The notes: generated by a model from the sequence alone, not told the origin. Numbered from the stretch's first letter, positions 1-64,000 are shown. The stretch: 64,000 bases of DNA from Cyclobacteriaceae bacterium (GCA_028281285.1 JANQKF010000015.1:1-64000), one strand, 5' to 3'. Made by a program: numbers and translations.

Positions 1-253
1 AGACTACTCTTATCTGCGGTTAATCTTATCCTGACGTCACAGACCCATCAGAACCAGTTCTGCATTTGATGCCTCAAATCCTAACCGGCAGAACGAGGGT
101 TAGGGAGACACATTGCTATCTAAATCTGATTAGGCAGCAAGGGCGTATTGTCTTTCGCCAATTAAAATGTTGAAGGTTTGTTTACGGGAAATACCAACAA
201 CTCCCGGCATGCTTACACTTGCATTGCACCTACTGTCAATTCCAGTCGGCCCC
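1..253 (-). ncRNA. ssrA: tmRNA (SsrA), 3' end truncated by the window edge
   Basis: Reverse complement begins GGGGCCGACTGGAATTGACAG (tmRNA 5' end) and contains GGC GAA AGA CAA TAC GCC CTT GCT GCC TAA = GERQYALAA* at 159-130, a typical proteolysis tag. Confidence 0.93.
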
Positions 254-486
254 ATATATGCACCGAAGCCTTGGCGTAGGTGTATAACAATTACCTATTT
301 CCAGCTTCGGTATGTAACCATTCCTTCTGAATGGTCATTTATAATTTGAACGTTCGAAATTCACTCAGCGTTCAATAGAACATCTTCGCCATGGCTTCGA
401 TGTTCAAAGCAAAAGTACGACCTTTTGGGTTCAATATAAATTACCTTTGCTCGTATATAGAACTGAACAAACTACTTATTGAAACA

Positions 487-957
487 ATGAAAAAACTACT
501 CACCTTATCCACCCTTACCCTGCTCACCTTAATTTTATGCAATAATCAGTCCAATGCTCAAAATAGTATCAACGTCCCGGAAGGTTTTGAATTGGGTATC
601 CGGCTTGGAGATACTCAAGGTGGAGCTTTGGCCATAGATGCGGTAATTCCCTTTAGAGGAAACCGGCTTAGAGCGGATTTGGGACTGTTTGATGGCTTCT
701 CAGTGACCGGACTTCATGACTGGAAATTTATACTCAATGAGAACTTCTTTTGGTATACAGGAGCAGGTGCAATCCTGGATTTTGAAGACGACCTGGACAT
801 TGCCGCTGCGGCCGAAATTGGTATAGAGTATATTTTGGATGATGCTCCTTTTACAATCAGTATCGATTGGAGACCCACCATTGGATTCACAGACGGAAAT
901 TTCGGGGGGAATAGCTTTGGCATAAACCTCCGCTATACTTTTCAACAAAGTCGCTAA
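487..957 (+). CDS. Secreted/outer-membrane beta-barrel-like hypothetical protein
   Basis: Signal peptide MKKLLTLSTLTLLTLILCNNQSNAQ begins at the ATG at 487; alternating strand pattern with C-terminal aromatic (LRYTFQQSR). Confidence 0.7.
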   Translation: MKKLLTLSTLTLLTLILCNNQSNAQNSINVPEGFELGIRLGDTQGGALAIDAVIPFRGNRLRADLGLFDGFSVTGLHDWKFILNENFFWYTGAGAILDFEDDLDIAAAAEIGIEYILDDAPFTISIDWRPTIGFTDGNFGGNSFGINLRYTFQQSR

Positions 958-1009
958 AACTTTAATCAATATCGGATAACATCTTACGTAAGATTTATAT
1001 CTTGCGGTG

Positions 1010-2125
1010 ATGGATAATTTCGTTGTCTCAGCGAGAAAATACAGACCGGTTGGTTTCGAAGAAGTAGTAGGTCAGGAGCATATTACCACCACGCTCCAGA
1101 ATGCCATCGATAACAATCAACTAGCTCAGGCATTGTTGTTCTGTGGTCCTCGAGGTGTTGGAAAAACCACCTGTGCGAGGATCGTAGCTCGAATGATCAA
1201 CGATCAGAATATTGAAAATCCGCTGGAGGCTAATGACACGTTCAACATTTATGAATTGGACGCTGCTTCCAACAATTCGGTAGATGATATCCGAAACCTG
1301 ATCGATCAGGTAAGATATCCTCCTCAACAGGGAAAGTTCAAAGTTTACATAATTGATGAGGTTCATATGCTCTCCAATCAGGCATTTAATGCCTTTTTGA
1401 AGACATTAGAAGAGCCTCCGTCTTACGCCATCTTCATTCTTGCAACAACAGAAAAGCATAAAGTAATTCCTACCATCCTTTCTCGTTGCCAGATTTTCGA
1501 CTTTAACCGGATCGAGGTAGCTGATATCTCAAATCAGCTTTCGAAGATTGCCCAAAAGGAAAATATCGAAACAGAAGAAGAAGCACTTCACCTCATTGCT
1601 CAAAAAGCAGATGGGGCAATGCGAGATGCGCTTTCATTGTTTGACCTTATTGTGACCTTCTCCCATGGACAGAAAGTCACTTACCAATCAACAATTGATA
1701 ATCTCCACATTCTGGATTATGACTATTATTTCAGGATGACAGAGTCACTTTTTGCAGAGGACACTTCCCAGGTGTTATTGATCTTTGATGAGATTCTGAA
1801 GAAAGGCTTCGATGGGCACAATTTCATTGTAGGCCTAAGCAGCCATTTCCGAGATCTGATGGTGTGTAAAGACACAGCTACTATTGACCTCCTACAGGTT
1901 TCCGATAGTATAAAAGCCAAATATAAAGAGCAGGCAGAGACACTCTCCCTTTCGTTCCTCCTGTCGGCATTGAATATCGCCAGCCAATGCGATATCAACT
2001 ATAAGGCAAGTAAGAACCAACGGCTGCACATTGAATTGGCCTTGATTAAGATGGCCCATATTAATTCGGCAATTAACCTTGCTGAAATGAACGCCAACGG
2101 TGATTCATCAAAAAAAAAATCCTAA
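1010..2125 (+). CDS. dnaX: DNA polymerase III subunit gamma (0-frame product of dnaX)
   Basis: Walker A GPRGVGKTTCARI, DEVHMLSNQAFNAFLKTLEEPP, SRCQIFDF motifs; 0-frame ends one codon after an A10 run. Confidence 0.95.
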   Translation: MDNFVVSARKYRPVGFEEVVGQEHITTTLQNAIDNNQLAQALLFCGPRGVGKTTCARIVARMINDQNIENPLEANDTFNIYELDAASNNSVDDIRNLIDQVRYPPQQGKFKVYIIDEVHMLSNQAFNAFLKTLEEPPSYAIFILATTEKHKVIPTILSRCQIFDFNRIEVADISNQLSKIAQKENIETEEEALHLIAQKADGAMRDALSLFDLIVTFSHGQKVTYQSTIDNLHILDYDYYFRMTESLFAEDTSQVLLIFDEILKKGFDGHNFIVGLSSHFRDLMVCKDTATIDLLQVSDSIKAKYKEQAETLSLSFLLSALNIASQCDINYKASKNQRLHIELALIKMAHINSAINLAEMNANGDSSKKKS

Positions 2126-2733
2126 CTGATTCTGTAGAGAAAGAAGTTGAGCATTCTATAGAACAAAAGTCTGGTTTGACTGAAAAGTCAGAAAAAACAC
2201 CTCCTAGGCCTGAGCCTCCAGCTGAGAAGTCTGAGGAAGACAAACCAAAGCCTCAACCTTCGAAAACATTTGCTATTCCCAGCAGGTCTGCCCTAAAGGA
2301 GAAGATAAACACTCCGGAGAAAGAGGAACAAAGTGAAGGATCAACCGAGCCTCAGAGTCCGGTTCGCACGGGTAAGATATCCGAAGAGTCCCTTTCCGAT
2401 TTTTGGAAAACAACGCTTACTAAGAAAGAAGCTGAAGAAAAGAATACAGAGGCTCGAATTTTTCAAAGTCCGTACAAGCTTGAAGATGAGCAAATCACCA
2501 TTCAAATTACCAATGAAGCGCTTCTTCCCACCTTTGAAAAAATCAAATTCGACCTCGTCAATGAACTGAAGGAAAAATTCAAAAATGACCAGATCAATGT
2601 TGTCGCTCAGGTAGTCGAAATGGAGAAAGGACAAATGCGCTATACAGACACTGAGAAGTTTGAATACCTCAAGGAAAAATATCCGGCACTGAAAGACCTA
2701 CAGGAAAAACTCGGGCTGGATCCTGAGTTCTAA
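2110..2733 (+). CDS. dnaX: tau-specific C-terminal extension of dnaX, read in the -1 frame from the A10 run
   Basis: Frame is open without stops from AAA at 2110 through 2733 (..KKKILTDSVEKEVEHSIEQKSGLTEKSEK...); the ORF track start at 2176 is a TTG codon. Pro/Glu/Lys-rich linker then a folded tail, as in tau. Confidence 0.8.
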   Translation, partial: KKKILTDSVEKEVEHSIEQKSGLTEKSEKTPPRPEPPAEKSEEDKPKPQPSKTFAIPSRSALKEKINTPEKEEQSEGSTEPQSPVRTGKISEESLSDFWKTTLTKKEAEEKNTEARIFQSPYKLEDEQITIQITNEALLPTFEKIKFDLVNELKEKFKNDQINVVAQVVEMEKGQMRYTDTEKFEYLKEKYPALKDLQEKLGLDPEF

Positions 2734-3692
2734 AAACTGAACGTAAATCCGACATTAATCACGTTCTTCAACTGAACGTCTCTGCCTCTGGTGCCATCAT
2801 CTCGTGTTAAAATTACATCGTCATCATAGATCAATTGCGAAGAAATGTTTGAGCTAATGAAGTCATTGACTTTCATATTCAGTGCTGCCTCTATGTTCAC
2901 AACAGTATTAGGGAACTTCTCATAGTTGGAGAAGAGGTTTACGTTTGTTTGAAATTTCACATTTTCCCAAACAGTTTTTTCATACTTACCCGCCAAACTT
3001 ATACCTGCCTCAGATCTGATCTTTTCACCTGCCTCCACACCAAACGAGCCTACATTGGAAAGCGAATCATTAAGTACAAATGTGAATCGGCCGGTAAATG
3101 GAGCTAGTGTGACCCTGAAGTCTTGCTCTTCCCTATAAGTGAGACCCAAAGAAGCCTGTAGATAGCCGGGAGACATGAAATCTGATATAAAAGTTCTGGC
3201 TTGTCCATCAGCAGTATTCTCTAGTTTAAAACCCTGATCCATTTGGGTACGAAAGTTTACCGCAGTGGACATCAGAATTTTTTCGCTGAATTTCTGACTG
3301 AATTTGGAGCTAAGAATCACCAGGTCATCCGTCTTTTCAAATCGATTGCCCTCTCCACCATTTCTAATGACCCCGTAACCTACTTGAACACTGTTCTCCC
3401 AAACTGCTTCGTCCTTTTCATAATTGGCAAAGGCCTCAATCCTTCCGCCAATAGCAACCGAGGAATTACCCCCTGCGGCCCAGTTTTTCAGGCCAACCTG
3501 TTGCACATTTATACCAAAGTTTCCCCCGGTTTTCCAGAAGATGAGACTGTCAGGTTTTGCAGGAATCGTATCAGCAGCGATAATTGCAGAATCCAATCGG
3601 ACCGTATCCGTTTGGAGCGTATCTGCCTCTTGGGCGAAGCCATTGCATAAAAAGAATACCCAGATCAGGGCTGACCCTAAAAATTTGTTCAT
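2730..3692 (-). CDS. DUF3078 domain-containing protein
   Basis: Signal peptide; WKTGGNFGINVQQVGLKNWAAGGNSSVAIGG motif typical of this Bacteroidota family. Confidence 0.8.
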   Translation of the reverse strand: MNKFLGSALIWVFFLCNGFAQEADTLQTDTVRLDSAIIAADTIPAKPDSLIFWKTGGNFGINVQQVGLKNWAAGGNSSVAIGGRIEAFANYEKDEAVWENSVQVGYGVIRNGGEGNRFEKTDDLVILSSKFSQKFSEKILMSTAVNFRTQMDQGFKLENTADGQARTFISDFMSPGYLQASLGLTYREEQDFRVTLAPFTGRFTFVLNDSLSNVGSFGVEAGEKIRSEAGISLAGKYEKTVWENVKFQTNVNLFSNYEKFPNTVVNIEAALNMKVNDFISSNISSQLIYDDDVILTRDDGTRGRDVQLKNVINVGFTFSF

Positions 3693-3726
3693 CTCACTGC
3701 CCAAAAAGTCGTGCAAAGTTAACGAT

Positions 3727-5658
3727 CTAAGGGGACTTCAATTTTAATATTTTCAGCTTTTCTCCCAGGGCTAAAGAATCAGCTGCTTTATTGTTCCATT
3801 TTAAGATTTCTTCAACAGTTACCCCATATTTTTGAGAGATGCCCCACAGGGTCTCTCCTTTTTTAACCTCATGCTCAATCGTCTCACGTTCTTTAGGGGC
3901 TTCAGTGACATAAGCCTTGGGAACGACCAAATCGAGCCTTTGATCTATCTGCAATCCATCCATTAGGTTTAATCCATTCCAAGCCAGAATATCATCGATT
4001 TCTATCCCATAGCGCTTGGAAATTCCAAAGAATGATTCTTTTGGTTTTACGATATGTACCAAAGTCGTTTCATCAGGCCCCGGTTCAAGTGGTTTTTTAA
4101 CAACCTTTTTGGACTCAGGTTCAGGCAACTCGCTGGTTTCCAAATCTACAGATCCTTCATTCTTTGGTATTTCAACTGTTTTCACTCCGTCTGTAGCTCT
4201 AGGTGGATCCACTTCCTTGATCAACCTGTTTTCTGCAATAATCTCCGAGCTAGGCACTAATACATTGCTATACTCAACTGGAATCCTGGTGGGCCTGATG
4301 AATCTCAACCAAAGCACCCGTCCAACTTTCAAATCTTCGACTTCACGCATTCGGTTTTTGGCCAATAGCTTTTTCATTTTCAAGCCATACTTTTGAGAAA
4401 CACTCCAAAGTGTTTCGCCAGGTTGAACCACATGATAGTGCACTCTCCCTTTATTCCTTTTACTCTTTAAATAGTAATATTTTCCACCTCTGATAGTACC
4501 CTTTACTCCGATATCATTAAACACCTTGATTTTCAGCACACTCAATCCTGTGCGTCTGGCCAAATCACGCAATGTCTCGCCTTCCTTGGCGCGAATTGCG
4601 GGAAGTCCGTTTAGCTTGATCTGACCCGGCTCAAATTCCATCCTGCGATTACCCGTGATCAAAGGATAGGCCCCGACATTACCCTCAACCGGTTTTCTAG
4701 ACACTACTCGCTTTGGCTTAGTGGATTTAGGTTTAGTTTCCTTCGATGACGTTTCCTTTCTTGTATTTCCAGAGGTTGTTTTCTTAGAATTAGTAGAGGT
4801 TGGCTTATTGTCTGAGGGTTTATCGTTCCTTGCGATTCTTCGATTTCCAGCCTTTACCGGATAAATCACATAATATTCTTTCTCCGTAGGAATCCTCGAT
4901 TGGTTTAGCCATTTGTTCAATCGTTTCAATTCGTCATAATCCACTCCTAATTCCTGGCTGACTTGCCTTAGGCTTTTGCCTTTAGCCTTATATTCTGACA
5001 AGGTGACTTCAGGATGTTTAATACCGTTTCCAACAAAATCCTGAAAGGCAATTCGGTGAGCAATGAATTTGAGGATGTACCAATGAGATTTAGCGGTAAT
5101 GGTCATCGACTTAGCTCCATACAGCTTTTCTGAAACCGAACGTTGTGTTCCTCCAAGCCCTTGTAGATAAGATTGCAGAGAGAGTACCCAGTTATCAAAA
5201 ACAAAATTACTTCGCTTGAAGTATTTTGTAGCACCAATGGTGCTAGCTATTATATGTTTCCTCTCATCCACTGCATTGTCAACCCGGAGCCCTAGTTCCT
5301 GGGCCGAAGCTTTTTTGAATTGCCAAAATCCGACTGCATTAGAGGCGGAAACTGCATCGGATATGAACTCCCCTTCCTGGATCGCGAGGTATTTGAAGTC
5401 ATCCGGAATCCCCTCCTCCTTAAGCACCTTTTCAACAAAATGCATATACAAATTGGAGCGATCGGCTTTTAACTGAAAATGATATTGACTTCGAGTCAGA
5501 AGGTCGAGTGTTTTCTCGATTTCTCTTTTTGCGCTCTCGGTAATTTTGAGTTTTACCCCTGCGAAGGTCATTGAAGAGGGGACACTGGGTGGGGCTTGCG
5601 CTAAAGAGCTCAACGAAGCCAACAGAAAGATGACTACACCCAATATTTTTTTGACCAC
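3727..5658 (-). CDS. Lytic transglycosylase (MltD-like) with multiple LysM domains
   Basis: SLT-like YLAIQEGEFISDAVSASNAVGFWQF; several LysM repeats (HYHVVQPGETLWSVSQKYGL..., HEVKKGETLWGISQKYGV...). Confidence 0.88.
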   Translation of the reverse strand: MVKKILGVVIFLLASLSSLAQAPPSVPSSMTFAGVKLKITESAKREIEKTLDLLTRSQYHFQLKADRSNLYMHFVEKVLKEEGIPDDFKYLAIQEGEFISDAVSASNAVGFWQFKKASAQELGLRVDNAVDERKHIIASTIGATKYFKRSNFVFDNWVLSLQSYLQGLGGTQRSVSEKLYGAKSMTITAKSHWYILKFIAHRIAFQDFVGNGIKHPEVTLSEYKAKGKSLRQVSQELGVDYDELKRLNKWLNQSRIPTEKEYYVIYPVKAGNRRIARNDKPSDNKPTSTNSKKTTSGNTRKETSSKETKPKSTKPKRVVSRKPVEGNVGAYPLITGNRRMEFEPGQIKLNGLPAIRAKEGETLRDLARRTGLSVLKIKVFNDIGVKGTIRGGKYYYLKSKRNKGRVHYHVVQPGETLWSVSQKYGLKMKKLLAKNRMREVEDLKVGRVLWLRFIRPTRIPVEYSNVLVPSSEIIAENRLIKEVDPPRATDGVKTVEIPKNEGSVDLETSELPEPESKKVVKKPLEPGPDETTLVHIVKPKESFFGISKRYGIEIDDILAWNGLNLMDGLQIDQRLDLVVPKAYVTEAPKERETIEHEVKKGETLWGISQKYGVTVEEILKWNNKAADSLALGEKLKILKLKSP

Positions 5659-6299
5659 TATTTCTTTCTTAAAACCATTAATCCGTCTCGGATCGGGAAA
5701 AGTACATTTTCAACTCGATCGTCTTCATGGACCAAACGGTTAAAATCTATGATGGCTTGTGTATCCTTGTCAATTTTCTTTTCGGATCTAACCACCTTTC
5801 CGCTCCAGAGTACATTATCGGCTATAATGAATCCTCCCGGGCGGACTTTATCAAACACTAATTTAAAGTAATTGTAATAATTCGCCTTGTCTGCATCAAT
5901 AAAAACAAGGTCGAACGGTCCATCCAATTCGGGAATTAATTCCAAGGCATTACCCAATCTGAAGTCCACCTTATCCTGGATACCTGCCTCTTCAAAAAAG
6001 CCCCTTACCATTTCCTCCAACTCCTCGTTTTTATCAAGAGTGATAAGGACACCATTATCGGTGAGCCCCTCGGCCATGCAAATTGCTGAATAACCGGTGT
6101 ATGTACCTATCTCAAGAATTCGCTCTGGCTTAATCATTTGACTGAGCATGGCTAGCGCTCGGCCTTGTAAATGCCCCGATAACATTCGTGGCATCATCAC
6201 CTTTGCATGGGTCTCTCGGTTAAGGCGCTTCAATAATTCTGATTCCGGTTGACTATGCTCAACAGTATATCGTTCGATATCTTCTGGTAAAAATTCCAA
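5658..6299 (-). CDS. Class I SAM-dependent O-methyltransferase (caffeoyl-CoA OMT family)
   Basis: ILEIGTYTGYSAICMAEGL and DLVFIDADKANYYNYF motifs. Confidence 0.9.
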   Translation of the reverse strand: MEFLPEDIERYTVEHSQPESELLKRLNRETHAKVMMPRMLSGHLQGRALAMLSQMIKPERILEIGTYTGYSAICMAEGLTDNGVLITLDKNEELEEMVRGFFEEAGIQDKVDFRLGNALELIPELDGPFDLVFIDADKANYYNYFKLVFDKVRPGGFIIADNVLWSGKVVRSEKKIDKDTQAIIDFNRLVHEDDRVENVLFPIRDGLMVLRKK

Positions 6300-7538
6300 T
6301 TAGTTCTCTGGTAAAAAGGTGAGGAAACTCAATCTATCTTCTGAAAGGCTTTCGTTGGCGATATCTTGTAACTCCTTTGCCGTAACTCTCCTGATCCTAT
6401 CAAACACTTCATCGGATGACCTGATCCGTCCCAAATCAAGAATGCTTTTTCCCATCATGAGCATGCGGCTCGTATTATTCTCTCTGGCCATGGCCAATTG
6501 TCCAACTAACTGTTCTTTGGCCTTATGGAGCTGCATGGTTCCGAGAGGCTGTTCGCGAAGCCTTTTTAGCTCCTTTAACACAAGTTTTTTACTACGCCTA
6601 ACCTGTGTGGGGTCTGTACCGAAAAAGATGGCAAACAACCCGGTATCTGAAAAAGGGTGATAGCTGGCTTCCACATTGTAAACAAATCCGAACTTCTCCC
6701 TCAACGCCAGGTTTAATCGTGAATTCATCCCCGGCCCTCCCAGGATATTCATCAGCATGAAGAATGGCATCCTTCTCTTATCACGAAGAGAGTAGGCCGT
6801 AGTGCCGATTGCACAATGGGCTTGTCCCGCATTTCTATTCAAGACCTCGTTGGAAGCGAGATAATCACTGAAATCAATTCGACTTTTAGAGGCAGATAAC
6901 CGTGGAATATTGTTGAAATATTTTTCGGCCAACTTTCTTACTTTCCTCTCAGGAATATTACCAACACATGAAAAAACAACTCGATCGGTATTGAGGTTTG
7001 TTCTTATGAAATTCTGAAAATCCTCTCGGTGAAAGGACCGGACGCTTTCAGTCGTTCCCAAAATATTCTTACCTAAAGGGTGATCCCCAAAAATTACCTG
7101 ATCAAATTCATCTTGAATCGCATCCTCAGGACTGTCCCGATACAGGGCCATTTCTTCTAAAATTACTCCTCTTTCATTCTCAATCTGCTTTTCCGGAAAA
7201 ATAGAATCGAAGGTTATGTCCTGGAGAAGTTCGAAGGCGCTCTCAACGTGTTTGTCAAGTGCGGATGCGTAGAAGCAAATCTTCTCTTTGGTGGTATATG
7301 CATTTAACTCGCCACCAACTGAATCAAGCTTATTAAGAATATGAAATGCTTTTCTCTTCTTAGTCCCTTTAAAGGCCATGTGTTCCCAGAAGTGGGCAAT
7401 CCCGAGTTGATTCTCTCGCTCGTCTCTGGAGCCAATATCCAAAACGAAACCACAGTGAACAATTTTTGTGCTTGGCACTTCACGATGAACCACTCTGATT
7501 CCGTTGTTGAGGGTAAAAAGATTGTAATCAGTCATCAC
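6300..7538 (-). CDS. M16 family zinc metallopeptidase (insulinase-like)
   Basis: HFWEHMAFKGTKKR (HxxEH) and downstream E-rich motif; M16 C-terminal half. Confidence 0.93.
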   Translation of the reverse strand: MMTDYNLFTLNNGIRVVHREVPSTKIVHCGFVLDIGSRDERENQLGIAHFWEHMAFKGTKKRKAFHILNKLDSVGGELNAYTTKEKICFYASALDKHVESAFELLQDITFDSIFPEKQIENERGVILEEMALYRDSPEDAIQDEFDQVIFGDHPLGKNILGTTESVRSFHREDFQNFIRTNLNTDRVVFSCVGNIPERKVRKLAEKYFNNIPRLSASKSRIDFSDYLASNEVLNRNAGQAHCAIGTTAYSLRDKRRMPFFMLMNILGGPGMNSRLNLALREKFGFVYNVEASYHPFSDTGLFAIFFGTDPTQVRRSKKLVLKELKRLREQPLGTMQLHKAKEQLVGQLAMARENNTSRMLMMGKSILDLGRIRSSDEVFDRIRRVTAKELQDIANESLSEDRLSFLTFLPEN

Positions 7539-7578
7539 TTTATCTCCGAACCGTGCAAAGATAGCAAATGATTACTAC

Positions 7579-8649
7579 CTAGCTCGCTTTTCTTTCATTC
7601 TGAAAAACCTCCTCCACATATTGTTTCATCGAGTTCAACCCCATTTCAGATTGCTGATAAATTTGTCCTGCATATGGTTCGGGGATTGATTTTCGGTCTC
7701 CGGATAAGGCACGGAAATTCAAAACAGTGGTCACCTCGTTTTTCCTTTTTAACTCATAATAGGCCAACATGGCAAAACCTGTATTCATTGAAGTTGCCTT
7801 TTCGATATAGACTACATCATCGGTGTCATCAATTTCCTGTACTGTTTGAATGTCCAGCTTGTCACCATCAAATTCACAAATATGCGTACTCCCTATTCGA
7901 TTGATACTGGAATCATACTCGATATTTTTCAGTCCTGGTGCAAAGTGAACTTTTTGGCTATGATCAGTCAATATTTTATGTACCAGATTCAATGGTGCAT
8001 TTACCTCAAGCTCCAATTTTCGGGCAATATTGAACAAGTTGCTGATATCTTCTAATTTCTCTGGTGTTGCTACTTCGCTCCGTAAATGATTCAGTTTTGC
8101 ATAGTGGTATTTGATGTCTCCCAACACCGTATAAATATCATGCCCTGAATTCCACTTAAGTGTTGAGTTTTCCATTTGTTCAAATTGGTAGTAGTCGTCC
8201 GACATCAGAATGTATTCAGAAGCCGGAACATTGTTCTTAAGCAATCGGTGAGCTATCACCATATCAGGACCAGACAACTTGGTGAAGTGAGAAATTTTGA
8301 TCTGATCGAACGTACCAAAATGAACAACAAACTTGAGAGAAAGTCCAGTTGCTCCCTGACAAGCCCCACATTTACAAACTCTGTCTCTCTCTATCACCTG
8401 CAAGTAATAGTGAAAATTTAGAAACGCCTCTTTGCACAATTCTTCGATGTCCTTATGACTCATTCTTTCTGAATGGTAAGTCAATAGAGCATCACCCTCT
8501 ATCTCGGCAAGGATAAATTTATCCTTGATTGTGTCCGCCAGTACTTGTAACAACTCATTGATAATATGAGTGCTATGGCTCAATTCTGTTTTTGTAAGAA
8601 ATTTGGTGTAGCCGCTAATGTCGGGAATTAAAATCGTGGCTTCTTGCAT
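7579..8649 (-). CDS. DUF2652 / cyclase-homology-like protein with C-terminal SRPBCC-like region
   Basis: N-terminus MQEATILIPDISGYTKFLTKTELSHSTHIINELLQ resembles class III cyclase-related DUF2652. Confidence 0.75.
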   Translation of the reverse strand: MQEATILIPDISGYTKFLTKTELSHSTHIINELLQVLADTIKDKFILAEIEGDALLTYHSERMSHKDIEELCKEAFLNFHYYLQVIERDRVCKCGACQGATGLSLKFVVHFGTFDQIKISHFTKLSGPDMVIAHRLLKNNVPASEYILMSDDYYQFEQMENSTLKWNSGHDIYTVLGDIKYHYAKLNHLRSEVATPEKLEDISNLFNIARKLELEVNAPLNLVHKILTDHSQKVHFAPGLKNIEYDSSINRIGSTHICEFDGDKLDIQTVQEIDDTDDVVYIEKATSMNTGFAMLAYYELKRKNEVTTVLNFRALSGDRKSIPEPYAGQIYQQSEMGLNSMKQYVEEVFQNERKAS

Positions 8650-8735
8650 CTGTTTCTTCTCAATTAAGACTTACTTACTCACCACGTTCCAAAAGGGACA
8701 ACAAAACTCATATATTTGCTTGATCCCATTTTTCA

Positions 8736-9743
8736 ATGCCTTCACAACGAATCTTAATCGTTCAAACCGCATTTATTGGTGACGTCATACTGGCGTCTGC
8801 CCTTATCGAAAAACTGTCTGCATACTATCCTGATGCGAGCATTGATTTCCTACTTCGTAAAGGGAACGAGACACTGTTTAAAAACCACCCAAAACTCAGG
8901 GAAGTTCATATCTGGGACAAAAAGGGAAATAAATACAGGAATTTGTTTGGGCTGATTGGCAAAATAAGGAAGAGACGTTATGATATATTGATTAATGTAC
9001 AGCGGTTCGCCAACACCGGTCTACTCACGGCACTCTCTAGGGCCAAACTCAAAATTGGCTTTGACAAGAACCCATGGTCTTGGGCGTTCGATAAGAAAAT
9101 TCCTCACCGAATTGAACAAGGAGTTCATGAAGTGGAACGAAACAATGACCTTATCAAAGAACTTACAGATGACACAATAAAACGGCCAAGACTCTATCCT
9201 ACCCAATTCGATTTTGATGAGGTAAGCATCTTCAAATCAAAGCCTTATATCTGCATGGCACCAGCCTCCGTTTGGTACACCAAGCAATTCCCGAAAGAAA
9301 AGTGGATAGAGTTGATTAATTCGCTCGAATTTGAAGGCTCTATATATTTATTAGGAGCACCGGGGGATCATTCGTTGTGTGAGGAAATCATTGACCGATT
9401 GAACAAAAAAAGTATCCGAAACCTCTGTGGAGGACTTACACTCCTTCAGTCTGCAGCATTAATGAAAGATGCCGAATTGAACTACGTGAATGACTCTGCC
9501 CCCATGCATCTTGCATCAGCGGTAAATGCGAAGACATGTGCAATCTATTGTTCTACACTGCCGGAATTCGGGTTTGGGCCTTTAGCAGATTTCGCGAAGG
9601 TGGTTCAAGTGAATGACCTTAATTGTCGGCCTTGTGGGCTGCATGGAAAAAAATCCTGTCCTGAAGGCCATTTTCGTTGTGGTCAAGACATGGATATTCA
9701 ACAACTTATTAAGAACTTGGAAGACGCCCGACAACAGAGTTAA
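8736..9743 (+). CDS. Glycosyltransferase family 9 (heptosyltransferase-like)
   Basis: RILIVQTAFIGDVILASALIEKL N-terminus; NDSAPMHLASAVNAKTCAIY motif. Confidence 0.92.
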   Translation: MPSQRILIVQTAFIGDVILASALIEKLSAYYPDASIDFLLRKGNETLFKNHPKLREVHIWDKKGNKYRNLFGLIGKIRKRRYDILINVQRFANTGLLTALSRAKLKIGFDKNPWSWAFDKKIPHRIEQGVHEVERNNDLIKELTDDTIKRPRLYPTQFDFDEVSIFKSKPYICMAPASVWYTKQFPKEKWIELINSLEFEGSIYLLGAPGDHSLCEEIIDRLNKKSIRNLCGGLTLLQSAALMKDAELNYVNDSAPMHLASAVNAKTCAIYCSTLPEFGFGPLADFAKVVQVNDLNCRPCGLHGKKSCPEGHFRCGQDMDIQQLIKNLEDARQQS

Positions 9744-9748
9744 GCATC

Positions 9749-11038
9749 ATGAAATACCACCCAATTGACCAATCCCTATATATTCGAAATCGTAAAAAAC
9801 TGGCTGGTGAGCTAAAGCCCAATTCCGTAGCCATTTTCAATTCAAATGACATAATGCCTACGAATGCGGACGGTACTATGCCATTCCGGCAAAACAACAA
9901 TCTGCTCTACTTATCAGGCATTGATCAGGAGGAAACTATACTGATAATCGCCCCTGATTTCCCTGATCCAAAGCTTCGTGAGGTTCTTTTTGTCAAAGAG
10001 ACAAGCAAGTTGATTGCAATCTGGGAGGGACATAAATACACCAAGGCCGAGGCAACGTCAGCATCCGGAACCCCCACCGTAATGTGGAATACTGAGTTTG
10101 AGAAAACTTTGTTGACCATTCTTGCTGAATCAGACAATATCTATTTGGATTCCAACGAGCATATTCGAAATGCTTCAGAAGTGGAAACTCGGAATGCACG
10201 GTTTTCCAAATGGTGCCGAGATGAATACCCTCATTATAATTATGAACGCATTGCCCCAATCATTTATGATCTAAGAACGGTCAAAGAAAACCTTGAAATC
10301 CAAGCCATTCAGGAGGCATGCAACATAACAGAAAGGGGATTTCGTAGAGTAATGAATTTCGTGAAACCCGGGGTGTGGGAATACGAGGTTGAAGCGGAGT
10401 ATATGCACGAGTTTCTTAGGAACCGATCAAGAGGTTTCGGTTATGAACCAATCATTGCCGGAGGTGGAAATGCCTGTGTCCTTCATTACATAGACAACAA
10501 TCAGGAACTCAAAGAGGGAGATCTCCTTTTGATGGATGTAGGTGCTGAATATGCCAATTATAATTCAGATATGACTCGTGTCATTCCGGTAAGCGGCAGG
10601 TTCAGTGAAAGACAAAAACAGGTTTACAATGCTGTATTAAGAGTTAAGAATGCAGCAACAGAGTTGTTAACCCCCGGCAATTCAATACCGGATTATCATA
10701 AAGAAGTGGGGCTGATCATGCAAGATGAGTTGGTAGGACTAGGCCTGATCGATCAAACAGATATAAAAAATCAAGACCCTGATTGGCCTGCCTACAAAAA
10801 ATACTTTATGCATGGCACTTCTCACCATCTCGGACTTGATGTTCACGATGTCGCAAGCATTTATACTGAGTTCAAACCCGGAATGGTTTTCACCGTTGAA
10901 CCTGGCATTTATATTCCTGATGAAGGCATCGGAATACGCTTAGAAGATGATGTGGTAATCAGGGAGAACGGTCATGACAATCTTATGGCTAATATTCCAA
11001 TCGAAATTGAGGAAATAGAGGATTTGATGAATTCGTAA
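9749..11038 (+). CDS. Aminopeptidase P family protein (M24), cytoplasmic
   Basis: LLMDVGAEYANYNSDMTRVIPVSG, HGTSHHLGLDVHDV, FTVEPGIYIPDEGIGIRLEDD metal-site motifs. Confidence 0.93.
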   Translation: MKYHPIDQSLYIRNRKKLAGELKPNSVAIFNSNDIMPTNADGTMPFRQNNNLLYLSGIDQEETILIIAPDFPDPKLREVLFVKETSKLIAIWEGHKYTKAEATSASGTPTVMWNTEFEKTLLTILAESDNIYLDSNEHIRNASEVETRNARFSKWCRDEYPHYNYERIAPIIYDLRTVKENLEIQAIQEACNITERGFRRVMNFVKPGVWEYEVEAEYMHEFLRNRSRGFGYEPIIAGGGNACVLHYIDNNQELKEGDLLLMDVGAEYANYNSDMTRVIPVSGRFSERQKQVYNAVLRVKNAATELLTPGNSIPDYHKEVGLIMQDELVGLGLIDQTDIKNQDPDWPAYKKYFMHGTSHHLGLDVHDVASIYTEFKPGMVFTVEPGIYIPDEGIGIRLEDDVVIRENGHDNLMANIPIEIEEIEDLMNS

Positions 11039-11040
11039 CA

Positions 11041-11478
11041 ATGCACTTCTCTGTCGAACAAGGGTCGTTGAAAGAAGCACTTCTGGTGCTTCGTGAACTT
11101 CCCGAATTTGACCCGCTACTTTCTGGTCAATATTACCGAGATCGGCTTTCGGATCATGATTCTTATATAATAGTGGCAAAGTCTAAGGGTAAGATTGTGG
11201 GTTGCAAAATTGGCTATGATCGTTACAAAGACGGTTCATTTTACAGTTGGCTTGGCGGTGTCATCCCCTCATATCGACATCTGGGTATAGCAAAAGCAAT
11301 GCTTGTAGATCAACATGAATGGGCTAAAAGAAGAGGTTATGATCGTATTCGATTCAAGACACTCAACCGGCATAAAGCCATGCTCATCTTTTCCATAAAG
11401 AATGGTTTTGAAATTTTTAATGTCAAGACAAAAGACGAACTTGAGAATAATCGAATAGAACTTATCAAGTACCTATGA
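11041..11478 (+). CDS. GNAT family N-acetyltransferase
   Basis: GVIPSYRHLGIAKAMLVDQHEWAKRRGYDRIRFKT acetyl-CoA binding motif. Confidence 0.88.
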   Translation: MHFSVEQGSLKEALLVLRELPEFDPLLSGQYYRDRLSDHDSYIIVAKSKGKIVGCKIGYDRYKDGSFYSWLGGVIPSYRHLGIAKAMLVDQHEWAKRRGYDRIRFKTLNRHKAMLIFSIKNGFEIFNVKTKDELENNRIELIKYL

Positions 11479-12092
11479 CGAACATCCAACACAACTCTGA
11501 TCAGGCACCAGAACCTGTAGGCCTATATCCACATGCGAGGCAAGTAGGAAACCTCCTCTTTCTTTCAGGAGTAGGGCCACGAAAAAAGGGAAGCAGGGAC
11601 ATTCCCGGTGTAACGCTGGATGCAGATGGAAATATTATAGCCTACAATATTGAAGAGCAATGCAAATCAGTATTTGAAAATGTTCGAATGATCCTTGAAG
11701 CGTCCGGAAGTAGCTGGAAGAATTTGGTGGACGTCACTGTATTCCTGACGAACATGAAAGATGACTTCTCGACCTATAACCGAGTTTATTCCGAGTATTT
11801 CAAAGACAACAGACCGTGTAGAACTACTGTGGAAATAAATAGTCTTCCAACACCAATTGGTATTGAATTGAAGTGTATTGCTACTCTTGATAACGATTCT
11901 ACGAAGAGCCCAACTCAGGAATCAGAGGCTCAGGCACAAGAAGAGGTGTCAGCACAGGAACAAACTGACCATACTGTTGTCCCTCAACACACGGAGCCCA
12001 TACAAGAAGTGAAACCTGAACCATCACCAATACATGATCCTGCTCCTAAGCCAGTGCCCAAAGAGAACGATCCACCAACAAGAAGCTGGTAA
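11475..12092 (+). CDS. RidA family protein with C-terminal Pro/Glu/Gln-rich tail
   Basis: YPHARQVGNLLFLSGVGPRKKGS and VDVTVFLTNMKDDFSTYNRVYSEYF; overlaps the upstream gene by ATGA. Confidence 0.85.
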   Translation: MTNIQHNSDQAPEPVGLYPHARQVGNLLFLSGVGPRKKGSRDIPGVTLDADGNIIAYNIEEQCKSVFENVRMILEASGSSWKNLVDVTVFLTNMKDDFSTYNRVYSEYFKDNRPCRTTVEINSLPTPIGIELKCIATLDNDSTKSPTQESEAQAQEEVSAQEQTDHTVVPQHTEPIQEVKPEPSPIHDPAPKPVPKENDPPTRSW

Positions 12093-12197
12093 TCCCAATT
12101 ACTTGAAACTTACCGTGCGATCGTCAGGAGGCTGTTGAACCATACCTTTGATTCACCTGCCTAATTGACTATTTTTCAATAGTCAACCTTAACTGTT

Positions 12198-14579
12198 ATG
12201 CGTAAGTTCTTTAGCAGAGTTTGGAAAGCCATTCTCAATTTTTTCAATAGAATCAATCCCGGGCCAATCGCATGGAAGGGAGCCAATAAGGCAATTATGG
12301 TCGCTACTGCGGCCATTTGGATCATTGCCTCGCTGATCATGTTTGTTATTTCCCCCAGTACTACCCTAGGGCTTATTCCGGTACTTTTGGGCCTTGGAAT
12401 CGCTTTCATAGCTGGTGCGGGAGCAATTTTGGCCCTAAGGATAATTAATTGGTTTCCCAAGGGATTTATCTGGGTATTGCCCGGTACATATATTTTGATG
12501 GGAGTCGTTTTTGGAATGGGCTCGTTGTCGTGGCAGTTTCCGCTGTTCGTGGTTGTATTCTCAGGAGGGCTAGGTGCATCGATTTTTTCCTTAACCAAAA
12601 AGAATCGAAGTAGTCTTTCATTACTGCAAAAAATTGTAGCCGGTTTAGGAGGCATAACCGGCATTGTTGGTTTGGTTTGGGGACTAGCCTGGTTATCCGA
12701 TACGGGTTTCAAGCCTGACCCCGATCATATCAATGCAGCGGAAAAGTCTTCTTATGTGGCCACTCCGATCAACTTAGCTAATCCATCCAGTCCGGGAGCG
12801 TACGAATTGAACTACCTAACCTATGGTAGTGGAAAGGACAAACAACGAAAAGAATTTGGGGAGGATGCCACTATTTTAACAGACTCAGTTGATGGCTCAA
12901 GACTATTGGACAACTGGGAAGGGATTTCAGGTAAACTCCGCACCCGCTACTGGGGGTTTGATGAGAAGGCACTTCCAATTAATGGTAGAGTATGGTACCC
13001 AGAGGGAGATGGTCCGTTCCCATTGGCATTGATCGTTCACGGCAACCATAGCATGCAGGATTATTCGGATCCAGGTTACGGATACTTGGGGGAATTGCTG
13101 GCCAGTCAGGGAATTATCATGGTTAGTGTGGACGAAAACTTTTTGAATGGGTCGTGGACCGATATTTTCACCGATGGCCTGGATGAAGAAAACGATGCTC
13201 GGGGCTGGCTTCTCCTGGAGCACCTAAAAAACTGGAAAAAATGGAATTCAACACCAGGCAGCATATTCCATAACAAAGTGGACATGTCAAACCTGGCGGT
13301 AATGGGACACTCGAGAGGCGGAGAGGCAGCCGCAGTAGCCGCTTTCTTGAATAAACTGTCATATTACCCCGATGATGCCAAGCAGAAGTTTGATTTCAAG
13401 TTTAACATCAAGGCGGTAGTGGCCATAGCTCCAGTGGACGGGCAATATCGGCCGGGAGAAGACCGCACCCCACTCGAAAACGTCAACTACCTAGTGATTC
13501 ACGGTGCGAATGATGGAGACGTTCAATCATTTGCAGGCCTTAGACAATATGAGAGAGTCAAATTCACAAATGACAGTAGCTATTTTAAATCGGGGGTTTA
13601 TGTCTATGGAGCGAATCATGGTCAATTTAATACCACCTGGGGTAATAGGGACTCTGGAATGCCATTTGGCTCACTATTAAATGTTGATGCATTAATGCCA
13701 AAGGAAGATCAGGAGACTATTGGGAAGGTATACATCAGCGCATTTTTGCAAGCCACTCTCCAAAATAAAAAAGAGTATATCAACCTTTTTAAAGATTACA
13801 GAACAGGAAAAGACTGGTTACCTGAAACCATTTATTTAAATCAATTTGAGTCAAGTGACTGGACGACTATTGCAGATTTTGAAGAGGATCTGGACCTTAC
13901 CACAGCATCCAACGGTTCAAAGTTCAAGGGTGAAAACCTAACGGTTTGGAAAGAGCGACTTGTAGGCATGAAATGGGGAAATAAAGGTACCAGGGCTGCA
14001 TACCTGGGATGGGATTCGTTAGCCTATGAGGCAGATACGGCTCGTTATACCATCGAATTCTCAAATAAAATTGATGCTAACAATTATCGCCTCCTAAGCT
14101 TTGAATTATCTGAAGGTAAAGGCAATACCTATCCTGATAAGGAGCGTGATGAGGAGATGAAAGAGAATGACAATTCAGATGACGATTCAGACGAAGAGAA
14201 AATTGACGCTGACAATGAACCAAATAACAATTCGGATGAGGAAGACCAAGAGGATTCAGAAAAAGATGAAGAAAAGAAAGCTGAAGATCCACTTGATTTT
14301 AGCATCTGCTTCGTTGATCAGAACGGAAATAATGCTTTGATTAAGCTAAGTGACTACGGTTTCTTGCAACGGCAATTGAGTGTCGATGTTCTTAAAAACA
14401 AGGAGTTGCAATCCACGAGTCGATCAGAAGCGGTTTACAACACATTTTTCGTGAATTTGTCACAATTAGGCTCGTCTAACGAGGAATTTGATGTCTCCAC
14501 TATCCAAAGTATGTCATTCATCTTTGACCAAACCAAGAAGGGAATCATAATTCTGGACAAAATAGCTTTATCGCGTTGA
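12198..14579 (+). CDS. Membrane-anchored alpha/beta hydrolase with acidic low-complexity insert
   Basis: Hydrophobic helices in N-terminal ~170 aa; LALIVHGNHSM, VMGHSRGGEAAAVAA nucleophile elbow; Asp/Glu-rich stretch near 14131-14295. Confidence 0.8.
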   Translation: MRKFFSRVWKAILNFFNRINPGPIAWKGANKAIMVATAAIWIIASLIMFVISPSTTLGLIPVLLGLGIAFIAGAGAILALRIINWFPKGFIWVLPGTYILMGVVFGMGSLSWQFPLFVVVFSGGLGASIFSLTKKNRSSLSLLQKIVAGLGGITGIVGLVWGLAWLSDTGFKPDPDHINAAEKSSYVATPINLANPSSPGAYELNYLTYGSGKDKQRKEFGEDATILTDSVDGSRLLDNWEGISGKLRTRYWGFDEKALPINGRVWYPEGDGPFPLALIVHGNHSMQDYSDPGYGYLGELLASQGIIMVSVDENFLNGSWTDIFTDGLDEENDARGWLLLEHLKNWKKWNSTPGSIFHNKVDMSNLAVMGHSRGGEAAAVAAFLNKLSYYPDDAKQKFDFKFNIKAVVAIAPVDGQYRPGEDRTPLENVNYLVIHGANDGDVQSFAGLRQYERVKFTNDSSYFKSGVYVYGANHGQFNTTWGNRDSGMPFGSLLNVDALMPKEDQETIGKVYISAFLQATLQNKKEYINLFKDYRTGKDWLPETIYLNQFESSDWTTIADFEEDLDLTTASNGSKFKGENLTVWKERLVGMKWGNKGTRAAYLGWDSLAYEADTARYTIEFSNKIDANNYRLLSFELSEGKGNTYPDKERDEEMKENDNSDDDSDEEKIDADNEPNNNSDEEDQEDSEKDEEKKAEDPLDFSICFVDQNGNNALIKLSDYGFLQRQLSVDVLKNKELQSTSRSEAVYNTFFVNLSQLGSSNEEFDVSTIQSMSFIFDQTKKGIIILDKIALSR

Positions 14580-14721
14580 TCTATTCGAGAATTGATTCCC
14601 AGATTGGGAAAAACAAAAACGCTTCACAAGTCCTAAAACGGCCGATTTAACAAAATTTGGACTATTTGGTAGGGTGGTATGGCTATTGACGGGTATAAGA
14701 TGTACCAAAACATCTTAGTTT

Positions 14722-15276
14722 ATGAAACGGCTGCAGTCCTCATACCTAAAAAGTGAGACCACATGGACACATTTTTTAAATGCCTCCAGTGGCCTGTTCC
14801 TAAGGATATTCTCCCCTTTCAAAGTCGGTGATATAATCGAAGTCAAAGGTCATCTCGGGACCGTTATAAACAAGGGGTGGTTTACTTTTAAAATTTTGAC
14901 CTCAGAGGACAAAGAGCTTTCATTTGCAAACAAGACAGTTTACCAAAACGGAATAAGTAATCTGACCACCAAAAACATGATGAGGTTAGACCTCAATGTT
15001 GAAGTAAAGTATGATTCCAATATGACCCAGGTCAAAGATACTTTGATGGGCATATTAAGGAAGAACGAGTTGGTGCTTAGCTCCCCTTCACCTAAGATCT
15101 CCATTTCAGGTCTGCGTGACCAATTCATTGACCTGACACTCACCCCCTGGTGTGAACCTGATGACTACTGGAGTGCTTATAACCAATTGCATTATCAATT
15201 ATTGGAAGGACTTAAGGCTAAGGGAGTTACCACAGAAATCAAGCCTGCCATGGTCGAGCTCCGAAAGGTTATCTAA
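14722..15276 (+). CDS. MscS-like protein lacking the membrane helices
   Basis: SGLFLRIFSPFKVGDIIEVKGHLGTV is the MscS beta-domain signature; in-frame TAG at 14716-14718 excludes an upstream TM extension. Confidence 0.75.
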   Translation: MKRLQSSYLKSETTWTHFLNASSGLFLRIFSPFKVGDIIEVKGHLGTVINKGWFTFKILTSEDKELSFANKTVYQNGISNLTTKNMMRLDLNVEVKYDSNMTQVKDTLMGILRKNELVLSSPSPKISISGLRDQFIDLTLTPWCEPDDYWSAYNQLHYQLLEGLKAKGVTTEIKPAMVELRKVI

Positions 15277-15330
15277 ACCCGACTCCCCTGGTTCATGCAT
15301 AAAGAGATATATTTGTTGAAAACACGTCAG

Positions 15331-16650
15331 CAAATGGAGATTATTTGGTTATTGTCAGGGTTAGTATTGGGAGCGACAATTGCATGGTTACTCGCTAGAA
15401 TCAAATTTCAGAATTCCCCGTCAGGCACCGACCAGAATAATCTCAAAACAGCACTTACCCTGGCCGAAGAAAGAGGGAAGAGGTTCGAAGAAGAGATTAA
15501 TGAGATCAAGCCCGAATTAGCGCTTGAACGTGAAAAGACCATCTCATTAAGTAATAGGCTGTCTCAAGCCGAAACCGAAAACAAAAACCTAGAGAAACGC
15601 CAAATTGAACAAAAAGAGGAACTCGAAAGACTGAATCAAAAATTCACATTAGAGTTCAAGAATCTGGCCAACGAAATATTTGAGGAAAAAAGCAAAAAAT
15701 TCACTGATCAGAATAAGTCCAATCTAACGGAGCTGTTGACGCCTCTCAAAGAAAGAATTGGTGAGTTTCAAAAGAAAGTAGAGGAAACCAATAAGGACGG
15801 TGCAGAACGAAATGCCTCATTGGTCCAACAGATCAAGCATCTTAGTGAGCTTAACAAACAGATCACCAAGGAAGCTGAGAATCTCACCAAAGCTTTGAAG
15901 GGTGATTCTAAAGCTCAGGGTAATTGGGGAGAAGTAATTCTTGAGCGCATACTGGAAAAATCAGGACTTGAAAAAGGCCGCGAATATCATACTCAGGTCT
16001 CCGAAACTACAGAAGACGGAAAACGCTATCAACCGGATGTAGTCGTCAAACTTCCTGATAACAAGAACATAATTATAGATTCCAAGGTCTCATTGGTCGC
16101 CTACGAACGCTCAGTTAACGAAGAAGCTGATAGTGAACGACTCAATCATCTTAAGCTGCATATTCAATCTATACGAACACATTTGAAGAGTTTGGGTGAA
16201 AAAAATTATCAGAATCTATACGGAATCGAAGGGTTGGACTTCGTTTTGCTATTTATTCCAATAGAACCGGCATTTACGCTTGCCGTTCAACAAGACCCGG
16301 AATTGTTCAATGATGCCTATGCCAAGAACATTGTAATCGTAAGTCCAACTACCCTGATTGCCACCTTGAGGACCATTTCATCCATATGGAAACAAGAATA
16401 TCAAAACAAAAACGCAATTGAAATAGCAAGACAAAGTGGTGCTCTTTACGACAAATTTGTGGCATTTACAGAGGACCTTAAAAATGTGGGTAAATACATC
16501 GACAGTACACAGAAAGTATATTCTGAATCAATGAAAAAGCTCTATGAAGGAACTGGTAACCTTGTGAAAAGAGCCGAAAATATTAAAAAGCTCGGAGCCA
16601 AAGCCAGTAAACAGCTGGATCAACGATTGATAGATCGATCCGATCCTTAG
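15331..16650 (+). CDS. rmuC: DNA recombination protein RmuC
   Basis: N-terminal TM, coiled coil, KAQGNWGEVILERILEKSGLEKGREY and YQPDVVVKLPDNKNIIIDSKVSLVAYERS motifs. Confidence 0.93.
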   Translation, partial: QMEIIWLLSGLVLGATIAWLLARIKFQNSPSGTDQNNLKTALTLAEERGKRFEEEINEIKPELALEREKTISLSNRLSQAETENKNLEKRQIEQKEELERLNQKFTLEFKNLANEIFEEKSKKFTDQNKSNLTELLTPLKERIGEFQKKVEETNKDGAERNASLVQQIKHLSELNKQITKEAENLTKALKGDSKAQGNWGEVILERILEKSGLEKGREYHTQVSETTEDGKRYQPDVVVKLPDNKNIIIDSKVSLVAYERSVNEEADSERLNHLKLHIQSIRTHLKSLGEKNYQNLYGIEGLDFVLLFIPIEPAFTLAVQQDPELFNDAYAKNIVIVSPTTLIATLRTISSIWKQEYQNKNAIEIARQSGALYDKFVAFTEDLKNVGKYIDSTQKVYSESMKKLYEGTGNLVKRAENIKKLGAKASKQLDQRLIDRSDP

Positions 16651-16945
16651 TTTCTAATTGTGTGTGATGGAACCTAAGAATAACTTACAAACCAAAACGA
16701 AATATCCCCTTACTTATGTAAAGGAAAAACGTCAAACAGGTGACGCAAAACGTTGGTGTTCACATACATATTATATCATTTTACAACTTTTTTTTCGCTG
16801 GTTACAACAATTTTCACTATGTTTACAGCGCTATCAACAGAATCGGGCTGATTCTTTTGACAGAATTAAGTTGGGTGTGTGTCATGTAATCTGGGAAATT
16901 TTGGGCCCACACTGCGCTTATTCTAGCACTATCGACAACCTAAAC

Positions 16946-19900
16946 ATGATGTATAATTTTGTCAACTTTTCGCCTAGAAAAAGGGGAATAGCCTTAGTGT
17001 TATTTGCCCTTGCTTGCGTTGTTCAGCCCATAACTGCACAAGATTCCTCATTGGACCAAAATGATGGAATATCTCTCAATTCTGAGGCTCCAACAATAAT
17101 TACACAAGACATAACGGTTCAACTCGGTTCGAGCGGAACTGTCAGCATTTCGCCCAGCCAGGTCGACAATGGTTCCTTCGATCCTGCAGGATCACTTACA
17201 TTGAGTTTGGATATAAGTTCCTTCGACTGTTCAAACCTGGGACCCAACATAGTTACACTGACTGGAACCAACGGCTTGGGTGAATCACAATCTGCTCAAG
17301 CTACGGTCACTGTTGAAGACCTTATCGCTCCTACGGTAGTTACGCAAAGCTTAACCGCTACTATTTCCGGAGGGTCATATACAATTGATCCTAACGATCT
17401 ATTGAAATTCACTGGTGGAAGAGGTGGAAGAGGCAGCAGGGGCTCTCCTATTACTTCAGATAATTGTGGTATTGCATCTGTTTCTGCAAGCCCGGCCACA
17501 CTAAGTGTTCTAAACTTAGGAATGAACATTATAACGGTTACCGTAACCGATGCTGCAGGAAATTCCAGTTCCGGACAAACTGTAGTTTATCTTGAAGACA
17601 ACGATTACCCTACAGCCATAGCCCAGGATATTGAAGTGGAGCTCGATGAGAATGGTCTGGCTACTATCACGACTGATGATATTGATAACGGTAGTTTTGA
17701 CAATGGAGGTATCAATAATATGTTCTTGGACAAGACCACCTTCGATTGTATGAATCTTGGTGTTAATGAGGTTACACTTACTGTTATTGACTACCTAAAC
17801 AGAACAAGTACAGCCACTGCTATTGTCACTGTAAAGGACGTTACTCCTCCGGATGTTGTGACCAAAGATTTGACAATTTCTCTTGGGGAAGACGGCACCT
17901 ATGAAATCGATCCGCTAGATCTACTGGTAATATGTGAGGATGCGGATATTATGATCAGCACGGGAGGACCAACGGGTGAAACTGAACCTGGTATGGGTAG
18001 TGCAATAGATTACTTCTTTGTAGAAGAGCCAACCTGTACCAAAGATAATTGTAGTATTACCGATGTTTCCGTCAGTATTGAAACATTCGACTGTACTCAT
18101 TTAGGTGTAAACGTTGTTACTGTCACGGTTAAAGATAGAAGTGGCAATACGAGCACCGCAACCGCTACGGTGACTGTGGTTGATGATATTTTCCCCACAG
18201 TCCAAACCAAGAATGCTACAGTCACTCTGGATCAATCAGGGAATGCTTCGATAACCGTGGCTGATGTCGATGATAACTCATTCGACAATTGTGATATTAC
18301 ATTATCATTGGATAGACTGAACTTTACCTGTGCTGATGTGGGCGACCAGGTCGTAACATTGACAGGAGTTGACCCAACAGGTAATTCATCTTCAGCTACT
18401 GCGGTAGTAACCGTTGTAGACGAAGCACCTCCAGTGGCAATAGCGCAACCAGTTACATTGACATTGGATGTCAACGGTACAGCAACCTTGACTGCATCTC
18501 AAGTGGATAATGGTTCAAATGACAGTTGTACAGGTGTTACACTTTCAATAGACAAAGCTTCTTTCGACTGTTCAAATCTGGGTGATAATGTTGTTACTCT
18601 GACAGTCACAGACGGTGGTGGCAATGCCGCCTCTGTAACCACAACAGTTACTATTGTGGACGATCTTACCCCCACGGTTCTTACTAAAAATGCTACTATT
18701 TCATTAGACGAGGATGGAAATGCTTCAATCACAATAGTCGATATTGATAACGGTTCATCCGATAATTGTGACCTCACGTTAAGCCTTGACAAATTGAATT
18801 TCACCTGTGATGACCTAGGTCAGAACACTGTAACTTTGACCGGGGTTGACGGTAGTGGAAATACAGCTAGTGCAACTGCCGTTGTAACCATTGAAGATAA
18901 TTTACCTCCATCGCTCCAAACGCTAGCTCCAAACTACTTTCTTGGTCCTGACGGAACGTTTACCATAGATCCTAACGACCTGTTGAAGTGGACTTCCTCT
19001 GGACGTGGCAGCCGTGGCGGTGATATCACAGAGGATAACTGTGGTATTGCAAGCATGGTTGTAAGCAAAACCGTCTTTGACTGTAATGACATTGGTCAGA
19101 ATTTAGTAACCGTTACGGTGACCGATGCTGCTGGAAATTCAGCAACGGCTACCACCTTGGTGACAATTGGAGATAACACACTTCCAACAGTGATCGCTCA
19201 GGATGCAACATTGGAGTTGGATGAAAATGGAATGGCTGTGCTGGATCCAGCGTTAATTGATGGTGGCAGCTATGACAACTGTGACATTACACTTACAGTA
19301 AGTCCACCTACGTTCTCCTGTGATGATATTGGGGTTAACACGGTGACATTAATTGCTACCGATGCCAGTGGGCTTTCAAGTAGTGCAACAGCCACTGTAA
19401 CTGTTGTTGACAATATTGCTCCTGAAGTTGTGACACAAAACATTACGGTAGTCTTAGATGAGAACGGTGAAGCCCATATTGAATCTAGAGATCTACTTGT
19501 TGTCTGCGATGATGAATTTATTCCGGATGATCCGAATGATGGTGGAAGCACCGGGGAAACTGTACCTGGAAGCGGTTTGGATAATTATTACTATACAACT
19601 CCGGTTTCGCTGGAAGGCTGTACCAGAGACAATTGTCGAATCAATAAAATAGAGACTAGTAAGCTTAAGTTTTACTGTAATGACTTAGGTGAGAACGTTG
19701 TGACGATCACAGTAACCGATGCAAGCGGAAATAGCACAACAGCAACGGCTGTAGTGACCGTTGTTGATCAAACACCTCCGACAGTTGAAACCAAGAATAT
19801 TTCAGTGAGCCTGGATGCCAATGGTTCGGTAAGCATCACTGCAGATGATATTGATAACGGATCGTCAGATAATTGTGACTTCACCCTCACTTTAGACAAG

Positions 19901-22900
19901 GAGACTTTTGACTGTTCAAACATCGGACAAAACATTGTTACATTGACCGCAACGGATACCTACGGCAATTCTACTGCTAAGACAGCAGTCGTCACTGTAG
20001 TTGATGATATTGATCCTGTTGTAATTGCTCAGGATGTGACGGTTGTATTAGACGCGTCCGGCAATGGAACGCTAACCGTTGCTGAAGTAGACAATGGCTC
20101 CTATGATAACTGTGATTTGACTTTGAGCATTGATCCTCTGAGTTTTGACTGCGATGATATTGGAACAACTGTTACTGTCACGCTGACTGGGGTAGACGGA
20201 AGTGGCAACAGTGCTTCTGCCGTGGCCAATGTTACCGTTGTCGACAATACTCCTCCCATCATTGTCGCTCCAAATATCACGTTGGCGCTGGATGAAGAGG
20301 GTAATGCAGTAATAGTCGCTGAGGAAATTGGAAATGGCTCTACAGACAACTGTGGAATTGGCAGTTATTCATTGGACAAAACAGAATTTGACTGTGATGA
20401 TCTCGGTAATAACACAGTCACTCTTACAGTTACTGACATTCATGGCAATGTTTCCACTCAAACCGTTACGATAAACGTGGTGGACGTAACGGCTCCTGAA
20501 GTAGAAGTCCTGGATGCTACGGTTAGCTTAGACGAAAATGGAAATGCTTCAATTGAGCCTGGCGATATTCTTTCCTCTTATGTAGAAGAGTGCACAGTTG
20601 AAGCCTACAGTAGTAATAATCATGCAGTATGGTTAAGCAAGTACACTGCTTCAAATGCTAATGCAAATTTCTTCTTCGATGAGAACGGGGGGACTTTGAT
20701 GCAGTTCAATGATGGCACCGCAACAGTGACTGGAATCATTGTCAACAAAAATGATCCTAATGATTCATGGGCAGTTCAACTCAATTTGGCCGAAAGACGA
20801 AACTGGGACGAATGGTCTGCTCTTGGAAGAAGCTGGAAAGGAAACGCAAGTAAGGTTGGTGAAAACTACAAGGATTGGACCTTCTACATTATGGACACTA
20901 ATCCTTCGAATCCGACCACTCTTACCGGACTTGGTTCGAACACAGGAAAGGTGAAAACATTGAGTCATAAGCCGGCAAATTACAACTACGGATTCCAAAT
21001 TGGTGAAGCCGCAAATGATAAAAATACTGACTTCGGAATGTCAGGCTGGTTCACCTACGAAAATGATCAAGGTAATTTTGTTCAAGGCGATTTCAACTTG
21101 AAAATTACATCATGCATTCTTACTACAGGTGATGGTGTATGCGGTAAAGAAGTAATAACGATAGATAAAACTGATTTTGACTGTACTGAAGCTGGTGCTA
21201 ATACGGTTACTGTGACTGTGACCGATGAAAGTGGCAATACCACAGTTGAAACTTCTACTGTGACCATTGTAGACGACATGCCTCCAGTTGTTCCTACTAA
21301 TGATCTGACTGTTGTTTTAGACCAGAATGGAAATGGGTCCATTACAATTGAGCAGGTTGATGCCGGAGCTTATGACAATTGTGAATTCACTCTTGTGCTA
21401 AGTAAAACAGAATTTGACTGTAGTGATCTCGGTGAAAATACAGTTACACTAACTGGAACAGATATTAACGGCAATGTCACCACATCAACTGCCACAATAA
21501 CAGTAGTAGACAATCAATTGCCTGTTGTGATGACCAATAATATTATCGTTGCTCTGGACGATGATGGTAATGCCTCAATTACAATAGAGGATATTGACAA
21601 TGGGTCTTATGATAATTGCGACCTGACCCTTGAACTTGATAAACTCAATTTTGATTGTGATGATATTGGTCAAAACACGGTAACATTGACTGGAACGGAT
21701 GCCGCTGGAAATGTGGTGAGCGAAACTGCCATTGTTACTGTTGAAGATACTACCCCTCCTGTCGTTTACACTCTGGCTCCTAGTTATTTCCTTGATGCCA
21801 ATGGTCAGGTAATCATCGATCCTAATGACCTATTGAAGTGGGTTGGCTCTGGTCGGGGAGGAGGTGAAATCACCAACGATAATTGTGGAATTGTTTCAGT
21901 GGAGGTGAGTAAGACAGTATTCGATTGTAACGACACTGGTCAGAATACAGTGACTGTCACCGTTACAGATGCTTCAGGAAACAGCACTACGGCCACTACC
22001 GTGGTGACTATTGGAGATAATACCCCTCCTACAATTATTGCTGAAGATGCAACTATTGAACTGGATGCGAACGGAATCGCTACTCTAGATCCAGCGATAA
22101 TTGATGGAGGAAGCTATGATAACTGTGGAGTTACACTTACGGTAGATCAACCTACTTTCAGCTGTGACAACTTAGGGCCTAATACTGTCACTCTAATCGG
22201 TACAGATCCTTCAGGACTTACAACTACTGCCACTGCTACAGTTACAGTGGTTGATAACATTGCACCAACAGTTGTCACCCAGAACATCACTGTCACTCTG
22301 GACAACAATGGTGAGGCTGTGATTGAAACGAAGGACTTATTGGTGGTATGTGACGATACTGACCTACCTGATGATAATAATGGAGGAGGACCTGTGGGCG
22401 AAACCGTACCAGGAGCAGGTGACGAATACAAAGAGATCACTACAGTTGCGGATATTCCGTCATGTACTAGTGATAACTGTCAAATCGCCTCTATTTCAGC
22501 AAGCAAAAAAGAATTCAATTGTAATGACCTGGGTCAAAATATAGTTACCGTTACCGTTACAGATGCAAGTGGCAATACGACTACTTCGACAGCAGTTGTC
22601 ACAGTTGTAGATGAAACAGCACCAACCATTGTTGCGCAGGATTTGACCCTGAGCCTCGATGCCAATGGTCAGGCTTCAATTACTCCAGATCAGGTCGATA
22701 ATGGCACTAGCGATAATTGCGATTTCACCTTGTCTCTCGACAAAGAAAACTTCGATTGTTCAAATGTTGGAACCAATGTAGTTACCCTCACAGCTACTGA
22801 CGGAAGTGGAAATACCTCAGTAGCTACAGCGACAATCACGATTGTAGATGATATCACACCTACTGTAATTGCCCGAGATGTTACAGTTTATCTTGATGAA

Positions 22901-25900
22901 AATGGCAATGGCGTGTTGACAGTTGACCAAGTAGATAATGGATCATATGATAACTGTGACATCACTTTAAGCATAGACAGAACTGATTTCAGTTGTAGTG
23001 ACATCGGTGAGAATAATCCTATTGTTACATTAACTGGTGTTGATCCGAGCGGGAATACAGCTTCAGCTACAGCCACAGTCACGGTTATTGACAACTCTGC
23101 TCCGACAGTTGTGACACAAAATATTACCGCAGCTTTGGACGCCACGGGCAACGCCATTATTTCCAGCACTCAAATAAACAATGGGTCTTCTGATAATTGT
23201 GGAATTTCATCTATAACTCTTGACAAGACTGAGTTTGATTGTGATAACCTTGGTGATAATACTGTGACTCTCACGGTAACGGATGTAAATGGAAACACAT
23301 CGACAGAGACTGCTACCGTAACAATAGTAGACAATATTGCTCCTACTGTGATTGCTCAGGATATTACGGTTTCTCTTGATGATTCAGGAAATGCAAGCAT
23401 CACTGTTGACCAAATAGATAACGGATCTTCAGACAATTGCGACATCACTTTAAGTCTTGATAAACTTAACTTCTCATGTGAGGATATTGGTACGAATACG
23501 GTAACACTTACAGGTGTCGATCCGAGCGGAAACAGTTCTTCGGCAACCGCTACGGTTACTGTAGTTGATGATACTGCTCCTGTAATCAACCCGCAGGACA
23601 TTACGGTCGCCTTGGATCAGGCAGGTGAGGCTTCAATCGGAGTCATAGACGTATTGAGTGAGTGGGGCAAGAATTGTGAAGTATCAGCAGCTTCAGGTGA
23701 CGGACATGCGGTTTGGTTAAGCAAATACATCAACAACAGTCAAAATGTGGATTTTGTCTTTGATAGCAATGGAGGAACCCTTACCGAATATTCCGATGGA
23801 ACGGCTACTATAACGGGTACAATTGTTAGTACCATTAATAGCAACGACAGTTATCAAGTGAACTTGTTCTTGTCCAATGGCGTGAATTGGACTGATTGGT
23901 CAGCGATGGGAAGAAGCTATAAGGATGAGAATGGTCATGCCAATGGAAATCACGTTGACTGGACCTACTACATCATGGATCCTGCTCAACCGAGCACACT
24001 TACAGGTTTGGGTGATAATGCTGGTGAAACCAAAGTATTGAACCACATGCCTTCAAGCTACTACTATGGCTTCCAGGTAGGCGTTGGTGCCAATAACAAA
24101 AACCCTGGCTATGGAATTTCCGGATGGTTTAGCTATACCAATGATCAAGGAAATGAGGTTCAGGGAGATTTTAACCTTGACATTGATAACTGTGAAATCA
24201 CTACTGGTGGTGGAAACTGCGGAGTGGAAATTGTAACCATTGATCAACCCGCATTCGACTGTGATAATCTCGGAACAAATACTGTAACTATTACTGCCAC
24301 TGATGCTTATGGTAACACAAGTACAGCGACAGCGACCGTAACTATTACGGACGATATTGCACCTACTGTGCTCACAAAGAATATCACAGTTTCACTTGAC
24401 GAAAGTGGAAACGTGTCAATTTCACCTGAAGATGTAGACAACGGATCTTCTGATAATTGTAGCCTCACATTAAGCTTGGATCAACTAAGTTTTGATTGTG
24501 ATGATGTTGGACAAAATACCGTTACACTTACCGGTACTGACAATAGCGGTAATACTGCTAGTGCTACCGCGGTAGTGACCGTTGAGGACAACATCAATCC
24601 TACAGTAATTACTCAAAACATTAGCGTTAGCCTTGATGCCAACGGTTCTGTGACCATATCTGCAAGCCAAATTGACAATGGTTCTTCTGACAACTGTGAA
24701 ATTGGCTCCATCACGCTGGATAAGGCCACTTTTGATTGTGAAGACTTAGGAGATAATACGGTAACGTTGACAGTTGTTGACTCTAATGGAAATCAATCGT
24801 CAGCAACTGCGACAGTAACTGTTGTAGATGATATCGACCCCGTTGTGATCACTCAGGACATCACTATCGCCCTTGATGCGAATGGCAATGCCACCATAAC
24901 TACAAATCAGGTAGATAACGGTTCTTATGACAATTGTGATTTGTCATTAAGCCTTGATAAAGTCAATTTCTCTTGTGATGATTTGGGTGAAAACACCGTA
25001 ACACTATCAGGTGAGGATTCCAGTGGAAACACAGGTTCTGCAACAGCAAAAGTGACTGTTGTAGACAACTCGGCTCCAGTAATTAGTGGAATGCCTTCAA
25101 ACCTTGTTTATCAGGAAACAGACACAGATTGTGGTCAGACGATCACTTGGACTACTCCTACCGTGACCGACAATTGTGATGTAACTGTCACCAGCTCACA
25201 CAATTCCGGAGATTTCTTCCCTGTAGGAACTACAACCGTAAGTTATACAGCTACAGACAATTCTGGTAATCAGACCGTGGAGTCGTTTACAGTTGAAGTT
25301 GTTCCGGTTGCCCTCGAGATTTCATTAAGCCCATCAGTTTTCAACACTGATGAAGGTTATAACATCAGCTGTGAAGGGGCAGCAGATGGTTCGATTGATG
25401 CTTCAATATCTGGAGGATGCTCACCTTATTCAATCAGTTGGAGTAATGGTAGCACGGACGAAGATATTTCAAATCTAGGGCCAGGAACTTATTCTGTGAC
25501 AGTAACGGATGCCAACGGCACGTCAGCAACAGCCCAGGTGACCCTTACAGAACCTGATGAGCTGGGAGTGGCGATGGCAATGACGCCAAGGAAGACTATA
25601 GCTGAGTATGGTGAAATGCACACCATCTATCTTGGTTACGGTGAGCAGTACGCCATGATCGAGGCGAACGCCTACGGAGGCAATGAAGGATATACCTATG
25701 ATTGGTCGCCTAGTACTGAAATACTTTGTGAGGATGAGAATGTAATTACAGTGGCCCCAGAAGTTACTACTACTTATACTGTGGTAGTTACTGATGCCAA
25801 CGGTTGCACCACTACCGAAGAATTTACCGTAAATGTTGTGGATGCAAGGTGTGTTACCAACGACAACACGCAACTTGGGGATGCTCTCCTGCCGGGAATC

Positions 25901-27907
25901 GATGATCCTCTTATCACAGGAAACGCTGGTGAAAACCAAGTTTCAAAAGAAGCACTTGATTTATTCAATACAAGAGATAAGGAGACTCAGCATGGAAAGG
26001 GCAGCGAATCTGACTCTGGATGTGACTGTGAAGGCAAGATGCAAAACTTCACGGTTAAGTATACCGGATTCTCTGGGCTAACTGTACGTGCACATGACAA
26101 ATACAAAAATGTAATCCAAACGTTCTACAATGTCCAATTTGGAGACGAACTGAAGATTAATGGTTTCGGTAGCAAAGGTGAACTTGATAGTAAAACCTAC
26201 CTCTCCATCTTCAGGTTCTATCAGGAAGTCCATACCTCTTGTTCTGAGGATATTCTAGGCAATGTTTATGGCCCATTTACCGTGATCAGCTATACTGATG
26301 GTAAGGGCAACTATTGTGACGGCTCTGGCAATTCCGATGATAGTGAAGATGACGGAGATGACGATGACGACTCCAAGGATGATGACGATGACGATAAGGA
26401 TGGTCCTAAGGGAGACGATGATGACAAAGGCGGTAAGGACGATGATGATGACAAGGACTCCAAGGATGATGACGATGACGATAAAGGCGGCAAGGACGAT
26501 GATGACGATAAGGACTCCAAGGATGATGACGATGATGACAAAGGCGGCAAGGACGATGACGATGATGATGGAGACGATGACGGGTCTTGCCAATGTGAAG
26601 GCAAAATGCAGAACTTCACCGTACGTTATACTGGCCCATCAGGCATCCAAATAAAGGCCTACGATAAAAAGAAGAAGAAAGTAATTGCTACGTTCAATAA
26701 TGTGAATTATGGTGATGAACTTACCGTCAACGGATTCAGCAGCAAGGGACAATTGGATTCTAAAACCTATCTGAAAATTGGATCGAAATACTATAAAGTA
26801 CATACTTCTTGCTCCGAAGATATTTTAGGTGATGCGTTTGGTCCATTCGAGGTAATCAGCTACACAGATGGCGAAGGCAGCTACTGTGACGGCTCTGGTC
26901 ATGGCGGTGACAATGGTGGAGGAGATGATGACGATGATGACGGAAAAGGTGATGACGATGATGATGACGGAAAAGGTGATGACGATGATGATGACGGAAA
27001 AGGTGATGATGATGACGATGACGGAAAAGGTGATGATGATGACGATGACGGAAAAGGTGATGATGACGATGATGATGATGATGATGGAGACGATGATGGG
27101 TCTTGCCAATGTGAAGGCAAAATGCAGAACTTCACACTCATCTACCGAGGAGCTTCAGGTGTTACTGTAAATGCTTACAAGAAGAAAGGTGGATTGTTAA
27201 AGACCTATACAAACGTTCAGTCTGGTGATCACCTGATCTTCGAAGGATTTGATCACAAAGGTCGTTTGGATTCCAAAACTTATGTTGAGGTTGAAGGCGG
27301 CACGAGGTACGAAGTCCACACTTCATGTTCTGAACAAATCATTGGAAAGATTTATGGACCGTTCGAAGTGTTCAGCTATACCGATGGAGAGGGAAGTTAC
27401 TGTGAAGGTAATCCTGATGGCGACATTGAGGTATGCGGAACTACCATCCCACAATGGCATGGAAAAATTACAATGTGCTACAATGGACAGACCATTTGTG
27501 TACCGAAATCCAGAGTTTACTGGTATCTCGAAAGGGGAGGTAGCTTAGGAAGTTGTGAAATCGTTGACCCAGGAAATGTTGCTGGTGGATTAATTGATGT
27601 TGAAGAGGGAGTTGTAAATAGAGTTGAAGAAAGAGCAACAGTTCCGAACGTTCAACTTTCTGCTTATCCTAACCCAACCACCGACAAAGCGACCATCAAC
27701 TTCACAGTTAATCAGGCTGGTCCTGTAGCAGTTAATGTTTACAGTACGGACGGTCTCCTGGTGGGCAAGCTTTATGAAGGTGATGCGGAAGCTAACACTA
27801 ACTATACACTGGTATTCGAGCCGGGAGATGTGGCCAATGGAGTGTACCTGGTTCGACTTCAAACTGCCGGATATATAAGAAACTTGAAATTATTAGTTAA
27901 GAGATAA
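16946..27907 (+). CDS. Giant T9SS-secreted repeat protein (Ig/HYR-like repeats, SprB-like and PKD-like domains, triple C-terminal domain, type A sorting domain)
   Basis: Signal peptide after MMYNFVNFSPRKRGIALVLFALACVVQPITAQ; tandem repeats of the form APTVVTQNITVxLDxxGxAxIxxxxIDNGSSDNCxxTLSLDKxxFDCxDLGxNTVTLTxTDxxGNxSxATATVTVVD; C-terminus YPNPTTDKATINF...GVYLVRLQTAGYIRNLKLLVKR. Confidence 0.93.
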   Translation: MMYNFVNFSPRKRGIALVLFALACVVQPITAQDSSLDQNDGISLNSEAPTIITQDITVQLGSSGTVSISPSQVDNGSFDPAGSLTLSLDISSFDCSNLGPNIVTLTGTNGLGESQSAQATVTVEDLIAPTVVTQSLTATISGGSYTIDPNDLLKFTGGRGGRGSRGSPITSDNCGIASVSASPATLSVLNLGMNIITVTVTDAAGNSSSGQTVVYLEDNDYPTAIAQDIEVELDENGLATITTDDIDNGSFDNGGINNMFLDKTTFDCMNLGVNEVTLTVIDYLNRTSTATAIVTVKDVTPPDVVTKDLTISLGEDGTYEIDPLDLLVICEDADIMISTGGPTGETEPGMGSAIDYFFVEEPTCTKDNCSITDVSVSIETFDCTHLGVNVVTVTVKDRSGNTSTATATVTVVDDIFPTVQTKNATVTLDQSGNASITVADVDDNSFDNCDITLSLDRLNFTCADVGDQVVTLTGVDPTGNSSSATAVVTVVDEAPPVAIAQPVTLTLDVNGTATLTASQVDNGSNDSCTGVTLSIDKASFDCSNLGDNVVTLTVTDGGGNAASVTTTVTIVDDLTPTVLTKNATISLDEDGNASITIVDIDNGSSDNCDLTLSLDKLNFTCDDLGQNTVTLTGVDGSGNTASATAVVTIEDNLPPSLQTLAPNYFLGPDGTFTIDPNDLLKWTSSGRGSRGGDITEDNCGIASMVVSKTVFDCNDIGQNLVTVTVTDAAGNSATATTLVTIGDNTLPTVIAQDATLELDENGMAVLDPALIDGGSYDNCDITLTVSPPTFSCDDIGVNTVTLIATDASGLSSSATATVTVVDNIAPEVVTQNITVVLDENGEAHIESRDLLVVCDDEFIPDDPNDGGSTGETVPGSGLDNYYYTTPVSLEGCTRDNCRINKIETSKLKFYCNDLGENVVTITVTDASGNSTTATAVVTVVDQTPPTVETKNISVSLDANGSVSITADDIDNGSSDNCDFTLTLDKETFDCSNIGQNIVTLTATDTYGNSTAKTAVVTVVDDIDPVVIAQDVTVVLDASGNGTLTVAEVDNGSYDNCDLTLSIDPLSFDCDDIGTTVTVTLTGVDGSGNSASAVANVTVVDNTPPIIVAPNITLALDEEGNAVIVAEEIGNGSTDNCGIGSYSLDKTEFDCDDLGNNTVTLTVTDIHGNVSTQTVTINVVDVTAPEVEVLDATVSLDENGNASIEPGDILSSYVEECTVEAYSSNNHAVWLSKYTASNANANFFFDENGGTLMQFNDGTATVTGIIVNKNDPNDSWAVQLNLAERRNWDEWSALGRSWKGNASKVGENYKDWTFYIMDTNPSNPTTLTGLGSNTGKVKTLSHKPANYNYGFQIGEAANDKNTDFGMSGWFTYENDQGNFVQGDFNLKITSCILTTGDGVCGKEVITIDKTDFDCTEAGANTVTVTVTDESGNTTVETSTVTIVDDMPPVVPTNDLTVVLDQNGNGSITIEQVDAGAYDNCEFTLVLSKTEFDCSDLGENTVTLTGTDINGNVTTSTATITVVDNQLPVVMTNNIIVALDDDGNASITIEDIDNGSYDNCDLTLELDKLNFDCDDIGQNTVTLTGTDAAGNVVSETAIVTVEDTTPPVVYTLAPSYFLDANGQVIIDPNDLLKWVGSGRGGGEITNDNCGIVSVEVSKTVFDCNDTGQNTVTVTVTDASGNSTTATTVVTIGDNTPPTIIAEDATIELDANGIATLDPAIIDGGSYDNCGVTLTVDQPTFSCDNLGPNTVTLIGTDPSGLTTTATATVTVVDNIAPTVVTQNITVTLDNNGEAVIETKDLLVVCDDTDLPDDNNGGGPVGETVPGAGDEYKEITTVADIPSCTSDNCQIASISASKKEFNCNDLGQNIVTVTVTDASGNTTTSTAVVTVVDETAPTIVAQDLTLSLDANGQASITPDQVDNGTSDNCDFTLSLDKENFDCSNVGTNVVTLTATDGSGNTSVATATITIVDDITPTVIARDVTVYLDENGNGVLTVDQVDNGSYDNCDITLSIDRTDFSCSDIGENNPIVTLTGVDPSGNTASATATVTVIDNSAPTVVTQNITAALDATGNAIISSTQINNGSSDNCGISSITLDKTEFDCDNLGDNTVTLTVTDVNGNTSTETATVTIVDNIAPTVIAQDITVSLDDSGNASITVDQIDNGSSDNCDITLSLDKLNFSCEDIGTNTVTLTGVDPSGNSSSATATVTVVDDTAPVINPQDITVALDQAGEASIGVIDVLSEWGKNCEVSAASGDGHAVWLSKYINNSQNVDFVFDSNGGTLTEYSDGTATITGTIVSTINSNDSYQVNLFLSNGVNWTDWSAMGRSYKDENGHANGNHVDWTYYIMDPAQPSTLTGLGDNAGETKVLNHMPSSYYYGFQVGVGANNKNPGYGISGWFSYTNDQGNEVQGDFNLDIDNCEITTGGGNCGVEIVTIDQPAFDCDNLGTNTVTITATDAYGNTSTATATVTITDDIAPTVLTKNITVSLDESGNVSISPEDVDNGSSDNCSLTLSLDQLSFDCDDVGQNTVTLTGTDNSGNTASATAVVTVEDNINPTVITQNISVSLDANGSVTISASQIDNGSSDNCEIGSITLDKATFDCEDLGDNTVTLTVVDSNGNQSSATATVTVVDDIDPVVITQDITIALDANGNATITTNQVDNGSYDNCDLSLSLDKVNFSCDDLGENTVTLSGEDSSGNTGSATAKVTVVDNSAPVISGMPSNLVYQETDTDCGQTITWTTPTVTDNCDVTVTSSHNSGDFFPVGTTTVSYTATDNSGNQTVESFTVEVVPVALEISLSPSVFNTDEGYNISCEGAADGSIDASISGGCSPYSISWSNGSTDEDISNLGPGTYSVTVTDANGTSATAQVTLTEPDELGVAMAMTPRKTIAEYGEMHTIYLGYGEQYAMIEANAYGGNEGYTYDWSPSTEILCEDENVITVAPEVTTTYTVVVTDANGCTTTEEFTVNVVDARCVTNDNTQLGDALLPGIDDPLITGNAGENQVSKEALDLFNTRDKETQHGKGSESDSGCDCEGKMQNFTVKYTGFSGLTVRAHDKYKNVIQTFYNVQFGDELKINGFGSKGELDSKTYLSIFRFYQEVHTSCSEDILGNVYGPFTVISYTDGKGNYCDGSGNSDDSEDDGDDDDDSKDDDDDDKDGPKGDDDDKGGKDDDDDKDSKDDDDDDKGGKDDDDDKDSKDDDDDDKGGKDDDDDDGDDDGSCQCEGKMQNFTVRYTGPSGIQIKAYDKKKKKVIATFNNVNYGDELTVNGFSSKGQLDSKTYLKIGSKYYKVHTSCSEDILGDAFGPFEVISYTDGEGSYCDGSGHGGDNGGGDDDDDDGKGDDDDDDGKGDDDDDDGKGDDDDDDGKGDDDDDDGKGDDDDDDDDDGDDDGSCQCEGKMQNFTLIYRGASGVTVNAYKKKGGLLKTYTNVQSGDHLIFEGFDHKGRLDSKTYVEVEGGTRYEVHTSCSEQIIGKIYGPFEVFSYTDGEGSYCEGNPDGDIEVCGTTIPQWHGKITMCYNGQTICVPKSRVYWYLERGGSLGSCEIVDPGNVAGGLIDVEEGVVNRVEERATVPNVQLSAYPNPTTDKATINFTVNQAGPVAVNVYSTDGLLVGKLYEGDAEANTNYTLVFEPGDVANGVYLVRLQTAGYIRNLKLLVKR
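17083..25070 (+). repeat. About 27 tandem ~75-115 aa Cys-paired beta-sandwich repeats within the giant CDS
   Basis: Direct count of repeat starts of the form x[AP]PxVxTxxxTxxLD; each unit usually carries DNC...FDC (CX12-13C). Confidence 0.9.
26924..27058 (+). repeat. 27-bp coding minisatellite, 5 tandem copies (DDDDDDGKG)
   Basis: Copies at 26924, 26951, 26978, 27005, 27032, differing only in GAT/GAC choice. Confidence 0.95.
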
Positions 27908-27931
27908 CCCTTTTTACCAATCAATCAGGAG

Positions 27932-27961
27932 AAAAGCCAATCGAAATGATTGGCTTTTTTT
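27932..27961 (+). terminator. Rho-independent terminator of the giant gene
   Basis: AAAAGCCAATC-GAAAT-GATTGGCTTTT perfect 11-bp stem with T tract. Confidence 0.92.
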
Positions 27962-28000
27962 CATAATTTGGAATCAACAATGTTCATTGAATAAGTAGCC

Positions 28001-28375
28001 ATGGAACTCACCCCGGATAATAAATTAAGGAAGTTGATTGTTGTTGGTGATCGCGTATTGATAAGGCCGAAGAAGTCACCTGATAGAACGGAAAGCGGTC
28101 TCTATCTACCTCCTGGCGTTCAAGAAAAAGAAAAGGTTCAGACGGGTTATATTCTAAAGGTTGGTCCTGGTTATCCCTTACCAATGCCTATGGAAGAAGA
28201 CGAACCATGGAAAGACAATGACGAAAAGATCAAGTATATCCCTTTACAGGCTGAAATCGGAGATATGGCCATTTTCTTACAGAAAGGAGCTCTTGAGGTT
28301 ATCTATGAAGGGGAAAAACTGTTCATCGTTCCCCAATCGTCTATATTGATGCTGGAACGCGAAGAAGATCTTTAA
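28001..28375 (+). CDS. GroES-family (Cpn10-like) co-chaperonin paralog
   Basis: VVGDRVLIRPKKSPDRTESGLYLPPGVQEKEKVQTGYILKVGPG and AEIGDMAIFLQKGALEVIYEGEKLFIVPQSSILMLE. Confidence 0.82.
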   Translation: MELTPDNKLRKLIVVGDRVLIRPKKSPDRTESGLYLPPGVQEKEKVQTGYILKVGPGYPLPMPMEEDEPWKDNDEKIKYIPLQAEIGDMAIFLQKGALEVIYEGEKLFIVPQSSILMLEREEDL

Positions 28376-29538
28376 GGAAGTTCTAGTTGATCCCGATATT
28401 CAGAGGGGGTCTTCCCGATTACTTTTTTGAAGTTCGAATTAAAGGAAGACTTAGAACTGTACCCTACTCGTTCAGCCAATTCTTCCAGTTTAAGCCTCCT
28501 ACCCTCTTCACTTGCAAGAAGCTCACATGCAAAACTAATTCTGTACTGACCAACAAGTTCGTTGAAAGTCAGATCCATTTCATCATTGATCACCTGAGAT
28601 ACATGGTGAGTCGACAATCCAAGGGACTTCGAAAACTCATTCAGATTAAACCCCAATTGTAGGAAAGGTCGTTCGACATCCATAACCTTTTCGATTTTAC
28701 GAACTGCCTCTTTTTTCATTTCCTCTGTTAATGACGATTTAGAATACTTGACTTTTGCTAAATCATAGCCGAACAAACGAGACTCTTTGATCACATGAAA
28801 ACTTGCAAAATAGATTACAAACGTTGCAAACAACGAAATGTAATGATCACCAAAATCACGTGGTAGAAGACTCTTGCTAAGCACGACTACCACCACCATT
28901 AGAAATGAAAGAAGGGTATAGTCCCTTGCCCTGGCTATTACAGGGTTATTGGGTCTCCATAGTTTGGTAAGTACTTTGTCAGTATTTGATAACAATAGCC
29001 GTAAGGCAAGCACAACATATAGAAGCATGCTCACAATCACCATTTCCGAATGATGCTGCCTGATATCCAAAGGATCGTCAGAAAACCTCATATTGACTTC
29101 CCTGACCGGCCAATCCGGGTGATAGGCCTCCAAGTAACCATTATATTTCATATCTGCCGATTGCAGAAATAAAAACAGCCAATAAGCGAAGTAAATAGAA
29201 GGATAGATGTAGTGTGGCCACCTTTTTACTTTCATATTGACTGAGGCCGCCACCATGAAATACAAAAACGGCCCCATTAGCAGGGCAATCGGCTCCGAAA
29301 AGTCCACCAAATGAAGCACATTCACTATATAACCCGTGTACATAAGAAAGGCCTCAAGTATTACTGCAGCGATGGAAATCAGAAAGTAACCCTGAAAACG
29401 GTTCCTTTCGATACCGATTGAATTCCTATTCAGAAAGAAAAAAGACAGAAAAAGGGCTTGAGCAATACCGAGTAGTGTGAATATGGAAAAAAGATCTATT
29501 CTGTACTCCACTCCTAAATATATAAGATAAATCGCCAT
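28372..29538 (-). CDS. AraC family transcriptional regulator with N-terminal membrane domain
   Basis: Multiple TM helices then HTH: LKLEELAERVGYSSKSSFNSNFKKVIGKTPSEYR. Confidence 0.92.
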   Translation of the reverse strand: MAIYLIYLGVEYRIDLFSIFTLLGIAQALFLSFFFLNRNSIGIERNRFQGYFLISIAAVILEAFLMYTGYIVNVLHLVDFSEPIALLMGPFLYFMVAASVNMKVKRWPHYIYPSIYFAYWLFLFLQSADMKYNGYLEAYHPDWPVREVNMRFSDDPLDIRQHHSEMVIVSMLLYVVLALRLLLSNTDKVLTKLWRPNNPVIARARDYTLLSFLMVVVVVLSKSLLPRDFGDHYISLFATFVIYFASFHVIKESRLFGYDLAKVKYSKSSLTEEMKKEAVRKIEKVMDVERPFLQLGFNLNEFSKSLGLSTHHVSQVINDEMDLTFNELVGQYRISFACELLASEEGRRLKLEELAERVGYSSKSSFNSNFKKVIGKTPSEYRDQLELP

Positions 29539-29576
29539 TCAAATAAGGAATAATTTTCTATTTAAATTTTGAAACA

Positions 29577-29584
29577 TACCTTTG
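29577..29584 (+). promoter_or_regulatory. Bacteroidota-type -7 box TACCTTTG upstream of the desaturase
   Basis: Exact match to the TAnnTTTG consensus, followed by CGG, 42 bp before the ATG. Confidence 0.6.
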
Positions 29585-29625
29585 CGGTTTCTTGTCTTAA
29601 GAAAAGGTCATAAAGAATTCAGAAC

Positions 29626-30714
29626 ATGAGCTACCGGTCTATTCGATTCATTCCCAATAAGAAAGATGATTTCATCACGGTTTTAAGAAAAAGGGTTAAG
29701 GCCCATTTTGAAAGCCAAAAGAAATCAGTCTATGCCAACGCTAATATGGTGATCAAAACCATCTTTATGTTTGCATTGTACCTTGTGCCTTATTTTCTTA
29801 TGATTACTGGCATAGTTACTCATACCTGGGTATTGATATTGATGTGGGCCTTAATGGGACTCGGAATGTCCGGAATTGGCCTTTCAGTAATGCACGATGC
29901 AAACCATGGTGCTTATTCTAAGAATAAAAGGGTGAATAAGTACATGGGTTATGTTATGAACTTCATCGGAGCAAGTGCTTTTAATTGGAAGATTCAACAT
30001 AATGTTCTTCATCACTCGTTTACCAACATTGAAGGAATGGACGAGGACATAGATCCAGGGAAACTCATGAGGTTATCTCCTCATGCCAAACGTTACAAAG
30101 CGCATCGCTTACAACATATCTACGGATGGTTTCTATATGGCATGATGACGTTCCTGTGGCTAACGACCAAGGATTTTCGCCAACTCCATCGCTACAAGAA
30201 AATGGGGTTGATCAAGGGTCAGAAAAGAACCTATGGTGGTGTGCTTATTGAGACTATTCTTTCAAAAATCGGCTACTATGCTTATGCTTTAGCAATACCG
30301 CTAATTTTTATTCAAGCACCGTGGTGGCAAATTCTGCTTGGTTTCTTTATTATGCACTTCATCACAGGTCTGGCATTAGGCCTTATTTTCCAACCTGCTC
30401 ACGTGATGCCTACATCCGATTACCCTATACCTGATGACAACGGGAATATCGAAAACAACTGGGCGGTACATCAGTTATTCACTACTACCAATTTCTCTCC
30501 TAAGAGCCGTATATTCTCTTGGTTCATTGGCGGATTGAATTATCAGGTGGAGCATCATCTTTTCCCCAACATTTGCCATGTCCACTATAAAAAGATCTCG
30601 AGGATAGTGCGCGAGACGGCTGCAGAATTTGGTTTACCCTATTATTCTCAACCAAATTTTGCCATCGCAGTCATCAAGCATGGAAAAATGTTGCGAGAAC
30701 TCGGAAGAGCTTAG
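29626..30714 (+). CDS. Fatty acid desaturase (acyl-CoA/acyl-lipid)
   Basis: His boxes HDANHG, HNVLHH, QVEHHLFP. Confidence 0.93.
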   Translation: MSYRSIRFIPNKKDDFITVLRKRVKAHFESQKKSVYANANMVIKTIFMFALYLVPYFLMITGIVTHTWVLILMWALMGLGMSGIGLSVMHDANHGAYSKNKRVNKYMGYVMNFIGASAFNWKIQHNVLHHSFTNIEGMDEDIDPGKLMRLSPHAKRYKAHRLQHIYGWFLYGMMTFLWLTTKDFRQLHRYKKMGLIKGQKRTYGGVLIETILSKIGYYAYALAIPLIFIQAPWWQILLGFFIMHFITGLALGLIFQPAHVMPTSDYPIPDDNGNIENNWAVHQLFTTTNFSPKSRIFSWFIGGLNYQVEHHLFPNICHVHYKKISRIVRETAAEFGLPYYSQPNFAIAVIKHGKMLRELGRA

Positions 30715-30723
30715 TCTGAGCTT

Positions 30724-31686
30724 CTATAAAGAAGCGAATTCCTTGGCATGGTAGGTCAAGATGATATCGGCCCCTGCCCTTTTTATACTCAATAATGTTT
30801 CTGCCATTACCTTGTTGTATTCCAGCCAACCTTTTTGAGATGCAGCCTTGAGCATTGAGTATTCACCACTTACGTTATAAGCAGCAATCGGTTGTGCATA
30901 GGTGTCCTTAAATAGCTTAATAACATCCAGGTAGGCGAGAGCGGGTTTAATCATCAAGAAGTCTGCTCCCTCATCCACATCCAAATCTCCTTCGATCAAA
31001 GCCTCTCTCCTATTGGCGGGATTCATTTGATAAGTTTTTTTGTCTCCAGCTTTTGGCGCTGAATCCAAGGCATCTCGGAACGGGCCGTAAAAGGCACTGG
31101 CATATTTGGCCGAGTAAGACATAATCGAAACTTCTTCGAAGCCATTCTCATCCAGAACCTCCCGAATATAGCCAACACGTCCATCCATCATATCAGATGG
31201 CCCAATGATATCAATACCCGTTTCGGCTTGTGCCAAGGCCATCTTACCCAGGATTTCCAAGGTTTCATCATTGAGTATTTTTCCGTCCTCAACAATGCCA
31301 TCATGACCATCAGAGCTATATGGATCCAACGCTACATCAGTCATAATAGCTGCCTCAGGAAACCGTTCTTTAATTTCCCTGAGCGCGCTTAAATAGAAGA
31401 ATTTCGGATCATGGCTTTTGGTTCCGGTTTTGTCTTTGTAGTGCTCAGGAACAACAGGGAATATGTCAAAAGCCTTTATTCCCAACGTAAGACACTCTTC
31501 GATCTCTTTGAGCATCAAATCAACACTTAGCCGATATATCCCCGGCATAGAATCAACTTCAATTTTCTGACGCTGACCTTCCAGCAAAAATAACGGGAAG
31601 ATTAAATCGTCAGTAGTCACCTTGGTTTCTTCAACAAGATTTCGAATTGCTAAAGATTTACGATTTCGTCTTGGGCGAATTAGCAT
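30724..31686 (-). CDS. hemB: Porphobilinogen synthase (delta-aminolevulinic acid dehydratase)
   Basis: MTDVALDPYSSDGHDG, GPSDMMDGRVGYIRE, MIKPALAYLDVI motifs. Confidence 0.96.
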   Translation of the reverse strand: MLIRPRRNRKSLAIRNLVEETKVTTDDLIFPLFLLEGQRQKIEVDSMPGIYRLSVDLMLKEIEECLTLGIKAFDIFPVVPEHYKDKTGTKSHDPKFFYLSALREIKERFPEAAIMTDVALDPYSSDGHDGIVEDGKILNDETLEILGKMALAQAETGIDIIGPSDMMDGRVGYIREVLDENGFEEVSIMSYSAKYASAFYGPFRDALDSAPKAGDKKTYQMNPANRREALIEGDLDVDEGADFLMIKPALAYLDVIKLFKDTYAQPIAAYNVSGEYSMLKAASQKGWLEYNKVMAETLLSIKRAGADIILTYHAKEFASL

Positions 31687-31696
31687 ACAGGAGAAA

Positions 31697-32035
31697 TTAG
31701 GTCACAAATTTAATACTCCCCGGGTAATTATATAATTCTCCTTTGTCTGCAGCTATGGTTGCCAGAATTACACAAACTAAATTCACAATGGGAATAATGA
31801 ATAAAAAGGGGATCCCAATAAGGAAAATTGCCAGCATTCCCGCGATAATCGTATAAACAAGCATTGAGAGTTGAAAATTGAGTGAGGCCTTGGCATGTTG
31901 TGCAATCAAAGGGGATTCCTCCTTTTTTGCCAACCAAATGAAAAGAGGAACTAAAAAACTACCCAGGGCGATACTATATCCTAGCAAGGTACCTATATGT
32001 GAGCCAAGTACCCATGGCCTTTCTTCTGTCTTCAT
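31697..32035 (-). CDS. DUF4870-like small membrane protein
   Basis: HAKASLNFQLSMLVYTIIAGML motif; internal ATG at 32035 avoids overlap with the upstream regulator. Confidence 0.75.
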   Translation of the reverse strand: MKTEERPWVLGSHIGTLLGYSIALGSFLVPLFIWLAKKEESPLIAQHAKASLNFQLSMLVYTIIAGMLAIFLIGIPFLFIIPIVNLVCVILATIAADKGELYNYPGSIKFVT

Positions 32036-32054
32036 ATTCAATAATATCTGATTC

Positions 32055-32276
32055 TTAAGTGTGGTCCTCCATTCTGAATTCAAGAATATCTCCCGGCTGG
32101 CAATTCAATTCCTTACAAATTGATTCCAAGGTAGAGAAACGAACTGCTTTAGCCTTTCCAGTCTTAAGAATAGAGAGGTTTGCCAGTGTTATTCCAACAC
32201 GTTCTGCAAGTTCCTTGGATTGCATCTTTCGTTTGGCCAACATCACATCCAGGTTTACAATAATAGGCATATTCAA
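32055..32276 (-). CDS. XRE-family helix-turn-helix regulator (YozG-like)
   Basis: MLAKRKMQSKELAERVGITLANLSILKTGKAKAVRFSTLESICKELNCQPGDIL. Confidence 0.9.
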   Translation of the reverse strand: MNMPIIVNLDVMLAKRKMQSKELAERVGITLANLSILKTGKAKAVRFSTLESICKELNCQPGDILEFRMEDHT

Positions 32277-32899
32277 ATGGTTAATTCTTGTTCTTTTCTG
32301 AGCTTTAATCCATGGTCAAACGCTTGGGCCAATACCAAGACAAGCAGTCCTAAAAATATCAAGTTGTTGAACGGGTAAGGTACAAACTGCACCGATAACC
32401 CTGTATGCAGGCTATCGTCTGAAAACCATCGATCAAAATACTTTCGGCCAGCATTACCTAAAAGCCACATGAAAATATCAAACCCAATTAACATCAGGCC
32501 TATCAATCTAAGCCTTGCCACATTTTTGACATTGAAGAAATCTCCCTTTCGTGATGAAGAAACAAATCGAAGCAAAATCGTAGCGAAATAAAGATACAGT
32601 CCCATTGATATCAATAAGAAGGCCAGATAAGGCCAGATCAATTTGCCTTTGACCCCAATTGCCAACTTATATCCTCTGGAGATTACATTCACTTCTTCAA
32701 ATTGATCCATTAATTCGGAAGGGATAGTGATTGGCTTAGATTCAACTATGTTTCCGGTTTCTAATGGGAGTGTGATTAAAGGCGTGGAGTTGTCTGTAAA
32801 AATTAGATAACCCAAAACGAACACCGCTATCACCACCATAATTCTAGTGATTTGTATCAACCAAATCACACCGATGATCAGGATCTTATTCCAATTCAT
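32273..32899 (-). CDS. DUF2975-like membrane protein
   Basis: Four hydrophobic segments, 4-bp overlap with the XRE regulator, the usual neighbour arrangement for this family. Confidence 0.7.
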   Translation of the reverse strand: MNWNKILIIGVIWLIQITRIMVVIAVFVLGYLIFTDNSTPLITLPLETGNIVESKPITIPSELMDQFEEVNVISRGYKLAIGVKGKLIWPYLAFLLISMGLYLYFATILLRFVSSSRKGDFFNVKNVARLRLIGLMLIGFDIFMWLLGNAGRKYFDRWFSDDSLHTGLSVQFVPYPFNNLIFLGLLVLVLAQAFDHGLKLRKEQELTI

Positions 32900-33031
32900 A
32901 ATTCCTAAATTTTCTGAAAATTAGTAATTAATTATTGATAAACAATAATTAATTATCGAATAAAGAATTTACAGGAACGGCTTAAACCTTATAACATATT
33001 GAAGGTCAAAGGCTTTGTAAATTCAGGGTCA

Positions 33032-35917
33032 ATGAAAAAAATTATCATCACCGTGTTCCTACTGCTATGTGGTACCGGTCTCTATGCACAGTACTGGGTG
33101 GTCAAAGGCACAGCAGTGGACAGCACCGATCAAGTACCGCTATTTGCTTCCACTGTTGTATTGAAAAATCTGGCCGATTCGACCGTCAAGGTCAAAGCTA
33201 CGGATCAAAAGGGAGAATTCAGATTCACAGGGGTAGTCAACGGCAATTACGAGCTTACCGTGTCCTTTGTTGGCTATAAAACCTTCCAAAAGCAATTTGA
33301 GGTAAAAGATGCGACCTATCGATTCGGAACCATTGCCATGCCCATTGATAACAAGTTATTGGAAGGAGTCACTGTAGAAGGAATAAACCAGCGCGTAGTC
33401 CAGAATGGGGACACAGTAGAAATGAACGCCATTGCCTATAAGGTAAACCCGGATGCGACAGCGCAGGATCTCTTGGAGAAAATGCCTGGTGTGGTTATTC
33501 AAAATGGTCAGTTGCAAGCTCAAGGTGAGACGGTTCAACGCGTGTTGGTGGATGGTCGAGAGTTCTTTGGTGATGACCCAAATGCAGCCCTTACCAACCT
33601 TCCCGCTGAAATCATTGAGAAAATCCAAGTATACGATGAAGCAAGTGAACAATCTCGTTTTACAGGCTTCGATGATGGCGAGACCTCAAAAACATTGAAT
33701 ATCATTACCAAGGCGAGCATGCGAAACGGCACGTTCGGAAAGGTCTATGGTGGTGCCGGTTCTGATGAACGCTATAATGCGGGTGGGAGTATTAACCTCT
33801 TTCGAGAAAAAAGCAGGACGACAATTCTGGGTCAGGTGAACAATATCAATATCCAGAATTTCTCTACGAGTGATCTTCTCGGAGTAACCGCTGGTGGTGG
33901 CAGAAGAAGAGGTGGAGGAGGAATCCGTTTCAGAGGAGGTGGAGGTGCGCCAGGTGCAGCTGGAGGTGCCCGTTTTTCAAATGGAGGAAATGTAGGTGAT
34001 TTTCTGGTGGGGCAGCAAGGGGGTATTTCTGAAACGAAGGCCTTTGGTATTAACTATTCATTGAAAGCCAATGACAAACTGGATATTACGGCCAGCTACT
34101 TCTTCAACACCGCCCAGAACAATTCGGATCAATCCATATTCAGACAATTCATTCTCCCTGAGACTGCCGGACAGACTTATGAAGAAAACAGTTTTGTTCC
34201 AAGCACTAATACCAATCACAGGTTTAGCGCGAGAATTGAATACACCATTGATGAAAATAACTCGATTCAGATCCGGCCAAGACTAACCTTGCAAGAAAAT
34301 GATGGATCATCGCTTGTCACTGGTCAAACACTCAATAATGGTGAATTGCTGAATTCAACTAGTACCTTGAATACTTCTGAACTGCTGGCCTACAATCTCT
34401 CCAACAACCTACTTTGGAGGCATCGGTTTGCAAAACAAGGTAGAACACTATCAATTAACTTGAATACTGCCTATAACCAAAGCACTGGAGAGAGCTTTTT
34501 GGATTCTGAAAATGCATTCTTTAGAAATGGTATTGAAAACAACGAGGATTTAGACCAATTCTCTGACCTGGACAATCCGGGATATAATGTAAGCACCAAC
34601 TTGGTTTATACCGAGCCCCTGACTCAACGCAGTCAACTGGCATTGACCTACAGGATCGGTTATCAGAAAACCGAGTCCGATAAGGAAACCTTTGACTTCA
34701 ATGAGGCAACAGGCAATTATGACAACCTGAATATCCCATTAAGCAACACTTTCACCAGTGTGTATACTACAAATCGAATCGGGGCCGGATATAACGCAAG
34801 AGGAGAAAAGGCAAACCTCTCCATAAATCTCAACTATCAATTCGCCAAGCTCGACAATGATCAGGTGTTTCCATTTGAAGACAATATTCAACGCACGTTT
34901 GAGAATTTTGTGCCGTCCATATCCTATCGGTATCGCTTTTCACGAAGCAAAAACCTGATGATCAATTACCGTACGACAACAAATGCACCATCCATTACTC
35001 AATTGCAAGATGTGATCGATAACTCGAACCCATTGTTCGTGACGGTTGGAAATCCATCGCTTGACCAAAATTTTCAGCACTCCTTAGTTGCACGATTCGT
35101 TTCCACCAATACAGATCGATCGTCAAATTTCTTCATCATGGCAATAGCTTCATTTTCCAACAATTACATTGGCAACAGCACTACCATTGCTGATGGCAGG
35201 GGTGCCACAGTGAACGGGATTCAATTGGAACCTGGAGCTCAACTTACTCAGTTTGTCAATCTAGAAGGCTATAGAACAGTACGAAGTTTTGTCTCTTACG
35301 GAGTACCCCTAGGTTTCATCGAATCAAATCTAAACTTCACGGCAAACTTCAACTACACCAGAACGCCTGAGATGATCAATGATGAGATCAATTATGCTTC
35401 CAGTCCTACTTTTGGTTTGGGCTGGGTGCTGAGCAGTAACATAAGCGAGAAGATTGACTTCACCGTATCAAGCAATTCGAGCTACAATACAGTGAACAAC
35501 ACCCTCCAAACTGTAAGTAGCACCGATTACTTCTCACAGGCCACCCGACTAAGGCTGAATTGGATATTTGGAGATGGCTTTGTTTTTAGGTCAACAGTGA
35601 ATCATACCTACAATAGTGGATTAACAGATGGTTTCAACCAGAATTTCGCACTCTGGAACCTGGAAATTGGCAAGAAGATGTTTAAGCAAAAAGGTGAACT
35701 GAAATTGACAGTTTTTGATCTACTAGAGCAAAATCAAAGCATACAGCGAATTGTTAACGGATCCTATATTGAAGACTCACAGACGCAAATTTTAACACAA
35801 TACCTCATGTTGACCTTCACCTTCAATATCAGAAGCTTTGGCTTAGACGAGCCACTACCTGGCCAAGACAGACTTCAGCGCTTTCAACAGATGCGCAGAA
35901 GGTTTGGCGAGAATTAG
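33032..35917 (+). CDS. Outer-membrane TonB-dependent-receptor-like protein (carboxypeptidase-regulatory-like plus OMP beta-barrel)
   Basis: Signal peptide, GxVxDSxxxxPLxxAxVVLKN module, PGVVIQNGQLQAQGETVQRVLVDGREFFGDDP plug-like region, long beta-barrel. Confidence 0.88.
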   Translation: MKKIIITVFLLLCGTGLYAQYWVVKGTAVDSTDQVPLFASTVVLKNLADSTVKVKATDQKGEFRFTGVVNGNYELTVSFVGYKTFQKQFEVKDATYRFGTIAMPIDNKLLEGVTVEGINQRVVQNGDTVEMNAIAYKVNPDATAQDLLEKMPGVVIQNGQLQAQGETVQRVLVDGREFFGDDPNAALTNLPAEIIEKIQVYDEASEQSRFTGFDDGETSKTLNIITKASMRNGTFGKVYGGAGSDERYNAGGSINLFREKSRTTILGQVNNINIQNFSTSDLLGVTAGGGRRRGGGGIRFRGGGGAPGAAGGARFSNGGNVGDFLVGQQGGISETKAFGINYSLKANDKLDITASYFFNTAQNNSDQSIFRQFILPETAGQTYEENSFVPSTNTNHRFSARIEYTIDENNSIQIRPRLTLQENDGSSLVTGQTLNNGELLNSTSTLNTSELLAYNLSNNLLWRHRFAKQGRTLSINLNTAYNQSTGESFLDSENAFFRNGIENNEDLDQFSDLDNPGYNVSTNLVYTEPLTQRSQLALTYRIGYQKTESDKETFDFNEATGNYDNLNIPLSNTFTSVYTTNRIGAGYNARGEKANLSINLNYQFAKLDNDQVFPFEDNIQRTFENFVPSISYRYRFSRSKNLMINYRTTTNAPSITQLQDVIDNSNPLFVTVGNPSLDQNFQHSLVARFVSTNTDRSSNFFIMAIASFSNNYIGNSTTIADGRGATVNGIQLEPGAQLTQFVNLEGYRTVRSFVSYGVPLGFIESNLNFTANFNYTRTPEMINDEINYASSPTFGLGWVLSSNISEKIDFTVSSNSSYNTVNNTLQTVSSTDYFSQATRLRLNWIFGDGFVFRSTVNHTYNSGLTDGFNQNFALWNLEIGKKMFKQKGELKLTVFDLLEQNQSIQRIVNGSYIEDSQTQILTQYLMLTFTFNIRSFGLDEPLPGQDRLQRFQQMRRRFGEN

Positions 35918-36471
35918 ACTTTATATGCTGTATTGACCAAGGGTTGGTATTCAGACTCTATTCTAGGCCAATTGGTTTCCTCCTTCGGAAAAGGAAAATA
36001 GTGACGATGAGTTCCACGATTACCTGATGACGAAGATGCTCGAATTCTAATGCTTAACACTTCCATTCCAAATTTTTCTTCTCTACCAAAGAACTGGAGG
36101 TTGAGTCCCAAACCCTTTAGAGGAACCAGTTCTCCATTAATAATTATCTTCTCCTTGCCAAATTGAATTTGTCCCCGATCAGTTTTTCTGTTCTTGCTGT
36201 ATTCTTTTGAAGCAAGGTTGAGCATCATGAGCGTACCAAGCACTTGACCTATTATAAGCGCAGAAATGGTCCAGATGGCAATTGTGCTCCACCCTTCTCT
36301 AAAGGTGATCAAGACCGCCACTACAACAAAAACTATCCCCAACACCCTTCCTGATATCCAGGCATCTTTCTTATCCTCTTTGAACTTTTCTTCTCTGAAC
36401 ACGTGCCATTGCTTCAAATCAGAAGTCCATGTATCTAGAAAAGCCTCAATCTCATTTTGGTTTGGATTCAT
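35914..36471 (-). CDS. Hypothetical protein with two TM helices
   Basis: Clean ORF with two hydrophobic helices; no recognised family. Confidence 0.65.
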   Translation of the reverse strand: MNPNQNEIEAFLDTWTSDLKQWHVFREEKFKEDKKDAWISGRVLGIVFVVVAVLITFREGWSTIAIWTISALIIGQVLGTLMMLNLASKEYSKNRKTDRGQIQFGKEKIIINGELVPLKGLGLNLQFFGREEKFGMEVLSIRIRASSSSGNRGTHRHYFPFPKEETNWPRIESEYQPLVNTAYKV

Positions 36472-36529
36472 AACTTAAATCTACTTCCAAAATGGTAGTG
36501 AGATCATCCGAGAAATCCTGTAAAACTCT

Positions 36530-36547
36530 ATCCGTACTGGCACGGAT
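36530..36547. promoter_or_regulatory. Palindromic motif copy 1: ATCCGTACTGGCACGGAT
   Basis: 18-bp imperfect palindrome shared with 38302-38319 and 42088-42105; 59-76 bp upstream of the 36471 start. Confidence 0.7.
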
Positions 36548-36550
36548 ATG

Positions 36551-36575
36551 AAAAAAGCCCTGCGTTGCAGGGCTT
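36551..36575 (-). terminator. Rho-independent terminator of the 36622-37662 gene
   Basis: On the minus strand AAGCCCTGC-AAC-GCAGGGCTT followed by TTTT. Confidence 0.88.
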
Positions 36576-36621
36576 CAATCAATCATCGATCACTACTCGA
36601 CATATATGGTCGATCAGTGTT

Positions 36622-37662
36622 TCATTTGGCTACGGCAAGAAAGGAATCAAGTGATTTTCTGACATAACCGCGAACTACTTCACCTACTCCTTTTACATAA
36701 GCCGTTGGTTCACAAGGTATTGGCTGTGTATTTTCGACTTCCTGATCAGAGAAGTGAAAAATCCTTAAATGGCCTGCATCACTTCCCCATAAATCAACGT
36801 CAGCAGATTTTGAAGCCTTATATTTTTTCTTGCTATCAAATACTCCTTCGATACCCACATCCTTTTTGAGATTGACAAGCAACTGACCTTGATTCTTTAA
36901 ACTTTCCTTGAACATATAACTACTTGCGGTCGTCACTGACGCACTACTCATTTTACCAATTTGCACTGCCTCATTTACTGCTAGCCTCAGGTTAGGACGG
37001 ACTACCACCTTTGCAACCCCGCCCAGTCCTTTTCTCAATGACTTACTAAGGCCACCTTCTGCATTTTCTATAAAGGGAACAGCAACATTAATTTTGATAA
37101 CTATAGCTCCTCCAAGCTGGCTGGACAGCTTTGGAGAATAGGCAAAGACTCCATTTTTGGTCCTCCCTTTTTTGGTGACTTTACGTACATAATAGGAATA
37201 TCCTGTCGGAGTAGTGCCTAAGTATCCGGGAAACTGTGCCTGACTGATTTCTCCTCCTTCCATTCGTTCCCAATCACTAAACAAATCTGTCTTGCCTGCC
37301 TCATCCGCAGATACAATTTCAAAGCCATTCTGCTTCAGCTCATTGATATATTCCTGATAAACTTCGTTGGTTAGCTTCTGCATTTCATTCGGATTAATAT
37401 CAGGAATCGCTACGTTGAGTGTGGCTTTAGCGTCCCCGCGATAACCACCACCAATCTCTCTACCACCTCTGGCAATTGAGGTCTGACTAAAAGCCATTTG
37501 GTAGTTGACATTAAATTCTGCGATGTAAACTTTCTTAGGAGCCTTTGAGAATTTCTTCTGGCTGAACCCAGATTCTTTGGTCTCAATTTTCCCTACTTTT
37601 TGGGCATGGGCGAATCCTCCAATCATGAATAAAATCGCCACGATTAATAATCTCGTTTTCAT
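36622..37662 (-). CDS. Hypothetical secreted protein
   Basis: Signal peptide MKTRLLIVAILFMIGGFAHAQ; no recognised family. Confidence 0.7.
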   Translation of the reverse strand: MKTRLLIVAILFMIGGFAHAQKVGKIETKESGFSQKKFSKAPKKVYIAEFNVNYQMAFSQTSIARGGREIGGGYRGDAKATLNVAIPDINPNEMQKLTNEVYQEYINELKQNGFEIVSADEAGKTDLFSDWERMEGGEISQAQFPGYLGTTPTGYSYYVRKVTKKGRTKNGVFAYSPKLSSQLGGAIVIKINVAVPFIENAEGGLSKSLRKGLGGVAKVVVRPNLRLAVNEAVQIGKMSSASVTTASSYMFKESLKNQGQLLVNLKKDVGIEGVFDSKKKYKASKSADVDLWGSDAGHLRIFHFSDQEVENTQPIPCEPTAYVKGVGEVVRGYVRKSLDSFLAVAK

Positions 37663-37760
37663 AGTGTGATTGATTTTAATTGATGATTAAAGCTCGGGAT
37701 TGATTCAGCGCATTGACATCCCATACACGTGGTGTTTTCTATTAAGGGTTATTGGGTATT

Positions 37761-38225
37761 TTATCCGCCTACCAGTGTGAATTGTCCATAAAAACCTGGT
37801 CCACTGGCTTTTTCAAGATTGATCTCATTCAGACTATCGTCCAAATTCTGCGATACATTGAAGGCTATATCATCAATACAGGCCGCTTTGAAAGTATAAT
37901 TTCCTGATGTCGAACCGAATCTTGCGACCGGATTTTCCACCGAGAAACATTCCTCTCCATCCACTTCCACTATTAAAGTATTTGCCGATAGGGTGAATGT
38001 AGCACGTGTTCCCAGCGAGATTGGAGAATTTGGTTCAGCATGTGTCAATTCCATCACGAATGTGCCATGGATTTCCGAAGGTACCTGGGTGGCAGATTCA
38101 TCTGTTCCGACTGTTGCAGTACAGACTTGACCATCGCAGTCAGCGGCCGTTGGTTCTTCACCATTATCCCCACAGGAAAATAAACAAATTGAATAGGCTA
38201 AAACGAAGGAAAGATATTTCTTCAT
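37761..38225 (-). CDS. Putative lipoprotein
   Basis: MKKYLSFVLAYSICLFSCGDN lipobox-like start. Confidence 0.7.
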   Translation of the reverse strand: MKKYLSFVLAYSICLFSCGDNGEEPTAADCDGQVCTATVGTDESATQVPSEIHGTFVMELTHAEPNSPISLGTRATFTLSANTLIVEVDGEECFSVENPVARFGSTSGNYTFKAACIDDIAFNVSQNLDDSLNEINLEKASGPGFYGQFTLVGG

Positions 38226-38301
38226 GATTACTAAGTTTTGACTTCAACGAATAACGCCTTCCAGTCAACAAGCAACCATAGCGGCTTCGGGGTGTTTCTA
38301 T

Positions 38302-38319
38302 ATCCGAGCTAGTACGGAT
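38302..38319. promoter_or_regulatory. Palindromic motif copy 2: ATCCGAGCTAGTACGGAT
   Basis: 77-94 bp upstream of the 38225 start; matches the other two copies. Confidence 0.68.
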
Positions 38320-39143
38320 TACAGCTTTTTATAATAGATCAATTTTGGTTTAAGAGGAAACCAACCACTTTCGATTATAGGGAAAATTTTGAAATTGTCG
38401 AATAAGTCTTTATTGGCTGTCACCTTAAAAATTATATTAGGATAGTTCTTTCCATAACCATAACTGACCATTCTCATTTGAAACGGTACTTCCAAATACT
38501 CTTGGTCGAGTTGGGATTGGACATCTGCATTTATATTCTCCCAAGGGATAAATGGTGCTTTCCCTGATTTGTTGGGGTTAGGAAATTGGAAAAAGAAATA
38601 GCCTTCAAAACTTTCCCAATCCGCAGGCTCGATGAAAAGGACAGAACTGTCAGTCTTTGCCAAGCGTAAAACACTACGAGCTTCATCAATGGCACTATAC
38701 ATCTTTTCCCTTCTGATTACAGGTAACAATTCCGGAATTAATGCAGCACTAAACTCTGGTAAGTGCCAATAGGTATCACCGTCAATGAAAGCCTGACATC
38801 GATTTCTTATTGAAAATTGATCTTGAACAAAGCCATTAAATAGCAGCAGAAGATCATGGCCGTCATTACAAGCGAACGGGTATTGAACTGCTTCACTATC
38901 AAATTCCCAACCTTCCTTGAGTTCATTTAAAACAGAGATGTCGGTGGTGAAAAATGCGGTGTCTCCATTCCGACCAGCATATGGTAGAAATATTAGTTCA
39001 TAGCCTCCCTTATCAAAATCATACCTTTCGAGTGGTTTATAGCTTTCAACAGTATCCTGGCTTTTTAGCTCAGACACATTCACACAAACAAGGAATATGA
39101 ATACAATTGAAACTCTTACTTTGTGGTTCAACGATTTTGGCAT
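38319..39143 (-). CDS. Hypothetical secreted protein
   Basis: Hydrophobic N-terminus; no recognised family; closely spaced with the next upstream gene. Confidence 0.65.
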   Translation of the reverse strand: MPKSLNHKVRVSIVFIFLVCVNVSELKSQDTVESYKPLERYDFDKGGYELIFLPYAGRNGDTAFFTTDISVLNELKEGWEFDSEAVQYPFACNDGHDLLLLFNGFVQDQFSIRNRCQAFIDGDTYWHLPEFSAALIPELLPVIRREKMYSAIDEARSVLRLAKTDSSVLFIEPADWESFEGYFFFQFPNPNKSGKAPFIPWENINADVQSQLDQEYLEVPFQMRMVSYGYGKNYPNIIFKVTANKDLFDNFKIFPIIESGWFPLKPKLIYYKKL

Positions 39144-39149
39144 TCGAAA

Positions 39150-41438
39150 CTAATTGTCCTCTTTTTTCTCGGGCAGTGTAGCATCAACGTTGAATTCTTG
39201 AAGGTATTTTTTCACATCTGCATCTGTTAAGTCATGGGCATAAGAGAATTGACCAGGTTGTAGATCTTTGAAACTACTAAAATGTAATGCTCTGGTTTTT
39301 CCCTTCTCATCTTTATAGAAATGCACTACATTTTTGTCCTTCGTATACTTGCTATAAGCGTAATCAGACACTTTTTCACCTTTAATGAAAACCACCCAGC
39401 GATCACCTTTCAATTTTAGGATGTAAGCACCTTTGTTGTTTGCCGGAAGTTTTCTCATCTCCCCCATTCCCAATTGACCATCGAGATCGTAGTTCATTCC
39501 ATAGGAAACATTATTTAAAGAATCATATAATAAGGCACCCATAATTCTTTTATCGGGATCAAGTCTATGTGTATTAAATGAGCGATTATTAATTCTTTTA
39601 CCATGAGAATAGAATACTATTTTTTCTCCATTCTTATAGAGATAATAAGCATAATCACTGCTGTCAAGCATGACCGTCACCTTCTGGCCCTTCCATTCTC
39701 TTGTTGTATCAAGCGTGTAATAATTATCCATTCTTAAGTATTGCTTAGTCAAAGGAAAATATGCTAGCAACTGTTCATCCGGGGTGCGAACTGAAGAGTT
39801 TGCAATACTGGTAACCATCTGATCATCATTGGATCTCAAACTGTATCTGCCATTAAGTAATTTATTGAATCTGAAATTGCTTAAATCCATCTGAAGCTTA
39901 TTCTCACTTAGAAACTTGGCAGGGTCGTAAATGGGTTCTGCTTGGTGTAGCTCACCTATGGCTGACCCGTCAAATTTATCTCTGAAACCAGGCAAAAAAT
40001 ACCAATAGTAGATATTCCCACTCCTCATCATTGCCAGTTTATTGCCGTCTGCATCCTCGACTTGAGTCTGCAATGAAACGGATTTTCCCCTATTGCTCAA
40101 CACATAAGTTGAATCTGATAGCTTCCCCCAATAAAAATGATCTGTCGTCAGTTTCGCTTCGAAAACTTTCCCGGCACTTTTTGCAGGAAACTCAGCTAGA
40201 AAAGATTTATTAACATCACCTCGAACGTAGGCAGTATAGCTGTCTCCTATTCGATAGGCATTGTAGGTATTTCTCGATGTCCCCTTGGTAAATTGTCTTC
40301 CGTAATTGAAAACATCAATACCATCATTACTCGCTGCCCATAAAACTTTGTCGCCACCTCCGGAAATTACCTGAGCTTCCATCCATCGGGTCATGTTCGA
40401 GTTCTTATCATAACCCTTGAGAAGAACCCAGGCATTAAGGTCATTGATATAACAAAGGCGGTCATCAGTATAATCAAGATCGAAGGCTACCCCGGAATTA
40501 TATACTTTCCCATTGACCGCCACTTGCTTATTCGAGTATTGACGAATGTATTGTCCGTAATAGTCATTTGGAAATTCTAGTTTGTCTCTTCCTGTGGAAG
40601 TGCCGTCTGAATAGCTGAATCTTCTCAGCACAAGTCGCGAACGGCCGAACTGATCGTCAATAACCTCGCCTTTAATCCAATTACTTTGCTGATCGTCCTC
40701 AAACAATTGACGGTTGATACCTTGCTGATTGGTACTCACTTTGACGGTCGTTTCCGAAATATCCCTCCTATTGGCTTCATTAAGAACTTTGGTGATTTTG
40801 AATTCTCCTTGATTCGTGTGTCGGTTTTCCACAGTAATCAACTGACTATCTTTATTCTCATACTTAAAAGTTGATGCCACTTTGGTTTCGGTTTCATTTG
40901 CCAGCTTTCTACTGATCTTGGTTCTCCTATCCTGATCATCCAATTCGTAGTACTCTATGAAGCTTTGGGTTCCATTTTGCGATACTTCTACCTGGGTCAA
41001 TCTCTTTTTGTTGTCGTAGGTATAGTTCTTAACCAACGTGTTGGTACCCTGAACTTGGGAAGTTTTTATCAACAGCCCTTTTTTATAGCTATAATCTGTG
41101 ATCCTTAAAACCAAATTGTTACTCGGATTGAGAATCTCTATTTTCTCAAGTTGGCCCTTTTTGCTTAAAGTGTAGACTGTCTTATAAGACTGATTATTTT
41201 GATAGTTCTCTGTGAGCACCGAAGAAAGTCTGCCCTGATCATCGTAAGTCTCAATATCCTTTTTGACATAGGTAAGTCCTTTGTTTTCAATAAACTGATG
41301 GGTATACCACTCTATGGTAGTGAGACGCCCGTTGATCCCTTTCGATTCAAGGGTCGGAACCTTTAATACCTGGCTCCTCAAAGGCACAGTCAATAGAAAG
41401 CACAGAAAAGCGGTGATTGATGATTTTAAGAATTTCAT
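39150..41438 (-). CDS. Large secreted protein with YD/RHS-like N-terminal repeats
   Basis: Signal peptide; YDDQGRLSSV, YSYKKGLLIKTSQV, YTYDNKKRLTQVEV, YELDDQDRRTKIS repeats. Confidence 0.7.
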   Translation of the reverse strand: MKFLKSSITAFLCFLLTVPLRSQVLKVPTLESKGINGRLTTIEWYTHQFIENKGLTYVKKDIETYDDQGRLSSVLTENYQNNQSYKTVYTLSKKGQLEKIEILNPSNNLVLRITDYSYKKGLLIKTSQVQGTNTLVKNYTYDNKKRLTQVEVSQNGTQSFIEYYELDDQDRRTKISRKLANETETKVASTFKYENKDSQLITVENRHTNQGEFKITKVLNEANRRDISETTVKVSTNQQGINRQLFEDDQQSNWIKGEVIDDQFGRSRLVLRRFSYSDGTSTGRDKLEFPNDYYGQYIRQYSNKQVAVNGKVYNSGVAFDLDYTDDRLCYINDLNAWVLLKGYDKNSNMTRWMEAQVISGGGDKVLWAASNDGIDVFNYGRQFTKGTSRNTYNAYRIGDSYTAYVRGDVNKSFLAEFPAKSAGKVFEAKLTTDHFYWGKLSDSTYVLSNRGKSVSLQTQVEDADGNKLAMMRSGNIYYWYFLPGFRDKFDGSAIGELHQAEPIYDPAKFLSENKLQMDLSNFRFNKLLNGRYSLRSNDDQMVTSIANSSVRTPDEQLLAYFPLTKQYLRMDNYYTLDTTREWKGQKVTVMLDSSDYAYYLYKNGEKIVFYSHGKRINNRSFNTHRLDPDKRIMGALLYDSLNNVSYGMNYDLDGQLGMGEMRKLPANNKGAYILKLKGDRWVVFIKGEKVSDYAYSKYTKDKNVVHFYKDEKGKTRALHFSSFKDLQPGQFSYAHDLTDADVKKYLQEFNVDATLPEKKEDN

Positions 41439-41441
41439 AGC

Positions 41442-42017
41442 TTACTTATTAAAGTGTTTTAAAACCTCTTCTGGTATGAATGCTACGAGCATAAATCGCA
41501 TACCTTTTTCATAATCAACTATCTTCCAGCCATCGAAATCTTCCTTCATTACAGCGAAGAGCTGCTTTTGAGCAGTGATTGTAATCTTGCCATTTTCATC
41601 GGCCACCACATTCTCTTTACCAAATTGCCCTCCAAAGGAGTACACAAGTAGTTGGGTCATTGTTGTATCCCTCGGCTCTTCTCCCCTAACATCGAATATG
41701 AGTTGATAGCCATAGTCTACCTGCGCATATTTTACTTCCTCATAGATGTGCAAGGAACTGATACTATCGATATTGAAGTCCTTGAATGAAACCTCAGATG
41801 CAGGGTCACTGAATAGCTGTCCGTACTGCTGCATAAAGGTTTCTTTTCCCACCATGTCCATAAGTTCAGGATGAACATGATCCAGCGCCTCACTGATTTT
41901 CTTTTCTTCGAGAAGATTGAAATAGTTACTGAGATCCTCTTTGATCGAAGCTTTGTGGTCTTGAGCACAGGTGCCAAGGCTCCAAAAGAGGAGAGTAGAA
42001 ACAATAAGATTTTTCAT
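41442..42017 (-). CDS. Hypothetical secreted protein
   Basis: Signal peptide MKNLIVSTLLFWSLGTCAQ; start of an apparent three-gene operon. Confidence 0.68.
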   Translation of the reverse strand: MKNLIVSTLLFWSLGTCAQDHKASIKEDLSNYFNLLEEKKISEALDHVHPELMDMVGKETFMQQYGQLFSDPASEVSFKDFNIDSISSLHIYEEVKYAQVDYGYQLIFDVRGEEPRDTTMTQLLVYSFGGQFGKENVVADENGKITITAQKQLFAVMKEDFDGWKIVDYEKGMRFMLVAFIPEEVLKHFNK

Positions 42018-42087
42018 GATGATTGATTTAGCTCAAAAATAGAGAGCCTTTGACCTTAGGAAAATACGTTAATCTACTGATTTCGCC

Positions 42088-42105
42088 ATCAGTGCTGGCA
42101 CGGAT
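42088..42105. promoter_or_regulatory. Palindromic motif copy 3: ATCAGTGCTGGCACGGAT
   Basis: 71-88 bp upstream of the 42017 start; matches the other two copies. Confidence 0.7.
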
Positions 42106-42112
42106 AAAACAC

Positions 42113-42550
42113 TCAGGCAAGGAAAATGAGTGCCATGGCAAACGCCACTCCAAATCCGATCAACGAACCGATAAAATAACGCAACCCCTTTTTCGACACC
42201 ACCAACTGGTCTTGATCTGAAAGCGACTCAAACTCACTAATTGTACTGTTATAACTAGACTCCGTTCCTAGCGTATATCGCACAATTGGCAAAACAATGA
42301 TAAATGGCACGATTGCCACCAACCGACCAATAGAACGTCCTCTGCGCCTTCCAAAAATATCTTCGATGAGATCTGTAAATGCATCCAGAAAGTCCTCTGA
42401 AATTACCATAGCAAGTACAACAATCAATATGATATTTAGGGCCGTACTTACAATAAGCAACCGAGTTCCATTGGAGCGAGCACTATCTTCCTTTCCTTTA
42501 GGCTTTAATTCATAGTATTGGTTACAATAGACGGCTTTAAACACGTTCAT
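42113..42550 (-). CDS. Small membrane protein
   Basis: Hydrophobic helices; adjacent to the response regulator gene. Confidence 0.6.
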   Translation of the reverse strand: MNVFKAVYCNQYYELKPKGKEDSARSNGTRLLIVSTALNIILIVVLAMVISEDFLDAFTDLIEDIFGRRRGRSIGRLVAIVPFIIVLPIVRYTLGTESSYNSTISEFESLSDQDQLVVSKKGLRYFIGSLIGFGVAFAMALIFLA

Positions 42551-42551
42551 C

Positions 42552-43169
42552 TTAAATAAGGTTGTTGGCGTAAGCGAATTTGATCAGACCGACCAATGAG
42601 CTGGTCTTGGTCTTCCTGAATATATTTTTCCTGTGCGTCTCTACTGTTCTCTCGCTAATGAACAGTTCTTCGGCAATCATTTTATTGGAGTACTCCTGGG
42701 AAATGAGTTTGAGTATTTCCCTCTCTCTAGCTGTTAGTAACTTGCCTTCCGAGGGTTCATACAGGCTTTTGACCAACATGGAGTTGATATCATTTGACAT
42801 ATACATTTTTCCTGCCCTGACTGCATATATAGCCTCCAGCAACTCCTCTTTGGTGTCCTTTTTTAAAACATAGCCATTAACACCTTCCTTAAGGATTTCC
42901 CTGACCAAATGTGCCTCATCGTGCATACTTAAGACAATGAACTTGGTATCAGGCAGAATCCTCTTCGTTTTTTGAACCAGGCTCAGTCCATCATCATCAC
43001 CAAGGTTATAGTCTGTGATTACCAAATCTGGCTTGTACTTATCGATCGACTGAATTGCATCAGGTACCGAACCCAAACAATCTACTACAGTGAGCATATC
43101 GTCTTCCTCGATGAGCTTTTTCAGTCCATCGAGCAGTATTGTGTGGTCGTCTACAAGGATTATTTTCAT
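42552..43169 (-). CDS. LuxR/NarL-family response regulator
   Basis: MKIILVDDHTILLDGLKKLI receiver; LTAREREILKLISQEYSNKMIAEELFISERTVETHRKNIFRKT HTH. Confidence 0.95.
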   Translation of the reverse strand: MKIILVDDHTILLDGLKKLIEEDDMLTVVDCLGSVPDAIQSIDKYKPDLVITDYNLGDDDGLSLVQKTKRILPDTKFIVLSMHDEAHLVREILKEGVNGYVLKKDTKEELLEAIYAVRAGKMYMSNDINSMLVKSLYEPSEGKLLTAREREILKLISQEYSNKMIAEELFISERTVETHRKNIFRKTKTSSLVGLIKFAYANNLI

Positions 43170-43257
43170 GGGGTATACAGCGTCAAACTTTGCTGCAAGG
43201 CTCAACATCCATTTCATGAAGGCAAAGTACCAGTACTAATCTATCAAAAATATCCGA

Positions 43258-45486
43258 CTAAGACGTGATTTGATCCTCAGTGGCAGTGGGTATGGCCTCC
43301 TCTGAGTTTAATGCCAGATTCACCGACATAAAAGTGCCATTTATCCCTTCTCTACTATCTAATTCAAACACCCCGTTAATCAAGTTTAGTCTACTGCTAA
43401 TATTTCGCCAACCATTGCCTTTGCCTGAATAGAAAGCTGCCGTATTGAAGCCTTTGCCATCATCTTCAATAGATAGCGTCAGTTCGTTCTGATCTCTTGT
43501 GAGCTGAAGAGTGATTAATTGGGCATCGGAGTATTTCAAAATGTTATTGACCCATTCCTGACAGATTCTGTACAGGGATACCTCGATCAATTCCGGAAGT
43601 CTTTCATCGGCATCAAAAACCAAAACCTCTAGCGTCTTTTGACCCGTTTCGGTGACACGAATTCCAAATTCCTTCAGAGCTGCTACCAGGCCATTCTTTA
43701 CCAAAGTCTGAGGCATAAGATCAAAACAAATATTCCGAAGCTCAGAGTACATATCATTAATTACGGCTTCACTTTTCTCGAATACTTCAACTCGGTCCTC
43801 TGTAGCGGTCTTACCATTGGAGTTGAGATTAGCAAGGTTCATTTTAAGAACAGAAATCAGCTGGCCAAATCCATCGTGAAGGTCTTGTGCAAATCGATTT
43901 CGCTCTTTCTCCTGAGAGTTGATCACCGCATTGATCTCCGCCTCCCGAACTTTTAATTCAGATTCCCTACGTATAAGTTCTTGTTTTCTTTTCTCCCGGT
44001 TTCGCACCAAGACTACAAGGGTGATAAGAAGGAAAGCAACTAAAATCAACACAATCAGAAACAACTGATTTCTTTGAAGTCTGGCTTCCTGTACTCCAAG
44101 CTGTGACTCTTGCAAAGCAATTTGCTGTTCCTTTTTCTCTGTTTCATACTGGACGTTTAAATCCTCAACATTTTTCAAATGTTTGGCATTCAGTAAAGAG
44201 TCTTTCTTGATCTGGGCCTCCTCACTGTATTCCAAGGCTTTCCTATAGTTTCCCCTACTTTTTTCATAGTTCGAAAGCGAGCGATACACAGTTTCCAGAT
44301 CTGATATATCACCTACCTCAATCGCCTTCTCGAGTCCTAGTCTGAAATTTGATCTGGCCTTGCTATGTTGATTCAGTTTCGCATACAATTCGCCAAGGCC
44401 AACGTGGACAAGAGAAAGTCCCGAGCCATCTCCCATTGACTGTTTCAATTTTAGCGCACTTTCGTAATAGGTCAGCGCATCCGAGTCATTGCCTTTAAAT
44501 GCATTTAAACGTCCAAGGTTATTATGACTTATGGAAAGCAGGTAATCACTGGAAGCTTCCACCGCATATTTGGCACCCTCTGAATAGTAATAAATAGCCG
44601 AGTCCATATCTGAAAACTCCTCCTCATACACTGTCCCCAACCCATTAAGAGTAAAGGCCATCAATTGAGCATTCTGACCGGAGTCGTTTAGTATATCCAG
44701 GCTCCGGATCAAATTTTCATGAGCATGCTCAAAGTTGTTCAGTTCGATGGCAACAGTTCCCATGTTGATCAGGGCATAGGTCATCATCACATCCAGAGAG
44801 AGGCTTTCATACATTTTCAAAGCGCTTTGAAAGTTTACATAAGCCGAATCAAGATCACCTGCATTGACGAGTAAATTGCCTTTGTTTAAATATGAATCAG
44901 CTGCTCTTCTTGGTAAAGCCAACTCTTCATAGATCGCAATACTTTGATCAATGTAATTCGCAGCATCGGCAAATTTGCCTTGTCGCTGCAGGACTATTGA
45001 CAGGTTATTCATCGAAGCAGCCTGAGCACTCAAATCCTGAGCCTCAACACGTTTGTCCAATGACATTCTATAGAAGATTAGCGCGCTGTCATATTTACTC
45101 TGATTGTTATAAATACTACCAAAGGTATTGTAGACATCAGAAATCGTAAGTGCATCCTTTGTGGCAAGGGCAAATTCCTCAGCCCGTAAAACGAATAGCT
45201 TAGCGGAATCAAACTTGAATAAATTTTTGTAGCTCCATGCAGCCTGATTGTATGCCTGACTTTTGGAAAGGTTCGTTTCAGCCAGGCTTGTTGCTTCCAA
45301 GGAATACTTCAAGGCTTCTTCACGATCTTGGCTATTTCTTGCCAAACTCACGAGTATTTTAGCTTTTTCTGATGGATTTACTTCATTATTGAGAAGATTC
45401 GTCAGACTGTCCTGTACCGAATTCTGTGCGTAGTTCAGAACAGGCAAGAAAGCCAGGATTAATACAAAAAATCGCTTTCCCAACAT
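43258..45486 (-). CDS. TPR-containing sensor histidine kinase (HisKA_3 type)
   Basis: Signal peptide, TPR repeats, TM, QEKERNRFAQDLHDGFGQLISVLKMNL, LSIEDDGKGFN. Confidence 0.93.
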   Translation of the reverse strand: MLGKRFFVLILAFLPVLNYAQNSVQDSLTNLLNNEVNPSEKAKILVSLARNSQDREEALKYSLEATSLAETNLSKSQAYNQAAWSYKNLFKFDSAKLFVLRAEEFALATKDALTISDVYNTFGSIYNNQSKYDSALIFYRMSLDKRVEAQDLSAQAASMNNLSIVLQRQGKFADAANYIDQSIAIYEELALPRRAADSYLNKGNLLVNAGDLDSAYVNFQSALKMYESLSLDVMMTYALINMGTVAIELNNFEHAHENLIRSLDILNDSGQNAQLMAFTLNGLGTVYEEEFSDMDSAIYYYSEGAKYAVEASSDYLLSISHNNLGRLNAFKGNDSDALTYYESALKLKQSMGDGSGLSLVHVGLGELYAKLNQHSKARSNFRLGLEKAIEVGDISDLETVYRSLSNYEKSRGNYRKALEYSEEAQIKKDSLLNAKHLKNVEDLNVQYETEKKEQQIALQESQLGVQEARLQRNQLFLIVLILVAFLLITLVVLVRNREKRKQELIRRESELKVREAEINAVINSQEKERNRFAQDLHDGFGQLISVLKMNLANLNSNGKTATEDRVEVFEKSEAVINDMYSELRNICFDLMPQTLVKNGLVAALKEFGIRVTETGQKTLEVLVFDADERLPELIEVSLYRICQEWVNNILKYSDAQLITLQLTRDQNELTLSIEDDGKGFNTAAFYSGKGNGWRNISSRLNLINGVFELDSREGINGTFMSVNLALNSEEAIPTATEDQITS

Positions 45487-45530
45487 TACACGGTTGATTG
45501 TATCTCAAAATATGAAATTTGATCACATCA

Positions 45531-45552
45531 AAAAAGCCCCATATGGGGCTCA
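45531..45552 (-). terminator. Rho-independent terminator of rocD
   Basis: Minus strand AGCCCCATATGGGGCT palindrome followed by TTTTT. Confidence 0.85.
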
Positions 45553-45621
45553 TTTTCTCAAATAGAGAGGAATATTTAACGATCTACGAGTTCCTTTCCT
45601 ACCGCCTTTGAAATAGGTCAG

Positions 45622-46860
45622 TTAGGCAGAGAAGTTTAAGATTGTCTTTTCAATGATATCACAACAATCATGAAGCTGCTCCTCTGTCATTACCAATGGT
45701 GGCGCAAAGCGGATAATATTGCCATGGGTAGGCTTGGCAAGAAGCCCGTTTTCTCGCAGTGACATGCAAATGTCCCAGGCCGTTGAACTATCTTCTGTAT
45801 CATTGATCACTATGGCGTTTAATAAACCCTTACCTCTCACTAAGGTCACGAGGTCGGTCTTCTCAATGAAAATATTCATTCTCTCTCTGAAGATTTCTCC
45901 AAGTCTCCGGGCATTTTCTGCAAGTTTTTCGTCCTTGACCACTTCCAGAGCAGCCATCGCAACCTTGGCGGCCAAAGGGTTACCTCCAAAGGTACTTCCA
46001 TGCTGCCCTGGCTTGATGACCTCCATAATATTGTCATTGGCCAAAACACATGAAACGGGATAAACGCCTCCAGAGACAGCCTTACCCAAAATCAAAATAT
46101 CTGGCTTGACATTTTCATAGTCACATGCCAGTAATTCACCTGTTCTCGCAATACCGGTTTGTACTTCATCCGCGATGAACAATGCATCGGCTTCTCGACA
46201 AAGAGAAGCTGCCTTAGTCAGGTATCCATCCTCCGGAACAAACACTCCAGCCTCACCCTGGATGGGTTCAACAAGAAATCCGGCTACATTTTCTTGCTTT
46301 AAGGCTTCAGCAAGAGCATTTAGATCATTATGAGGGATTTTAATAAACCCTGGGGTATATGGACCAAAGTTTTTTCTTGCATCCGGATCATTTGAGAAGG
46401 AAATAATCGTAGTCGTACGGCCATGAAAGTTGTTCTCGCAGACGATGATTTTGGCTTCATTCTCTGGTATTCCCTTCTTCTCATAGGCCCATTTTCTACA
46501 AAGCTTAATAGCTGTTTCGACCGCTTCCGCACCAGTATTCATTGGCAAAATCTTATCGAAGCCGAAGTACTCACTCATGTACTTCTCATAAGTTCCGAGC
46601 GAATCATTATAGAAAGCGCGAGAAGTCAGTGTTAGGGTTTCTGCCTGCTCTTTAAGCGCGTTCACAATTCTTGGATGACAATGCCCTTGATTCACAGCAC
46701 TATAAGCTGAAAGAAAGTCATAGTACTTCTTACCCTCTACGTCCCAAACATGCACGCCTTCTCCCCTCGCCAGAACTACTGGTAATGGGTGGTAATTATG
46801 CGCTCCGTACTTGTTTTCTAGATCAATCGCCTCCTGGCTGTTCTGAACCGTCATTATCAT
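45622..46860 (-). CDS. rocD: Ornithine--oxo-acid transaminase
   Basis: [66 protein letters not shown] site. Confidence 0.94.
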
Positions 46861-46871
46861 TGTTAAAAATT

Positions 46872-46879
46872 TATCTTTG
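46872..46879 (+). promoter_or_regulatory. -7 box TATCTTTG
   Basis: Matches TAnnTTTG, upstream of the DUF5522 gene. Confidence 0.5.
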
Positions 46880-46902
46880 TGACCTAAACAATTTTGCTGA
46901 AC

Positions 46903-46910
46903 CAAAGGTA
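46903..46910 (-). promoter_or_regulatory. -7 box TACCTTTG (minus strand)
   Basis: Matches TAnnTTTG, upstream of rocD. Confidence 0.5.
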
Positions 46911-46935
46911 CTCAATCTATTCAAGCCTAAAAAAG

Positions 46936-47097
46936 ATGAAACGAGAATCCAAAAAGACCGCTGAGGTTGCCATCGAAAAGGAAGATTACTACCTTGACGA
47001 ACAGGGCCGACTTGTCTTTACGGAATACTATCTTTTGAAGAGAGGGTATTGCTGCCAGAATGGTTGCCGACACTGCCCTTATGGCTTTAAAAAATGA
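46936..47097 (+). CDS. DUF5522 small Cys-rich protein
   Basis: YYLLKRGYCCQNGCRHCPYGFKK. Confidence 0.82.
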   Translation: MKRESKKTAEVAIEKEDYYLDEQGRLVFTEYYLLKRGYCCQNGCRHCPYGFKK

Positions 47098-47627
47098 CTG
47101 AGAAATTTCAGAATCTCTCCATTTCAATCAATGAATTACCTAAGGTAGAGGAAGTTGATTTTCATCCAATCGATCCCAAATACCTAAAAGTCTCGCTGAT
47201 CGGCAGTGCTATTTTCTTTATCATTCTGGCTGCAGGAGCATTTGCCATTTTGTATTTCGGAGATGACATTACTCAGCTCGGGATCATAATCACAATCGGG
47301 GTCTATCTCCTCCTCCTTGTTTGGAATCTCACCTTGACAATTTTGGGGTTCAAAAAGAAAAAGTATGCGATTCGCGATCGTGATATTTTGTATTCGAAAG
47401 GATTGATCTGGTCGGTGAGAACTGCCATTCCATTTAATCGAATTCAACACGCTGAAATTAAACAAGGTCCTATTGAAAGAAATTTCGGTCTCAGTAGCCT
47501 TAAGGTATTCACAGCGGGTGGCCAAAGTAGTGACTTGGTGATCCCCGGACTGCCTAACGAGACGGCTCAGCGACTCAAGGATTTTATCTTAAAGAAAACG
47601 GCTGAAGATGGAGAACCAACCGTTTGA
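47094..47627 (+). CDS. Bacterial PH domain membrane protein (YdbS-like)
   Basis: Two TM helices then YAIRDRDILYSKGLIWSVRTAIPFNRIQHAEIKQGPIERNFGLSSLKVFTAGG. Confidence 0.88.
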   Translation: MTEKFQNLSISINELPKVEEVDFHPIDPKYLKVSLIGSAIFFIILAAGAFAILYFGDDITQLGIIITIGVYLLLLVWNLTLTILGFKKKKYAIRDRDILYSKGLIWSVRTAIPFNRIQHAEIKQGPIERNFGLSSLKVFTAGGQSSDLVIPGLPNETAQRLKDFILKKTAEDGEPTV

Positions 47628-49107
47628 CTTTTCTGAACCCAGACGACAGTCAACAGTCGCCATCGGTATCATCCTAATCAAATTCATCAGAATGACGATC
47701 AGGGCTTTCTGGCCAATACTTCTCAGTCTATTTATCGGAGGAAGGGCCGGCTCGCGATTCGAAGACATTATTGGCTTTGTTTTGTTGGGTTTTGCGGCCA
47801 TCAACCTTGGTGGATCGATCTTGACCTTCTTTCGCTTTTACTTCCACCTAGATAAGGACGCCATAGTCATTGATAAGGGAGTGCTGAGAAGGACCAAAAC
47901 AAACATCCCCTTTGAACGGATTCAAACCATCAATTTCAAACAGAATATTCTACACCAACTCTTCAATGTAGTGAGTGTGGAAATTGATACGGCTGGTGCC
48001 AAAAAGTCGGAAATCAGTATCGATGCCCTTAAACGGGACGAAGCAATGGCGCTTCGAGACTTCATATTGGCAGAAAAGGCCCAGATTGTTCCTGAGGAAA
48101 TTGAGGACCAAATCACAGAGGAAGAGCAAATAACAGAAAAGGAAATCTTGTATCTCAAACCACTTGATCTGATTAAGGTGGGAATTAGCCAGAATCACTT
48201 AAGGTCAATGGCCCTGATCTTTGCATTTGTATTTACTACGCTAAATGAGATCACCGAAGACATTGCAGGTTTGCTATCAGATCAATTTGCTGAATATGAA
48301 GATTATGTTGTGAACAATGTTTGGTTTGTTTTTGTCTTATCAACCATTCTGGTGCTAATTCTGTCCTTTTTGTTCTCCCTGGTCAATACCATTTTGAAGT
48401 ATTACGAACTGAGATTATCGATTCATAAGAAGGGATTAAAATTAGTGAGAGGACTATTGAATCGAGAAGAGATTACAATCAACAGAAACAAAGTTCAGAT
48501 TATTTCATGGTCCACTAATCCCATACGCAAGCTATTTAATATGTTTACTTTGAAGATTTCACAGGCATCAAGCACAGAGGCTAGTCTGAAATCGAATATC
48601 AAGGTACCGGGTAGTTATCAAGCCCAAATCAATCAGATTATTGCAACTGTATTTCCTGAAGATCGCTACCAATTTGAGATCACCTATAAAATGCACCATC
48701 TTCTTAAAATTCGGCTTTTCCTGTTCCTTGGTATACTCCCCACAGTTCTAGGGCTGGCAACTTATTTAGGTCTGGGAACAGATGCATTATACTTCTTGCT
48801 AATTCTTCCGGTGAGCTGGATATTGATTAGTCTTTACTATGGCAAACGATCCTATCAATTAAATCCTGAATTTCTTAAGAGCAACGGTGGGTTGTTCGGT
48901 AGAAGCCATGACCTGACTCAGGTGCACAAAGTTCAGGCAGTTAGGGTTAAGCAAAGTATTTATCAACGGAGGAAGAGAATAGCCACCGTACTTTTATATA
49001 CCGCGGCCGGTCATTTGACTTTACCATTCATTGAAATAGACCGCGCACGTGCTTTGGAGAACTTTGTTCTGTATAGGATCCAAACGGATAGCAGAGAATG
49101 GATGTAG
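47608..49107 (+). CDS. Bacterial PH domain membrane protein (YdbT-like)
   Basis: Repeated PH-like segments (VLRRTKTNIPFERIQTINFKQNILHQLFNVVSVEIDTAG); 20-bp overlap with the upstream gene. Confidence 0.88.
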   Translation: MENQPFDFSEPRRQSTVAIGIILIKFIRMTIRAFWPILLSLFIGGRAGSRFEDIIGFVLLGFAAINLGGSILTFFRFYFHLDKDAIVIDKGVLRRTKTNIPFERIQTINFKQNILHQLFNVVSVEIDTAGAKKSEISIDALKRDEAMALRDFILAEKAQIVPEEIEDQITEEEQITEKEILYLKPLDLIKVGISQNHLRSMALIFAFVFTTLNEITEDIAGLLSDQFAEYEDYVVNNVWFVFVLSTILVLILSFLFSLVNTILKYYELRLSIHKKGLKLVRGLLNREEITINRNKVQIISWSTNPIRKLFNMFTLKISQASSTEASLKSNIKVPGSYQAQINQIIATVFPEDRYQFEITYKMHHLLKIRLFLFLGILPTVLGLATYLGLGTDALYFLLILPVSWILISLYYGKRSYQLNPEFLKSNGGLFGRSHDLTQVHKVQAVRVKQSIYQRRKRIATVLLYTAAGHLTLPFIEIDRARALENFVLYRIQTDSREWM

Positions 49108-49150
49108 GTGTGGTTCGTTTTTTGCTCAGAATAAATGTCCGACCATAAGT

Positions 49151-49786
49151 ATGCCAAGTATAAGAATTCTTTTGCTCTGTTCGATGTTGTTTTGCACCGG
49201 CTGTATCCCAACTACCCGGGTTAAGAAGTCCTTCAATCTTGGACTTAAGTTTGAGCCTACCTCAGATATACTGTTTTTATGGGACAATCAATCCGAATAC
49301 CCATTATCCAATAAGTTTTATAAGTCTGTTGAGAAGCAATTCGCAAAACGAAACTTAAGCCTAATCGAATTCCACAGCTTTGGTTTTCGACAAGAACTCA
49401 GGGCCCGGAAAATCTATATCTACGGAAGCAAGGAGATTCCAATTTCAGATTTAAAGGAAAAAATGGGCATTGATTATATCATCAAAGTGAGTATCAGTAA
49501 TGTAAAACAGGGCAACTGGATTGGGAATTATGATCCAGTTGCGGTGGCTAATTTTTATGATTCCCAGGAAATATCATCTTCCAAGCTTATTATTGATGTA
49601 CTTTCTTCGGAAAAGGGGAAAATCACTACTCGATATATCGGAGAGTCCAGGAATGTCCCCTTAGGTTTTTCAAGAAGGGATGGCAGTGAAGTGATGTTCA
49701 ACCTTGGCTCAATTCAAAGTACTTTCACTCGTTCGCTAAGAAGAGGTATGCAAAAGCTGCTAAAAGCCCATTATTCGGACCTATAA
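49151..49786 (+). CDS. Putative lipoprotein
   Basis: MPSIRILLLCSMLFCTGC lipobox at an internal ATG. Confidence 0.75.
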   Translation: MPSIRILLLCSMLFCTGCIPTTRVKKSFNLGLKFEPTSDILFLWDNQSEYPLSNKFYKSVEKQFAKRNLSLIEFHSFGFRQELRARKIYIYGSKEIPISDLKEKMGIDYIIKVSISNVKQGNWIGNYDPVAVANFYDSQEISSSKLIIDVLSSEKGKITTRYIGESRNVPLGFSRRDGSEVMFNLGSIQSTFTRSLRRGMQKLLKAHYSDL

Positions 49787-49847
49787 GAAGCTGGTAGAAA
49801 TTTTTAGCAAAAAACGCATCCGAGTTGGTCTATTTCCAAAATATTCA

Positions 49848-49862
49848 GATATTTGCAGTCCG
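49848..49862 (+). promoter_or_regulatory. rpmB promoter core GATATTTGCAGTCCG
   Basis: Same ATATTTGCAGTCCG string upstream of rpmG (55164-55177). Confidence 0.6.
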
Positions 49863-49891
49863 TTTTGGAAAACGGATAAAATTCAGAGATC

Positions 49892-50131
49892 ATGTCAAGA
49901 GTTTGTGAAATAACCGGGAAGAGACCAAGAGTAGGAAATAACGTGTCTCACGCGAATAACAAGACGAAGAGAAAGTTCTATCCTAATCTTCAGAAGAAGA
50001 GATTTTACATCCCTGAAGAAGACAAGTGGATTACCTTGAAAGTTTCTACTTCAGCGATCAGAACCATTAATAAAAATGGGATCTCCGCAGTATTAAAAAA
50101 AGCAAGAGAAAACGGTAACATTTTAGTATAA
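49892..50131 (+). CDS. rpmB: 50S ribosomal protein L28
   Basis: [34 protein letters not shown]. Confidence 0.97.
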
Positions 50132-50156
50132 TAGCGTCTCTGAACGCTGTTATGCT

Positions 50157-51626
50157 ATGAAAAAGCGATACATAAGATTTTCAATCCTAGTAACAGCCAT
50201 GTTGCTAGGATTTTCTTTTTTACACAGTCAGGAAATGCCCGATGATTTCCTAAAACCTGATTTCCACAAGAGTCGAAGAGATTTGGTTAGAGAAAAGATG
50301 CCTGCCAATAGTGTTGCAGCTTTTTTTGCCAGTCCAATCCGCAATAGGTCCAATGATGTTGACTTCGTCTTTCATCAGGATCCCGATTTGTATTATCTCA
50401 CCGGCTACCGCGAGCCCCATGCAGTTTTGCTTTTATTCAAGGAGAACCAGAAAGATGCTGACGGCAACGATTACAACGAAATCTTCTTTGTCCAACCCAG
50501 AAATTTTGGAGCCGAGATGTGGACCGGTAGAAGGCTTGGTCATAAAGGGGTACAGGAGAAACTAGAGATACTCAACACTTTCAACAATTCACTTTTCAAA
50601 GACTATGATCTGGACTTCTCCAAATTCGACAAGGTATTGTTCTACGATTTCAAAAATGATGTCAGAGACAACCCTAGAGATGAAGGCGACTTGTTTAGTT
50701 TAATTTCCCAGTTTAAACAAAAAGTAGGATACCAGAGCAATTCCGGAGAACTCACCACCGAACAGCCCAGGAATAATATAGACCTAAGGACCCTGCATAA
50801 CATCATGGGTTCACTTAGAGAGATCAAAACCCCGGAAGAAATCGACCTTCTTCGAAAAGCAGTATTCATCTCCACCGTAGGTCAGGTCGAGGTAATGAAA
50901 GCGATGAAACCCGGATTGTCAGAGAGGGAGATCCAGGGAATTCATGAGTTTGTGTTTAAAAAATACCAGTCAGAATATGAGGGCTATCCCTCTATTGTGG
51001 GAGCCGGGCACAATGGCTGCATTCTCCATTATATAGAAAATTACAAACCAAAAATCGAGAGTGATGAGATGATGCTCATGGACTTGGGAGCTGAATACCA
51101 TGGCTATACAGCCGATATTACCAGAACCATTCCGGTTGATGGAGAATTCTCCGAAGAAGAAAAGGCAATCTATAACATCGTATATAATGCGCAGCAAACA
51201 GCAATGGAAATGACTAAACCAGGTGTCACATTCGCTGAACTCACAAAAGTGGCAAGAGACATTGTAAACCAGGGATTGGCTGATTTGGGAATCATTCCAA
51301 ACAAAGATGCGCGTCACTTGTACTTTCCCCATGGACTCTCTCACCATATCGGTCTCGATGTGCATGACAAAAATGTCAGAAGTCCATTGGCTGAGAATAT
51401 GGTATTCACCATTGAACCTGGTATATATATCCCTGAAAACAGTGACTGTGATGAAAAGTGGTGGGGTATAGCCGTGCGAATAGAAGACGACATCTTAGTA
51501 ACCAAAGATGGCTATGAATTGCTTTCCGGATTTGCCCCGAGAACAGTGGAAGAAATCGAAGCCATGATGAAGAAAAAGAGTCCACTAGATGCATTCACCT
51601 TGCCGAAACTGAAAGGCGGAAAATAA
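50157..51626 (+). CDS. Secreted aminopeptidase P family protein (M24)
   Basis: Signal peptide; MLMDLGAEYHGYTADITRTIPVDG, HGLSHHIGLDVHD, FTIEPGIYIPE. Confidence 0.92.
   Translation: MKKRYIRFSILVTAMLLGFSFLHSQEMPDDFLKPDFHKSRRDLVREKMPANSVAAFFASPIRNRSNDVDFVFHQDPDLYYLTGYREPHAVLLLFKENQKDADGNDYNEIFFVQPRNFGAEMWTGRRLGHKGVQEKLEILNTFNNSLFKDYDLDFSKFDKVLFYDFKNDVRDNPRDEGDLFSLISQFKQKVGYQSNSGELTTEQPRNNIDLRTLHNIMGSLREIKTPEEIDLLRKAVFISTVGQVEVMKAMKPGLSEREIQGIHEFVFKKYQSEYEGYPSIVGAGHNGCILHYIENYKPKIESDEMMLMDLGAEYHGYTADITRTIPVDGEFSEEEKAIYNIVYNAQQTAMEMTKPGVTFAELTKVARDIVNQGLADLGIIPNKDARHLYFPHGLSHHIGLDVHDKNVRSPLAENMVFTIEPGIYIPENSDCDEKWWGIAVRIEDDILVTKDGYELLSGFAPRTVEEIEAMMKKKSPLDAFTLPKLKGGK
50183..50220 (+). terminator. 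Intrinsic-terminator-like hairpin inside the 5' coding region of the aminopeptidase
   Basis: AATCCTAGTAACA-GCCA-TGTTGCTAGGATT (13 bp, one U-G) followed by TTCTTTTT. Confidence 0.55.
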
Positions 51627-51652
51627 AAAGACCATTTCAAAAGTAACTCAGG

Positions 51653-51686
51653 ACGGTTCAGGGCAATTACCTGAACTGTTTTTTTC
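51653..51686 (+). terminator. Rho-independent terminator
   Basis: ACGGTTCAGG-GCAATTA-CCTGAACTGT then T7. Confidence 0.85.
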
Positions 51687-51824
51687 TTATTTGGATGTGT
51701 AAGGGATCACTATGCAATTCTCTGAAACCCGTCTTGGACCCAACTACCTTAAGTCACATAATTACTGTGCCTGAGAAAACAATACTCTACATTAGCAGGA
51801 GAATTCACTCTAACAGTCCCTCAA

Positions 51825-53243
51825 ATGAAATATAGAAAGGAAGAAGACCTACTGGGCGAAGTCGAAATTTCCAATGAGTTATACTATGGCATACATACCC
51901 AACGTGCCTTGGAGAATTTTCAAATTTCACAGACAAGAATCAACAAATATCCGCTATTCATCAAGGGCTTGATCCTTACAAAAAAGGCAGCTGCAGCAGC
52001 CAATCAAAAGATTGGAACCATACCGAACGAAAAGGCTAATATGATCATCAAAGCGTGCGATGCAATTCTTGAAGCACTGCCTGAAAAATTGAAGTATTTT
52101 CCCATTGATGTATTTCAGGGTGGGGCCGGAACCTCCGTTAATATGAATGTGAACGAGGTGATAGCCAATATAGCACTCGAAATGCATGGGCATTCCAAAG
52201 GCCAGTATAATATACTTGACCCTAATGATCATGTAAACAAATGTCAGTCAACAAATGACGTTTATCCCACTGGTTTCAGAGTGGCTCTTCATTTCTATTT
52301 CAATGATTTGATCGATAAAATCCGCTATCTCACCAATTCATTGGATAAGAAATCAAAGGAATTCAAAGATGTACTTAAAATGGGCAGAACCCAACTGCAA
52401 GATGCTGTTCCCATGTCTTTGGGTGATGAGTTTGGTGCCTGGTCAACGAATCTGAAGGAAGAAATTAAGAGTCTGGAGCGAAACCGAGATCTAATCCTCG
52501 AGGTGAACTTGGGAGCAACGGCCATAGGTACAGGGTTGAATGCACCAAAAGAATATTCAGAAATTTCGATCAAATTTCTCCGAGAATACACTGAGTTCGA
52601 TTTTGTCAGAGCTCCTAATCTCATAGAAGCTACTTCCGATTGTGGTGCCTATGTTATGCAGTCGGGCGCATTGAAAAGAACATCCGTTAAACTCTCTAAA
52701 ATCTGTAACGACCTTCGACTTTTATCTTCAGGTCCAAGATGTGGTTTGAATGAAATTAATTTACCTCAACGACAAGCTGGTTCTTCCATAATGCCGGCCA
52801 AAGTTAATCCGGTGATCCCTGAAGTAGTCAACCAGGTTTGTTTTAAAGTAATTGGCAACGATGTGGCTATTTCCTTCGCAGCCGAAGGAGGGCAACTACA
52901 GCTCAATGTGATGGAACCGGTGATCGCACAGTGTCTTTTTGAATCAATCGAGTTATTGTCCAATTCCTGTAAAACCCTGGCCGATAAGTGCATTGATGGG
53001 ATCACTGCCAATCCTGAACATACCAAGCGAATGGTTCACAATTCCACCGGACTGGTGACCTTCTTGAATCCTTATATCGGACATCATATGGGTGATTTAA
53101 TTGGGAAAGAGGCGATAGCCACAGGAAAGACGATTCGTGAGTTGGTGTTGGAAAAGAAACTGCTTTCAGAAGACGAACTTGACTCCATTTTAAGCAATCA
53201 AAACCTGATGCACCCGGAATATAAGGCACATCTTAAAAAATAA
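51825..53243 (+). CDS. aspA: Aspartate ammonia-lyase
   Basis: [50 protein letters not shown]. Confidence 0.95.
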
Positions 53244-53381
53244 GGCTGTCTATTCTGAAAACAGATGTAACCTTATTCACATCTCTAGTAGTCTAAGCCT
53301 GCAAACTCTATCTATTATTCATCACAAAGCCGGGTTCTAACGAGCGCACAGCCTGGCTTGACGGATACTGAATTTATACGT

Positions 53382-54569
53382 ATGAAAAACAGGTTAAAAA
53401 CCGCACTGTTCACCACAGTGGTAATGTGCGCAACCCTCTACGGGCTCTCTTTTCTATTTAATTTTTCTATCGTTCGCTCTTCTCCAGATATCGGATTTTC
53501 TCCTGAACCGGAACCGGTATTCACTGAGAATTTGGCGCTGGATAATAAACCAAAGAACATCATCTTTTTTATTGCAGACGGAATGGGTTTTGGCCATTTG
53601 TCACTGGCCATGCACTCTCAACAGACCAAGGGCAGTCCTTCGATTTGGCAACAATTCCAGGTGAAATCCTGGCATGATGCCAGGTCTACTTACGGTCCTT
53701 TAACAGATTCAGGAGCATCAGGAACCGCAATGGCCACTGGAACCCCCACATTTTTTGATGTCATTGGGCTCGATGCAGAAGGAGATACACTGGTTAACGT
53801 ATTCGAAATCGCGCAGAGCAACGGTTATGCATCAGGAATTGTCACCGATTCCTATATCTGGGACGCCACTCCTGCAGCCTTTTACGCTCATGCCAAATCC
53901 CGAGACAGCTCTAGAATAATTCTTGAGCATAGTGCGGCAAGTGAACTGGATCTCCTCTTCGGAGAATTAGAAGACGTTGGTGAGGAGGGAAATCCAGGTT
54001 TTACGGAAACTTATGCCATTCTCGAAAAACGATTTTTGTTATTGGACGAATCACTTACCCTTCCAGTGGACAAGTCCATACCTATTGCTACAGCATTTTC
54101 TGAAGACCAGGTACAGGATTTGAATTCTTCACCTACTCTTACAGCGATGACTAAAGCAGCTTTGGATCGCTTGGTTTCAAAAGACAAACCCTTTATTCTG
54201 ATGGTAGAAAGTGAGGAAATGGACGCTGCGTCTCATCAGAACAATTCAAGAAGAGTGCTCCGAGGGTTGAAGTCCATCCAAGATGCTCTTTCTTTGGTCA
54301 AAGATTTCGCTGATCAAAATGGAGAGACACTTGTGGTCTTTACGGCCGACCATGAAACCGGGGGAATGGCAGCACTCGGCAATTATGAAAACTATCCTAA
54401 CATGCAAATTCAATGGACAACAAAGGAGCATTCGGCAGAGGTGGTACCACTCCTCGCTTCAGGTCCAGGAGCAGAGAATTTCTCAAATATTCATCGTCAT
54501 TGGGAGGTTGGGAAAATTCTCAAAGCTTTGATCAGAAAAGATACTAGCAAATTTCTCACACTAAACTAG
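53382..54569 (+). CDS. Alkaline phosphatase
   Basis: NIIFFIADGMGFGHLSLAM; TDSGASGTAMATG; FTADHETGGMA. Confidence 0.92.
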   Translation: MKNRLKTALFTTVVMCATLYGLSFLFNFSIVRSSPDIGFSPEPEPVFTENLALDNKPKNIIFFIADGMGFGHLSLAMHSQQTKGSPSIWQQFQVKSWHDARSTYGPLTDSGASGTAMATGTPTFFDVIGLDAEGDTLVNVFEIAQSNGYASGIVTDSYIWDATPAAFYAHAKSRDSSRIILEHSAASELDLLFGELEDVGEEGNPGFTETYAILEKRFLLLDESLTLPVDKSIPIATAFSEDQVQDLNSSPTLTAMTKAALDRLVSKDKPFILMVESEEMDAASHQNNSRRVLRGLKSIQDALSLVKDFADQNGETLVVFTADHETGGMAALGNYENYPNMQIQWTTKEHSAEVVPLLASGPGAENFSNIHRHWEVGKILKALIRKDTSKFLTLN

Positions 54570-54650
54570 TTCATTATCATTAGGTTAAGAATAATCTACT
54601 AGTTTGGGAAACTGTTGTGAAAATGCCAGATTTAGACAATTCTCAACCCT

Positions 54651-55064
54651 ATGAAAACAAGATTAGCTATTCTGATAATTTCAATTGTAATGCTGGCTTT
54701 CCAAAGCTGCGAGGAACAAACAACTGAACCAACTCCAATGCTGGAAAGCTTTGGGATCATTGGTGAGTGGTCATTCGAATCAAGAGTGGTTAATGGTATT
54801 TCCAACCTTGCTGCCCCGTGCTGTGCCACTTTGGAGTTTCGGGATGACGCAACAACTGATGATTTCTTTGGTGAATTCATTTCTAATGACTCCGGATCTG
54901 AGACCACAGGAACCTTCCAGTTGATGCTTCTGATGGAAAGAATCACATTCAGTTTTAACGACCGCCAACTCGTATATGATTATCGGATTGAGGATGATCG
55001 ATTGACTTTTGACTACCTGGAAGACGAGGATGAGGTTTCTGAAACATGGGCCAGGAAGAATTAA
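54651..55064 (+). CDS. Putative lipoprotein
   Basis: MKTRLAILIISIVMLAFQSCEEQ lipobox. Confidence 0.72.
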   Translation: MKTRLAILIISIVMLAFQSCEEQTTEPTPMLESFGIIGEWSFESRVVNGISNLAAPCCATLEFRDDATTDDFFGEFISNDSGSETTGTFQLMLLMERITFSFNDRQLVYDYRIEDDRLTFDYLEDEDEVSETWARKN

Positions 55065-55096
55065 TACAGTCCCTTTTTTTTGAAGGGTATAGAAGC

Positions 55097-55144
55097 ACAT
55101 TGAGATCTCTAAATTGTGTCAATTTTTTCGATCTCAATGTTTTA
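55097..55144 (+). terminator. Compound hairpin between the lipoprotein gene and rpmG
   Basis: ACATTGAGATC...GATCTCAATGT perfect 11-bp outer stem enclosing AAATTG-TGT-CAATTT, then TTT. Confidence 0.5.
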
Positions 55145-55163
55145 TAAACAGATTCAGTTACCT

Positions 55164-55177
55164 ATATTTGCAGTCCG
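55164..55177 (+). promoter_or_regulatory. rpmG promoter core ATATTTGCAGTCCG
   Basis: Shared with rpmB. Confidence 0.6.
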
Positions 55178-55197
55178 AATTTTAGAAGCGCAGAAAG

Positions 55198-55380
55198 ATG
55201 GCTAAGAAAGGCAATAGGGTTCAGGTGATTTTAGAGTGCACAGAGCACAAGGAAACTGGTATGCCGGGTACTTCAAGGTACATCACCACCAAGAACCGAA
55301 AAAATACGACTGAGCGATTGGAGTTGAAGAAATACAACCCCATTCTAAAGAAATATACTGTTCACAAAGAAATTAAATAA
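55198..55380 (+). CDS. rpmG: 50S ribosomal protein L33
   Basis: [60 protein letters not shown]. Confidence 0.97.
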
Positions 55381-55382
55381 TC

Positions 55383-55538
55383 ATGGCTAAGAAGGTAGTA
55401 GCAACGCTGAAAAAAGCAGGTGGTGTAAAGTACGCCAAAGTGATCAAGGCTGTAAAATCTCCGAAAACCGGGGCTTACACCTTCAAGGAGGAAATGGTTA
55501 CTGAAGATATGGTCAAATCCGTTTTGGCCGACAAGTAA
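55383..55538 (+). CDS. DUF4295 family protein (likely ribosomal protein bL38), 51 aa, absent from the ORF track
   Basis: Hand translation MAKKVVATLKKAGGVKYAKVIKAVKSPKTGAYTFKEEMVTEDMVKSVLADK*; between rpmG and ftsY. Confidence 0.88.
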   Translation: MAKKVVATLKKAGGVKYAKVIKAVKSPKTGAYTFKEEMVTEDMVKSVLADK

Positions 55539-55563
55539 GAATTTCAAGATTTACTCATAAATT

Positions 55564-55587
55564 AAAGTCCCCTTGAGGGACTTTTTT
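55564..55587 (+). terminator. Rho-independent terminator after rpmG-DUF4295
   Basis: AAAGTCCC-CTTGA-GGGACTTT then TTT. Confidence 0.85.
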
Positions 55588-55612
55588 ATTCTCCACCAAT
55601 AATCAATTGTCC

Positions 55613-56563
55613 ATGGCTTTATTTGGTCTGTTTTCAAAGGAAAAGAAGGAATCGCTTGACAAAGGGCTTGAGAAAACCAAACAGAGTTTTTTCTCCAAGC
55701 TAGGCAAAGCCGTTGCCGGCAAGTCAAAGGTTGATGATGAGGTGCTGGACGAATTGGAAGAAATCCTCATCACCTCAGATGTAGGGGTCGATACCACCAT
55801 CAAGGTGATTGAAAGAATCGAGGAGCGTGTGGCCCGTGACAAGTATCTTGGAACGGAAGAATTAGATTCGATTCTGCGCGAAGAGATTGCCAACCTCCTG
55901 GAAGAGAACAATTCTGAAGATCTGGCTGACTTCGTTTTACCCGATCACAAACCTCATGTCATTCTGGTTGTAGGAGTGAATGGTGTGGGAAAAACCACAA
56001 CTATAGGAAAACTCGCTGCACAATTCAAAGCCAAGGGAAAATCTGTGGTACTTGGGGCAGCCGATACTTTTAGAGCTGCCGCTGTTGATCAGCTAAAACT
56101 ATGGGGAGAACGTGTTGGAGTACCTGTAGTAGCCCATGGCATGAACACAGACCCATCAGCTGTGGCCTTTGACGCAGTTAAGCAAGGTGTAGAAACTGGA
56201 GCCGATTTGGTAATCGTGGATACTGCCGGAAGACTTCACACCAAAGTAAATCTGATGAATGAGCTCTCCAAGATCAAACGTGTGATGCAAAAGTTTATTC
56301 CTGAAGCTCCACATGAAATCGTGCTTGTTTTGGATGGCTCTACAGGCCAAAACGCTTTTATACAGGCGCAGGAATTTACGAAAGCAACTGAGGTATCGGC
56401 TCTGGCCATAACCAAGCTCGATGGTACGGCCAAAGGCGGTGTAGTCATAGGCATATCCGATCAATTCAAAATTCCGGTTAAGTATATTGGGGTTGGTGAG
56501 CAGGTCAATGATTTGCAAGTCTTCAACAAGGCAGAATTTGTGGACTCTCTGTTCAAAAAGTAG
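55613..56563 (+). CDS. ftsY: Signal recognition particle receptor FtsY
   Basis: GVNGVGKTTTIGKLA, GAADTFRAAAVDQL, VDTAGRLHTKVNLMNEL, TKLDGTAKGG. Confidence 0.97.
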   Translation: MALFGLFSKEKKESLDKGLEKTKQSFFSKLGKAVAGKSKVDDEVLDELEEILITSDVGVDTTIKVIERIEERVARDKYLGTEELDSILREEIANLLEENNSEDLADFVLPDHKPHVILVVGVNGVGKTTTIGKLAAQFKAKGKSVVLGAADTFRAAAVDQLKLWGERVGVPVVAHGMNTDPSAVAFDAVKQGVETGADLVIVDTAGRLHTKVNLMNELSKIKRVMQKFIPEAPHEIVLVLDGSTGQNAFIQAQEFTKATEVSALAITKLDGTAKGGVVIGISDQFKIPVKYIGVGEQVNDLQVFNKAEFVDSLFKK

Positions 56564-56657
56564 ACTAACTCCTGATTGTAGGTTAACCACCTCCATACAA
56601 TACGTTACCTTTCTTAGTCTAATTAGCTTATATTCAATGAGCTAAATTCTATTTGCA

Positions 56658-58355
56658 ATGAAGGTGAAGTCAATCTATTTTCTTTTTATCGTTGGTTTTA
56701 TCCTTACCGCCTGCAGCCCAGGAGAACGGGAAAGGGCTGAATCGCTACTTCTCTATAATGGCAAAGTGTGGACCGGGGACGAGCTCAATCCGTGGGCTAA
56801 GTGGGTCTATATCGAAAATGACAAAATTGTCCGTGTTGGTAATAATTCCAATTATCCATCAGCCTTAGAGACAATCGATTTGCAAGGAAGGCTAACCGTT
56901 CCGGGCTTTAATGATTCTCACGTACATTTTGCACAAGCTGGAGCATTATTGCTGGGGATCAACCTACTCGATGTGAGCGAAGACGAACTGTTCATTAAAC
57001 GAATAAAAGAGGCCACAGAGCGATTACCAAAGGGCAGTTGGATTACCCGAGGAGATTGGGGAGCTTATGAAGCATGGAATATGGGTTCAGAAGGTGGTGA
57101 TACACGAAAAGCAGAATGGCAACCTCATAGAAATCTAATTGATGATATTACATCAGATCATCCAGTCCTTGTCGCTCGATATGATCGCTATGAAGGAATG
57201 GCTAACCAATTAGCTCTGGATATTCTGGGAATAGAATCAGAAACAGGAATACTCCAGGGTGATGATTTATGGGATGCGCTTAAACAGGTTCCCGAAAGTT
57301 CGTTTGAGCGTAAGTTGGCCGAAGCAAAAAGGGCTCTTGCTGAATGTGCAAAATGGGGCGTTACTACAGTTCAAGACATGTCTCCGCTTGATCGTGTAGA
57401 TATTTATAATTATCTCCTGGAACGCGATTCATTAATCACAAGGATTAATTTTAGTCCCTCTCGTCTTAGTGAAAGGTTCAATATGATGAAAGATGGATGG
57501 GTCATTAACTGGGATGACAATCCGAGTCCAAGTGGGAATGACTTTATCACCTTTGGTACCATCAAAAGTCATATTGATGGCATTATGGGCGCCCGTACAG
57601 CCCGATTCTTTCAGCCGTATGCTGACAATGATGTGGAAAATGTAGGATGGAGAGGAGGCTGGAGAGAATTCTCAAGAGATTTACCTTCGTTCAAAAAGAT
57701 GCTAATTGAAGCGGATAGCGGGGGTATACAACTTCGTGTCCATGCAATTGGTGATGAAGCCAATTCCATACTGTTGGACGTCCTGGACACCTTGGATCTG
57801 GTGAATGGAAAAAAAGATCGAAGATTTCGTCTCGTACATGCTCAAGTAATTTCTGAACGGGATTTTGATCGATTTGCCGGAAGGAACATCATTGCGGAAG
57901 TCCAACCCTACCATGTCACGGATGATATGCGATGGATGGAAGAGCGAATCGGATACGAACGCTGCAAGGGTGCCTATGCCTTCAAAACACTCAAAGATAT
58001 AGGTTGTCAACTCTCCTTCGGATCAGATTGGCCAGGCACTAATGCGTCTTACTACCCTATCAACCCCTTATATGGCCTTTACGCAGCTGTTACACGACAA
58101 ACCGTGAATGGGGAGCCCGAATCAGGTTGGTTTCCAGAGCAAAAGATTAGCCTGGAGGAAGCACTTAAAGCGTATACTTGGGGTTCCGCGTTCTCAACCT
58201 TCGAAGAAGATGTCAAAGGTACCATAGCGCCCGGATTCCTTGCCGACATTGCCGTTCTTGATACTAATCTCTTTGAATCGGAACCATCCGATTGGCTGAA
58301 TGCTAAATTCGATTATACCATCATGGGTGGTAAGATTGTGTACAAAAGCGACTGA
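56658..58355 (+). CDS. Amidohydrolase family lipoprotein (YtcJ-like)
   Basis: Lipobox FILTACSPG; LTVPGFNDSHVHFAQAG; FGSDWPGTNASYYPINPLYGLYAAVTRQ. Confidence 0.92.
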   Translation: MKVKSIYFLFIVGFILTACSPGERERAESLLLYNGKVWTGDELNPWAKWVYIENDKIVRVGNNSNYPSALETIDLQGRLTVPGFNDSHVHFAQAGALLLGINLLDVSEDELFIKRIKEATERLPKGSWITRGDWGAYEAWNMGSEGGDTRKAEWQPHRNLIDDITSDHPVLVARYDRYEGMANQLALDILGIESETGILQGDDLWDALKQVPESSFERKLAEAKRALAECAKWGVTTVQDMSPLDRVDIYNYLLERDSLITRINFSPSRLSERFNMMKDGWVINWDDNPSPSGNDFITFGTIKSHIDGIMGARTARFFQPYADNDVENVGWRGGWREFSRDLPSFKKMLIEADSGGIQLRVHAIGDEANSILLDVLDTLDLVNGKKDRRFRLVHAQVISERDFDRFAGRNIIAEVQPYHVTDDMRWMEERIGYERCKGAYAFKTLKDIGCQLSFGSDWPGTNASYYPINPLYGLYAAVTRQTVNGEPESGWFPEQKISLEEALKAYTWGSAFSTFEEDVKGTIAPGFLADIAVLDTNLFESEPSDWLNAKFDYTIMGGKIVYKSD

Positions 58356-59489
58356 TCATTTATCCAGTTCGGCAAGTCTTGCTTTAATCCAACGTTTCAT
58401 AGGAGAGCCTCTCTCTTCAGCCACTTTTAGTGAACGTTCATATAGCATTATGGCCTGGTTCTTATTGCCCTGTTTTTGGTAGGCTTCACCTAAATAATTC
58501 AATACCATGATATGTCTAGGGTGAAACCCCTCCAGATAGGACAGAATTTCGATTGCCTTTTCGTACTGTCCTTGTCCGGTAAAAGACCTGGCAAAGGATG
58601 CCAACTCGACTGCTCTGGGTTTCACATCCATTCCATAGAGGTTTGACATCGTTTCTACTTTCTCCTTGACTCCCTGAAAGTCAGGACCCTCATAAAGGAG
58701 ATCCCAACCTTTCCATTCCCGGAAGGCAAATTGGAGCCCTCTAAAGATAGCCGGAGTCAGACCTGTAATATGATCTGTATCTTCCAGTTTTTCGAACAAA
58801 ATACCTTCTGCATTTTTAGGTAGTTCGGTTCGAAGTAGATCAAAGCCCTGTTCCGAATCTTTTTCATTGGCCAGGCTAAAGTAGAGTTTCTTGGATTTGA
58901 GTTTTTCAAAATCAGCGGCCAGTAATGCCTTCGGTATTGCCTCTTCATCATACCAATAACTACTCCCGATCTGGAGGTAAGCATCGAATTCATCGGGATC
59001 ATTTAATAATACATAGGTAGTGAATAGCCCACCAAGCGAATGACCAATAAGCACATTAAATTGGGCATTGATTCCCTGATCATGTGCTATAGACATTACC
59101 TCGGTTTTCAAAAATTTGAGAAATTTATCTGCCCCACCGAATCTCTCCTTTAATTCGCTATGTGGTGGAGTGAGATCTTTCGTCCGATCGTAGTCATAAT
59201 TATTTACTCCTATCACATTGACCTCAGGAATTACATTTGCACGCACCAAGTTGGAAATGATTCCCAGGGTCAGGCTCATATTTTCTCTACCATCCAACAG
59301 ATAAAGTGTCGGATACCTAAGGTTCAAACCTGTCTCGAAATTTGGGGAGTAAATTAATAGCTCCCGCTGTTCACCCAATACTTCGGAATCAACCTTCAAC
59401 GACTTGATTCTGGAATTTAAATACTCATTCTGTGAAAAAAGAGGAGATGTCAAAACCATAAGAATGACAACCAGGGGTCTGCTTTTCAT
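58356..59489 (-). CDS. Secreted alpha/beta hydrolase (esterase-like) with C-terminal TPR
   Basis: LIGHSLGGLFTTYVLLNDPDEFDAYLQIGSSYWYD; C-terminal LNYLGEAYQKQGNKNQAIMLYERSL. Confidence 0.9.
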   Translation of the reverse strand: MKSRPLVVILMVLTSPLFSQNEYLNSRIKSLKVDSEVLGEQRELLIYSPNFETGLNLRYPTLYLLDGRENMSLTLGIISNLVRANVIPEVNVIGVNNYDYDRTKDLTPPHSELKERFGGADKFLKFLKTEVMSIAHDQGINAQFNVLIGHSLGGLFTTYVLLNDPDEFDAYLQIGSSYWYDEEAIPKALLAADFEKLKSKKLYFSLANEKDSEQGFDLLRTELPKNAEGILFEKLEDTDHITGLTPAIFRGLQFAFREWKGWDLLYEGPDFQGVKEKVETMSNLYGMDVKPRAVELASFARSFTGQGQYEKAIEILSYLEGFHPRHIMVLNYLGEAYQKQGNKNQAIMLYERSLKVAEERGSPMKRWIKARLAELDK

Positions 59490-59529
59490 AGGAGTTTGTT
59501 TTAATCTGGAAGATCCTACATCGAATTGA

Positions 59530-62187
59530 TCACTCGTCTCTTAGCGAGTTCACCGGATTGCTATTAGCCACATTAAATGACTTAAAACTCACGGTCAAAA
59601 AGGCAATAACCGAAATCAGCAAACCTCCCATGACGAAGACTCCAGCACTGATAGAAGTCTGGTAGGCATAACCCTGCAACCATTGCTTCATCAAATAATA
59701 AGCCAGGGGAAAGGCAATTAGAATTGCAATGAATATTAATCGCGCATAATCCTTGGCAAGCAAAAAGACTACCTTGCTCACGGAAGCACCCAGCACCTTT
59801 CTAATACTAATCTCCTTCTTACTTTGCTCAGCCGTGAAGGAAACTAGTCCAAATAAACCAATACATGCCACAAAGATCGCCAGTCCGGCAAAGCCAATAA
59901 AAATAGAATTAAACTTTTCATCGGACTTGTATTGACGGTCAAAGAACTCATCCATAAAAAAGAAGTCAAACGGATTGTCTGGATAAACTTTGTCCCATAC
60001 TGACTCAATTTGCCTTACAACATCGGGGTAATCATTGGTGGATAGTTTGATCAAATTGAATCTACCCCTTCCATCATGATAGAAAAAGGCAATAGGGTCA
60101 AGATTGTCTCTTAATGAAGCCTGGTGATAGTCGTTTACCACGCCAATGATTTTGAATTCACGCCTTGTGTTAGGGTTAAGCTTTTCTGCTAAGGCAGCGT
60201 CCGGAGAGTCAAAACCCAGAAGTCTTATGGCACTTTCATTCAATATAACTGCAGCAGTATCCGTTAAAATTTCTTTTGAGAAATTCCTTCCTGCTAAAAA
60301 CTCAATATCAAAATTCACGAAGAAATTATCATCCGTGTGCACATTGTAAAGATTCTGTAAATCATCAGGAAATATGATTGAGGTATATCCGCTGATTCCG
60401 AAGTTTTCCCTTCCCGGAATATTGTTAGTTATCGCATGATTCAGCACTGCAGGAAGTTCAAGCAATTCATTTCTGAACCGTTGAGACCTTTGGTCAAGAT
60501 CATCACCCCCGCTGCCAGATGTAGCCCCTCTGACTACCAGGTTCTGCTCAGGGCTAAACCCTAAGTCCTGTGAACGCATAAATTGGAGCTGCTTCACCAC
60601 AATAAAGGTTCCAAGGATTAAAGTAATTGATGCGGTGAATTGAAAAACCACCAATACCTGTCGAAAACCGAGTTTACCTTTTCGTTTATAAAGATTCCCT
60701 CGTATCACGGTGATTGGTTTGAAAGAGGTAAGCACAAAGGCGGGATAAAGGCCCGAGATTGCCGTACCAGCAACAATGAGCAGGCTTAGACCAAGAATCA
60801 CAAGATTGGAGTACAGCAATGTTCTTTCAAGGCTTATCTCAATCGCACCATTAATGACAGGCACTAACAACGCGACAATGCCAGTTGCAATTAATACGGC
60901 CACGAAATTATAAAGGAATGCTTCGGCCAGAAATTGAATAATCAGCTGTGACTTACCTGCTCCAACTACTTTTCTGACCCCAACTTCTTTGGCTCTTTTG
61001 ACCGCCCTTGCCGTTGAAAGGTTAATAAAATTGACCCAAGCGATGATCAAGATTAAAGCAGCAATGGCAATCAGAAAATAGACGTTTTCAGCACCACCAT
61101 TCTCACCCATTTCCCAACTCAGTCCTTTCGAGTAAAGATGTATGTCCTCAATGGGTTGTAGAACTAGTTCCTGACGGATGTTGTTTTCGGCAAAGGACTC
61201 TGCCTTCTTCTCATCCAGATATTGACTAATCTTTGTTCTGAACACATTAATGTCAACATTTTCAGAAAGCCGAATGAAGGTGTAAAAGTCGTACCAGCCC
61301 CAATTGTTGACCCATTCATCGTAACCTTCCCATGACTTTAATGAGGTGATCATATCAAACTGCATATGGGAATTTTCAGGGAAGTCTTCAAAGACACCAG
61401 TGACTTTTGTGTCATCTCTACCACGCCATACAATGTTCTCTCCTATAGGGTTTTTGTTACCAAAATACCGCTTAGCAGTGCTTTCAGAAATTACAATTTG
61501 CCTGGGTTCAGACAACACATTTTTTGGATCACCATCGATCAGTTTAAAGCCAAACAATTCGAAAAAATTGGGATCAGCCAATACTGCCTTTTCCTCATTG
61601 AAGCGAATTTGTGAACCGTCTTCCTGTCTTACACTGTACACACCCCCACCAAAAGGCAGAATACGCATTGCGGCAACGATCTCCGGAAAGTCCTTAGCAA
61701 GATTGGGCCCAACTGCTGCGTAGATTGGGGCACTTTTCGTACGTAGTTCCCCTTTTGCATACATATCCATCACCACGCGATAGGTGTCTTTCGAGTATGG
61801 GTGAAAATTGTCATATGAAAATTCTTCGATGACATGGAGGGAAATCAATAGGCAGGCAGCAATTCCGACAATTAACCCAGAAAGGTTGATTGAACTGTAT
61901 ACCTTATTTCGGACGAAATTTCTAAAACTGACCTTTAAATAGTTCTTAAACATGGCAATTGAGTTTGTGTTGAATTGTTGTTTTCCAAAAGATGAGGGCC
62001 TGAAAAATCGGATGACATCCCAAATAAACCACCATTTGGCACGCCTCATTCCAAGTTCCTGGTAGCGATAATAAAATGCCTCCAATAGGTCTCCCTGAAT
62101 CTCATCAATCAAATGATGAGCGCAGTACCACTCGAGAAATCGATTGGCCCATTTAGGCGGGGAATCCGATTTTGGAGCGTTTTGCAT
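59530..62187 (-). CDS. ABC transporter permease (MacB/FtsX type)
   Basis: VNFINLSTARAVKRAKEVGVRKVVGA and EQSKKEISIRKVLGASVSKVV; start overlaps the PadR stop (TAATG). Confidence 0.93.
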   Translation of the reverse strand: MQNAPKSDSPPKWANRFLEWYCAHHLIDEIQGDLLEAFYYRYQELGMRRAKWWFIWDVIRFFRPSSFGKQQFNTNSIAMFKNYLKVSFRNFVRNKVYSSINLSGLIVGIAACLLISLHVIEEFSYDNFHPYSKDTYRVVMDMYAKGELRTKSAPIYAAVGPNLAKDFPEIVAAMRILPFGGGVYSVRQEDGSQIRFNEEKAVLADPNFFELFGFKLIDGDPKNVLSEPRQIVISESTAKRYFGNKNPIGENIVWRGRDDTKVTGVFEDFPENSHMQFDMITSLKSWEGYDEWVNNWGWYDFYTFIRLSENVDINVFRTKISQYLDEKKAESFAENNIRQELVLQPIEDIHLYSKGLSWEMGENGGAENVYFLIAIAALILIIAWVNFINLSTARAVKRAKEVGVRKVVGAGKSQLIIQFLAEAFLYNFVAVLIATGIVALLVPVINGAIEISLERTLLYSNLVILGLSLLIVAGTAISGLYPAFVLTSFKPITVIRGNLYKRKGKLGFRQVLVVFQFTASITLILGTFIVVKQLQFMRSQDLGFSPEQNLVVRGATSGSGGDDLDQRSQRFRNELLELPAVLNHAITNNIPGRENFGISGYTSIIFPDDLQNLYNVHTDDNFFVNFDIEFLAGRNFSKEILTDTAAVILNESAIRLLGFDSPDAALAEKLNPNTRREFKIIGVVNDYHQASLRDNLDPIAFFYHDGRGRFNLIKLSTNDYPDVVRQIESVWDKVYPDNPFDFFFMDEFFDRQYKSDEKFNSIFIGFAGLAIFVACIGLFGLVSFTAEQSKKEISIRKVLGASVSKVVFLLAKDYARLIFIAILIAFPLAYYLMKQWLQGYAYQTSISAGVFVMGGLLISVIAFLTVSFKSFNVANSNPVNSLRDE

Positions 62188-62513
62188 TAGTGCGAAAAAT
62201 TAAGTTTGGGCATCATATTCCAGAGCTTCATTCTATTTTCCTGAATTTCCTCCAGGGTCTTCAGTCCTAATTTTGTTACACTGAAAATCCGTTTCCTTCT
62301 TCCTCCTCTCTCAGCAGTCGAACCACCCATTTTCGATTTAATAAATCCTTTCTTTTCCAATCGCTTCAAGACAGTATGAACTGCAGAGATCGAAATTCGT
62401 GATCCCATAGTCTTATAATATTGTTCTGAAACAGTATAACCATAAGCCTCATCCGGCATTACGGCCACGATCAAAAGCACTGTTTCTTCCAGGTTACCTA
62501 AATTCTGACTCAT
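62187..62513 (-). CDS. PadR family transcriptional regulator
   Basis: LIVAVMPDEAYGYTVSEQYYKTMGSRISISAVHTVLKRLEKKGFI. Confidence 0.92.
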   Translation of the reverse strand: MSQNLGNLEETVLLIVAVMPDEAYGYTVSEQYYKTMGSRISISAVHTVLKRLEKKGFIKSKMGGSTAERGGRRKRIFSVTKLGLKTLEEIQENRMKLWNMMPKLNFSH

Positions 62514-62515
62514 AT

Positions 62516-62534
62516 TTCTACAACTATTGTAGAA
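62516..62534. promoter_or_regulatory. Operator-like palindrome TTCTACAACTATTGTAGAA, copy 1
   Basis: 8-bp half sites, immediately upstream of the PadR start. Confidence 0.8.
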
Positions 62535-62558
62535 CAAATATAAAAATCAACGTGACAT

Positions 62559-62577
62559 TTCTACAACTATTGTAGAA
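62559..62577. promoter_or_regulatory. Operator-like palindrome TTCTACAACTATTGTAGAA, copy 2
   Basis: Identical 19-mer, 43 bp start-to-start from copy 1. Confidence 0.8.
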
Positions 62578-62718
62578 CTAATAGATGCTGCCCATTCTTA
62601 AAAAGTTGTATATCCGGAAATATTTTTTCGTTCACACCTCAATTTCAATCAAAGTGGGCCATGAAATTTTGATTCGTTGAATTGAATTTGCTTTATTGTC
62701 ATATCGTAAATAAACGAT

Positions 62719-63204
62719 ATGAAAAAAGTAGAGATTCTTCCCTATTCGACAGAACTTGGAGAGCATTTCAAGTCAATTAGTTATGAATGGCTCGACCGAT
62801 ATTTTGGCATTGATGATGTAGACCGAGAAGTCCTTGAAAATCATAAAGCCAATATCATCGACAAAGGCGGTCGCATTCTTTTCGCTAAAGTGGATGATGA
62901 AATAGTTGGAACATGTGCATTAATTAAGCATGAAAAGGGCATTTATGAATTGGCCAAAATGGGGGTAAGAGAAGCGCATCAAGGACAAAAAATCGGAGAA
63001 ACCCTGGCCAAAGCGGTCATCGAAGAAGCTCGTGGTCTGAATGCCAATTATGTAGTGCTGGAATCAAGTGAGAAACTGGAAGTGGCTTTAAAATTATATG
63101 AAAAGCTAGGGTTTAAAGAAGACAAACACCTAATTAAGGAACCCTTTTCCAGATGCAATGTGCAACTGATGTTAAAACTAAATGAGAATGAAGCAGGAAA
63201 TTAG
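62719..63204 (+). CDS. GNAT family N-acetyltransferase
   Basis: ELAKMGVREAHQGQKIGETLAKAVIEEARGLNANYVVLESS. Confidence 0.92.
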   Translation: MKKVEILPYSTELGEHFKSISYEWLDRYFGIDDVDREVLENHKANIIDKGGRILFAKVDDEIVGTCALIKHEKGIYELAKMGVREAHQGQKIGETLAKAVIEEARGLNANYVVLESSEKLEVALKLYEKLGFKEDKHLIKEPFSRCNVQLMLKLNENEAGN

Positions 63205-63715
63205 ATGGTTCGACCGAAAGTTTGAATTTGATCATTTGAAAGGAACTTACCCTTCCATTTATGAACGACTCTCAGGTTTGCTGATTCGACTGGAACATAA
63301 ATTAGAATCAATCCCTGTGGAACACCTTCACATCCAACCAGATGGAAAATGGTCTATCAAGGAACATATTGGTCATCTCATTGATCTGGAAAAGCTATGG
63401 AGCGCGCGAATGAAAGATTTCGTTGATGGTGCCAAAGTTTTATCTCCTGCTGACCTTGAAAACAGAAAGACACATGAAGCCAATCATAATAAGGTTTCCT
63501 TGGAAGACCTTATCGATAGACTTGGGGCGGAACGAGAATTGTTTTTGTCCTATTGCAAAGAATTAGCATCCGTAGCCGAATTAAAAACTTCGCTTCATCC
63601 TCGCTTAATGCAACCAATGCGTGTAATCGATTTGGCCTATTTCGTAGCAGAGCATGATGATCATCACCTGGCGGCAATAACGGAGATCAACACAAACCTT
63701 TTGGGTCAATTTTGA
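63182..63715 (+). CDS. DinB family protein
   Basis: KWSIKEHIGHLIDLEKLWSARMKDF; AEHDDHHLAAITEI. Confidence 0.88.
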   Translation: MRMKQEIRWFDRKFEFDHLKGTYPSIYERLSGLLIRLEHKLESIPVEHLHIQPDGKWSIKEHIGHLIDLEKLWSARMKDFVDGAKVLSPADLENRKTHEANHNKVSLEDLIDRLGAERELFLSYCKELASVAELKTSLHPRLMQPMRVIDLAYFVAEHDDHHLAAITEINTNLLGQF

Positions 63716-63769
63716 TATTTTAGAGGAACGGCCCTAAGATTTTGGGCAACATTGTCTAAAAACTCAGGT

Positions 63770-64000
63770 TTGTCACTTCAGATTCTGTTCTTATTCGGAT
63801 TTTTTCAAGGTGTAATCCTTGCCCTGGCCTTGATGGCAAAAAGTAAAAAATCAAAGGCCAATAGAATTCTGGCAATACTGATCCTATTACTTTCAATACA
63901 ACTCGGTCTTACATCTGAGAGCAAAGGAATCGTGGCCAACTATCCGGATCTAAGAGGACTTGCATGGACACTACCCTATCTTTTTGCTCCCTTGACGTTT
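63770..64000 (+). CDS. N-terminal membrane part of a probable AraC-type regulator, truncated by the window edge
   Basis: Frame open to the window end with no ATG; TTG start at 63770 (or 63752): SLQILFLFGFFQGVILALALMAKSKKSKANRILAILILLLS, resembling the TM domain of the 28372-29538 gene. Confidence 0.6.
   Translation, partial: MSLQILFLFGFFQGVILALALMAKSKKSKANRILAILILLLSIQLGLTSESKGIVANYPDLRGLAWTLPYLFAPLTF

Follow-up and report, generated by a model that had tools for sequence, protein, structure and literature searches.

Tandem-site promoter elements beside a Roseivirga two-component system are its probable operators

Three exact copies of an 18-bp palindrome, all within 5.6 kb, lie beside the genes for a sensor histidine kinase and a NarL/LuxR-type response regulator in a 64,000-nucleotide stretch of a Cyclobacteriaceae bacterium (the window; GCA_028281285.1 JANQKF010000015.1:1-64000), the genus of which is Roseivirga, judged from the named relatives that match the regulator. 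From an alignment of related sites, we take the palindromes to be the upstream halves of a larger conserved promoter design, in which the palindrome (Site I) is followed at fixed spacing by a second inverted repeat (Site II) and a Bacteroidetes −7 box. Very probably, these are the Site I operators of promoters under the control of the adjacent two-component system, at which tandem dimers of the phosphorylated regulator would activate transcription. The coordinates of all features are given in Table 1.

The original prediction described three intergenic copies, beginning at 36530, 38302 and 42088, upstream of minus-strand starts at 36471, 38225 and 42017; the motif scan of the window finds all three exactly there, with gaps of 58, 76 and 70 bases between palindrome and start codon. 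With up to three mismatches allowed, the scan gave 6 strand-matches compared with 0.58 expected, a count reached in none of 100 shuffles. A genome-wide motif scan had been proposed as a check, and in the whole genome (5,162,273 bases, 5.16 Mb) the exact matches are these three, at the window locus alone, compared with 0.004 predicted from base composition; the other matches carry two mismatches. The final base of copy 2 falls within the stop codon of the gene upstream.

Table 1 Features of the window, listed by position
Feature	Position	Strand	Details
Target gene 1, 185 aa	35914..36471	-	Membrane segments predicted by eye; weak DUF2207_C match
-7 box copy 1	36476..36483	-	TAGATTTA; predicted transcript start 36471
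Site II copy 1	36506..36523	-	TTACAGGATTTCTCGGAT; predicted second dimer site at -43.5, left half weak
Site I copy 1	36530..36547	-	ATCCGTGCCAGTACGGAT read towards gene; predicted regulator dimer site at -67.5
346-aa exported protein gene	36622..37662	-	Target family recurring most often; 17-64% identical across set
Additional degenerate element (Site II and -7 box)	37684..37740	-	Before 346-aa gene; profile E 0.006, genome-wide E 0.155
154-aa small exported protein gene	37761..38225	-	Cys near signal peptide end; putative lipoprotein
-7 box position copy 2	38248..38255	-	GTTATTCG, poor match; predicted start 38243
Site II copy 2	38278..38295	-	ACACCCCGAAGCCGCTAT
Site I copy 2	38302..38319	-	ATCCGTACTAGCTCGGAT
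Target operon, predicted exported proteins	38319..42017	-	191-aa (41442-42017), 762-aa (39150-41438), 274-aa (38319-39143)
-7 box copy 3	42034..42041	-	TATTTTTG; predicted transcript start 42029 (A)
Site II copy 3	42064..42081	-	ATCAGTAGATTAACGTAT
Site I copy 3	42088..42105	-	ATCCGTGCCAGCACTGAT
145-aa membrane protein	42113..42550	-	Directly after regulator in 5 Roseivirga genomes
NarL/LuxR-type response regulator	42552..43217	-	Response_reg and GerE
Degenerate element before regulator gene	43222..43293	-	Profile E 0.0004
-7 box, regulator promoter	43222-43229	-	TACTTTGC
Site II-like part, regulator promoter	43252-43269	-	ATCACGTCTTAGTCGGAT
TPR sensor histidine kinase	43258..45486	-	TPR repeats, HisKA_3, HATPase_c
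Site I-like part, regulator promoter	43276-43293	-	ATACCCACTGCCACTGAG, inside 3' end of kinase gene

Three similar copies within so short a distance could also be left over from a small repeat, mobile or duplicated, but they keep one orientation relative to the gene and a fixed distance to the −7 box and start codon, related sites stand before unrelated genes in 12 species and many genera, and flanking duplications are absent. We consider such an origin extremely improbable, in agreement with the original view of the palindrome as a site rather than a mobile element.

The design was defined from an alignment of 50–51 related sites from Roseivirga and other Cytophagales, anchored on the palindrome and read towards the gene. 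Promoters of giant TPR proteins (loci L185, L186, L188 and L192), in which Site II is ambiguous, were excluded, as were palindromes that fell within genes or lacked the other parts of the element (L029, L031 and L189–L191), which were treated as chance matches. Site I has the consensus NTMCGTRCYRGYACGKAN, an 18-bp palindrome with 7-2-7 geometry. Site II is a degenerate inverted repeat, ATACC-N8-GGTAT, which begins 5–6 bases after Site I and has its centre 24 bp (23 in some sites) downstream of the Site I centre. Counted from T to A (16 bp), both are 7-2-7 elements, with the layouts TCCGTRC-YR-GYACGGA and TACCnnn-nn-nnnGGTA. The sequences flanking the palindromes had been called unrelated, which holds only by eye: the second inverted repeat and the −7 box are shared by 50 sites at fixed distances.

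With at most one mismatch, the −7 box TAnnTTTG starts 47 bases after Site I (+47) in 24 of 50 sites and at +46 in 6 more, and almost never elsewhere; the combined 30 of 50 compares with a mean of 0.9 in shuffles. The −7-like box reported earlier between copy 3 and its gene is present. A conserved −33 TTG was not found among the aligned promoters. We also considered ATACC...GGTAT as the −35 and −10 elements of an ECF-sigma promoter and rejected this assignment, as the two arms are too close together and the actual −7 box is located downstream of them.

Mapped flavobacterial promoters have TAnnTTTG at −12 to −5 (PMC9723704), so the transcript is predicted to start at +59, which would centre Site I at −67.5 and Site II at −43.5. 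An A occupies +59 in 70% of the aligned sites, and for several genes annotated with too early a start, moving to the next internal Met brings the start codon into this register. The transcript of copy 1 is predicted to be a leaderless message unless translation begins further in. Within the window, the poor −7 box of copy 2 and the weak Site II of copy 1 count against the main reading.

The regulator consists of a NarL/FixJ (LuxR-type) receiver (PF00072, E 7.4e-22) and a C-terminal GerE helix-turn-helix (PF00196, E 5.4e-20), and its true start is probably Met17, at 43169. A HisKA_3-type kinase adjoins it and the pair is kept in relatives; these domain matches agree with the NarL/LuxR regulator and TPR histidine kinase originally assigned to 42552-45486. 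The regulator scores 147 bits with the curated NarL model NF007935, too low for a nitrate/nitrite NarL orthologue (cut-off, 250), and the kinase 86 bits with the curated FimS model NF053520 (cut-off, 600; E 1.6e-24). Pairs of a TPR kinase and a LuxR-type regulator are common in Bacteroidota. We did not find a published operator for the pair of this lineage in the open-access literature.

By analogy with NarL, the phosphorylated regulator would occupy the promoter as two tandem dimers, the first on the 18-bp palindrome at −67.5 and the second on Site II at −43.5. As Site II abuts the position of a would-be −33 box, the regulator would recruit RNA polymerase from there to the TAnnTTTG box. Units activated in this way would be the operon starting at 42017, the genes starting at 38225 and 36471 and probably the gene starting at 37662, and the regulator would feed back on its own gene. 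The same sites and regulator could instead serve repression or dual control, with dimers holding the promoters off until a signal changes phosphorylation, which we regard as unlikely. A dimer on Site II, which ends beside the −33 region, could block polymerase, and NarL both represses and activates, the latter at 11 of the 26 regions listed for it (PMC7419079). However, the promoters lack a −33 box, as is typical of activator-dependent ones, neither the −7 box nor the transcript start is overlapped by a site, and −43.5 and −67.5 match known activating positions of NarL.

The consensus half-site of NarL is TACY, which the TACC half of Site II resembles. In Escherichia coli, the tandem 7-2-7 sites from which NarL activates ogt lie at −44.5 and −77.5, and a site at −67.5 serves in an engineered version (PMC7419079). 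The window system is similar in its receiver and GerE family, its 7-2-7 inverted repeats and its two tandem sites at comparable positions; it differs in its Site I half-site (TCCGTRC), in site spacing (24 compared with 33 bp), in its Bacteroidetes −7 promoter and TPR-type kinase and in its unrelated, mostly exported targets. FimS/FimR of Porphyromonas gingivalis, from the same phylum, likewise pairs a TPR kinase with a LuxR-type regulator, but its targets are fimbrial, and the window kinase falls below the FimS cut-off and hence is not FimS. The DevR/DosR-type regulators of Actinobacteria belong to the NarL family and bind 18–20-bp palindromes, often in tandem; the operator sequence, kinase and targets of the window system are unrelated to theirs.

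Variation within the sites bears on whether they act as DNA. Position 7 of Site I and its partner, position 12, vary independently (16, 12, 11 and 11 sites; p 0.78), which identifies the element as a DNA operator rather than an RNA hairpin. The central step of Site I is CA, TG or TA and never CG, as would be expected if a flexible centre separated two half-sites bound by protein. A hairpin terminator or attenuator acting between genes would account for near-perfect inverted repeats and for the proximity of copies 2 and 3 (7 bases or less) to upstream stop codons. Against this, the half-sites are independent, A–C mismatches are present in the transcribed sense, the palindrome lies upstream of the −7 box and is not followed by a T-run, and the distance to the start codon is kept whereas that to the stop codon is not. 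Pairing of the Site II arms looked compensatory at two loci (L085 and L105), but the full covariation test gave no excess (158 of 250 pairs compared with 156.6 in shuffles), and the window has no Rfam match. An RNA function is therefore very improbable and largely excluded.

At the orthologous promoters of the 345-aa gene (proteins 41–88% identical), hybrid copies of Site I combine a CGGAT half with a GGGTAT half: the right half reads ACGGAT in L069 and L071 and GGGTAK in L072, L073, L078–L080, L091 and L101. The recognition helix, ISERTVETHRKNIF, is nearly invariant across the regulators, with at most minor changes. The CGGAT and GGGTAT halves thus look interchangeable in Site I, which would tie Sites I and II to one protein.

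The palindrome follows the regulator across genomes. A regulator orthologue (75–86% identity) occurs in 12 of 19 Roseivirga genomes, and the other 7 have only paralogues, at about 40% identity or less. All 12 genomes with the orthologue contain the palindrome, compared with none of the 7 without it (Fisher p 2e-5), although this co-occurrence within the genus could partly reflect joint loss of one locus, as regulator and sites are physically linked. Each of the 12 has one to three palindromes downstream of the kinase–regulator pair, in the same orientation, preceding operons that differ in gene content between species. A lone match with two mismatches in one Roseivirga genome without the orthologue (G012) was taken as chance.

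Beyond the genus, we fetched the loci of 80 relatives of the regulator; the element adjoins most of them, and the strict palindrome lies beside many. A degenerate exact pattern found sites in 14 of 50 genomes, compared with 0 for the reversed pattern. An iterated profile of the element, trained on some of the loci on which it was tested, matched the 80 regulator loci and the window 121 times at E ≤ 0.1, compared with 0 times in reversed sequence, and many of these matches are directly before or directly after the regulator gene. In 245 kb of other loci, the sole match at E ≤ 0.1 was the promoter of another copy of the regulator (L174). Among the best first-look candidates scored genome-wide, strong scores occurred at this locus alone, and in a phylum-wide draw the element was present in 3 of 299 genomes at E ≤ 1e-5, all of the same family.

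We also weighed whether the palindromes could be operators of another transcription factor, either a global one or a response regulator paralogous to this one, with the two-component system incidental. GerE-domain matches number 18 in the window genome, many Bacteroidota regulators have the helix motif, and Roseivirga genomes without the orthologue contain weaker matches to Site II and the −7 box, some of them 2–3 kb from a paralogue; the Site II and −7 part of the code is probably shared with paralogues. The strict motif is nevertheless absent from the 7 Roseivirga genomes that have paralogues without the orthologue, and the element tracks the regulator lineage across genera despite different gene content, which leaves this alternative with little probability. 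Control by the adjacent regulator, as first proposed, gains support from these comparisons (the motif adjoins distant relatives in other genera), from the 7-2-7 geometry of the NarL family, from −7 distances compatible with activation and from a variant element before the regulator gene itself.

In the window, the profile search adds that variant and a second degenerate element before the 346-aa gene; the orthologous gene at L042 likewise has a degenerate element upstream. An element similar to that before the regulator was found in 10 other Roseivirga genomes and before the regulator copy at L174. Conservation of its Site I-like part may partly reflect codon constraint in the kinase coding sequence. 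A weak GTACCAGTAC core (43227-43236) had been noted upstream of the regulator; it overlaps the −7 box and is not conserved in the 10 other Roseivirga genomes, and from this comparison we regard it as a coincidence and the element at 43222-43293 as the real one.

The window targets are predicted exported or membrane proteins without a known family in domain and sequence searches. Homologues of target gene 1 occur at 6 further Roseivirga loci. The 346-aa family is a repeated target, in Roseivirga, Marivirga, Indibacter, Belliella and others, and its identity from one genus to another is low. For the window's 346-aa protein, searches of Pfam, NCBIfam, PADLOC and PDB sequences gave no match, and the fold matches of its only moderately reliable AlphaFold model (pLDDT 67.5), which were CsgG/FlgT/HpaA-like, were all insignificant. 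In other genomes, several unlinked sites are followed by homologues of linked targets, namely PD40/OmpA-type proteins (L187, L193, L194 and L118) and members of a 'KTYKISRASKRG' family (L197, L113, L117 and L119).

These results yield a testable promoter grammar of two dimer sites, exact spacing, a −7 box and a transcript start. The candidate direct targets in the window genome, together with sites in relatives, offer a route to the signal sensed. The design also points to NarL-style tandem activation at promoters of the unusual Bacteroidetes −7 type. More tentatively, the kinase–regulator pair and its rigid Site I–Site II–minus 7 cassette might form an exchange platform, in which signalling is kept while the secreted output is swapped in each species. 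If so, the same cassette would stand, at the same locus, before differing, often unrelated exported proteins in each species, and the choice between two half-site variants, CGGAT and GGGTAT, may act as a two-letter code that tunes the individual promoters.

The -7 box takes the form TAnnTTTG at the targets of the NarL/LuxR-type response regulator, whereas in most Roseivirga the regulator's own promoters carry TAnnTTGY (TACCTTGC; window 43222-43229; regulator loci L041-L047), the form that was named SM5 in F. psychrophilum (PMC9723704). Autoregulation possibly proceeds through a different sigma factor from that used at the targets.

At copy 1 of the 18-bp palindrome (Site I), the predicted transcript start (window 36471) falls on the A of the annotated ATG, and the message from this promoter may therefore be leaderless; the spacing of 57-59 bases seen here was also found in several relatives. 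The neighbouring inverted repeat, AAAAAAGCCCTGCGTTGCAGGGCTT, is probably the intrinsic terminator of the gene for a 346-aa exported protein.

Two other features of the window were annotated. The two copies of the TTCTACAACTATTGTAGAA palindrome, which are 96% identical and lie 43 bp apart, are likely to form a PadR operator, and the 3749-aa open frame is predicted, from its domains, to encode a giant secreted adhesin-like protein.

Coordinates of additional features in the window
Feature	Position	Strand	Context
Inverted repeat AAAAAAGCCCTGCGTTGCAGGGCTT	36550-36575		Flanking A/T run; immediately adjoins copy 1
Tandem palindrome pair TTCTACAACTATTGTAGAA	62514-62583		Directly ahead of PadR-type regulator gene
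PadR-type regulator gene	62187-62537	-	
MacB/FtsX-type permease gene	59530-62187	-	After PadR-type regulator gene
Acetyltransferase gene	62719	+	Opposite side of palindromes from PadR-type gene
3749-aa open frame	16658-27907		HYR, SprB repeat, type IX secretion C-terminal sorting domain

Partial elements occur in other genomes. Four genomes without the regulator (G001, G002, G012 and G013) have Site II (ATACC-N8-GGTAT) and the -7 box without Site I, 2-3 kb from a paralogous regulator and possibly ahead of the kinase gene of that paralogue. The Indibacter genome G075, which holds regulator locus L069, contains around 15 element matches, the majority consisting of Site II and the -7 box only, which suggests that Indibacter has either a larger regulon or several regulators that share the half-site.
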